Shown here in pieces: positions 1 through 40,587 of a stretch of DNA of 40,587 bases. The translations under genes and the position numbers were made by a program. This DNA is from an uncultured Methylococcaceae bacterium. Lineage in GTDB: Bacteria; Pseudomonadota; Gammaproteobacteria; Methylococcales; Methylomonadaceae. Every line of letters begins with the position of its first letter. The first letter of the stretch is position 1. The notes under the pieces are model-generated. The model did not search any database. It saw nothing but the letters and a program-made list of their open reading frames with translations, and had not been told where the DNA came from. Location: contig CAIQNQ010000108.1 of assembly GCA_903873165.1 (NCBI GenBank), positions 1-40,587 of the forward strand, written 5' to 3'.

Positions 1-3000
1 GCTGGATAAATCTGTGCGGCAGTAATATTTAAGTTGGCTGCTACATTAAGTTGACCCAACAAATCTTTGCCTCCAAAAACACCATCGGCTATACCACGTA
101 AACGTAAATCACCTGAGCTATTTAAATTAATCTGCTTTAAACCACTAAAGCTTAACCCACCAATCAGGTCAATACCTTTGGCATTAACTGTAAAATCATT
201 ATTACCTGCACTAGCATCAGCTGCTATTACACTTAATCCTGAATTATTACGTACTAAAGTAGATCCTAATCCCACGTAAGCTGATTGTAACTCTACTTTT
301 TTAGCCGTTATATCCTTATCATTAAGCACTATATTTTTTACGATAGAACCATCTTGAGCTAGCAGGTCTGATCCATCCTGATTCTTAAAACTATCTACTA
401 CTAGGCTTTCGGATTTAATAATAGGTGAATCTAAAATTATTTGTTTTTCTGCTATTAACTTTACATTTCCATTAAAGACAATTGCATTACTCAACACTCC
501 AGAAACCGGCGTCGCATCAACTTGTATATTAATAGAGCCAAAATCACCTTGATTGATTAACTTACTGCTGAATAAGGCTTTACCGCTTAGAAATCTATCA
601 ATGACGGTTTCTTGTTGCTGGGTATTTGGATCCACAAATTTTTGTTGTAGATTTCCAGGTATTAGAAGCTGATTATCTCCAGAAATGATGACAGATTCTG
701 TTTCCAGGGGATTAATATCATCCGGAAACTGCCCTGATAAAACAGTAGGGAAAGGCTTATTTCGAAGGTTTTTATTTAAATTAATAGATAGACCTCCTCC
801 AGAAGCACTACCTCCGCCCGAGTTCGCTTGCATATTGCCCTGAGCAACAATACCCTCTGCAGCGGTAAAATTAATGCTTCCGCCATCTGAAGCAATATTG
901 CGAGAAGTTTTAACAACACTTTGGTCCATAAAATCTAAGGTATGACTAGTACCTGACACATCAATTTGCGCGTCATCTGGGTTAGTCCCTGCCTGCTCAA
1001 AAATATAACCACGATTCGCGGTTAAATTAACCGACCCTCCTGAAAGCACCGTTCCGGTCTCTAAACCATTCACATTAAATGTTCGTTTAAATGCGCCTTT
1101 TGCTAATAAGTGACTTTCCGCTCCCAACCAAATACCTTGATTAGCAAAATAGCCGCCATCAACAGTCGGCATGGTAATATTTAAATTGATACTCCCCGCA
1201 GGGGCGTTAAGCGTTCCATCCACTATAATAGAGGTATCGGAGTTTAAAGTGATACTGCCGCCAATACCCGTTTGTATCAACGCGCCTTTGCCTATATTGA
1301 CTGACTCTTGGCGCTTTTGATCATTTAATTCAGCATAAGTTAAAGTCAGATTAACCGGATTTGCTAAACCCAAATTTTCTACATAAAAATTAGGCGTACT
1401 TAACGCACTTAAATAACTACCTGTAGGGGCTGAATCTAGTGTTGCACTAAAGTTATAAACAGATTGTTGTAATAGCACTTGCGCATTCGCCGCAACATTA
1501 ATACCGTACACGTTAGATGTTATATTGTAATTTGAAAAGCCACCTTGTTTAAAAAAGCTCGGAGCTAAAACTAACGGTTTGACTGAACCATCATTTCGCT
1601 GAGGCACATCTGCAGTTGCCCCTATCACCACCTCATTGCTGACCAACGTTAAACTACCGCCTTTAGCCGCCACATTATTACCCCACTGCAATGCCGTAGC
1701 AGACAACTCACCTTCTAATAATAAACTTGAGGCGATGCCTCCTGGCGTATGATTAGCAGCTTCCAATATAATTGCACCTGCATTGCCCGCAGATACTGAT
1801 CCGGTGTTTTGCTTCCATGCACCACCATCCGCACTAATACGACTACCCTGTTTTAAAACCAAATCACCTTGTTCAGCAATTAAACTGACCTGCCCACCTT
1901 GAATAGCAATTGGACTTAATGCTTTACCTAATCGTATATCTTGTGAGTCATTAACCCACAAGCCACTTACATCGATTTTTGCTGTTGCGCCTACAATAAT
2001 AGCATCACCTACCAATGTTGCTGATTGCAGCTTTACAGAACCGGAAGGACTAATAATTGAACCTAAGATATTAAAATTTTGCGCTGTCGCATCAAAAGTT
2101 GTCGTATTTAGTATCCTTGCAGTAGGCAAAGTGAATACACTATCCTTATTTAGCGTTAAAGTGCCGTTTGTTTTAATGCTAATTTGACCCACTTTAGAAT
2201 CATTTAATATATCGCTGTCTAAATTCAACGCAATCGGCGTATCAGACCCGGTCTCCTTTCTGGGTATCAAATAATCTGCCCCTACCTTTTGAGACGTAAA
2301 ATGACTTCCCAATACCACATCTTGTAACCCGATACCGTTACCATTGCTTAAATCAATTGTTAAAGTACTACCCACAGCAAATTGACTAGGTAAGCTGGGT
2401 AACGCTCCATTAAGAGTCTCAGCCTGCAAATTTCCCTGCAATATAGTTTTACCGTCCGCTGAAAAATGACTTGGCAAACGTTGTAACGCGCCAAGAATTG
2501 TCTGAGCTTGCAATTTACCCTGTAAAACAGCTTCATATCCGCTAATAGTTAATTGACCACCCGATGCTCCCTGCACATAACCAGGGGAATAATGAGTGGA
2601 ATCCTGAGCGCTTAAAATACTGTCATAATGTCGATTAGGATCGGCTTGACTGATATCGTAGGAATTACCGTTAGAAAGCAATCGAGTTGTTTGAATCAAC
2701 CCGCCTTGATAAGTTGTTGAACCACCAGAAAAATCAATTTGACTGGCTGATTGAGTGATTACATCGCCACTTGAATTTAAATTAACGGTTCCACCCGATA
2801 CGCTACGCTCATCGATATTACGCGCTATTCGAGCCACTGCTCCAGTAATATCCGCGGTTGGAATGCTAGCGCTTATTAAGTTACCTTTACTATCATACTT
2901 TATGATCGCATCACGTATATCCACATTTACTTTTTGAGTGTACAAAATACCGTTACGTTGTAAGGGCGCATCTCGAAGTTCATTTTTTCTTAATTCCACA

Positions 3001-4349
3001 TTGACAATATTTTTATCAACAGAAACGGGTACATCCTTAACACCCGATACATCCACTTGACTATTCGCGGCCATATAAATACGGGCATCGCCTTTTTGCA
3101 AAGGAGTACTTACATTATCCACCGCCTGAATGGTCACATTACCTGATTTTGCCTGCACTAATGAATTTTCTAATAACTGAACTTTATGGCCACTAATTTC
3201 TATATCAGAACGCAACTGTGCTTGAGCGTCGAGTGCGGTCTTTGTTTTATCAGCATCTAATTTAACACTTGTCACACTATCTTTTGCCAAAGTTACTGTC
3301 GCTTGAGTGCCTAAACCATCATCTAGTGCTGTCGCCCTTGTGGTGGAGGAACCGAGTAATTTACCATTTGTCGAGGTAGGATCCTGAATGCCCTCATGCG
3401 CTAACAATCTAACGGAACCATTTAATAACACTGAAGTACTGGCAGACACCACGCCTTGCTGATTTACCGCAAAGCCTAATAAACTCGCATTACCTCGTTC
3501 AGCGATAACGCTACCCAGATTATTGACTACGCCACCCGTACCAACTTCTACTAATAAACCACGGATGTTAGGGTCGCCATTTGCCTCTTGCAAATACACT
3601 TTATCTGATGAGGCCGCCAATAAAGTTTGACCATCAGGCGTTGAAATATTACCTTGATTAGTAATAGAAGGTGCCGCTAATATAACTCGACCACCTGCGG
3701 CGTTGGTTTTAATGCTGGCACCACTTTCAACAAAAATTTCAATCTTAATGTTTTGACCATTTTGATCTTTTAGGATATTACCCTGACCGTCTTTTAAATA
3801 TAATTCGCCATTACCTTGTAATGTGGCCGTTTTATTTTTATCAAAAACATTAACAATACCCGTTTGAAAATTAGTATCACTAATACCCAAAGTACTAGCT
3901 ACTAAACTATTCACATTCACTTGTGAATCTTTACCAAACAAAAAACCATTTTGATTAATTAAATAAACCTGACCGCCTGCAGTCAATGATCCCAAAATCT
4001 TACTAGCATCAGCCTGATGAATATTATTTAATGCGACTTGATTAACTGTTTGATCAAAATTTACGCTATAACCTTTGTCAATATTAAAGTTAGCCCAATC
4101 CAAAGTCACTTTATCAGCACTGTGCTTCTGATCTATCGTCATCGCCGTTCCTTGAGCATTTACAGTAACCGGTGCGCTGGTTAAATTTGCAGATGAATTA
4201 CTTAAATTGGGCAAATGGGCATTAACATCTGCTCCAACTGCACCCGATCCAACCACAAAACTCGTCGATATTAAAAATCGAATCGCTAAAACCAAAGGTT
4301 TTGGCTTACTAACAGGCAGTTCAGTTATTAAAAGCTTGTGGTTAATCAT
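1..4349 (-). CDS. Filamentous haemagglutinin-like two-partner-secretion exoprotein (N-terminal part, runs off left edge)
   Basis: A single minus-strand frame stays open from an ATG at 4349 to the left edge: 1449 codons with no stop at the places I translated, and an in-frame TAA just upstream of the ATG. The product starts with an extended basic/hydrophobic export leader (MINHKLLITELPVSKPKPLV, then a hydrophobic stretch ending near VGSGAVGADV). A TPS secretion domain follows at about residues 50-300, with the family-typical stretches VNFDQTVNQVALNNI and GQVYLINQNGFLFG. The rest is Gly/Asn/Ser/Thr-rich beta-helix sequence, with phrases such as GGSVNLTANRG and LNVAANLNITAAQIYP near the edge. 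Proteins of this family are exported through a TpsB outer-membrane pore and act as adhesins or large surface proteins; no TpsB gene is visible here. The true length and C-terminus are unknown. Family assignment is firm; adhesion is inferred. Confidence 0.9.
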   Translation of the reverse strand, partial: MINHKLLITELPVSKPKPLVLAIRFLISTSFVVGSGAVGADVNAHLPNLSNSSANLTSAPVTVNAQGTAMTIDQKHSADKVTLDWANFNIDKGYSVNFDQTVNQVALNNIHQADASKILGSLTAGGQVYLINQNGFLFGKDSQVNVNSLVASTLGISDTNFQTGIVNVFDKNKTATLQGNGELYLKDGQGNILKDQNGQNIKIEIFVESGASIKTNAAGGRVILAAPSITNQGNISTPDGQTLLAASSDKVYLQEANGDPNIRGLLVEVGTGGVVNNLGSVIAERGNASLLGFAVNQQGVVSASTSVLLNGSVRLLAHEGIQDPTSTNGKLLGSSTTRATALDDGLGTQATVTLAKDSVTSVKLDADKTKTALDAQAQLRSDIEISGHKVQLLENSLVQAKSGNVTIQAVDNVSTPLQKGDARIYMAANSQVDVSGVKDVPVSVDKNIVNVELRKNELRDAPLQRNGILYTQKVNVDIRDAIIKYDSKGNLISASIPTADITGAVARIARNIDERSVSGGTVNLNSSGDVITQSASQIDFSGGSTTYQGGLIQTTRLLSNGNSYDISQADPNRHYDSILSAQDSTHYSPGYVQGASGGQLTISGYEAVLQGKLQAQTILGALQRLPSHFSADGKTILQGNLQAETLNGALPSLPSQFAVGSTLTIDLSNGNGIGLQDVVLGSHFTSQKVGADYLIPRKETGSDTPIALNLDSDILNDSKVGQISIKTNGTLTLNKDSVFTLPTARILNTTTFDATAQNFNILGSIISPSGSVKLQSATLVGDAIIVGATAKIDVSGLWVNDSQDIRLGKALSPIAIQGGQVSLIAEQGDLVLKQGSRISADGGAWKQNTGSVSAGNAGAIILEAANHTPGGIASSLLLEGELSATALQWGNNVAAKGGSLTLVSNEVVIGATADVPQRNDGSVKPLVLAPSFFKQGGFSNYNITSNVYGINVAANAQVLLQQSVYNFSATLDSAPTGSYLSALSTPNFYVENLGLANPVNLTLTYAELNDQKRQESVNIGKGALIQTGIGGSITLNSDTSIIVDGTLNAPAGSINLNITMPTVDGGYFANQGIWLGAESHLLAKGAFKRTFNVNGLETGTVLSGGSVNLTANRGYIFEQAGTNPDDAQIDVSGTSHTLDFMDQSVVKTSRNIASDGGSINFTAAEGIVAQGNMQANSGGGSASGGGLSINLNKNLRNKPFPTVLSGQFPDDINPLETESVIISGDNQLLIPGNLQQKFVDPNTQQQETVIDRFLSGKALFSSKLINQGDFGSINIQVDATPVSGVLSNAIVFNGNVKLIAEKQIILDSPIIKSESLVVDSFKNQDGSDLLAQDGSIVKNIVLNDKDITAKKVELQSAYVGLGSTLVRNNSGLSVIAADASAGNNDFTVNAKGIDLIGGLSFSGLKQINLNSSGDLRLRGIADGVFGGKDLLGQLNVAANLNITAAQIYP
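2377..2529 (-). repeat. Diverged 84-bp-period duplication inside the haemagglutinin gene
   Basis: Two related blocks (about 2377-2445 and 2461-2529) are offset by 84 bp. They encode LQGKLQAQTILGALQRLPSH and LQGNLQAETLNGALPSLPSQ, a 28-residue protein repeat. The size fits one or more coils of a beta-helix added by tandem duplication. It is in frame and does not disrupt the gene. Confidence 0.6.
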
Positions 4350-4460
4350 AGTGACACTTAAATTGAGTTAAAAATACCGAGTCTATCGATATTAAAAAAA
4401 ACGGGGCCGTGGTTAAAAAAGAAACCTACAATAAAGTTACTTTATAACTAAAACGACAGA

Positions 4461-4490
4461 AACAAAAAAGCCTCGATGTGACTCGAAGCT
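4461..4490 (-). terminator. Probable intrinsic terminator downstream of the PstS-like gene
   Basis: Read on minus, AGCTTCGA and TCGAGGCT (one G-U pair, six-base loop) form a stem followed directly by TTTTTT. It lies about 200 bp after the PstS-like stop codon and before the haemagglutinin start, so it would separate the two transcription units. Confidence 0.65.
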
Positions 4491-4518
4491 CGTTTTAAAT
4501 ACATTTAACAGACTTAAA

Positions 4519-4547
4519 GACTCTGGATAATTAACGTATCCAGAGTC
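4519..4547 (-). other. Perfect 11-bp inverted repeat in the 4350-4691 spacer
   Basis: The arms at 4519-4529 (gactctggata) and 4537-4547 (tatccagagtc) are perfectly complementary around a seven-base loop. The hairpin precedes the U-tailed hairpin at 4461-4490, so a minus-strand transcript would pass two hairpins in a row. It lacks a long U tract and could be an mRNA 3'-end stabiliser, a weak terminator or a protein-binding palindrome. I see no gene in the 342-bp spacer; the remainder is AT-rich and would hold the haemagglutinin promoter. Confidence 0.5.
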
Positions 4548-4691
4548 AGTTAAAGCCTTATGACAACTCCTTTAAAATCCATATACTGTCATTCCACTAT
4601 GCCCTACTATCCCTAAAGTCATCATTGCAATGCTTAGGTCATACTAATTAAAGATAAATTGTCCAAAAGCATCCTTGGCGAAAATCCTTAT

Positions 4692-6383
4692 TTATTGCAA
4701 TTCTATAAATGCACCTGTTGCGCCTGCACCTGTTGGACCAACGCTAAAGTTATCATAAACCCAAGGCACAATACCCAAATGTGTATAACCATCACCCGCT
4801 TGATGAGTGAATGGTACGATTGGATGAGAAGCTAAAAATGGCACATCAATCGCACCTGCATCTGTTACCGTAGTAGCAAATACCCCTGTTTGACCCCAAG
4901 CTTGAATTAATGCAGTATCAACTTTAGCAGCAATAGCAATGGTAGATAAAGCTTTTCCAAAGTCAGTAAATAAACTAACTTCATGCGTAGTACCGACAGT
5001 AGGGTTAACTAAAACCTCACCCTCAGCCCACAATGGATAGTTACCTGATGCTACGTTTTCAATAGTGGGTGCATAGCCATCAATTTTCACAAAACGGTAA
5101 GCTTTACCACCAGTACCAGCCGCAGTAACGGCTGTATTTCTGTCAGCACTGCTTATCGCGACACCCCAATATTTAGCAGCAAGAGCATTTAAATTACTAG
5201 TGTTAGTACCCGCTTGCCAGTCTACTAATAACGATTCTGTTCCAGAGGCACCACCTGGTGATTTAACGATAGGTGCAGTATTCGTTTCATCTGTAGTCGT
5301 TGTTGGTGTAGCTTGTGCTGGTGCCACAGCACTTTCAGCATAAGGGTAGTTTAATAACTTAGCATAGGCAACCGCACCAATCGCCGCACCGGTATTACGT
5401 CTACCTACTGCCACTTTATCATTGGTTGGAGCAGAAACCCCAGCCGCTGTTAAAAAGCTAGTGTCATTAAGGGGTTTTAGTGTACCACCCACATTAACTT
5501 CAACATTTGACCAATGTTGAATATTACCTTGTAATAAAGCCGCTAAGAAGTTACGGCTCAAGGTAGGTAAACTAGCTTGATCATAAGCACCGATTACAGT
5601 TGATGCGGGCAAAGTGCCGGATGCTTTTTGAGCAGCCTGTAACACTTTATATAAATCAAGTGTTACACCTACACCATAAACTAAACCACCTGTTGGGATA
5701 CGAGTAAGCGGTGTTAAATCTTTAGTTTTATAGCCACTGATCCAACCAGCAGTTAGTGCATTAGTAGATACTTCTTTCACAGGATCAGGGTAGTTTTCTG
5801 TACCCGGTTTTAATAAAGCCGCTGCGTCAACGCCTGTAAAACCACCGTGTGATTTTGTTGAGGTTAAAAAAGTCGCCGCATTGGCATTCGTAATTGACGC
5901 GGCATGAAATGGCACGGCATAAGTAGTACCGCCAATATTACTATTGACAGTCGTATTTGTCCAAGTTGCCGAAAGTTGACTTGTCGCACTATGGAAGATA
6001 TCTAAATGATCAAGATTGATGTTTGCTATTAATGGAACCACACCATATCCAGCCGCACCCAATGAGCGCTTTTCTAAAAGAATTTTTTTACCACGTAAAG
6101 CAGGATCAGTTAAGGTTGAAGCTCCAGTAAAGTAAAAAGCCGTGAAACGCGAACCATTACTTGAACCAGTAAGAACGTCTTGGAAAACATCCACCGACCC
6201 AGGTACTGATAAAGCTTCAAAAACTGCTTCTTGATAAGCGATATCTTGAGCAGCACCACCTGAAGTATAAATCGTAAAATCAGGCGCACCATCTGTCCAA
6301 GGGTTTAATGCGTGTGCAACGTTTGTCGTTGCGATACCGGCGATAGCCAGAGCTAACGCACTTAGTTTATGTAATTTTTTCAT
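4692..6383 (-). CDS. Exported PstS-like (periplasmic-binding type 2) substrate-binding-domain protein
   Basis: 563 residues starting with a clear Sec signal peptide (MKKLHKLSALALAIAGIATT, cleavage likely after NVAHA). The mature protein has PstS-like landmarks in order: an early substrate-loop-like YTSGGAAQDIAYQEAV, a later GLVYGVGVTLDLY, a LSRNFLAALLQGNIQHWSNV segment recalling the PstS 'IFxGKIxxWNDP' region, VGRRNTGAAIGAVAYAKLL in place of the PstS R-S-x-x-S-G-T segment, and a late GYAPTIENVASGNYPLW. It is longer than classical PstS (about 320-350 residues), and no pstCAB genes are near, so a phosphate-transport role is not supported. It sits 55 bp downstream of the VPLPA-CTERM gene on the same strand and is probably co-transcribed with it. 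It may be a secreted or periplasmic ligand-binding protein; the ligand is unknown. Confidence 0.7.
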   Translation of the reverse strand: MKKLHKLSALALAIAGIATTNVAHALNPWTDGAPDFTIYTSGGAAQDIAYQEAVFEALSVPGSVDVFQDVLTGSSNGSRFTAFYFTGASTLTDPALRGKKILLEKRSLGAAGYGVVPLIANINLDHLDIFHSATSQLSATWTNTTVNSNIGGTTYAVPFHAASITNANAATFLTSTKSHGGFTGVDAAALLKPGTENYPDPVKEVSTNALTAGWISGYKTKDLTPLTRIPTGGLVYGVGVTLDLYKVLQAAQKASGTLPASTVIGAYDQASLPTLSRNFLAALLQGNIQHWSNVEVNVGGTLKPLNDTSFLTAAGVSAPTNDKVAVGRRNTGAAIGAVAYAKLLNYPYAESAVAPAQATPTTTTDETNTAPIVKSPGGASGTESLLVDWQAGTNTSNLNALAAKYWGVAISSADRNTAVTAAGTGGKAYRFVKIDGYAPTIENVASGNYPLWAEGEVLVNPTVGTTHEVSLFTDFGKALSTIAIAAKVDTALIQAWGQTGVFATTVTDAGAIDVPFLASHPIVPFTHQAGDGYTHLGIVPWVYDNFSVGPTGAGATGAFIELQ

Positions 6384-6438
6384 GTTAAAACTCCAAATAA
6401 TAAAAACAATACTAATAAGTTTAAAATTAATTTAAGAA

Positions 6439-7278
6439 TTAGGCTTTAAATGCTTTTCGACGATTTAAACCTAAAAAACCCATCAAGCCTGTTAAAAATA
6501 ACCAAGCAGCAGCTGGCAATGGCACTGCCGCTACATTAGCAGGCTGAAAAGTTAAAACATTATTAGCCGCTAAAGAAAAAGTACCTAACAAATTAGCGGT
6601 ACTTGGACCAGATCCAGTAGCGCTTGGATTAGTAATCCAATAAAAATTATCGGCACCTAAACCAGTAACTGAAGGTCCATGCGTTCCAGAAGCTCCTAGT
6701 TGACCCAAGCTTGGAAAATAATCCTCATAAAATGAAGTTGATGAACTATTTTTAACTTTATCACCCACATTATTACCAATCACGTCACCAGTATTGATAA
6801 TGGTTTCAAAAGAATTAATCCAGCTTCCAATTGCACCCGTTGGACTCAACGCATTATTAATGGCTGTAGCACCCTTCGCAAAATCGCTTGCGACAACCCC
6901 AGTAGATAGTGCGCCCCATTGCGTTAAATTGGTCGAGTTTTTGCTTTCACCACCCACAATTGACCATGTTAAATTCGCAGTATCTGCGGCATAATTAGCA
7001 AATTGTGAAACATTTGCAAGGTTCCAGGTCAATGATCCGTTAGTGCCCTCTGTTCCATTTACAAAACTGCGAGAATTAAGTCCAGTATCACCCAAAGCCA
7101 AATCATAATAAAAAGTATGTAAATAATTTGCGCTAGCTGAATTATTATCTGTTGCTGCAAAAACAATCGAAGATGAAGTAGGCGTTGTACTAGAGCCAGG
7201 AGACGTTAAAGCCGCAGACGCACCGCTGGCCAATAAAGCCATTGCTACACCAGCAGCTATTTTTGTTGATTTTTTCAT
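6439..7278 (-). CDS. VPLPA-CTERM sorting-signal protein with a ~220-residue domain shared with the RTX protein at 8246-9832
   Basis: I place the start at the ATG at 7278, preceded by AGAGG, rather than at an in-frame ATG 177 bp further out, because it gives a proper signal peptide: MKKSTKIAAGVAMALLASGA with cleavage near SAA. The 279-residue product ends with VPLPAAAWLF (from about residue 252), a hydrophobic helix and the basic tail NRRKAFKA. This is the layout of the VPLPA/PEP-CTERM signals handled by exosortase-type systems. Residues about 24-245 form a domain I do not recognise, nearly identical to residues 17-240 of the RTX protein (shared phrases include NYLHTFYYDLALGD, NLTQWGALSTGV and DNFYWITNPSATGSGPS). 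Expected location is the cell envelope or extracellular matrix. Control module A (7394-7441) lies 116 bp upstream of the start. Function is unknown. Confidence 0.85.
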   Translation of the reverse strand: MKKSTKIAAGVAMALLASGASAALTSPGSSTTPTSSSIVFAATDNNSASANYLHTFYYDLALGDTGLNSRSFVNGTEGTNGSLTWNLANVSQFANYAADTANLTWSIVGGESKNSTNLTQWGALSTGVVASDFAKGATAINNALSPTGAIGSWINSFETIINTGDVIGNNVGDKVKNSSSTSFYEDYFPSLGQLGASGTHGPSVTGLGADNFYWITNPSATGSGPSTANLLGTFSLAANNVLTFQPANVAAVPLPAAAWLFLTGLMGFLGLNRRKAFKA

Positions 7279-7393
7279 GTGTGAACCTCTAATAAAAAAA
7301 AATAAAAGTGTTGCTTTATATTTAAAAGCAATCACCATGCCAAAACATAAGCCATTGTTATTTATTGTTTTTCTACTAGCTCTTCTAAAAAAA

Positions 7394-7441
7394 TGCTGAT
7401 TTACAAACACCAAGTGTTTGTTGTATGTTGATATTTCAGCA
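7394..7441 (-). promoter_or_regulatory. Control module A (three phased TGTT half-sites) upstream of the VPLPA-CTERM gene
   Basis: On the plus strand TGCTGA-N4-CAAACA starts at 7394, TGTTTG at 7415 and TGTTGA-N4-TCAGCA at 7426, i.e. offsets 0, +21 and +32. The same layout occurs at 9947 and 15403. An AT-rich promoter-like stretch with AACAAT (7364-7369) lies between the module and the gene. The best reading is an activator-binding region for the minus-strand promoter. Confidence 0.6.
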
Positions 7442-7601
7442 GATGTATTGCACATTACTTAATCTAAATCGATAGCCATAAACTAAGATAGGCACTAGGA
7501 TATTTAACCCTTATTTATTTTTAAAATAAATTATATTATCGATAAATAACTTAAATTTTAGAAAATTTTTTGCCAAGTCTTAACAATTTTTATTTTGCAA
7601 T

Positions 7602-8099
7602 AAACATTTTGTGACAGGTGTTTACAAAATTTATTTAACCTCAAACAACTTTGTAAAATGGTTTTACAAAGTTTTCTCCCATCTAAACAATTTTGTAATC
7701 GGTGCTGACAAAATTTTTTAACGACAAACAATTTTTCAAACAGACATTACAAAACTTTCTCGACTCTAAGCAATTTTGTGATGAGTGCTAACAAATTTTT
7801 TAAGTAACGATTAATTTTGCCAGCAGACTTTACAAAACCTTTTCAGGCCTAAACAATTTTGCAACGAGAGCTAACAAGATTTTTTGGCAACAAACAATTT
7901 TTTCAACGGACTTTACAAAATTTTCTCAGGTCTAAACAATCTTATGATGAGAAGTAACAAATTTTTTAAGCCGCAAATAATTTTGCAAGCAGTCTTTACA
8001 AAATTTTCTCGATTCACAACAATTTTGTCTTGGGTGGTGATAATTTTTTTAAACGGCAAACAATTTTTCAAGCAGATCTTACAAAACTTTGTCAGTTTT
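7602..8099. repeat. Six diverged 83-bp tandem repeats with helically phased A/T tracts
   Basis: Units start at 7602, 7685, 7768, 7851, 7934 and 8017, each 83 bp with essentially no indels but many substitutions. Typical unit starts are AAACAATTTTGTAATCGGTG and AAGCAATTTTGTGATGAGTG. Each unit is itself two half-units of about 41 and 42 bp, both beginning with a form of AAACAATTTT and both containing a TTACAAAA-like block. A/T tracts therefore fall about every 20.75 bp, close to two helical turns. A worn half-unit may precede the array (about 7553-7601). The array lies between the RTX gene stop and control module A. No gene is supported in it; short ORFs here are chance products of repetitive AT-rich sequence. 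Confidence 0.9.
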
Positions 8100-8245
8100 A
8101 AAGGGTGTTATATGTATTATTACCCTAATCATTTAACGAAAAATTTTTATTAATTACTTATAATCTTTAAATCACTTGACTTTAATCAACACGATTATAG
8201 CCAAGTGAATGTATGAGTTATTAAATTAGATATAATATTAGGCAA

Positions 8246-9832
8246 CTAAAATAAAATGATATCTGTAGCTGTCAATAAAGGATGTGATGTTGGCGTACCT
8301 AATACTTCAATAGCAACTGGTGCAGTTGAACCAGTTCCATCACTGTCATACGATAAAACGCCCGATTTTGTATTATAAATTAACCGATCATTGGCATCAT
8401 GCGCTGTACCAGCAGTACTAGACCAAAATCTCTGATCATTTTTAGCAAATGCGCCTGTAACGCCTAATGCAGCAAATACAGATTTACTAAATTGCAAATC
8501 ATCTGCTCCAGGAGCAAAGTCAGTAATTGTATCAAAATTAGTGGTTTTATTTGGAGCTGTATTAGCGTAGAAAATATCATTTCCTGTACCACCACTTAAG
8601 GTGTCATTACCAGCACCACCAATAATTAGGTCATTACCTGCACCACCAATAATCTTATCATTACCCGCTAAACCGTTGATCGTATCAGTACCACCTTTAG
8701 TGGCAGTGGCATTGAGTGTATCGGCTTTAGCTGTTCCATTAATTACATTGGAAACTGAAATTTTAGCTTGAACTGGCGTAGTTGAAGTTAAACCACCATT
8801 ATCTTTTGCTACAACTGTAAAAGCATTCAATGCACCACTCGCATTATTAGCTGGTGTCCAAAATGCGATATGTGTGGAATCAACAATATGATTAGTTGAT
8901 GCATTATATGCTGTAGCATGGGCTGCATCCGCACCTATCTTTAATGTACCTGTACTCACAGCTTTTATATCAAATGCAGTCACACTTCCATCGGCATCTT
9001 TTGCATCACTTTTAGTTTTTAAACTATCAAACGTGACTGCTATTTGTTTATTCTGTAGGCCTGTTGAAACGTCAGCAGTAAATTTTGTTAGAGTTGGAGC
9101 TTTATTAACTGCATTAGCCGCATGATATGTTAAAACGTTATTAGCCGCTAAAGAAAAAGCACCTAATAAATTAGCTTTACTTGGTCCAGATCCAGTTGCA
9201 CTTGGATTGGTAATCCAATAAAAATTATCAGTGCCTAATCCCGTTACAAAAGGCCCGTGAGTCCCTGACGCGCCTAACGCACCTAAATGCGGGAAATATA
9301 AATCCTGAAAAGAAGTTGATGAATCTATTTTAGTTTTATCACCCACGTTATTACCAATCACATCGCCAGTATTAATATTAATATTGAAGGCATTAATCCA
9401 ACTTCCAATCGCTCCCGTTGGACTCAAAGAATTATTAATCGCTGTAGCACCTTTCGCAAAATCAGTCGCGGCAACTCCTGTAGATAGTGCGCCCCATTGC
9501 GTTAAATTAGTCGAGTTTTTACTTTCACCACCCACGACAGACCAGGTTAAATAGGCAGAATCCGCAGCATAATTAGCAAATTGTGAAACATTTGAAAAAT
9601 TCCAAGCCAAAGTTCCGTTAGTGCCTTGTGTGCCGTTTACAAAGCTACGCGAATTAAGACCCGCATCTCCCAACGCCAAATCATAATAAAATGTATGTAA
9701 GTAATTTGCGCTATGTGAATTAGTATCTGTTGCCGCAAAAAGAATCGAAGATGAAGTAGGACTTGTACTTGACCCAGGAGTTGTTAAATTAGTTGATACA
9801 GCGACTGCTTGGTTGGTATTAAGAACGGTCAT
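8246..9832 (-). CDS. RTX (hemolysin-type calcium-binding repeat) protein, probable type I secretion substrate
   Basis: 528 residues; start ATG 9832 with AGAGGATAAATA just upstream. There is no signal peptide; the N-terminus is MTVLNTNQAVAVSTN. Residues about 17-240 are a near-copy of the VPLPA-CTERM protein's domain. Residues about 243-362 look like a cadherin/Ig-like module (VTFDSLKTKSDAKDADGSVT to SVSN). Residues about 366-424 carry glycine-rich nonapeptide repeats (LAGNDKIIGGAGNDLIIGGA, then GNDTLSGGTGND). The end is a C-terminal block finishing in TATDIILF, like RTX C-terminal secretion signals. Such repeats bind calcium outside the cell, and substrates leave through an ABC/MFP/TolC type I exporter; none is encoded here. 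Control module B lies 115 bp upstream of the start. I see no clear terminator after the stop. The function of the N-terminal domain is unknown. Confidence 0.88.
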   Translation of the reverse strand: MTVLNTNQAVAVSTNLTTPGSSTSPTSSSILFAATDTNSHSANYLHTFYYDLALGDAGLNSRSFVNGTQGTNGTLAWNFSNVSQFANYAADSAYLTWSVVGGESKNSTNLTQWGALSTGVAATDFAKGATAINNSLSPTGAIGSWINAFNININTGDVIGNNVGDKTKIDSSTSFQDLYFPHLGALGASGTHGPFVTGLGTDNFYWITNPSATGSGPSKANLLGAFSLAANNVLTYHAANAVNKAPTLTKFTADVSTGLQNKQIAVTFDSLKTKSDAKDADGSVTAFDIKAVSTGTLKIGADAAHATAYNASTNHIVDSTHIAFWTPANNASGALNAFTVVAKDNGGLTSTTPVQAKISVSNVINGTAKADTLNATATKGGTDTINGLAGNDKIIGGAGNDLIIGGAGNDTLSGGTGNDIFYANTAPNKTTNFDTITDFAPGADDLQFSKSVFAALGVTGAFAKNDQRFWSSTAGTAHDANDRLIYNTKSGVLSYDSDGTGSTAPVAIEVLGTPTSHPLLTATDIILF

Positions 9833-9946
9833 TTATTTATCCTCTAATAAATAATAATAAAAGTGTTACCAATTCAAACTGCAATAATTATGCCTAATAG
9901 TAACCCATTGTTTTATTGTATATTTTTTTGAAAAAGCATTTAAAAG

Positions 9947-9994
9947 TGTTGAAATATAAACACTATCTGTTGGTTTACTGTTGAAATATCAACA
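9947..9994 (-). promoter_or_regulatory. Control module B upstream of the RTX gene
   Basis: TGTTGA-N4-TAAACA starts at 9947, TGTTGG at 9968 and the perfect dyad TGTTGA-AATA-TCAACA at 9979: offsets 0, +21, +32, as in modules A and C. A TACAAT-like -10 (minus strand, 9915-9920) lies between module and gene; the -35 is not convincing. The rest of the 298-bp spacer 9833-10130 holds only the terminator of the desulfurase operon. Confidence 0.65.
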
Positions 9995-10086
9995 CCTTTT
10001 TTGCACAATTGCTCATCGACACCAAGGAGGGTAACCGCTACTTTAAGGATATTTAGAAATAAAACTGAGGCAAACAAGAAACATAA

Positions 10087-10121
10087 AAGCCCTACTCTTA
10101 ACGAATGCAAGAGCAGGGCTT
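10087..10121 (-). terminator. Intrinsic terminator of the encapsulin/cysteine operon
   Basis: On minus, AAGCCCTGCTCTT and AAGAGTAGGGCTT form a 13-bp stem (one non-Watson-Crick pair, nine-base loop) followed by TTATGTTT. It begins about 10 bp after the cysteine desulfurase stop codon. The stem is strong; the U tract is short. Confidence 0.8.
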
Positions 10122-10130
10122 ATTTAAGCT

Positions 10131-12182
10131 TTAAACGATATAACCACTTTTAATGCGTCTTACGGTATCCACTAACAGATCAACCTCTGCGTGGGTATTG
10201 TAAAAAGCTAAAGAAGGCCGAACCGTTGTTTCCAGACCAAAGCGACGCAAGATAGGCTGAGCACAATGATGACCCGTACGCACTGCAATACCCACTTTAT
10301 TAAGCTGCACACCAATATCCTGATTACTATGACCGTCTAAGACAAAAGATAACACACTGGTTTTTTCTGCTGCCGTACCAATTAAATGCAAGCCTGAAAT
10401 ACTTCTTAAGGCATCCATCGCATAGAGTAATAACTCATGCTCATAACGAGCAATATTATCAATACCTACTTTGGAAACATACTCTAAGGCCGCACCTAAG
10501 CCTACAGCATCAGCAATATTACCGGTACCCGCTTCAAATTTTGCGGGGGCTGGTTGATAGACAATCTTTTCGAAAGTGACATCTTCAATCATATTACCGC
10601 CACCTTGCCAAGGTTGAGTAGACTCAAGCAAGTCAGCTTTGCCATATAAAGCACCAATACCCGTAGGACCAAAAATTTTATGACCAGAAAATACAAACCA
10701 ATCACAATCCAAGGCTTGCACGTCTGCCCGCAAATGCGAAACAGATTGGGCGCCATCTAACAGGACACGAGCACCTACTCGATGTGCCATTTCGATCATT
10801 TCTTTAGCAGGTGTCACTGTGCCTAAGGCATTAGACACTTGCGTAAAAGATACCAGTTTAGTTTTAGACGAGAGTAATTTTTGATACTCATCTAATAACA
10901 CTTGACCATGATCATCTACGGGTGCCACTTTTAATACCGCACCTCTAGCATCACACAGTTGTTTCCAAGGCACGATATTAGCGTGATGTTCCAGCCAAGT
11001 AATGACTATCTCATCGCCTTCTCTAATGTTTTGATAACCCCAACTTTTTGCGACTAAATTAATCGCTTCGGTGGTGCCTCTGGCAAAAACAATCTCAGAA
11101 GATGATGATGCATTAAGAAACTTAGCCACAATATCCCGAGCTTTTTCGTATGCATCTGTTGATCTAGCTGCTAACTCATGCGCTGCACGGTGAATATTAG
11201 AGTTCTCGTGCTCATAAAAATACGAAATTCTGTCTATTACCGATTGCGGTTTTTGCGTGGTAGCCGCATTGTCAAACCAAACTAAAGGATGGCCATTTAC
11301 GCGCTCTTTTAGTATCGGAAAGTCACGACGTATCGCATGTACATCAAAAGCAGGATGCGCAGAACTGATTGGCGTCGCTTGAGGGCTATATTCTCCCGTT
11401 TTTAATTCATCAAGAAAATAAAATGAGGGAGTTTCCTCAAGCTTTACCGGTGCTTTTTCACTAACTGCAAAGATTGCTTTTATTTCGGCTTCACCCGGTA
11501 AACCATAAGTTTCTGGTGCTAATCCTGCAATTAAAGCAGGATTAAAGCCATTAAAATCTTTTGGCAAACCTGTTGGAACCGATACATTGGGTTGCTCAAC
11601 TTTTTTATCGGCAAACAGTTTTTGCAACTCCGTTTCAAAAGATTGAGGTGAGCTATTTAAGTCATAAGTTTTAGCTAATTCAGCAGGCACGGCAGAACTA
11701 TTAGCTTCAACTTCTGGTGTCGCAGCGGGATGACTTTCCGCCGGACGACGTGAAACCAATAATTGTTGTAACTGTGCTTCATCGGGCAAACCAAAATCAC
11801 TCGGTAAAATACCTGATAATGCAGATTTATCAAAGTTTGCTAAACTATGTTCAGTAGAAGGTGCACCACCCAATACGGGGCTGGTATCGATACTATGAGG
11901 CACATCTGTATACGAGCTTTGTGGCTTCGCAAAAAACTTATTTAACTCTGCTTCACCGGGTAAATCAAACACTTGTTGCCCAAAATTATTGGGCAAGCTG
12001 GTTTGATTAAAACCCGGCAAAGGTGACGTTACCGTGTTAGGTATCTCATTAGGCAATGCTGCTTTAGCAAGACCTAAACGAGAACCATCACAAGGTAACG
12101 CCGTAAATAACTCATTTGCCAGCTTTGTTAACTGCGTAATATCTGGCAGAGAAGAAGGTGGTTCAAAGTTATTTGTAGTCAT
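10131..12182 (-). CDS. SufS-type cysteine desulfurase with long repetitive N-terminal encapsulin-targeting extension
   Basis: PLP enzyme that removes sulfur from L-cysteine as an enzyme-bound persulfide. I choose the ATG at 12182 (MTTNNFEPP, 683 aa); it overlaps the shell gene stop by 14 bp, suggesting translational coupling. A longer in-frame start at 12215 is possible. The catalytic domain starts near residue 277 (AFDVHAIRRDFPILKERVNG). It contains the PLP lysine in FVFSGHKIFGPTG and the catalytic cysteine (about residue 640) in RTGHHCAQP. About 275 residues precede it: Pro/Ser-rich, probably disordered, with recurring short helices LTKLANELFTALP (about 14-30), FDLPGEAELNKFFA, FGLPDEAQLQQLL, ETELQKLFA and YGLPGEAEIKAIFA. 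In characterised type 2A encapsulins such as S. elongatus SrpI, an extension like this loads the desulfurase into the shell. Cargo status follows from the extension and adjacency to the shell gene. Confidence 0.92.
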   Translation of the reverse strand: MTTNNFEPPSSLPDITQLTKLANELFTALPCDGSRLGLAKAALPNEIPNTVTSPLPGFNQTSLPNNFGQQVFDLPGEAELNKFFAKPQSSYTDVPHSIDTSPVLGGAPSTEHSLANFDKSALSGILPSDFGLPDEAQLQQLLVSRRPAESHPAATPEVEANSSAVPAELAKTYDLNSSPQSFETELQKLFADKKVEQPNVSVPTGLPKDFNGFNPALIAGLAPETYGLPGEAEIKAIFAVSEKAPVKLEETPSFYFLDELKTGEYSPQATPISSAHPAFDVHAIRRDFPILKERVNGHPLVWFDNAATTQKPQSVIDRISYFYEHENSNIHRAAHELAARSTDAYEKARDIVAKFLNASSSSEIVFARGTTEAINLVAKSWGYQNIREGDEIVITWLEHHANIVPWKQLCDARGAVLKVAPVDDHGQVLLDEYQKLLSSKTKLVSFTQVSNALGTVTPAKEMIEMAHRVGARVLLDGAQSVSHLRADVQALDCDWFVFSGHKIFGPTGIGALYGKADLLESTQPWQGGGNMIEDVTFEKIVYQPAPAKFEAGTGNIADAVGLGAALEYVSKVGIDNIARYEHELLLYAMDALRSISGLHLIGTAAEKTSVLSFVLDGHSNQDIGVQLNKVGIAVRTGHHCAQPILRRFGLETTVRPSLAFYNTHAEVDLLVDTVRRIKSGYIV

Positions 12183-13086
12183 GGTATCTGCCCACTTCGA
12201 CATTCTCGAGCACACCTAGTGCATCATCAGTCAATACTGCGATAGAGCAATATAGTGAGATTAAATAAGAGGCAATCGCTTTATGATTGATACCCATAAA
12301 ACGCACAGAAAGACCCATGCTCAATTCACCAGTAAGGTTAGGTTGGTATAAACCAACAACCCCTTGACGGCTTTCACCCGTACGTAATAACAAGATGCTA
12401 CTTTTACCATTAACCACTTTCACTTTATCAGATGGGATAATCGGTAAGCCACGCCATGTTAAAAATTGTGAACCAAATAAAGTCACGATAGCTGGCGGTA
12501 CGCCACGACGGGTACATTCACGACCAAACGCCGCAATAGTTTGTGGATGCGCTAAGAAGAATGCAGGCTCTTTCCACACGCGTGAAATTAATTCATCCAT
12601 ATCATCAGGTGTTGGTGCGCCATTACGCGGTTGAATTCTGAAGCCCGGCGCAACGTTATTTAACAAACCGTATTCAGCATTGTTGATTAATTCGCTTTCT
12701 TGGCGCTCTTTAATCGTTTCAATTGTTAAGCGTAATTGCTCATGGATTTGGTTATGTGGGCTGCTATATAAATCAGAGATACGAGTGTGTACGTCTAATA
12801 CCGTGTTAACTGCGTTTAAACGGTATTCACGACCCCATTCTTCGTAGTCTACAAAAGTTTGCGGTAATTCTTTTTCATCAAGACTTGAACAATCAACTAA
12901 CAGTCCTGCTTCATTTTTTACTTTATTGACACGGTAAATACCGGCTTCTAGTGGTTTCCATTGTAATAAATGCACTAACCATCTGGGTGTGATGGTTGAC
13001 AACATTGGGACGGTTTTGGTTGCATTAGCTAAGGTACGAGCTGCTACATCACCTAATGCGGTATTACCTTCATGGATATCTGACAT
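12169..13086 (-). CDS. Type 2A (SrpI-like) encapsulin shell protein
   Basis: 305 residues, start ATG 13086 with AGGA about eight bases upstream. The sequence (for example WLVHLLQWKPLEAGIYRVNK, the central FFLAHPQTIAAFGRECTRRG, and GVVGLYQPNLTGELSMGLSV) matches family 2A encapsulins, which have the HK97 phage-capsid fold and self-assemble into icosahedral compartments. The length is usual for the family. The downstream overlapping gene is a cysteine desulfurase with a targeting extension and the upstream genes make cysteine, the known context for this family. In studied systems the shell encloses the desulfurase and is linked to sulfur starvation or storage of elemental sulfur. No phage genes are nearby, so this is not a prophage capsid. 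Lies 139 bp downstream of the serine acetyltransferase gene. Confidence 0.93.
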   Translation of the reverse strand: MSDIHEGNTALGDVAARTLANATKTVPMLSTITPRWLVHLLQWKPLEAGIYRVNKVKNEAGLLVDCSSLDEKELPQTFVDYEEWGREYRLNAVNTVLDVHTRISDLYSSPHNQIHEQLRLTIETIKERQESELINNAEYGLLNNVAPGFRIQPRNGAPTPDDMDELISRVWKEPAFFLAHPQTIAAFGRECTRRGVPPAIVTLFGSQFLTWRGLPIIPSDKVKVVNGKSSILLLRTGESRQGVVGLYQPNLTGELSMGLSVRFMGINHKAIASYLISLYCSIAVLTDDALGVLENVEVGRYHDYK

Positions 13087-13155
13087 TGTTGTTTCCTATG
13101 GTTATTATAGTTAATGGGCTGAGATTTATTCCAACCTCCAGATTGAAATACTTTT

Positions 13156-13171
13156 GGAAGATAAATCTTCC
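13156..13171. other. Perfect 7-bp inverted repeat between serine acetyltransferase and shell genes
   Basis: GGAAGAT-AA-ATCTTCC lies in the 139-bp gap between the acetyltransferase stop and the shell start. There is no T tract, so termination is unlikely. It may be an mRNA processing or stability element that lets the shell be made at a different level from the enzymes, or a protein-binding dyad. Confidence 0.35.
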
Positions 13172-13225
13172 TTTAAATGAAAGCTGGAGCTTCCGTAAAC
13201 TTAATGACTGATATTTATAAAAAGT

Positions 13226-14164
13226 TTAAATACCACCACCATCATGAAACAATTCACTGCGCACATAAGCCTGAGAAATATTACTATTTGGTGGCACACT
13301 ATGGGTCAGCCAAACATTACCACCCACTGTTGTCCCTTTGCCTATAGTAATTCGCCCTAAAATAGTAGCGCCTGCATAAATAACCACGTCATCCTCAACA
13401 ATAGGATGTCTAGCATTACCTTTAACTAAAATGCCTTTACTGTCTTTTTCAAAACGCTTAGCACCTAAGGTCACTGCTTGATAGACTCGCACCCGTTTAC
13501 CGATAATAGCGGTTTCACCAATCACTACACCCGTACCATGATCAATAAAAAAACTTTCATCGATTCTGGCCCCTGGATGAATATCAATACCCGTCGCTGA
13601 ATGCGCAATTTCTGAAATAATACGCGCGACTAAAGGCGCACCTAATTGATAAAGCACATGCGCTAAACGATGGTGAATAATGGCTGTAATACCGGGGTAA
13701 CACACTAACACTTCATCAGGACTTCTTGCGGCAGGATCACCCTCATAAGCCGCCTGAATATCAGTATCAAGTAGTTTTCTGATAACAGGTAGTTGTGCGG
13801 CAAACTGCCGAGCTATACTGATTGCTTGTTCATCATCAGCATCATCTACACCTTGTAAGCCATAGACAAATTGCAACTCACGACTAATTTGTTTATAGAG
13901 TTTACGCAATAAATTTTCTAACGTATGACCCACAAAGTAATCGATACCCTCATCATTTAAATCAGGCAAACCCAATCGGTTTGGAAATAAAACCCCCCCC
14001 AAACCGTCTAAGATTAATTGCAACTCTTTACGAGAAGGTAATTTAGGCGGACGATTCAATAAACTTCTGGTTTCTAATGAATGTAAACGTAAATCCCTTA
14101 GTTGCGCGACTAAGCTATCAATACCCCAATCATAATGACCACTTAAAGGATGGTAGTCGTTCAT
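13226..14164 (-). CDS. epsC: Serine O-acetyltransferase, EpsC type
   Basis: Makes O-acetylserine from serine and acetyl-CoA, the first step of cysteine synthesis. 312 residues; a helical N-terminal half (about 1-180) precedes a left-handed beta-helix of hexapeptide repeats ([39 protein letters not shown], then [20 protein letters not shown]). The catalytic-type His/Asp set is visible in the DIHPGARI and IDHGTG segments. The length and [17 protein letters not shown] segment fit the EpsC branch found in encapsulin loci, longer than enterobacterial CysE. The start codon overlaps the cysteine synthase stop (ATGA), indicating coupled translation. Sure of the reaction; the gene name is by family. 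Confidence 0.92.
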
Positions 14165-15138
14165 GCAGCAAAACCACTCGCATCAAAAATACCCTCAAAA
14201 AGTGGCGAACTTAAATAACGTTCTCCAGAATCTGGCAACACCACTACAATTGTTTTACCAGCATTTTCTGGGCGTTGCGCAATACGATTTGCCACAGCAA
14301 CGGCGGCCCCACAAGAGATACCCGCTAAAATACCTTCTTCTTTAGCCAATCTTCTAGCGTAATCAATCGCCTCTTCATTTGTGACTTGCTGTACTTCATC
14401 AATCAATGAAAGATCAAGGTTATCAGGAATAAAACCTGCACCAATACCCTGTATTTTATGTGGGCCAGGTTGCAAAGGTTGACCCGCACGATATTGACTA
14501 ATCACCGGACTTGCAGCTGGCTCTACAGCAATAGATTGAATAGCTTTACCTTGCGTCTGTTTGATGTATCTTGATACGCCGGTAATAGTACCGCCTGTAC
14601 CTACTCCAGATACCAATATATCAATTTGACCATCCGTATCTTCCCAAATTTCTGGCCCTGTGGTCACTTCATGAATCGCCGGATTGGCTGGATTCTTAAA
14701 TTGTTGCAACAACACGTAACGCTCTGGATCGGATGCAGCAATTTCTTCTGCTTTTGCAATAGCGCCACTCATACCCTTTGCGCCTTCTGTTAATACTAAC
14801 TTTGAACCATAGGCAATGAGTAATTTACGACGCTCCAAACTCATGGTTTCCGGCATAGTCAAAGTAAGAGGAATTCCGATTGACGCCGCAACAAAAGCTA
14901 AAGCGATTCCAGTATTCCCACTCGTTGGTTCTACAAGTTCTTTACCTGACCCCAATAATCCGCGTTTTTGCGCATCCCAAATCAGAGCAGCACCAATACG
15001 ACATTTAACTGAATAAGCTGGATTTCGGCCTTCAATTTTTGCCAATACCGTGACGGATTCTGCATCAATAATACGATTAAGACGTACTAATGGTGTTTTA
15101 CCTATCGATTGAGAGTTATCTGTGTACCAATTTGCCAT
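14161..15138 (-). CDS. cysK: Cysteine synthase (O-acetylserine sulfhydrylase)
   Basis: PLP enzyme joining O-acetylserine and sulfide to give L-cysteine. 325 residues; the PLP lysine is about residue 45 in [18 protein letters not shown], the substrate loop is [13 protein letters not shown], the phosphate-binding glycine loop is [17 protein letters not shown], and [16 protein letters not shown] closes the chain. ATG 15138 follows a weak AGGAAATTATT ribosome site. First gene of the four-gene operon, overlapping the acetyltransferase by 4 bp. CysK and CysM are hard to separate by eye; the acetyltransferase partner favours CysK. A 265-bp upstream region carries a terminator-like hairpin and control module C. 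Confidence 0.93.
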
Positions 15139-15189
15139 AATAATTTCCTGATGTTTAATTGCTGGTTTGAACGGTAGTGAAATTTAGTC

Positions 15190-15223
15190 AAAAAAAAACC
15201 AGCTAACCTTTCAGATTCGCTGG
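15190..15223 (-). terminator. Terminator-like hairpin in the cysK leader (possible attenuator)
   Basis: On minus, CCAGCGAATC, loop TGAAA and GGTTAGCTGG (one internal mismatch, one G-T pair) are followed by nine T. It lies about 50 bases before the cysK start, so the upstream promoters fire into it. A second small hairpin CCGG-ACAA-CCGG (15227-15238) comes just before it. I do not recognise a known riboswitch class. Confidence 0.6.
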
Positions 15224-15247
15224 CTTCCGGTTGTCCGGTCAGTTTGC

Positions 15248-15274
15248 TTAAATCGAGTAAACTACTCTACACAT
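15248..15274 (-). CDS. Possible eight-codon leader peptide with a cysteine codon
   Basis: ATG at 15274 reads M-C-R-V-V-Y-S-I then TAA. It lies about 25 bases before the CCGG hairpin and terminator-like hairpin of the cysK leader. A cysteine codon in position two directly ahead of a cysteine-biosynthesis attenuator would make sense for cysteine-tRNA sensing. Against it: no good ribosome site is visible, it is very short, and it overlaps a candidate promoter (TTGACA at 15282-15287). Kept as a low-confidence call. Confidence 0.25.
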   Translation of the reverse strand: MCRVVYSI

Positions 15275-15287
15275 TATTTTTTGTCAA
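15259..15287 (-). promoter_or_regulatory. Candidate proximal sigma-70 promoter of the cysteine/encapsulin operon
   Basis: On minus, a perfect TTGACA (15282-15287) is followed after 17 bp by TAGTTT (15259-15264), a poor -10. If used, it would bypass the uORF but still transcribe the terminator-like hairpin. Confidence 0.3.
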
Positions 15288-15367
15288 ACGTGAGAAGAAC
15301 GTTATTGTACAAGAGTTAATTCTTGATCATAACAGCACACGCAATGCCAAAGAGCAACCTTTTGTAT

Positions 15368-15395
15368 ATTGTATACATTTATGTAAATTTGTCCA
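15368..15395 (-). promoter_or_regulatory. Candidate distal promoter adjoining control module C
   Basis: On minus, TGGACA (15390-15395), a 16-bp spacer and TACAAT (15368-15373) each differ from consensus at one position. Control module C starts 8 bp upstream of the -35, the usual place for an activator. Transcripts from here would carry the uORF and both leader hairpins. Confidence 0.45.
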
Positions 15396-15402
15396 ATAAA
15401 AG

Positions 15403-15450
15403 TGTTGATTTACAAACAAGTTATGTTGATAGTATGTTGATATACCAACA
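15403..15450 (-). promoter_or_regulatory. Control module C upstream of the cysK-epsC-encapsulin-desulfurase operon
   Basis: TGTTGA-N4-CAAACA starts at 15403, TGTTGA at 15424 and TGTTGA-TATA-CCAACA at 15435: the same 0/+21/+32 geometry and orientation as modules A and B. By my count it matches module A at 36 of 48 positions although the downstream genes are unrelated. It lies in the 446-bp divergent spacer 15139-15584, so an effect on the plus-strand ATP-grasp gene cannot be excluded. Nothing else was recognised in 15451-15584. Confidence 0.65.
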
Positions 15451-15584
15451 CTCTGATTTATCATATCCCCTAACCATTAATTTATAGTGTTTAATATGCA
15501 GATCGACTATAAAATTTAATATTTAAATCTGGCATTAATCATGCTGTAATCTTTAACGAACTAAACTCTAAAAGCTGAAATACC

Positions 15585-17036
15585 ATGAAATCAATTTGGG
15601 AAAACTATAAAACTGACGTTGCTTACGATGAGTTGATGTATTCCGAGTTTCAATCTCGACCTGTGAGCCATCAACTATGCCAATATCTAGATTCACTCAA
15701 TAAAGATGATATCGATAAACGAAAAAATGCTGCTGAACTAGCCATTATGGAAATGGGTATCAGCTTTACAGTCTACAGCGATGAAGGAAATATAGACAGG
15801 GCGTGGCCTTTCGACATTATTCCCCGTATTCTTGATGCTCGTGAATGGCGCACTATAGAAAAAGGCTTAAAGCAACGCTTAACTGCCTTAAACTGTTTCA
15901 TCAGTGATGTTTACGGTGAGCAGGCCTTTATTAAAGACGGCAAAATGCCAGGTGAAATCGTGAACAGTTCGAAGAACTTTCGCAAAGAATGCGTAGGCAT
16001 GAAGCCTCGCCATAATGTGTGGGCTAATATTTGTGGCACTGATTTGGTGCGCGATAAAGATGGGATTATGTATGTATTAGAAGACAATTTACGCGTCCCG
16101 TCTGGCGTGTCTTATATGCTAGAAAATCGAATTATTACTAAACGTGTGTTTCCTGAATTATTTCAAGATATTGATATTCTACCTATTGATGACTATCCCA
16201 CGCACTTACACGACATGCTCACGTCAATAGCACCGCACCAAAATGGACAAGTAACCACCGCAGTTCTCACCCCTGGCATCTACAACTCTGCCTATTTTGA
16301 ACATGCCTTCTTAGCACAGCAAATGGGTGCGCAATTAGTTGAAGGTAATGATTTAGTCGTTAACGATGATAACTGCGTCTATATGAAGACTATCAGAGGC
16401 CTTGAAAAAGTGGATGTCATTTATCGTAGGATTGATGATGACTTTTTGGATCCAGAGGTGTTTCGTAAAGACTCAACGCTTGGGGTGCCCGGCTTAATGC
16501 GTGCTTGGAAAGCTGGTAATGTTGCCTTGGCTAATGCGCCAGGTGCGGGTGTCGCTGATGATAAGGTAGTCTATGCTTATGTGCCAGAAATGATACGTTA
16601 TTATCTTAACGAAGAACCTATACTACCGAACGTCCCCACTTATTTATGTAGCAATCCAGATCATCTTGCCTATGTTCTGGAGCATCTCGCCGAATTAGTA
16701 GTTAAACCCGCTAATGAGTCTGGTGGATATGGTATGTTAGTAGGACCGCATGCAACAATCAAAGAAGTAGAAAACTTTCGAGAAATTATCCAAAAAGATC
16801 CGCGTAACTATATTGCCCAACCTACCTTATCAATATCTACCGCACCAACACTGTGCAAAAGCAGGCTAGAGCCTAGACATATTGATTTACGCCCCTTTAT
16901 CTTACAAGGTGAAAACACCTTTGTTACTGCGGGCGGCCTGACTCGGGTGGCTTTAAAGAAGGGTTCATTAGTCGTTAATTCTTCTCAAGGTGGTGGTAGT
17001 AAAGATACTTGGATTATCAACATGGAGGAAAAATAA
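15585..17036 (+). CDS. Circularly permuted ATP-grasp family protein (DUF404/DUF407 type)
   Basis: 483 residues, start ATG 15585 with no strong ribosome site. Family segments in order: RAWPFDIIPRILDAREWRTI near the N-terminus, GVSYMLENRIITKRVFPELF, TPGIYNSAYFEHAFLAQQMG, RRIDDDFLDPEVF, VVKPANESGGYGML (nucleotide-binding loop) and RHIDLRPFILQG. Proteins of this fold are predicted ATP-dependent carboxylate-amine ligases forming amide bonds; no substrate is established. Paired with an alpha-E gene that starts inside its stop codon. A second, fused copy of the pair lies at 21366-23933 on the opposite strand, so the window carries two versions. Family membership is firm; the ligase activity is a published prediction for the family. 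Confidence 0.88.
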   Translation: MKSIWENYKTDVAYDELMYSEFQSRPVSHQLCQYLDSLNKDDIDKRKNAAELAIMEMGISFTVYSDEGNIDRAWPFDIIPRILDAREWRTIEKGLKQRLTALNCFISDVYGEQAFIKDGKMPGEIVNSSKNFRKECVGMKPRHNVWANICGTDLVRDKDGIMYVLEDNLRVPSGVSYMLENRIITKRVFPELFQDIDILPIDDYPTHLHDMLTSIAPHQNGQVTTAVLTPGIYNSAYFEHAFLAQQMGAQLVEGNDLVVNDDNCVYMKTIRGLEKVDVIYRRIDDDFLDPEVFRKDSTLGVPGLMRAWKAGNVALANAPGAGVADDKVVYAYVPEMIRYYLNEEPILPNVPTYLCSNPDHLAYVLEHLAELVVKPANESGGYGMLVGPHATIKEVENFREIIQKDPRNYIAQPTLSISTAPTLCKSRLEPRHIDLRPFILQGENTFVTAGGLTRVALKKGSLVVNSSQGGGSKDTWIINMEEK

Positions 17037-17971
17037 TGTTATCACGCTCAGCAGAACGAATCTATTGGCTTGCTAGATACATAGAACGCACAGAAAATAT
17101 TGCTAGACTGGTTAATGTTCACATGAATTTACTCATGGACTTACCAAAAGGCGTGGAAATGAACTGGCGGCAGTTAATTTTAATTAATGCTTCAGAACAA
17201 GCCTTCTTTGAAAAATATAACGTCGCTAATGAGCGAAATATTACCCGATTTTTATTGGCCGATGAAACTTATTCTGGCTCACTCTTATCTTCATTAACGG
17301 CTGCTAGAGAAAACATTCGTACCTCTAGAGATTTATTACCCGATGAAGCTTGGGAGCAAGTGAATGAAATGCATTTATTTGCTAAAAAGAATTTAGAAAC
17401 TGTCGCCAATAGACGCCACAGAGTCATTTTTCTGAATGAAATATTAAAAGGTTGCCAACGTTTTACAGGACTATTATCTGGCTATATGAGTCATAATGAC
17501 CCTTATGCTTTTATACGCTTAGGCAGAAATATTGAACGCGCAGACATGACCAGTCGCATATTAGATTTAGCATCCCTACTTTTTTCTGAATCACGGAGTG
17601 ATGAAGTTCGCCAATATGAAACTATTCTATGGATGAATGTATTAAAAGCCTTAAACGCCCTGCTAATGTATCGTCAACAAAAACATAGTCGTGTCAATGG
17701 CAATGACGTTGTCAACTTTCTATTACAAGACACTAATTTACCTCGTTCTATCAGTTGCTGTTTATCTGAAATTTCAGTATGTATTACCAAGTTACCAAAC
17801 CATCACGATTTACCTAAAAAAGTAGTTCAATTACAGACTTATTTACAAACCATAGATAATACGGAAACCTCACAATCTCAATTACGTGGAGTTCTTGATG
17901 ACTTACAAAACAAACTAGGCGGGTTGCACAATGAGATTACCAACAATTGGTTTTTAATTGTAGTCGATTAA
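17036..17971 (+). CDS. Alpha-E domain protein (DUF403)
   Basis: I take the ATG at 17036, which shares one base with the upstream stop (TAATG) and has GGAGG about eight bases upstream; 311 residues. The N-terminus LSRSAERIYWLARYIERTEN is the alpha-E signature, and the whole chain is predicted helical (YAFIRLGRNIERADMTSRIL repeats the R-x-I-E-R pattern). Alpha-E proteins are partners of circularly permuted ATP-grasp and transglutaminase-like proteins; the molecular role is unknown. Translationally coupled to the ATP-grasp gene. Confidence 0.9.
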   Translation: MLSRSAERIYWLARYIERTENIARLVNVHMNLLMDLPKGVEMNWRQLILINASEQAFFEKYNVANERNITRFLLADETYSGSLLSSLTAARENIRTSRDLLPDEAWEQVNEMHLFAKKNLETVANRRHRVIFLNEILKGCQRFTGLLSGYMSHNDPYAFIRLGRNIERADMTSRILDLASLLFSESRSDEVRQYETILWMNVLKALNALLMYRQQKHSRVNGNDVVNFLLQDTNLPRSISCCLSEISVCITKLPNHHDLPKKVVQLQTYLQTIDNTETSQSQLRGVLDDLQNKLGGLHNEITNNWFLIVVD

Positions 17972-17982
17972 TAAATCGTTAC

Positions 17983-18014
17983 TTTGTGAGTGAAGCACAG
18001 ACTTCACTCACAAA
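17983..18014. terminator. Bidirectional hairpin between convergent alpha-E and Anbu genes
   Basis: TTTGTGAGTGAAG (17983-17995) and CTTCACTCACAAA (18002-18014) form a perfect 13-bp stem with a six-base loop, 12 bp after one stop codon and 20 bp from the other. T tracts are only three bases, so it may act as a transcript-end hairpin for both operons. Confidence 0.7.
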
Positions 18015-18033
18015 TTCAACCCAAATACAAAAT

Positions 18034-18789
18034 TTATAAAACCCTACGCATAACCTTATGCGAAGCTTTATCTAAATCAGGAAGAGCGGCAATAGCCTCA
18101 CGTAATTTAGTTTCCCAACTGCGTCTTAGCTGTAACATATAATCATCGTCATCATCAAAGCAATAATATTCTTCAAAGCTATGACTATCTTTACGATAAA
18201 TAAGCATTTCAACCGGCGCACCCACACTCGCATTACTACGAATAGTTGAATCCATTGATACTAAACAGCAACGAGCCGCTTCATCAATCGGAGTATTTAA
18301 TTTTAAAAACCGATCCAAAATTGGTTTACCATATTTACTCTCGCCTATTTGCAAAAAAGGCGTATTAGCTGAAGTGGTGATGCTATTACCTTCTGCGTAA
18401 ACCATATAAGCAGCGGCTGGTTCGTCACCAATCTGACCAGCAATAATAAAACTAGCTGTTGGGTTAAAAGCAGACTGCCCCTGATTTGATTTATGCTGTT
18501 TTTGCTTCTCTACACTAACATGACCCAAGTAATCAGCGGCCTCAAATAAACCCTCTACATTATTGAGATTTATCTCAGCCTCTTTGATTTTATCACGATG
18601 TAATTGTTCTAATACGGCTTGAGTCGTTGCAAGATTACCCGCACTCAACAATACAATATGACGATCACTCAAGGTATCAAAAGCGTGCATTTTGCCATGT
18701 GTACTCACATTATCAATGCCTGCATTGGTTCTGGAATCAGAAACCAAAATTAACCCTTCGTCTATAGACGCTGCAATACAATATGTCAT
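18034..18789 (-). CDS. Anbu, proteasome beta-subunit-like Ntn hydrolase
   Basis: 251 residues beginning M-T-Y-C-I-A-A. Removal of Met would leave Thr as the N-terminal nucleophile. Asp18 in VSDSRTNAG and Lys33 in THGKMH (Asp17 and Lys32 in the mature chain) match the conserved proteasome beta residues. The Anbu-typical DEGLILVSDSRTNAGIDNVS segment identifies the family (ancestral beta subunit, related to HslV). The C-terminal region ends in an acidic run (FDDDDDY) and a helix. No ATPase unfoldase is next to it. Last gene of a five-gene minus-strand operon with ATP-grasp/alpha-E, two transglutaminases and a ParA-like ATPase. The ribosome site is weak. Substrate unknown. Confidence 0.93.
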   Translation of the reverse strand: MTYCIAASIDEGLILVSDSRTNAGIDNVSTHGKMHAFDTLSDRHIVLLSAGNLATTQAVLEQLHRDKIKEAEINLNNVEGLFEAADYLGHVSVEKQKQHKSNQGQSAFNPTASFIIAGQIGDEPAAAYMVYAEGNSITTSANTPFLQIGESKYGKPILDRFLKLNTPIDEAARCCLVSMDSTIRSNASVGAPVEMLIYRKDSHSFEEYYCFDDDDDYMLQLRRSWETKLREAIAALPDLDKASHKVMRRVL

Positions 18790-18820
18790 AATTTTTTAAT
18801 CGATGAAAATTTCTAATACG

Positions 18821-19609
18821 CTAATTATCCAGTAAATCAACCCTGACGTCCATATCGTTTAACAAACAACCGGAACCAAATTGATGAAAAATAGATACAT
18901 CCGCAGCATCTCGTCCAAATGCAACAATAACGCGCCCACCTAATAAAACAAATTGAGTTGGATCAAATGTATACCACTTCCCACCGACATAAGCTTCAAA
19001 CCAGGCATGTAAATCCATAGGCTGAAGCTTATATAAATAACCCACTACTAAACGGGTAGGAATACTAATACTTCGACATAAAGCGATAGCAACCTGCGCC
19101 AAATCCCGACAAACACCGTATCCACGCTGATGAACTTCTATAGCGGATAAAGGATATTCACTCGAACCAGGCACATACTCAATAAATTCTCGCACCCATT
19201 CATTAATTTTACTAACCTGATCATAACCTGGCAAAGCATCTTGGATTATCTCTCGCGCTAAGTCTCCAAAACGATCCGATTCACAATATCGACTGGGTAA
19301 TAAAAAAGGCAACACATAATTTGGCAAATCTTGTATTTCTACAAAATGCCCGCCTTGGGCAAGCTCTACTTTATCCCCCACGATCACATCGGTTGACGTA
19401 TAAATTAAAAAATTACCCACCGGTGCCATCAAGCGCTGCACAGAGTTACCGAAACTATCAGTACTTTCCAGCATGGGTATCACAGGCCGAACGACGTAAA
19501 CTTCTCGATTAATCCATTGCTGTATACCTCTAAAAGGCCTAAGCATTAGAATTAACACACTGGCTTCAACGACTTGAAAACGTAAGCTGCAACTAACTCT
19601 TAATTTCAT
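18821..19609 (-). CDS. Transglutaminase-like cysteine protease-fold protein (short form)
   Basis: 262 residues. The papain-like catalytic triad is complete: Cys167 in RGYGVCRDLAQVAIALCRS, His201 in MDLHAWFEAYVGGKW and Asp216 in YTFDPTQFVLLGG. The N-terminal ~110 residues are the beta-rich bacterial transglutaminase N-domain. No signal peptide, so probably cytoplasmic. Located 31 bp upstream of anbu and 49 bp downstream of the ParA-like gene. In this association such enzymes are predicted to cleave or transfer amide bonds made by the ATP-grasp partners. Confidence 0.88.
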   Translation of the reverse strand: MKLRVSCSLRFQVVEASVLILMLRPFRGIQQWINREVYVVRPVIPMLESTDSFGNSVQRLMAPVGNFLIYTSTDVIVGDKVELAQGGHFVEIQDLPNYVLPFLLPSRYCESDRFGDLAREIIQDALPGYDQVSKINEWVREFIEYVPGSSEYPLSAIEVHQRGYGVCRDLAQVAIALCRSISIPTRLVVGYLYKLQPMDLHAWFEAYVGGKWYTFDPTQFVLLGGRVIVAFGRDAADVSIFHQFGSGCLLNDMDVRVDLLDN

Positions 19610-19658
19610 ATCAATAAAATGGTTGCGAATAATCCTATGATTAGCTTAAATAATGACT

Positions 19659-20354
19659 TTAAACTCCTACTGATTCAATCTGTTTATAAGCATGATTTAA
19701 CCAAATCTTAACACGTTGTCTTTCTAACAACCCTAGAGCATCAAGACTTTTATCGTCTTTATTTTTTGCCGCCCAAAAACTGTAACTATTACTATCTATT
19801 TTAGTCATTACAGGTGCGTGTAAACGCTTTAATGTCATCACTTGTGCATTAAAAGCTAAAGCTCTTTCCTTAACTCCAGAAAACTCTAAAATATTAAAAT
19901 GCTCATCACGTAACTGATTTTGCACTAGGACATAATTAAGTCGAGTACCAAACTGAGTTAATAATTTATTAAGTAGATCAACCGAATCTTTACCCGAATC
20001 CATGACGTTCCAATAATAAATTTTAATATCCAATTCTTCTGCCAACTCCAAAACGCCCGATTCATCAATCCATTTTGCCAGTGCTTGATGAGTTTGAGCC
20101 GCCAAGTCAACTAACACGCGCTGATTAGAGTTTTCTGCCGCCACCTCTATTATGGTATCTAAACTGTCATAACTATCAATGATAGTAGGTGATGCATAAT
20201 CAGCATAGAATCGTAATAACGAACCATGCGATTTATCCGTATCAAAACCCACAAACGGTATATCGTTATCAATCATGTATTGCGCTAATAAACGCGCAAC
20301 AACCGACTTGCCAACACCGCCTTTTTCCCCACCAATTAAATGTACTGTAGCCAT
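19659..20354 (-). CDS. ParA/MinD-like P-loop ATPase
   Basis: 231 residues from ATG 20354; a TTG one codon earlier is possible but too close to AGAGGG. The deviant Walker A motif GGEKGGVGKSVVARLLAQYM starts near residue 8, followed by FVGFDTDKSHGSL, a ParA-type Walker A' region, and RVLVDLAAQTHQALAKWIDE as Walker B. No ParB or DNA-binding partner is present, and its place between two transglutaminase genes argues against chromosome partitioning. Its job in this operon is unknown; positioning or regulating the ligase/Anbu assembly is speculation. Confidence 0.82.
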   Translation of the reverse strand: MATVHLIGGEKGGVGKSVVARLLAQYMIDNDIPFVGFDTDKSHGSLLRFYADYASPTIIDSYDSLDTIIEVAAENSNQRVLVDLAAQTHQALAKWIDESGVLELAEELDIKIYYWNVMDSGKDSVDLLNKLLTQFGTRLNYVLVQNQLRDEHFNILEFSGVKERALAFNAQVMTLKRLHAPVMTKIDSNSYSFWAAKNKDDKSLDALGLLERQRVKIWLNHAYKQIESVGV

Positions 20355-20394
20355 CAAGCCCTCTTAATAAAAAAATAGTAAAACACGAAAAAAA

Positions 20395-21369
20395 TTATGT
20401 AAGTCTCAACACATCCACCGAAACTGATAACGTATGCTGCCCACCGCCAAAGGCTATGCCTTTTAAGGGTGTTACGTCCGAAAAATCTCGCCCCCATGCC
20501 AAAGTGATATGTTGATCATAAGGCACTTTATTATTAGTTGGATCAAAATCCATCCAGCCACTGCCCGGAATATAAACTGAAAACCACGCATGAGAAGCAT
20601 CTGCCCCAACTAACCGAGCTTTTCCTGGCTCAGGTAATGTTTCAACATAACCACTCACGTATCTAGCAGGAATACCATAAGAACGTAAGCAAGCTATTGC
20701 TAAATGCGCAAAATCTTGACACACGCCACGACGAAAACGTAACACGTCAATTAAAGGTGTTGCGATAGTCGTAAAGGCAGAATCATAAGTAAAATCCTTA
20801 TAAATACGCGCCATTAAATCATAAACCACTTCGACCAAAGGTCGGTTTGACTGAAAAGACAGCCTCGCATAGTCCGCCAACTCAGAGTTTACTGAAATCA
20901 TCGGAGAGTCTAATACATATTGTCGCGCATCTAGTAACTCAAACGCATATTCTGAATTTTGACTCTGACTTTCTGATTGGCTTTGGTTCTGACCTTGGCT
21001 TAGGTTTTGTTGGCCAAAAAACTCTGACTGACTATTCATAGATGAACTAGCTTGAAGAAACTGTAATACTTGCTCCCAAGTAATCGTATTAAATAATTCT
21101 AAAGTATTTTGTTTGGGGTATAAACTGACTTCACTCACGACAGTGACGAGTAATTTGGTATGTGGTTTTTGTACGGCAAAATAAGCCACTCTATTTCCGA
21201 AAAAATCAGTCAGCTCATTAAAATCAGTAGGATCTGGAGTTATCTCAAAATCACTACTATGAGCATGTTGACGCCAGAAGTTGCGAGGTTGTAATCTGGC
21301 TTCATTTTGACATAAACCGACTGATTGACTGTAATCATAAAGAGTACTGTGCGTAATACGATATTTCAA
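20395..21369 (-). CDS. Transglutaminase-like protein with a Gln/Ser-rich insert
   Basis: 324 residues, beginning with the family's N-domain (MKYRITHSTLYDYSQSVGLC). The triad is Cys217 (RRGVCQDFAHLAIACLR), His260 (ADASHAWFSVYIPGSGW) and Asp275 (MDFDPTNNKVPYD). Residues about 107-140 are a low-complexity Gln/Ser/Asn insert (QNQSQSESQSQNSE) between N-domain and core, probably a flexible linker. Overlaps the stop of the fused ATP-grasp/alpha-E gene by 4 bp (ATGA), showing tight coupling. Predicted cytoplasmic. Confidence 0.9.
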   Translation of the reverse strand: MKYRITHSTLYDYSQSVGLCQNEARLQPRNFWRQHAHSSDFEITPDPTDFNELTDFFGNRVAYFAVQKPHTKLLVTVVSEVSLYPKQNTLELFNTITWEQVLQFLQASSSMNSQSEFFGQQNLSQGQNQSQSESQSQNSEYAFELLDARQYVLDSPMISVNSELADYARLSFQSNRPLVEVVYDLMARIYKDFTYDSAFTTIATPLIDVLRFRRGVCQDFAHLAIACLRSYGIPARYVSGYVETLPEPGKARLVGADASHAWFSVYIPGSGWMDFDPTNNKVPYDQHITLAWGRDFSDVTPLKGIAFGGGQHTLSVSVDVLRLT

Positions 21370-23933
21370 AGCTCGTCCTCGACTGTATTAAGCACCATTA
21401 ACTGAGATGTTTGTGAATGACTAAAATATGCCTCCGCAATCAATTCTGAAGTCTGCCATAATAAATTGGTTGTATTAGATAATAATTCTTCAAACCGTTG
21501 GTAAACGCCATCATCTTCATTTACTTGCGTTAACTCTTGCACATTGCACAAACGCAAATCGGTATAAGCTTCCAAAATTAAGCGCTCCTCCCCACTTAAC
21601 TGACCTTTTCTTTTACTTCTTGGCAAGGCAGCAATATGAACACTTAATTGTTGCAACTGATAAGCAAGCGACCTTGGATGCGCATCATCCAATAACAACA
21701 ACTCTAATACCAAAGGTAACTGAATATAGGACCGATAACGCCGCTGATATATTGTTAAGCTATCCGTGGCGACTAAAACTGCTTCAAGTACCTGAGTTTG
21801 TAAGGCATCTTCATGACGGAGTGCCAAGGTAGACCTAAATAAAGCGATTAATGCTAAAGCCCGCTCTAATCGACGCCCACTATCTAACATTAGCCAAGCG
21901 GCCTCTCGCGTCATACTTTCACTCGTCAGACCCGTGAAAGCCACAATACCTACCATTAAATCATCTAAATGCGTAGGAAGTTGTTCAATTTTTAAGTCAA
22001 CATTATTAACTCGCTGTTGCCATCGACGCTGGATATTATCGACGCTCCGCCAAGTATCTTGCGACCATAAATCTCGGATACTAAAAGCCGCCTGAAAAAA
22101 AGCCTGCACATTAGAGGTTAAACTTCCTGATCGAAACGCATCTTTCACCAATGAAATTAATTCAGCTTCCGGGGTTTTTATAAACTGCTCATCACATTTT
22201 ATAAAGCCTGGATAAGTGCCAGTTACTTGGGTGAAGGTTCTTAATAAAACACTTAAGCACTCAGCATCTATTGGATCCTTAAACTCAAAAGCCTCTCTAT
22301 GTTTAAGCAAGATAACCCTTAATAATCGAGTTACGGCCTCTGTTCTCTCAAGATTTCTTCCTACCCAAAAAAGATTGTCTGCAGCTCTACTGGTTAGTGC
22401 TTCAACATTCGCATCAATTAATTGATTACGTTTAGGCTGCGTCCACAAACTAATCGGTTTATCAGGTTCTGCCGCTAATACCCAAGTATCTTTACTAATT
22501 CCACCCGCTTGATTTGAAACTATTAAATTGTCTTTTTGACGTGCAACTCGCGTTAATCCACCGGGCATGACTTGGTAATCATGACCACTGGCCACTACGA
22601 AGTTTCTTAAAACGGCATTGCGTGGTTCAATTTTTTGATCAATAAAAGCAGGTAAGGTTGAGAAACTGACTTGCTCTTGACCAATAAACAAATGGGGCTT
22701 GGCCATAATTTGGCTTCGTAATGTGTCTTTTTCTTTACTACTTAAACTACCACCAAACACCGCATAATTTCCAAATCCCCGATTAATGGGTTTAATGACC
22801 AAACTATCAAGATGTTGCAAAACAAAATCCCGTTCGCGAGACTGACCACACCACCAAGTAGCAATAGACGGCAACTTTAAATCGTCGTTCAAGAAATATC
22901 GAGCCAATCTTGGTAAAAAAGCCATTAAACCGGGATTTTCTAAAACGCTACTGCCTAATGGGTTTGCTATCGCAACATTACCGCGCCGCACGGCTTCTAA
23001 CAGCCCCGTAACCCCTAGCTTTGATTCACTTCGCAAAGCCAAAGGATCACAAAATGAATCATCAACACGCCTCAAAATAACATCAACAGCCTGCAATCCC
23101 GATAATGATTTTAACCAAACCTTTCCATCTCTAACGGTTAAATCCCCTCCTTGAACCAAGGTATATCCCAAATAAGCCGCTAAATAGGCATGTTCAAAAT
23201 AAGTTTCATTCAGTGGCCCAGGTGTCAAAATAACAATGCGCGGGTCTTCTTTCTTATGCGGCGCAATTTCAACAAGACCCTTATGTAGGGACTTAAAAAA
23301 TCCTGATAATCGACGCACTTGCGTCTGCCTAAAAATATCAGGCAAAACCCGAGTGAGTACAGTGCGGTTTTCTAAAGCATAACCAGAACCTGATGGCGCT
23401 TGAGCCCGATCATCCAACACCCACATACGACCATTAGGCCCGCGAGCAAGGTTTGCAGAATAAATGGTAAGATATCTTTTTTGCTTTTGTAAAGCACCCA
23501 CACAGGGATGTAAAAAACCCTCATGACCAAAGACTAATTCAGGGGGCAATAAGCCTTTTTTTAATAAAGTCTGTTTACCATAAATATCTTTCAATATTAA
23601 ATCTAAAAGCTCGGCACGCTCTTTAAGCCCCGCTTCGATAACTACCCACTCTTCACTGCTAATCAATAAAGGCACGGGGTCAAGTTGCCAAGGCCTGGTT
23701 AAGTTTTTTAAGTCCCCATAAACATTATAAGTAACCCCATTTTCACGTAATAATCGTTGAGCTTCCCTGCGGCGTAACTCCAGATTATCGGTACCCATAC
23801 TATCCAATGCCGCCATAAAGCGTTCCCAATAAGGCAACACTTTAATTTTATTAGCGTACATTTCATCGTATATACCAAGCTGAGTTGCATAATATTGCGT
23901 ACCAATATCATTAGCTAAACTGTTATTGCGCAC
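21366..23933 (-). CDS. Fused circularly permuted ATP-grasp and alpha-E protein
   Basis: I prefer a GTG start at 23933 because AAGGA lies seven bases upstream (855 residues); a TTG at 23951 would add six. Residues about 1-500 are ATP-grasp like the protein at 15585 (SGSGYALENRTVLTRVLPDI, TPGPLNETYFEHAYLAAYLG, RRVDDSFCDPLAL, VIKPINRGFGNYAVFGG). From about residue 520 it is alpha-E (LTSRAADNLFWVGRNLERTE, then WLMLDSGRRLERALALIALF). The split pair at 15585-17971 and this fusion are therefore two versions of one module. First gene of the operon ending in anbu; a TATAAT at 24038-24043 (minus) in the 107-bp gap after gltA could be its -10, without a good -35. Confidence 0.88.
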   Translation of the reverse strand: MRNNSLANDIGTQYYATQLGIYDEMYANKIKVLPYWERFMAALDSMGTDNLELRRREAQRLLRENGVTYNVYGDLKNLTRPWQLDPVPLLISSEEWVVIEAGLKERAELLDLILKDIYGKQTLLKKGLLPPELVFGHEGFLHPCVGALQKQKRYLTIYSANLARGPNGRMWVLDDRAQAPSGSGYALENRTVLTRVLPDIFRQTQVRRLSGFFKSLHKGLVEIAPHKKEDPRIVILTPGPLNETYFEHAYLAAYLGYTLVQGGDLTVRDGKVWLKSLSGLQAVDVILRRVDDSFCDPLALRSESKLGVTGLLEAVRRGNVAIANPLGSSVLENPGLMAFLPRLARYFLNDDLKLPSIATWWCGQSRERDFVLQHLDSLVIKPINRGFGNYAVFGGSLSSKEKDTLRSQIMAKPHLFIGQEQVSFSTLPAFIDQKIEPRNAVLRNFVVASGHDYQVMPGGLTRVARQKDNLIVSNQAGGISKDTWVLAAEPDKPISLWTQPKRNQLIDANVEALTSRAADNLFWVGRNLERTEAVTRLLRVILLKHREAFEFKDPIDAECLSVLLRTFTQVTGTYPGFIKCDEQFIKTPEAELISLVKDAFRSGSLTSNVQAFFQAAFSIRDLWSQDTWRSVDNIQRRWQQRVNNVDLKIEQLPTHLDDLMVGIVAFTGLTSESMTREAAWLMLDSGRRLERALALIALFRSTLALRHEDALQTQVLEAVLVATDSLTIYQRRYRSYIQLPLVLELLLLDDAHPRSLAYQLQQLSVHIAALPRSKRKGQLSGEERLILEAYTDLRLCNVQELTQVNEDDGVYQRFEELLSNTTNLLWQTSELIAEAYFSHSQTSQLMVLNTVEDEL

Positions 23934-24058
23934 CAAATATTCCTTATACAATTTTATATCGTGTTGCTATCCTTCTAATCGAAATACTATTAATTAAGAG
24001 ATAGTTAGCATGTATAAATTAAGCTTAAAAATAGAGTATTATATTAAAGAATTCTCAA

Positions 24059-25366
24059 TTAATCAGTTCTTAAACTGATTTCTGTATAGTGACGCATTTT
24101 TTCACCCGTATAAATTTGACGCGGCCTATAAATCGTTACTTGATCACCATGAATCATTTCTCGCCAATGAGCCAACCACCCTGGCATACGACCAATCGCA
24201 AATAACACCGTAAACATATTGGTTGGAATACCGGCCGCTCGTAAAATCAAACCTGAATAGAAATCCACATTGGGATATAACTTACGTGAAATAAAATAAT
24301 CATCTTTTAAGGCAATCTCTTCTATTCGTCTTGCAATGTCTAATAACGGATCATTAATACCCGATTTATTGAGTAACTTATCACAATGTTGCTTTAACAC
24401 TTGTGCACGCGGATCAAAGTTTTTATAAACCCGATGCCCAAAACCCATCAATCGTTTACCTGACTTTTTATCTTTCGCTTGATTAATAAACTCAGTACCA
24501 TCACCACCTTCGGCATGAATTTGTTCCAGCATTTTAATCACTTCTTGGTTTGCCCCACCATGACGAGGCCCCCACAAAGCAGCAATGCCAGCAGTAATTA
24601 CTGCATAGACATTAGCCATACTCGATCCTGCCGTACGTACCGAAGAAGTACTGCAATTTTGCTCATGATCTGCATGTAAAATTAAAACCATATCAATAGC
24701 ACGAACAATATCCATATCTAATTGATAGTCACGTACCGGTGATGAGAACATCATGTTCAAGAAATTACTCGTGTATTTATATTTAATTGACGGATAAACT
24801 AAAGGCTCACCAATTGATTTTTTGTATGAAAAAGCCGCAATTGTCCGTACTTGTGAGACTAAATTAGCCACAATTTGTACTTCAGTCTTTTCATCTAAAC
24901 GATCAGGCACGGGATAAAATGTCGATAACGACGCCACCATTGTCGTTAATATACCCATAGGGTGAGATCCACGTGGAAAGCCATTGAAGAAATGATGCAT
25001 ATCTTCATGAATAATTGAAGACTCGTTAAGACGCGTTGAAAACTGTAGTAATTGATCAGAAGTCGGCAGTTCTCCGTAAAGTAATAAATAAGAAACTTCC
25101 ACAAAGCGTGAATTTGCAGCTAACTCTTCGATAGGATAACCTCGATAACGAAGAATACCTTTTTCACCATCTATATAAGTAATTGCACTCTCACAAGCCC
25201 CCGTATTTCCATATCCGTCATCTAAAGTAACATAACCCGTTTCACTTCTTAATTTGGTTATATCAATCGCTTTTTCACCTTCAACACCCATATAGGTGGG
25301 TAATGAATAACTCTTATCATCCAAAGTTAAAATAGCTGGATTTAACACTTTTAATTTATTACCCAT
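24059..25366 (-). CDS. gltA: Citrate synthase
   Basis: Condenses acetyl-CoA and oxaloacetate to citrate at the entry to the TCA cycle. 435 residues, the usual length for the hexameric type of Gram-negative bacteria. Visible active-site segments are LILHADHEQNCSTSSVRTAG, LMGFGHRVYKNFDPRAQVLK with the catalytic His, and the Asp in YPNVDFYSGLILRAAGIP. ATG 25366 is preceded by AGGAG. It sits between the DUF2126 gene and the ATP-grasp/alpha-E operon, all on minus, but is metabolically unrelated to them. Confidence 0.97.
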   Translation of the reverse strand: MGNKLKVLNPAILTLDDKSYSLPTYMGVEGEKAIDITKLRSETGYVTLDDGYGNTGACESAITYIDGEKGILRYRGYPIEELAANSRFVEVSYLLLYGELPTSDQLLQFSTRLNESSIIHEDMHHFFNGFPRGSHPMGILTTMVASLSTFYPVPDRLDEKTEVQIVANLVSQVRTIAAFSYKKSIGEPLVYPSIKYKYTSNFLNMMFSSPVRDYQLDMDIVRAIDMVLILHADHEQNCSTSSVRTAGSSMANVYAVITAGIAALWGPRHGGANQEVIKMLEQIHAEGGDGTEFINQAKDKKSGKRLMGFGHRVYKNFDPRAQVLKQHCDKLLNKSGINDPLLDIARRIEEIALKDDYFISRKLYPNVDFYSGLILRAAGIPTNMFTVLFAIGRMPGWLAHWREMIHGDQVTIYRPRQIYTGEKMRHYTEISLRTD

Positions 25367-25394
25367 TTATATAAGTCTCCTAATAATAGGTTGT

Positions 25395-25422
25395 TAACAC
25401 TATCTGATAATCGATAGTGTTA
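25395..25422. other. Perfect 10-bp inverted repeat upstream of gltA
   Basis: TAACACTATC, loop TGATAATC, then GATAGTGTTA, between the DUF2126 stop and the gltA start. No T tract follows on minus. It could be a 3'-end hairpin for the DUF2126 transcript, a gltA leader hairpin or an operator; the sequence alone does not decide. Confidence 0.45.
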
Positions 25423-25461
25423 GAATTTTAATCACACTAGTTTAACCCACCCAACCAAAAT

Positions 25462-28400
25462 CTACCGACCACGATGACGTAAATCTAAGGTGAACGGATA
25501 ATCCGCACTCAACTCCTCAACAGGAGGAGCCATAGCACTAGGGGCTTTATCACTCGCTTTAAAGTTTTGTAAGAACGGTTCTTCAGAAGCCACATCCCGA
25601 GTTGATGCCAATGGAGGCCTAATGATAACGCCAGGTGTGTGACCATAATCCCAGAAACGGGTCATTCGACGCGTTTCTGCCGCATAGTCATTAACTGGGA
25701 AATCATCGTAACTACGTCCACCAGGATGAGCCACATAATAAGTACACCCGCCCACTGAACGACCATTCCACGTATCAATTACGTCAAACACTAAGGGTGT
25801 ATGAGGCGCAATAGTTGGATGTAGAGCCGAAGGTGGTTGCCAAGCACGGTAACGCACACCCGCCACATACTCGCCTTTTCTACCTGTATTACGCATGGGG
25901 ACTCGACGACCATTACAAGCAATGACGTAACGCCCCTCAGTGAATCCCGTTATCGCAATTTGCACCCGCTCCACTGAAGAATCCACATATCGAGCCGTGC
26001 CAGAACTGCTCATTTCTTCACCCAGTACATGCCAAGGCTCAATAGCAAAACGCAACTCCATATCCATACCATCTATAAGTGTATTACCATAACGCGGAAA
26101 TCTAAACTCAAAAAACGGTGCTAACCATTCGAGATCAAAAGCAAACCCAGCCCGTTGCAAATCTTTAGTCACTTGACGCATATCTTCATGTACATAATGC
26201 GGCAACATAAAACGATCATGTAACTCGGTGCCCCAACGTATTAAATCATGCTTGTAAGGCTCTCGCCAGAACCACGCAATCAAAGATCTTAACAAGACAA
26301 TTTGTACTAAAGACATTTGAGCATGGGGCGGCATTTCAAAAGACCGTAATTCTAAAATGCCTAAACGCCCAGTCGAACTATCAGGAGAATACAATTTATC
26401 AATACAGAACTCGGATCGATGGGTATTACCAGTTATATCTGTTAATAAATGGCGTAATAATCTATCAACCAACCAAGGTGCAGGTACTTCACCTTCTGGC
26501 ATTTGTTGAAAAGCAATTTCTAATTCATATAACTTCTCATCACGGCCTTCATCTACTCGAGGTGCCTGACTGGTTGGGCCAATGAACATACCTGAAAATA
26601 AATAAGATAAACCTGGATGATGTTGCCAATAGGTAATTAAACTCCGGAGCAAATCGGGACGTCTTAACATTGGACTGTCTATAGGCATTTCGGCACCCAT
26701 AGTAATGTGATTACCACCGCCTGTGCCCGTATGTCGACCATCCTGCATAAATTTTTCAGTACCTAAGCGCGACAAATGTGCCTGCTCATAGATAATATGG
26801 GTTTTTTCTACTAACTCATCCCATGATTTAGATGGATGAATATTAACCTCAATCACCCCAGGATCTGGGGTTACCATCAAGCGTTCAATACGATAATCTC
26901 TGGGCGGCTCATAGCCTTCTAAGACTACGGGTGTCGCTAGGCTTTCTGCTGTTGATTCAATAGCGGCAACCAACTCTAGATAATGTTCTAAAGTAGTTAA
27001 AGGCGGCATAAAAATATGAATTCGACCATTTCTGGCCTCCACACAAAGTGCCGTATGAGGTACCTCTACTTCTACAACATTGTCCCCTACTTCTTGCGGG
27101 ATAATTTCTGGATGTTCATTTACTTTTGCTTCTATATGGCTATAGCGACGTGTCACTTCTCCATAGTAATCGCCAAGTTCAGGCAAATCTTCAAATAAAC
27201 TTTGAGGCTCCTGTGTATCACGTTTATCAAGCGCAACCCACGGCAGGCTGGCTAAAGGTAAGCGCATACCCATAGGAGAATTTCCTGGTATTAAGAACAT
27301 GACACCTCGGCGAAAATCCCAAGGACCACTTTTCCATACCTGCCCATACCAATTCCATTTAATAGGTAAGGTAAACCCCACCGGTTGATCTAAGCCCACT
27401 TCTAACAATTTTGTTAACGTTTTACGCTCAATAGAATCACTTAAATCATACTTTAATGAATCTAAATTATCAGGTAAGGTGCCTTCTTGCCATAAATGAT
27501 AAAAACGATCTTCAAAGCCTGTCACGATATATTTAGATTGCACGCCTAAACGTTGCGCTAGGGCATATACAAACTTTTGAGCTTGCTTAACAGTATGACC
27601 ATAATCTTTATTAATATCGGCTAACAAAGACGGATTACGCCAAACAGGCACTTCGTCTTTACGCCAGAAGATTCCGTACTGCCAACGAGGCAAAGGTTCA
27701 CCTGGATACCATTTACCTTGACCGTAATGCAGCATTGCACCTTTTGCAAATACATCGCGCAAACGCATGGTCAAATGTTGTGCGTGCTCACGCTTGTTTG
27801 CACCATCTGCGTGCGTATTCCATTCATCGCCTTCCATATCATCAACTGAAACGAAAGTAGGTTCTCCACCCATTGTTAATCGCACATCATCTTCAAGTAA
27901 ACGTTTATCAACGGCTTTACCTAAAGCATCAATGTGATACCACTGTTCATCAGTATAAGGTTTTGTTACTCGCGGATCCTCGTGCAAACGCTCAACGGTA
28001 TTACTGAATTCAAATTCAACTTCACATTTATCCGTACCACCGGTAACAGGTGCTGCACTTGCAGGATCAGGTGTACAAGCTAAAGGAATATGCCCCTCCC
28101 CTGCTAATAATCCTGAAGTGGGATCTAAACCAATCCAGCCCGCACCCGGAATATAAACTTCTGTCCAAGCATGTAAATCGGTAAAATCTTGTTCTGGCCC
28201 AGAAGGTCCATCTAAGGATTTAATATCTGAAGTTAGTTGCACTAAATAACCCGAAACAAACCGCGCAGCTAAACCTAAATGCCTTAAGGCCTGTACTAAT
28301 AACCAAGCCGAATCTCTACAAGAACCACTCAAGATTGTTAAAGATTCCTCACAACTTTGAATACCCACTTCCATTCGAATGTTATAACTAATCGCTTCAA

Positions 28401-28857
28401 AAATCGCACGATTAATATCAACTATAAAATTATTGATCGGTCTTTTGGTTTTATCAAACTTTTTAACCCAACCTAATAATAAGGGGCCTTTTTCAGTCAG
28501 CTCAAGATACGGCTGTAATTCTTTAAGTGTCTGTGCATCATAGTTAAATGGATAATTTTCCGCATAATCCTCCACAAAAAAGTCAAAAGGATTAATCACC
28601 GTCATATCAGCGATAACTTCTACCTCTACACTCAACTTTTGACATTTATCAGGAAATACGACTCGACCCAAAATATTACCAAAAGGATCCTGCTGCCAAT
28701 TAATAAAGTGATTTTTTGGCTCTATACGTAAAGCATAAGCTTTAATAGGAGTTCGACTGTGTACTGCTGGACGCAAACGAAATACATGGGGTGATAAGGA
28801 TACAGGTCTATCAAAACTGTATACGGTTTTGTGACGAATGGCGACACGTATGGTCAT
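25462..28857 (-). CDS. Transglutaminase plus DUF2126 putative amidoligase, large two-part protein
   Basis: 1131 residues; ATG 28857 with TAGGAAAAAG upstream. Residues 1-300 are a bacterial transglutaminase with the triad Cys180 (LSGSCRDSAWLLVQALRHLG), His229 (DLHAWTEVYIPGAGW) and Asp245 (IGLDPTSGLLAGEG). The remaining ~800 residues are DUF2126, annotated in Pfam as a putative amidoligase. Recognisable stretches are LTMGGEPTFVSVDDMEGDEW, DGRHTGTGGGNHITMGAE and LGILELRSFEMPPHAQMSL. The combination of an amide-cleaving and an amide-forming domain in one chain suits peptide remodelling. It belongs with the alpha-E/ATP-grasp/Anbu set although gltA separates them. Confidence 0.9.
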   Translation of the reverse strand: MTIRVAIRHKTVYSFDRPVSLSPHVFRLRPAVHSRTPIKAYALRIEPKNHFINWQQDPFGNILGRVVFPDKCQKLSVEVEVIADMTVINPFDFFVEDYAENYPFNYDAQTLKELQPYLELTEKGPLLLGWVKKFDKTKRPINNFIVDINRAIFEAISYNIRMEVGIQSCEESLTILSGSCRDSAWLLVQALRHLGLAARFVSGYLVQLTSDIKSLDGPSGPEQDFTDLHAWTEVYIPGAGWIGLDPTSGLLAGEGHIPLACTPDPASAAPVTGGTDKCEVEFEFSNTVERLHEDPRVTKPYTDEQWYHIDALGKAVDKRLLEDDVRLTMGGEPTFVSVDDMEGDEWNTHADGANKREHAQHLTMRLRDVFAKGAMLHYGQGKWYPGEPLPRWQYGIFWRKDEVPVWRNPSLLADINKDYGHTVKQAQKFVYALAQRLGVQSKYIVTGFEDRFYHLWQEGTLPDNLDSLKYDLSDSIERKTLTKLLEVGLDQPVGFTLPIKWNWYGQVWKSGPWDFRRGVMFLIPGNSPMGMRLPLASLPWVALDKRDTQEPQSLFEDLPELGDYYGEVTRRYSHIEAKVNEHPEIIPQEVGDNVVEVEVPHTALCVEARNGRIHIFMPPLTTLEHYLELVAAIESTAESLATPVVLEGYEPPRDYRIERLMVTPDPGVIEVNIHPSKSWDELVEKTHIIYEQAHLSRLGTEKFMQDGRHTGTGGGNHITMGAEMPIDSPMLRRPDLLRSLITYWQHHPGLSYLFSGMFIGPTSQAPRVDEGRDEKLYELEIAFQQMPEGEVPAPWLVDRLLRHLLTDITGNTHRSEFCIDKLYSPDSSTGRLGILELRSFEMPPHAQMSLVQIVLLRSLIAWFWREPYKHDLIRWGTELHDRFMLPHYVHEDMRQVTKDLQRAGFAFDLEWLAPFFEFRFPRYGNTLIDGMDMELRFAIEPWHVLGEEMSSSGTARYVDSSVERVQIAITGFTEGRYVIACNGRRVPMRNTGRKGEYVAGVRYRAWQPPSALHPTIAPHTPLVFDVIDTWNGRSVGGCTYYVAHPGGRSYDDFPVNDYAAETRRMTRFWDYGHTPGVIIRPPLASTRDVASEEPFLQNFKASDKAPSAMAPPVEELSADYPFTLDLRHRGR

Positions 28858-29062
28858 AATTTCTTTTTCCTATTGCCTAAGTTTAATTTGGCTGTGCTCC
28901 AAAAATAGAGAGCGCACAATCCACATGTTTATAATGCAAGCATAAATTGTTCCATAATTTTATTTTTGTTAGAATCAGACACTCTCGAATAGTAAATAAT
29001 AATTAGAAAAGGTTTACACATAAATTGAACCCGATCAAGATTCATTGAACTTAAAAAATTAT

Positions 29063-30109
29063 TTAATCGGAAAACCCAATATAGTTTCGATAAGGCGAAC
29101 CCGCTTTCCATGTAATAGCCTCAGTGTAATAGTGCATTAAAGCAAAATATCCCAACACTCCCACTGTAATTACTTTATGAATTTCGACGTCGAAAAAAAA
29201 TCGAGTAACAAAACTTACCAAATGATCACCATAAGCCTGCAACACGAAAGCCAACGCAAACGATGATAATGGCAAAACCCAAAATATATTAATTTTTAAT
29301 TGAGCAGCATAACGATAAAGCTGATTTTGTGGTTGCAAATAATGTTTATTATAATCATGTGTCACATAAAAAACATAAGCAGTGGCATCATGCACCAATC
29401 TGGGCACCAAAATAGCTAAAAAGTAATACTGTTGAACATAAAAATAAAAACTAACAATCACCAAAGATACATTAGCGTACAAAAACCACTTACCTGTTGC
29501 AGTTGTCACATAACGCTGGCAATATAATGCACTTAAAATCAAAGCCAAACACATTAAACTCACAATCTGTTTTAAATATGATATCTGCTGAACGTCCAAA
29601 GTATTTTTTAAAAAAATACCAATATAAATAAACAACCCAGCCGCTACACTTAAAGCTAATAAAAGATAATAAGCCCAGTTAGGCAAGCGACAAATACCAC
29701 GCGCGACACCATGCTGTTGTTTTATCACATGATAAACAGTCCATGCAGCGACTACTATATAAAATACTCTATAGGGGATAAATAAACTTCCTACCCCAAA
29801 AATTAGTGCAAGCAACAAAGTAACACTTATAATATTTTTTTTATAATACTTTATGTAATCAGGACTCCCTATCAATAAAAACGCACTGGCCAGAATATGA
29901 GGAGTACCAAATAAAATCTGAAAGAGTAAAAAATGGGTAGGAGATGAAGGTAAATTATCTTTTAAATAGGTATGCAAAAAAAAATAATCAATAAACTGAA
30001 CAAGCAAACAAAGTGGAATAATGCTATATAAGCTTAATAACAATTTAAATGAAACCGTCAATTTCTGTTTAACTGATATGGATTTAGTTTCAAAAACAAG
30101 TGCAGACAT
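29063..30109 (-). CDS. Polytopic membrane protein of unknown function with conserved-looking histidines
   Basis: 348 residues, about eight or nine hydrophobic segments. ATG 30109 has GAGGATG upstream. Histidines fall at or near membrane edges in short motifs: ILFGTPHILAS, YHVIKQQHGVARG, LVPRLVHDATAYVFYVTHDY and LMHYYTEAITWKAGSPYRNY. Such a pattern is seen in membrane metal- or haem-dependent oxidases and desaturases, but I recognise no family signature. Divergent from the HIT gene and separated by 205 bp from the DUF2126 start; that 205-bp gap holds nothing I recognise. No function is assigned. Confidence 0.75.
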   Translation of the reverse strand: MSALVFETKSISVKQKLTVSFKLLLSLYSIIPLCLLVQFIDYFFLHTYLKDNLPSSPTHFLLFQILFGTPHILASAFLLIGSPDYIKYYKKNIISVTLLLALIFGVGSLFIPYRVFYIVVAAWTVYHVIKQQHGVARGICRLPNWAYYLLLALSVAAGLFIYIGIFLKNTLDVQQISYLKQIVSLMCLALILSALYCQRYVTTATGKWFLYANVSLVIVSFYFYVQQYYFLAILVPRLVHDATAYVFYVTHDYNKHYLQPQNQLYRYAAQLKINIFWVLPLSSFALAFVLQAYGDHLVSFVTRFFFDVEIHKVITVGVLGYFALMHYYTEAITWKAGSPYRNYIGFSD

Positions 30110-30214
30110 AAATACATCCTCTGATTTTTAGTTGTTATATTTTAAATCAGTCGCTAAATTACACCGAATCATTTAATTACTTTGCCACATATTTCTTACT
30201 TTTATCTATAAGCA

Positions 30215-30637
30215 ATGACAGCATCATTTAAGTTACATCCCCGATTACAACAAGACTGCATAGGTTTAGGTCGTTTTGAATTATGCCAATTATTACTAAT
30301 GAATGATAGTCAATACCCATGGTTTATACTCGTTCCAGAAATTGCGGATATTAAAGAAATCTATCAACTTAGCAAAACCAATCGGCAACTGCTAGCTGAA
30401 GAATCTAATTATTTATCGGAAAACTTAGCTCAGCTTTATACCCCCGATAAATTAAATATTGCCGCAATAGGTAACCTAGTCCCGCAACTCCATATTCACC
30501 ATATCGCCCGTTACCAAACCGATATTGCTTGGCCAGCGCCTGTGTGGGGTAAATTCAACGCCATTCCTTATACCCAAACACAACTAACCGCCACCACTAC
30601 TACCATTAAATCTCAACTTATCAATTTAAACTCTTAA
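30215..30637 (+). CDS. HIT-domain protein
   Basis: 140 residues. The histidine triad nucleotide-binding signature is QLHIHHIARYQTDIAWPAPV, in which H-x-H-H followed by R and PAPVWG matches the proteobacterial HIT subgroup. The family hydrolyses or transfers nucleotides from nucleoside phosphoramidates and dinucleotides; substrate unknown here. First of a run of plus-strand genes, 5 bp before cstA. Confidence 0.85.
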   Translation: MTASFKLHPRLQQDCIGLGRFELCQLLLMNDSQYPWFILVPEIADIKEIYQLSKTNRQLLAEESNYLSENLAQLYTPDKLNIAAIGNLVPQLHIHHIARYQTDIAWPAPVWGKFNAIPYTQTQLTATTTTIKSQLINLNS

Positions 30638-30642
30638 ATATT

Positions 30643-32712
30643 ATGCATAAGTCTTTACGATCTACTCTTTGGATATTAATTGCCACCCTTGGTGCAACAG
30701 CAATAAGCATTATTGCCATTAGCCGAGGCGAGAGCATTAATGCACTATGGTTTATAATCGCCGCACTCTGTGTCTACAGCATCGCTTATCGCTTTTATGC
30801 CGCATGGATTGCCGCTACCGTCTTAGCTGTAGATTCAACCAGAGCTACCCCAGCGGAACGCTTCGACAATGGTCGTGATTTTGTCCCCACGCATAAATGG
30901 ATAGTATTTGGTCACCATTTTGCCGCCATTGCAGGCCCTGGCCCCTTAGTCGGCCCCACACTCGCCGCCCAATTTGGTTATTTACCCGGCACACTCTGGA
31001 TTTTGTTTGGTGCAGTATTAGGCGGTTGCGTACAAGATATGGTGACATTATTTTTATCTACACGCCGTGATGCTAAGAGCTTAGGCCAAATGGCTAGAGA
31101 CGAATTAGGGGCAATTGGCGGCACAGCGGCATTAATAGCCACCTTTTCCATTATGATTATCTTAATTGCGGTATTAGGCTTGGTCGTTGTTAATGCTATG
31201 AAGCACAGCCCATGGGCAACCTTTACAGTATCGGCAACCATACCCATTGCAATGCTTGTAGGTATTTACATGCGTTATTTACGTCCGGGACAAGTGCTTG
31301 AAGCGTCTGCTCTAGGTGTGGTTTTATTATTAATGTCGGTAGTAGGCGGTCGCTATATTGATGAACATGATAACTTACGATTGTTATTTGATCATGAAGG
31401 TTTAACGCTCGCGTGGTCTATTATGGCCTACGGTTTTGCTGCGGCCATTTTACCTGTATGGTTATTGCTTGCACCTAGAGACTACTTATCAACCTATATG
31501 AAAATAGGCACAATAACGCTCTTAGCCGTGGCTATTATTTTATTACAACCCAACATAAAAATGCCCGCGATAACCCAATTTATAGATGGTTCTGGGCCTA
31601 TTTTTGGTGGCAAGTTATTTCCCTTTGTTTTTATTACCATCGCGTGCGGTGCCATTTCTGGCTTTCATTCGCTCATTGCCTCTGGCACAACGCCTAAATT
31701 GCTGAGTAATGAACGAGATATTTGTATGATTGGCTATGGCGGCATGTTATTAGAATCTTTTGTGGCTATTATGGCCATGATTGCCGCCACCGTATTAGAG
31801 CCAGGCGTCTATTTTGCCATCAACAGTTCAGCAGGTGCCGTAGGCAGCAATGCACTGGATGCCGTGACTAAAATAAGTGCTTGGGGCTATCCAGTGACCG
31901 TTGAACAAATGGAAAATTTAGCGAAACAAATGGGAGAGACCACCTTATTTGCCAGAACAGGTGGAGCACCTTCTTTGGCGGTAGGTATGGCTAGTATATT
32001 TGGCAAAGCATTTGGAGACGGACTACTTGCCATTTGGTATCACTTTGCCATCATGTTTGAGGCCATCTTTATATTAACTACCTTAGATGCTGGCACACGT
32101 GTAGGGCGCTTTATGCTGCAAGACATGCTGGGTAATATCTGGCCAAAAATGGGGGAAACGTCTTGGACACCCTCTGTTATTTTAACTAGTAGTATTGTAG
32201 TCGCTGGCTGGGGATATTTTCTTTATATTGGGGTCATTGATCCTAATGGCGGCGTGAATATTTTATGGCCGCTCTTTGGCATCGCCAATCAAATGTTGGC
32301 AGCAATCGCTTTATGTGTTGCCACAGGCATTTTAGTCAAATCTAACAAGTTAAAACATGCTTGGATAACCGCAGCACCGCTGACATGGCTTGCCATCATC
32401 ACTACGACAGCGGCATGGCAAAAAATAGCTAGCCCAGATATAAAAATAGGTTTTTTCTCCGCCGCCACCGATTTAGCGGATAAATTAGCGTCAGGAACGT
32501 TACCTGCTGCAAAAGCGGCTATTGCACCCCAATTAATTTTTAACCTTCAACTTGATGCTTGGCTAACCCTCACCTTTGTCATCTTACTGTGGATCATTAT
32601 TTTAGATATGTTAAGAGTCTGTTGGCGTTGTGTAACAGGCAAGCCCATATTGCCTTTAACAGAGTCAGCCTATAAACCAAGTAGCCTACTTGATGATTGG
32701 GTGAGAGATTAA
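30643..32712 (+). CDS. cstA: Carbon starvation protein CstA, peptide/pyruvate-type transporter
   Basis: 689 residues with about 16-18 membrane spans. Family segments include FGHHFAAIAGPGPLVGPTLA, GAISGFHSLIASGTTPK and FEAIFILTTLDAGTRVGRFM. CstA-family transporters import pyruvate or peptides under carbon limitation. The downstream ybdD start overlaps the stop (TAATG), the usual cstA-ybdD arrangement. In a possible methanotroph a pyruvate importer could serve scavenging; that is inference. Confidence 0.94.
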   Translation: MHKSLRSTLWILIATLGATAISIIAISRGESINALWFIIAALCVYSIAYRFYAAWIAATVLAVDSTRATPAERFDNGRDFVPTHKWIVFGHHFAAIAGPGPLVGPTLAAQFGYLPGTLWILFGAVLGGCVQDMVTLFLSTRRDAKSLGQMARDELGAIGGTAALIATFSIMIILIAVLGLVVVNAMKHSPWATFTVSATIPIAMLVGIYMRYLRPGQVLEASALGVVLLLMSVVGGRYIDEHDNLRLLFDHEGLTLAWSIMAYGFAAAILPVWLLLAPRDYLSTYMKIGTITLLAVAIILLQPNIKMPAITQFIDGSGPIFGGKLFPFVFITIACGAISGFHSLIASGTTPKLLSNERDICMIGYGGMLLESFVAIMAMIAATVLEPGVYFAINSSAGAVGSNALDAVTKISAWGYPVTVEQMENLAKQMGETTLFARTGGAPSLAVGMASIFGKAFGDGLLAIWYHFAIMFEAIFILTTLDAGTRVGRFMLQDMLGNIWPKMGETSWTPSVILTSSIVVAGWGYFLYIGVIDPNGGVNILWPLFGIANQMLAAIALCVATGILVKSNKLKHAWITAAPLTWLAIITTTAAWQKIASPDIKIGFFSAATDLADKLASGTLPAAKAAIAPQLIFNLQLDAWLTLTFVILLWIIILDMLRVCWRCVTGKPILPLTESAYKPSSLLDDWVRD

Positions 32713-32909
32713 TGATTATTAAACTTAAAACGTTATGGAAAATAATTCGTCAGCTTTCAGGAGATGACGCTTACGAAGTCTACTTAAAGAACTTTGCTAA
32801 GCACCATTGTAATCATAATAATACTGATTGCTCTACACCTCTATCCAAGGCAGACTTCTTTAAGCGATGGCAAGATGAAAAATGGCAAGGTATTAAACGT
32901 TGCTGCTAA
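32712..32909 (+). CDS. ybdD: YbdD/YjiX family small protein (DUF466)
   Basis: 65 residues from the ATG at 32712, which shares one base with the cstA stop; an ATG 15 bp upstream is less likely. The pattern LWKIIRQLSGDDAYEVYLKN followed by a Cys/His cluster (HHCNHNNTDC) and SKADFFKRWQDEKWQGIKRC is typical. Always tied to CstA-type transporters and thought to assist them. Confidence 0.92.
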   Translation: MIIKLKTLWKIIRQLSGDDAYEVYLKNFAKHHCNHNNTDCSTPLSKADFFKRWQDEKWQGIKRCC

Positions 32910-32921
32910 TTTAACGCAATC

Positions 32922-33980
32922 ATGCAGACTGACTTTTTAATTATCGGCCAAGGCTTGGCTGGAAGTCTCCTAGCATGGGAACTCATCAAGCGAAACTATA
33001 AAGTCGTTATCATTGATAATGGCTTAGAAAATGCTTCTCAAGTAGCGGCAGGGTTAATTAATCCCATCACTGGGCAACGTTTTGTTAAATCGCCAGAAGT
33101 AGATTATCTCTTACCGGCAGCAAAAAAATATTACGCTGACTTAAGCACTGTATTTAAGCAAGCTTTTTATATAGAAAAGACCATGCTAAGACTATTTAAA
33201 AACCCTAGTGAAATTGAAGCTGCAAATAAACGCCTTAGCCAAGCAAATTATCAACGTTATTTGGGGCAGTTAAGCACAGCACCTAATAGCCTCAGCAACA
33301 TTAACACGCCATTTGGATTTATAGAGCAAAATCAGACTGGCTATCTATTAACTAAACCACTATTAGCCTGTTTAAAAGCTTTTTTCATCACGAATCAATG
33401 CTATCAAAAAGCAATTATTGATTATCAAGATATTCAAGTAACCCCCGTTTTACGTTGGCGTAATATTACTGCGCAACATATCGTTTTTTGCGAAGGCTAT
33501 CATGCCATCAATAACCCTTGGTTTTCTTGGCTACCTTTTCAATTAGTTAAGGGGGAGATTTTAACCCTTCGTCACTCCATGCCAATTTCAGATAACATAC
33601 TTAACTTTGGCAACTGGATTATTCCCCTTGATAAGCAGTTATTCCGTATCGGTGCGACCTTTGATAGAGAAAACATAAACAACATTCCAACTGAATTAGC
33701 TAAAAATAGCTTAATAAAGTCATTGCAGTCCATATCACTTTCATTAACAAATAATAATGTGATCAATCATCAGGCAAATGTCCGCCCCTGTACCCTAGAT
33801 AAACAGCCGTTTATTGGTCATCACCCTTTACACCCACAACTCTCAATTTTTAATGGTTTTGGCGCAAAAGGTAGCTTACAACTACCTTGGTATAGCCAAC
33901 AATTTGCCGAGGCTTTGTTTAAAAAAATCCCAGTTCCCTCTTCTATCAATCGCTATTATGCAACGCATTTCACTGCTTAA
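32922..33980 (+). CDS. FAD-dependent oxidoreductase (DadA/ThiO-like fold)
   Basis: 352 residues. N-terminal FAD-binding motif LIIGQGLAGSLLAWELIKRN, then VAAGLINPITGQRFVKSPEV. The C-terminal segment NVRPCTLDKQPFIGHHP with NGFGAKGSLQLPWYS closes the flavin site. Resembles amine/amino-acid oxidases; the substrate cannot be told. Starts 12 bp after ybdD and overlaps the next gene by 23 bp. Confidence 0.82.
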   Translation: MQTDFLIIGQGLAGSLLAWELIKRNYKVVIIDNGLENASQVAAGLINPITGQRFVKSPEVDYLLPAAKKYYADLSTVFKQAFYIEKTMLRLFKNPSEIEAANKRLSQANYQRYLGQLSTAPNSLSNINTPFGFIEQNQTGYLLTKPLLACLKAFFITNQCYQKAIIDYQDIQVTPVLRWRNITAQHIVFCEGYHAINNPWFSWLPFQLVKGEILTLRHSMPISDNILNFGNWIIPLDKQLFRIGATFDRENINNIPTELAKNSLIKSLQSISLSLTNNNVINHQANVRPCTLDKQPFIGHHPLHPQLSIFNGFGAKGSLQLPWYSQQFAEALFKKIPVPSSINRYYATHFTA

Positions 33981-34542
33981 CATCGCTCACAACGCCATTA
34001 AAGAACGTGTCCAACTCAATGACGTTGTGATTGATGCAACTATTGGTAATGGTCACGATACTTTGTTTCTTACTCAGCAAGTTGGCCCACTAGGTTTAGT
34101 TTTTGGTTTTGACATACAACAAGCAGCCATTGAATCAACTATAGAACGCATCAAAATACATTCTCATCTTGATTGTTTAAGATTATTTCATACTAGTCAT
34201 GAAAACATGGCCGAAAAAATCCCACAGCAGTTTCACGGTAAGATTTCTGCAATTATGTTCAATCTGGGTTATTTACCTGGAGGCGATAAATCCATGATCA
34301 CCGCTTCACACTCAACCCTAAACACCTTGAACACGGCCTGCTCACTCATTAGCGATAAGGGCATCATTACCGTATTAGCTTATCCTGGTCATAAAGGCGG
34401 GGACATAGAGACAAGGGATATTAAAACTTGGTGTCAGCAATTAAATAAAGACAAATTTCAAGTGAATATTATTGCCAGTGCAGTTGCCAATGAGACGGCA
34501 CCAATGCTTTTTGTTATTCGTAAACAGACTAATACCAACTAA
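33958..34542 (+). CDS. SAM-dependent methyltransferase, putative rRNA methylase family (YtqB-like)
   Basis: 194 residues from the ATG at 33958, overlapping the oxidoreductase stop; a start 144 bp upstream would read through unrelated coding sequence. Motif I is VIDATIGNGHDTLFLTQQVG, then FGFDIQQAA, and IMFNLGYLPGGDKSMIT is the family's N-L-G-Y-L-P-G-G signature. VLAYPGHKGGDIET follows. The target is not known from sequence; the family name does not prove rRNA methylation. Confidence 0.85.
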   Translation: MQRISLLNIAHNAIKERVQLNDVVIDATIGNGHDTLFLTQQVGPLGLVFGFDIQQAAIESTIERIKIHSHLDCLRLFHTSHENMAEKIPQQFHGKISAIMFNLGYLPGGDKSMITASHSTLNTLNTACSLISDKGIITVLAYPGHKGGDIETRDIKTWCQQLNKDKFQVNIIASAVANETAPMLFVIRKQTNTN

Positions 34543-34600
34543 TTCAGTAACAATCTGGTATTATCTCGGGCGTTTTGTTCACAATAACTTTAGGAAATCT

Positions 34601-34915
34601 ATGACCGAATTTAACAATGTATCAATTGTCAAAAAAGCGAATGTCTACTTTGGTGGCAATGTCTCAAGTCGCACTATCCACTTTGCAGATGGCTCCATTA
34701 AAACCTTAGGCTTTATGTTGCCAGGAGAATACGTCTTCAATACCACCGATAAAGAACTTATGGAAATTATTGATGGTGATCTTGAGGTCTTATTACCTGA
34801 CACTGCTAAATGGCTAAAGGTGAATGGTGGCGAAGCGTTTAATGTGCCTGCTCATAGTGCCTTCACTGTAAAAATCAACACACCCACTGACTATTGCTGC
34901 TCGTTTATTAAATAA
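34601..34915 (+). CDS. ppnP: Pyrimidine/purine nucleoside phosphorylase PpnP
   Basis: 104 residues, a small cupin formerly DUF1255/YaiE. ATG 34601 follows TAGGAAATCT. Diagnostic segments are VYFGGNVSSRTIHFADGSIK, KTLGFMLPGEYVFNT and FNVPAHSAFTVKINTPTDYC. Splits nucleosides to base and ribose-1-phosphate. The 58-bp gap before it could hold its own promoter; the terminator at 34937 ends the unit. Confidence 0.93.
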   Translation: MTEFNNVSIVKKANVYFGGNVSSRTIHFADGSIKTLGFMLPGEYVFNTTDKELMEIIDGDLEVLLPDTAKWLKVNGGEAFNVPAHSAFTVKINTPTDYCCSFIK

Positions 34916-34936
34916 CTCTGTAAAATCAACAGGCAT

Positions 34937-34971
34937 AAAAAAACCGGACTGCATTGAAGTCCGGTTTTTTT
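34937..34971. terminator. Bidirectional intrinsic terminator between ppnP and ctpA
   Basis: A-rich, ACCGGACT, loop, AGTCCGGT, then seven T: a strong stem with A and T tracts on both sides. It serves ppnP (plus) and ctpA (minus), whose stops lie on either side. Confidence 0.92.
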
Positions 34972-34984
34972 AGTTTAGAAGAAA

Positions 34985-36349
34985 TTATTTCTTAATAATA
35001 CTAATACCTTTTAGTAAATTAAGTGCCTCATGCAGAGAATAATCTTCTATATCCAATTTTTCTTTTGCCTTATCCTTGTCTTTATCCGCATCTTTTGCTT
35101 TATCTGCGTCTTTTTCCTTATCTTGATCCTCTTTTTTAGCTTTAGCCGCCGTATTGGCATTCTGCAAATGACCTGATAAATCAGCTTCTTTAACAGTTAA
35201 AGAATCACCTTTATCCAGATTTTCTAATTTAACCCGAGCTAAAGCAATATCAGGCTCAATACCTTCCGCCTGAATCGAACGACCAGAAGGTGTAAAGTAA
35301 CGAGCCGTTGTTAGTTTTACTGCCGCACCATTACTAGTAGGTAATATAGTTTGCACTGACCCCTTGCCAAAAGACTTTTCACCCATAATCACAGCGCGTT
35401 TTTGATCTTGTAAAGCGCCTGCCACAATTTCTGAGGCGGAAGCTGAACCCGCATTAATCAACACCACCATAGGAGCATCATCTATAAGGTCATCCGATGA
35501 GGCATTAAAACGCATTTCTGAGTTTTCAATACGACCCTCTGTATAAACAATAAGACCACTTTTCAAAAAAGCATCACTCACTTCAACAGCCGCATTTAAT
35601 ACCCCACCAGGGTTATTTCGTAAATCTAAAACCAAGCCCTTTAATGGCGCACCATTCTCTTTCTTTAAACTAGCCAAAGATTCTCTTAAGCCTTCTCCAG
35701 TACCCGACTGAAAACTGCTAATACGCACATAGCCGTAGCCTTTTTCTAATAATCGACTCTTAACGCTTTTAACTTTAATAATATCACGCGCTAAAGTCAG
35801 CTTTAAGGGTGCATCTAAGCCCTCTCTAACAATAGTCAACACAATTTTACTATTGGGTTCACCGCGCATTATTTTTACGGCATCAGACAATGACATGCCC
35901 TTAACAGGCTTATCGTCTAACTTAATAATAAGGTCTCCGGTTTTTATACCCGCCTTTTGGGCTGGGGTATCATCGATAGGAGAAACTACTTTTATAAAGC
36001 CATTTTCCATCGTTACTTCAATACCTAAACCACCAAATTGCCCAGTAGTCCCTTCTTTAAGTTCTTGATACTCTTCTGCAACTAAGTAAGCTGAATGCGG
36101 ATCAAGTCCACTTAACATACCGCGTACAGCATCTTCTAATAATTTTTTATCAGAAACCGGCTCTACATAATCCCGTTTTATTCGACCAAATATCTCAGTA
36201 AAGGTTCTTAAGTCTTCATAAGGTAAAACATTAGTTTCTGCAGGAGTGGCAGCATTTGTTTTATCGGCAGCGACGCTACCACAAACACCTATAAAAACAC
36301 CTAGCATTATCCCTAAAGATAAAATAAAAATAGCTTTCTTTTTTAGCAT
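34985..36349 (-). CDS. ctpA: C-terminal processing peptidase, S41 family
   Basis: 454 residues. N-terminal signal/anchor (MLKKKAIFILSLGIMLGVFI), a PDZ domain at about 105-175 (GIEVTMENGFIKVVSPIDDT), and a catalytic core with Ser304 in NAGSASASEIVAGAL and Lys329 in GEKSFGKGSVQ, the Ser-Lys dyad. Periplasmic protease trimming envelope proteins and, in related bacteria, cell-wall hydrolases, which fits the neighbouring envC. Oddity: residues about 400-435 are a Lys/Asp/Glu run (KDADKAKDADKDKDKAKEK), a charged low-complexity linker before the last helix. Confidence 0.94.
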   Translation of the reverse strand: MLKKKAIFILSLGIMLGVFIGVCGSVAADKTNAATPAETNVLPYEDLRTFTEIFGRIKRDYVEPVSDKKLLEDAVRGMLSGLDPHSAYLVAEEYQELKEGTTGQFGGLGIEVTMENGFIKVVSPIDDTPAQKAGIKTGDLIIKLDDKPVKGMSLSDAVKIMRGEPNSKIVLTIVREGLDAPLKLTLARDIIKVKSVKSRLLEKGYGYVRISSFQSGTGEGLRESLASLKKENGAPLKGLVLDLRNNPGGVLNAAVEVSDAFLKSGLIVYTEGRIENSEMRFNASSDDLIDDAPMVVLINAGSASASEIVAGALQDQKRAVIMGEKSFGKGSVQTILPTSNGAAVKLTTARYFTPSGRSIQAEGIEPDIALARVKLENLDKGDSLTVKEADLSGHLQNANTAAKAKKEDQDKEKDADKAKDADKDKDKAKEKLDIEDYSLHEALNLLKGISIIKK

Positions 36350-36420
36350 GTAATTTAAAACTCCATAGACCAGATTTATTGCTCATAATATCATTTTTAC
36401 AACTAATTGATTGGCATCAA

Positions 36421-37566
36421 TTACCTACGACACCACTCCAACGGATCAATTGGCACACCCTTATGACGTATCCCAAAGTACAAACCCGATCTACTTTGCC
36501 CACCACTTTGACCAACCGAGGCTATCACATCCCCCGCCTCAACTAATTGACCACCCTGTTTATTTAGTTTCTGATTAAACCCATAAAGACTTAAATAACC
36601 GTCTCCATGGTTAATAATTATCATGAAACCATAACCTCGGAACCATTCTGCAAAAACCACCTTTCCACGAGCCACTGCTTTTACATCGAGTCCTTCATTT
36701 GCTTCAATGAGTACACCATCCCATTTTACCTCGGTTCTTGCACTACCAAATTTATTAACCAAATGCCCGGTGACTGGCCAAAGCAATTTACCTTTTAAGC
36801 TAATAAAGTCAGCTGAATCAATTGAATCACCTTGATTTGAAACTGACAAACCCGCTGCTGGCTCTTGATGATCTGATAAATCAACATTATCAACAGGTAA
36901 TCCTAACATTAATTGTCTTAAACTAGCCTCACTCTCTTGCAAGTCAAAAATTTTTTGTTGCTGTGAAGCACTATCATGACTTATTTTTGCAAGTAACTCG
37001 TTTCGCTGTTTTCTTGCATCAACCAATAAAACTTGCTCGGCTTTCTTTCTTTGCAAATCGTCTGCTAAAGCGGCAGACTCAGCTTGTCTTAATTTATCTA
37101 GCGCCTCAAGATGATCCATGGCAATTTGGATTTCACTAAACTTATCTAAGCGCTCTTTATTGAAATAATTAAAATAAACCATCACCCTACTGGATAAAGC
37201 ATGGTCATTTTGATTTAAAATTAATTTCAATTTTTCTTTATGCCCTAAAATATAGGCCAGCCTTATTTGCGCCCCAAGCTCTTTACTTAAGTGATCAATC
37301 TCATCTTGATAACTGTCCATTTCCTTGCTCAGTGCATCCAAACTAGACCGTTTCTGCTCAATTTTTAGTTGAATCTTATTCAACAAATCAGTCGTTTCAG
37401 CATATTTTGTATCAATAACAGACAATAATTTTTGCATACTGTCTCGGCGCTCTAAAAGACGCTGAGACAGTTCAATATCAATATCTACATCTTGTGGGGC
37501 TTCGGCATAACTTAAAACAGGTACGATGAATTGACTCAGTAAAAGAAGAATGCAGCGTTTTTTCAT
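36421..37566 (-). CDS. envC: EnvC-like murein hydrolase activator
   Basis: 381 residues from the ATG at 37566 (MKKRCILLLLSQFIVPVLSY signal peptide); a start at 37581 is also possible. Residues about 25-225 are a long coiled coil. The C-terminal LytM/M23 domain (KWDGVLIEANEGLDVKAVAR to LYFGIRHKGVPIDPLEWCRR) lacks the zinc-binding His and Asp and the first His of HxH. It should therefore activate amidases at the septum, as E. coli EnvC does, rather than cut peptidoglycan itself. Overlaps or abuts gpmI; conserved gpmI-envC-ctpA order. Confidence 0.9.
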   Translation of the reverse strand: MKKRCILLLLSQFIVPVLSYAEAPQDVDIDIELSQRLLERRDSMQKLLSVIDTKYAETTDLLNKIQLKIEQKRSSLDALSKEMDSYQDEIDHLSKELGAQIRLAYILGHKEKLKLILNQNDHALSSRVMVYFNYFNKERLDKFSEIQIAMDHLEALDKLRQAESAALADDLQRKKAEQVLLVDARKQRNELLAKISHDSASQQQKIFDLQESEASLRQLMLGLPVDNVDLSDHQEPAAGLSVSNQGDSIDSADFISLKGKLLWPVTGHLVNKFGSARTEVKWDGVLIEANEGLDVKAVARGKVVFAEWFRGYGFMIIINHGDGYLSLYGFNQKLNKQGGQLVEAGDVIASVGQSGGQSRSGLYFGIRHKGVPIDPLEWCRR

Positions 37567-37573
37567 CCATTCA

Positions 37574-39121
37574 TTAATCAACTTTAACCAAAGATTTACC
37601 TGTCATTTCTACAGGTTGATCAACGCCTAAAATTGCCAACATCGTCGGAGCTAAATCCGACAAACAACCACCCGAAATTAATGGGTTATTATTACCACCC
37701 ACATAAACCAAAGGCACTTTATTAGTGGTATGTGCTGTATGCGCTTGCCCTGATTCATCATCAACCATCTGCTCAATATTACCGTGATCAGCCGTCAACA
37801 ATAATTGACCATGAACCGAGTTTAATGCTTCAACGATACGTTGTAAGGCTCTATCCACCGCCTCAACCGCTAATATTGCTGCTGGAATAATACCGGTATG
37901 CCCCACCATATCGCAGTTAGCATAATTGCAAATGATAACATCGTACTTTCCACCCGTAATTGCCTCAACCAAATGATCGGTGACTTCAACCGAGTTCATT
38001 TCTGGTTGTAAATCATACGTTCTCACTTGGGGTGACGGCACTAATATTCTATCTTCACCAGGGAATGGGGTATCAATACCGCCATTTAAAAAGAAGGTAA
38101 CATGCGCATACTTTTCAGTTTCTGCTAATCGAAGTTGCTTCAAGCCTAATAGAGACAAATATTCGCCTAAACCATTTTTAATATCCACGGATGGGAATGC
38201 AATGTCATAGCCAAAATCTTGATGATATTCAGTTAGTGTACAAAAATAACCTGAATGTGCCGCATGACCTCTTTCAAACGCATCAAAAGTAGGCAGGGTG
38301 ATAGCTTGAGAAATTTCACGCGCCCGATCTGCTCTAAAATTCATAAAGATCACGGAATCTTCAGGGTCAAGAGAAACGATTTGACCTTCTGCATCTAAGA
38401 TAGCCGTAGGTAACACAAACTCATCGGTTTCACCTCTTTCATAAGAGGCTTCTAAGCCTGCTAAAGCAGAACTGGCTGTATTATCAGCCTCACCTTTAAC
38501 AATCAAATCATAAGCTAACTTGACGCGATCCCAACGATTGTCTCTATCCATCGCATAAAAACGCCCAGTGATTGAGGCAATACGTCCAACACCCAATTCA
38601 GCGAATTTTTCTTCTAATAAATCAATAGAGGATTTAGCACTTTTGGGTGGTACATCACGTCCATCCAGAAAAGCATGTAAATAAATCTTCTCTAAACCTC
38701 TTTTAGCAGCAAGTTCAACCATTTCAGCAATCTGCAGCTCATGACTATGCACGCCACCTGCTGATAACAAGCCTAATATATGCAAGGCTTTATTTTTTTC
38801 TTTTGCCTGATCAACGGCTTTACATAAAACCGCATTGGTATAAAAACTACCGTCTTCTATCGCATCATTTACTTTAGAAAAGTCTTGTGGCACATAACGT
38901 CCAGTACCGATGTGGATATGTCCTACTTCAGAATTACCCATTTGATCGGCAGGAAGCCCTACAGATTTACCAGAACATTCTAAGAAAGTCATGGGGTAAT
39001 CTTTTTGTAATTGATCCCAGCAAGGGGTATTAGCCATGGCAATGGCATTATTCTCTGCTTTTAATGAGTAACCAAATCCATCTAAAATTAATAAAACAAG
39101 TGGCTTAGGGCGATTTAACAT
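37574..39121 (-). CDS. gpmI: 2,3-bisphosphoglycerate-independent phosphoglycerate mutase
   Basis: 515 residues, normal length. Interconverts 3- and 2-phosphoglycerate in glycolysis using two manganese ions. Catalytic Ser64 in MGNSEVGHIHIGTGR; other motifs are HAFLDGRDVPPKSAKS, MDRDNRWDRV and LLTADHGNIEQM. ATG 39121 is preceded by GGAGAAAAATTTAAG. Confidence 0.97.
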   Translation of the reverse strand: MLNRPKPLVLLILDGFGYSLKAENNAIAMANTPCWDQLQKDYPMTFLECSGKSVGLPADQMGNSEVGHIHIGTGRYVPQDFSKVNDAIEDGSFYTNAVLCKAVDQAKEKNKALHILGLLSAGGVHSHELQIAEMVELAAKRGLEKIYLHAFLDGRDVPPKSAKSSIDLLEEKFAELGVGRIASITGRFYAMDRDNRWDRVKLAYDLIVKGEADNTASSALAGLEASYERGETDEFVLPTAILDAEGQIVSLDPEDSVIFMNFRADRAREISQAITLPTFDAFERGHAAHSGYFCTLTEYHQDFGYDIAFPSVDIKNGLGEYLSLLGLKQLRLAETEKYAHVTFFLNGGIDTPFPGEDRILVPSPQVRTYDLQPEMNSVEVTDHLVEAITGGKYDVIICNYANCDMVGHTGIIPAAILAVEAVDRALQRIVEALNSVHGQLLLTADHGNIEQMVDDESGQAHTAHTTNKVPLVYVGGNNNPLISGGCLSDLAPTMLAILGVDQPVEMTGKSLVKVD

Positions 39122-39409
39122 CTTAAATTTTTCTCCGAATACTAAATTAAATTTATTCTACTAGGCATCAATCACTTCTCAACCAAGAGAGTTGTACTAT
39201 CCATTACCCAAAACAACTAAAAATAAGGTATCATTTTGCGATAATTGATCTTTACAGGTTAGAAACTACAGATACGTTATATTAATACACGTTTGTACCT
39301 ATTGTGTATAAATAATTATTCAATAGACCCTAATTTATAAGATAAAAGCACAGCTAAACTGATATTTATTTAGTTAAACCCTTTTTTAACACCACTAAAC
39401 TCAAAAATC
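39122..39409. other. Divergent spacer between gpmI and the rhodanese gene
   Basis: AT-rich 288-bp region holding promoters for both directions. No ORF, RNA gene or clear hairpin was recognised. The gpmI ribosome site is at its left end; no convincing -35/-10 pair stands out. Confidence 0.5.
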
Positions 39410-39871
39410 ATGGATCGTTACATAGAATTTATTTTAAATCACTACATTTTATCACTTGCACTAGCTGTGGTTACCTATCTATTAATACAAGAATTTATAG
39501 ATACCGCATTCAAAAAATTTAGTCATATTTCACCTCTGTTAGCTGTCGCTAAAATGAATGACACAGACACCCTAGTCATTGATGTAAGAGAACCCAACGA
39601 ATTTGTTGAAAGTCATATAGAACAAGCGATCAGCCTACCTTTAGGTAAATTAGCGGATGACCTTTCAAAAATAACTGACCATAAAAACAAACCCGTCTTG
39701 ATCGCTTGTCAAACCGGAACCCGAGCTGCATCAGCGGGTAAAACACTGACCAAAGCGGGCTTTGAGCAAGTTTTTGTCATTACTGGCGGAATGGAAGCCT
39801 GGGAAAGCGACTACAAACTCCCTGTAAAAAAATCGGGTCTAAAGAAAACTAAAATCAAAAGTACAATCTAA
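39410..39871 (+). CDS. Membrane-anchored rhodanese-like protein
   Basis: 153 residues. One N-terminal membrane segment (LNHYILSLALAVVTYLLIQE) and a rhodanese domain with VIDVREPNEFVESHIEQAIS and the active loop ACQTGTRAAS (catalytic Cys). Similar proteins sit before secB in many gammaproteobacteria. May transfer sulfane sulfur at the membrane; no link to the encapsulin operon 24 kb away is shown. Confidence 0.9.
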   Translation: MDRYIEFILNHYILSLALAVVTYLLIQEFIDTAFKKFSHISPLLAVAKMNDTDTLVIDVREPNEFVESHIEQAISLPLGKLADDLSKITDHKNKPVLIACQTGTRAASAGKTLTKAGFEQVFVITGGMEAWESDYKLPVKKSGLKKTKIKSTI

Positions 39872-39937
39872 ACCAATTTCATCACTATTACTTAATCTTA
39901 ACTCAATCCTTTTAATCACTATTATTTAAATACTACT

Positions 39938-40405
39938 ATGGCTGAAGAACAAACACCCGTTGAAAAACAATTTTCTATCCAAAAAATCTATACAAAAGAC
40001 TTGTCTTTTGAAACCCCTAATACCCCTAAAGTTTTTACTGAAAAATGGGAACCAGCGGTAGATTTTAACTTGGCCTCAAACGTGCAGGTATTGGAAGGCT
40101 CTCTTTACGAAGTGTCCTTAACAGTGACCATTACTGTAAAAACTGACGATAAAACGGCTTACTTGGTTGAAGTGAATCAAGCCGGCATCTTTACTTTAGT
40201 GGGCTTTGCTGATGAAGAATTAGGTCCAATGGTGGGTAGTTTCTGTCCTAATATTTTATTTCCGTATGCAAGAGAAGCGGTTTCTGATTTAGTTACAAAA
40301 GGTGGCTTTCCGCAATTATTACTAGCACCCGTGAACTTTGATGCCCTTTATGCTCAACATGTTCAAGCTCAACAGCAAATTCCTGCGTCAGAAACGATTA
40401 ACTAA
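39938..40405 (+). CDS. secB: Protein-export chaperone SecB
   Basis: 155 residues, normal length. Starts MAEEQTPVEKQFSIQKIYTK, followed by DLSFETPNTP; then EVSLTVTITVKTDDKTAYLV and CPNILFPYAREAVSDLVTKG with GFPQLLLAPVNFDALY, all diagnostic. A tetrameric cytoplasmic chaperone that holds preproteins unfolded and passes them to SecA. Confidence 0.97.
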   Translation: MAEEQTPVEKQFSIQKIYTKDLSFETPNTPKVFTEKWEPAVDFNLASNVQVLEGSLYEVSLTVTITVKTDDKTAYLVEVNQAGIFTLVGFADEELGPMVGSFCPNILFPYAREAVSDLVTKGGFPQLLLAPVNFDALYAQHVQAQQQIPASETIN

Positions 40406-40416
40406 ACGTCTACTAA

Positions 40417-40587
40417 ATGGAAAGAAAAATTGCCATTCTAGGAGCCGGCTCCTGGGGTACAGCAATCGCTTTATTGGCAGCCAGAAATGGCTGCCAAACT
40501 TTGCTTTGGGGACATAATGCCAGCCACGTTGCCAGCATCGCCTTAGATCGAGAAAATAAACGCTATTTACCCGATTATCCGTTTCCA
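40417..40587 (+). CDS. gpsA: Glycerol-3-phosphate dehydrogenase [NAD(P)+], N-terminal fragment
   Basis: ATG 40417 opens a frame to the right edge, 57 codons. The start MERKIAILGAGSWGTAIALL is the Rossmann motif of GpsA, followed by LWGHNASHVASIA and YLPDYPFP. It makes sn-glycerol-3-phosphate for phospholipids. Eleven bases after secB, the usual secB-gpsA order. Truncated only by the window edge. Confidence 0.95.
   Translation, partial: MERKIAILGAGSWGTAIALLAARNGCQTLLWGHNASHVASIALDRENKRYLPDYPFP

Follow-up and report, generated by a model that had tools for sequence, protein, structure and literature searches.

Three similar modules of 48 bp lie on one 40,587-nucleotide stretch of DNA from an uncultured Methylococcaceae bacterium (the window), two of them before paralogous genes for exported proteins and the third before an operon for cysteine synthesis and an encapsulin, which raises the question of what kind of regulator would act on all three. 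The coordinates given for modules A, B and C in a preliminary description are exact (Table 1), and its hand-counted identity of 34–36 of 48 positions was borne out (A/B 34, A/C 36 and B/C 34), unrelated 48-mers elsewhere in the window reaching at most 26 identities with A, 27 with B and 28 with C. Read in gene direction, i.e., on the minus strand, each module consists of two 16-bp dyads of the form TGYTGA-N4-TCARCA, which are 32 bp apart and have a half-site between them. The outer sites had been described as dyads, as is confirmed by 12, 14 and 14 of 16 self-complementary positions in the right-hand 16-mers of A, B and C, the left-hand ones being weaker (8, 12 and 10 of 16). The proposed half-site at +21 is also real: among 43 distinct modules whose orientation was set by a sigma-54 site (one of which, reached via locus L329, is module B itself), CARCA stands precisely there in 28 and at the next commonest offset in 3. 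A matrix built without the window modules recovers A, B and C at 63.8–66.5 bits and nothing else in the window above 14 bits, and the view that one regulatory module is shared and that probably one activator serves it is supported.

Table 1. Positions of the modules, promoters, leader and genes in the window
Feature	Position	Strand	Remarks
Exported protein (by eye), downstream of gene A	4692..6383	-	563 aa, Cys 0, Met 1
Gene A, VPLPA-CTERM exported protein	6439..7278	-	279 aa, Cys 0, Met 3
Sigma-54 -24/-12 promoter of unit A	7327..7342	-	TGGCATGGTGATTGCT; 51 bases after module A; 10/11 consensus bases
Module A	7394..7441	-	Predicted enhancer (UAS); dyads 7426-7441 and 7394-7409; half-site 7415-7420 CAAACA (one mismatch)
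Gene B, RTX-repeat protein	8246..9832	-	528 aa, Cys 0, Met 1; PF00353
Sigma-54 promoter of unit B	9880..9895	-	AGGCATAATTATTGCA; 51 bases after module B; 8/11 consensus bases
Module B	9947..9994	-	Predicted UAS; dyads 9979-9994 and 9947-9962; half-site 9968-9973 CCAACA
Encapsulin cargo cysteine desulfurase	10131..12215	-	NF041166, 896.1 bits, over cut-off
Family 2A encapsulin shell protein	12169..13086	-	NF041162, 525.5 bits, over cut-off; PF19307, SrpI-like
epsC-type serine O-acetyltransferase	13226..14164	-	NF041874, 166.4 bits, over cut-off
cysK, cysteine synthase A	14161..15138	-	TIGR01139, 454.7 bits, over cut-off
Leader RNA	15180..15246	-	CCGG hairpin and terminator-like hairpin with U-tract, before cysK
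Sigma-70-like promoter of cysK	15259..15287	-	TTGACA-17 bp-TAGTTT; assigned by eye
Sigma-54 promoter of unit C	15334..15349	-	TGGCATTGCGTGTGCT; 53 bases after module C; 8/11 consensus bases; identical in G282
Module C	15403..15450	-	Predicted UAS; dyads 15435-15450 and 15403-15418; half-site 15424-15429 TCAACA

A -24 GG/-12 GC element is present after all three modules. Sites were scored against the sigma-54 promoter consensus, which includes these two elements, and were accepted when GG and GC were both intact and no fewer than 8 of the 11 consensus bases matched. By this measure, 33 of 53 distinct modules have a downstream sigma-54 site, all 33 at 50–54 bases, and 20 have none at the usual distance; at random positions, a site at 51–55 bases was found in 207 of 88,000 cases (one orientation). 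The genome encodes RpoN, with a TIGR02395 match of 301.3 bits (over the cut-off) on contig C198 and the C-terminal part (238.2 bits) on contig C201. The idea of a spacing near helical turns with a promoter nearby is supported. That A, B and C all lie upstream of minus-strand genes, and that a sigma-54 promoter follows each of them at a constant spacing, is absent from the preliminary description.

About 10 NtrC-family activator loci exist in this genome, among which a 365-aa receiver-less SfnR-like protein (G000:C8:2172-3266, here the C8 protein) is most likely the activator acting on the modules. An SfnR-like activator (E ≤ 1e-110) is found in 37 of 121 family genomes (26 at 76–100% identity, 11 only at 57–66%) and the dyad pair in 25, with both together in 23 (Fisher p = 4e-13, uncorrected for relatedness); in the genus, the activator occurs in 18 of 35 genomes and the pair in 11, all of them among the 18 (p = 1e-4, likewise uncorrected). 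The pattern written backward yields a pair in 1 of 121 family and 0 of 35 genus genomes. At the stringency used, 14 of the 37 activator-positive family genomes have no dyad pair, and the pairs in two of the 84 activator-negative genomes (G230 and G246) look like chance occurrences. Genome G166 encodes two such activators, at 63% and 57% identity, and has three dyad pairs. The preliminary description had also held that more than simple duplication is involved, which is supported, since the pairs in these 25 family and 11 genus genomes stand before unrelated genes. In G259, G180 and G203, a module with its sigma-54 site is located upstream of the gene for the activator, and locus L070 has a module placed between the gene of a related activator (62.6% identical) and a divergent target. 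Six of six proteins encoded beside or near sulfur genes match C8 best among the ten activator loci of this genome, a purely reciprocal result for the five that were found via their similarity to C8; none of the six is annotated as SfnR, and two are long fusions (662 and 725 aa).

SfnR is a sigma-54 activator of dimethyl sulfone and sulfate-starvation genes in Pseudomonas and is reportedly CysB-regulated and sigma-54-dependent. Annotated plasmid relatives of the candidate activator adjoin msuE, ssuD, sfnG or sfnB, and eight loci from other genera (six plasmid, two sfnG) hold nine sigma-54 sites with two upstream dyads 30–34 bp apart, compared with one in the reversed sequences. These sites include msuE on a P. 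aeruginosa plasmid, where the spacing is 31 bp as against 32 in the modules, msuE-sfnG and amidohydrolase-ssuD in Azospirillum, and sfnG and ssuD in Methylocystis; the spacings observed run from 30 to 33 bp, one pair lies only 40 bases from its promoter, and no dyad pair was found in B. pyrrocinia (L207) or at the sfnG loci L142 and L143. The Methylococcaceae matrix gives low scores at the eight loci, the top value at each ranging from -24.3 to 9.0 bits. Seven of the eight exceed their own reversed control, L207 falling below it, and since this excess extends to loci without a clear site, only L204, L205 and L206 are informative (margins of at least 14 bits, scores of at least 0). A profile scan for sfnG across 143 class genomes gave two matches over the cut-off, neither at a locus with a paired site, and none in this genome. 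A sulfur theme, as suggested earlier for the modules, is plausible.

Two other assignments of the activator can be weighed at this point. Binding of the modules by another NtrC-family activator, with the SfnR-like gene co-occurring for other reasons, would be compatible with the number of activator loci in the genome and with co-occurrence not being proof; we regard it as improbable, as modules precede the very gene for the SfnR-like protein and adjoin that of a relative, and the same layout recurs before msu/sfn genes adjoining SfnR-like relatives. The preliminary description favored a LysR-type (CysB-like) activator on account of a strong distal and a weaker proximal dyad, to which the nearby cysK operon may be added, but the sigma-54 promoter type and a layout like that of the msuE, sfnG and ssuD sites of SfnR-type activators leave this reading unsupported. 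The sigma-54 sites lie downstream at a fixed distance, and LysR proteins are not known to use sigma-54 promoters. Moreover, LysR/CysB sites typically cover roughly -65 to -35 relative to a sigma-70 promoter; module C, with about 115 bases between its end and the sigma-70-like -35, is too far away, and the probability of such an activator is close to nil.

Units A and B encode exported proteins. The gene A product scores 22.5 bits against TIGR03370 (cut-off 25.35) as a protein and 27.0 bits, over the cut-off, in the genome search, and the N-terminal part of the gene B product is 84% identical to it over 211 aa. From the 55-bp gap, gene A and the gene at 4692..6383 are inferred to form one operon; the product of the latter has no match in Pfam or NCBIfam, and a 51% identical homolog lies behind the same module in L070. 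Look-alikes of it, judged by eye, follow a module in L251, L257, L261 and L267. The absence of cysteine from these proteins was considered as proof of a sulfur-poor regulon and rejected: 13 of the other 20 VPLPA-CTERM frames in the genome are also Cys-free (one a 46-aa fragment), so that only the methionine counts of two proteins are remarkable.

A VPLPA-CTERM gene behind a module could also point to the PrsK-PrsR-RpoN system, which controls PEP-CTERM genes in Proteobacteria, the more so as TTTACA, running against the direction of the gene, occurs within the proximal dyads of A and C. In the parts of their report available to us, Haft et al. (2006; PMC1569441) describe a 17-nt motif and a sigma-54 site before PEP-CTERM genes, the motif (motif 1) ending in TTTACA and lying 32–92 nt (mean 62.8) upstream of the promoter; the distance of the modules falls within this range. 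However, a double dyad is not described in those parts, and module B has no TTTACA. The best PrsR match in the genome reaches 334.9 bits against a cut-off of 502.6, and PrsR as the activator is disfavored by this score and the differing motif. Among the 21 VPLPA-CTERM matches in the genome, only that of gene A is known to follow a module; the other 20 showed none within the extent of their loci, in an upstream scan that overlooked module A too by taking a start codon upstream of it. Control of the modules by PrsR is thus very unlikely.

For unit C, conservation before orthologous operons, which the preliminary description had named as its own test, holds in part: module C precedes cysK in 2 of 27 genus genomes with cysK and was not found in the other 25, some of whose loci are cut by contig ends. 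With only two species carrying it there, the link to cysK is recent. Among 80 encapsulin loci, just one, L093, has a candidate module in front of the operon proper, a weak one (28.4 bits) preceding epsC, and inspection by eye of the modules of this genome revealed no known sulfur-assimilation gene behind them besides unit C. Module C might hence be a relic of a duplicated exported-protein promoter that does not drive cysK, as A and B precede paralogs, C was not found at most cysK loci of the genus, and a sigma-70-like promoter and a leader intervene; we consider this unlikely, if less so than a different activator. Against a relic, the orthologous copy of module C in the sister species G282 retains the outer arms of both dyads, the first dyad has changed symmetrically (TGTTG/CAACA to TGCTG/CAGCA), the sigma-54 site is unchanged, and the -35 part of the sigma-70-like promoter, to which similar sequences precede cysK in relatives, has been lost, although the spacer adjoining the sigma-54 site is conserved too. 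The leader RNA is conserved and also precedes the activator gene in four other genomes, in three of which module, sigma-54 site and leader occur together, which again speaks against a relic. A leader was not found in this genome at its own activator gene (L172), and an Rfam search of 15000-15600 gave no leader match, only five sub-threshold chance hits.

To the observed modules, promoters, spacing, co-occurrence and matching msu/sfn layout we would attach the following mechanism. The modules are probably upstream activating sequences of an SfnR-type sigma-54 enhancer-binding protein that drives units A, B and C, with sulfur limitation as the likely signal; we infer binding, signal and leader function from sequence. 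Two activator dimers would bind the dyads three helical turns apart, with the half-site between them as an additional, third point of contact; once assembled, the AAA+ ring would touch sigma-54 polymerase bound 51–53 bases downstream. The C8 activator could thereby switch on the exported proteins of units A and B and, via a recently acquired second promoter, the cysK-epsC-encapsulin-cysteine desulfurase genes of unit C, presumably under sulfur limitation by analogy with Pseudomonas, and the terminator-like leader before cysK (and, in some relatives, before the activator gene as well) may add a second layer of control. More tentatively, and somewhat short of an even chance, an SfnR-type activator of Methylococcaceae may have been rewired from organosulfur scavenging to couple cysteine synthesis and encapsulin sulfur handling with cell-surface remodeling, and a new terminator-type leader RNA (at cysK and, in some species, the activator gene) may sense the same sulfur metabolite. 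The surface proteins concerned, with little or no cysteine, would be VPLPA-CTERM, RTX, ExbB-like and other exported proteins and a two-partner-secretion transporter. A family 2A encapsulin operon thus gains a testable candidate activator, with a predicted binding site and a promoter, a sulfur-type regulator is connected to methanotroph exported proteins that are poorly understood, and the cell surface may be under joint control with sulfur handling; should the leader prove to be an attenuator or riboswitch, it would represent a new RNA regulator related to sulfur.

A full-text search for literature on encapsulin together with RpoN found nothing, and the family 2A encapsulin literature, in the portions available, describes no operon activator outside cyanobacteria; there, SrpI is reported to be up under sulfate starvation in Synechococcus (further sources, likewise available in part: PMC9850573, PMC8049743, PMC8346489, PMC13352529, PMC8234197). 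With known family 2A encapsulin/cysteine desulfurase operons (SrpI), unit C shares the shell, the desulfurase cargo, cysK and the serine acetyltransferase, but differs by the sigma-54 promoter and predicted enhancer in front. With PrsK-PrsR-RpoN, as far as the available parts of Haft et al. (2006; PMC1569441) describe it, the locus shares sigma-54 control of PEP-CTERM-type genes, whereas the motif differs. With SfnR of Pseudomonas, the likeness lies in the receiver-less sigma-54 activator, here a candidate, and in two dyads about 32 bp apart followed by a sigma-54 site. However, the half-sites are mostly TGYTGA in the modules here and TGYTGC in SfnR-type sites (base 6), and the targets are exported proteins here, the activator's own gene in relatives and, in two species, the cysK-encapsulin operon.

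The three 48-bp modules lie where the preliminary description had placed them, with pairwise identities of 34, 36 and 34 of 48, and a matrix built from modules outside the window matched exactly these three in it (63.8-66.5 bits; at most 14 for the rest). Read in the direction of the downstream genes, each consists of a 16-bp dyad (TGYTGA-N4-TCARCA), 16 bases and a second dyad, followed by a spacer and a sigma-54 promoter. The middle half-site noticed earlier is real, as 28 of the 43 modules that could be oriented have CARCA at the matching offset, and no more than three have it at any other tested offset. Between the 3' end of gene B, an RTX-repeat paralogue of gene A, and module A lies an AT-rich array; beyond cysK, a gene cluster, whose first gene is divergent from cysK, encodes two ATP-grasp-like proteins.

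Coordinates of the modules, their sigma-54 promoters and associated features
Feature	Position	Strand (for modules, of the downstream gene)	Spacer to sigma-54 promoter (bases)	Sequence	Remarks
Module A	7394-7441	(-)	51	TGGCATGGTGATTGCT (promoter, -)	before VPLPA-CTERM exported protein gene
Module B	9947-9994	(-)	51	AGGCATAATTATTGCA (promoter, -)	before RTX-repeat protein gene
Module C	15403-15450	(-)	53	TGGCATTGCGTGTGCT (promoter, -)	before cysK-epsC-encapsulin-desulfurase operon (unit C)
Leader RNA	15180-15246	(-)			~67 nt, between promoter and cysK
Exported protein gene	4692-6383				downstream of gene A
AT-rich array	7601-8094			units include TTTACAAAATTTT and CAATTTTG	83-bp period, 6 copies, 72% match
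Gene cluster	15585-28857				also second ATP-grasp-like, alpha-E-like and transglutaminase-like genes (latter two named by eye)
Circularly permuted ATP-grasp gene	15585-17036				PF14403
Candidate activator gene	C8:2172-3266				365 aa, receiver-less

The same layout recurs in the 3.46-Mb genome before a gene for a DUF2341/laminin-G protein (Pfam; contig C83), an exported protein ending in a PEP-CTERM-like tail (by eye; C256) and a response regulator (by eye; C226), and a degenerate copy is found before a second gene (C149) like that on C256. Altogether, 53 distinct modules were collected from the window, three other stretches of its genome and 40 stretches from relatives; a good sigma-54 site follows 33 of them, every one at 50-54 bases, and none was found at that distance in the other 20. 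At random positions, a site at 51-55 bases was found in 207 of 88,000 cases (one orientation). Judged by eye, the genes behind module and sigma-54 site in relatives encode VPLPA-type proteins, two-partner-type transporters, DUF2341 proteins, TetR regulators, homologues of the exported protein encoded downstream of gene A, the activator itself and, once, a rhodanese-like protein, with three more rhodanese-like genes having the module only. A perfect dyad pair also precedes a sulfate-binding-protein-like gene (by eye; L265, G197:C1:1903030), without a sigma-54 site at the spacing seen elsewhere.

A genome search with TIGR02915 returned about ten sigma-54 activators, none of which reached the PrsR cut-off of this model. 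One of them is the SfnR-like receiver-less activator on contig C8. Six relatives from other genera all have it as their best match in this genome (51-58% identity); similarity to it had led to five of them, and the sixth came from the P. aeruginosa msu neighbourhood. Such an activator occurs in 37 of 121 family genomes, 26 at 76-100% identity and 11 at just 57-66%; a dyad pair occurs in 25, of which 23 are activator-positive (p=4e-13, uncorrected for relatedness). In the genus sample, which shares eight genomes with the family sample, all 11 of 35 genomes with the dyad pair fall within the 18 with the activator (likewise uncorrected), and a backward pattern was found in 1/121 and 0/35 genomes, respectively. 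At L070 the module sits between a related activator gene and a divergent target gene. The module of the preliminary description stands and its sulfur theme is plausible, while the LysR-type regulator class proposed there was wrong; the system is most likely SfnR-type sigma-54 control with new targets. The activator gene is flanked by genes for a ModC-like protein and an outer-membrane transporter (names by eye), and dyad pairs lie near genes for 2Fe-2S subunits resembling molybdenum hydroxylases (by eye; L282, L247, L248), with a strong sigma-54 site at L282 only; together, these neighbourhoods make a molybdenum link possible.

A cysK match was obtained in 27 genomes of the genus, some of whose loci end at contig edges (e.g., L299 and L300). 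Two of them, those of the window and G282, have the module and sigma-54 site in front of the gene; in G268 (L282) the module is near cysK, yet before a divergent gene. In G282 (L274) the sigma-54 site is identical to that of the window, the adjoining spacer is likewise conserved and dyad 1 is symmetrically changed (TGTTG..CAACA to TGCTG..CAGCA); the -35 element of the sigma-70-like promoter is missing and the sigma-54 promoter entirely conserved, as though the one had taken the place of the other. Across 80 encapsulin loci from the genome collection (reversed control maximum -7.2 bits), L056, L058 and L070 have modules of 59.5-71.4 bits in the vicinity of the operon, though these precede other genes, a weak one precedes epsC-encapsulin in L093 (28.4 bits), and weaker ones follow the desulfurase gene in L069 (13.4 bits) or face away from cysK in L075 (8.1 bits). 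Because the module is found before cysK in two of 27 genomes and at few of 80 encapsulin loci, control of the encapsulin operon through this system was gained recently and locally, or is sporadic at most.

The leader RNA has two hairpins: one is CCGG-loop-CCGG and invariant across 32 aligned copies, the other is terminator-like and has a U-tract; both sides have changed with pairing retained in nine of 17 pairs. It precedes cysK, epsC or encapsulin in 47 of 74 encapsulin loci (E<=1e-8), a count that in part reflects the making of the model, as most of the sequences behind it came from such loci. Of 21 genomes, 12 contain one or two strong copies (>55 bits) and nine contain none, among at most 150 candidates scored per genome. 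Of 46 activator loci, four carry a strong leader upstream of the activator gene (L188, L224, L226 and L250, in G156, G259, G180 and G203) and one more a weak leader (L180, 25.6 bits); the model search found none at L172, the activator locus of the genome to which the window belongs. In G259, G180 and G203, module and sigma-54 site also stand upstream of the activator gene, forming the composite seen at unit C, and a leader-bearing cysK gene lies next to the activator locus in G236. Rfam holds no matching family, and the leader is a candidate sulfur-responsive attenuator or riboswitch.

From SfnR biology and SrpI induction under sulfate starvation in Synechococcus, we infer sulfur limitation as the signal, upon which the activator would bind both dyads, form a ring over the middle half-site and open the sigma-54 polymerase. 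In the window this would extend to unit C, and the transcript made there would next encounter the leader RNA. Full-text literature searches, with subscription papers mostly outside their scope, gave no match for encapsulin with RpoN or for SfnR with PEP-CTERM; the novelty of an encapsulin/exoprotein-SfnR link is judged from these and from search results on encapsulin, SrpI, CysB and sulfur starvation.

Loci of other genera are an independent test of the pairing of module and activator. The annotated plasmid stretches around activator relatives carry msuE, ssuD, sfnG or sfnB (L203 is unannotated). Six plasmid loci and two sfnG loci were scanned for two dyads 30-34 bp apart upstream of a sigma-54 site, which gave nine such sites vs one in reversed sequences: the P. 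aeruginosa plasmid has one, before msuE; Azospirillum has two, before msuE-sfnG and before amidohydrolase-ssuD; Methylocystis has three, before sfnG, an amidohydrolase gene and ssuD; Sphingobium has a weak one before a monooxygenase gene; and Variovorax has two in unannotated sequence, with none in B. pyrrocinia or the sfnG loci L142 and L143. Five sites were inspected closely (P. aeruginosa msuE, both Azospirillum sites, Methylocystis sfnG and ssuD); from the end of the second dyad to the promoter there are 52-55 bases in four of them and 40 in the fifth. Unlike the TGYTGA of the modules described here, the half-sites at these msu, sfn and ssu loci are mostly TGYTGC.
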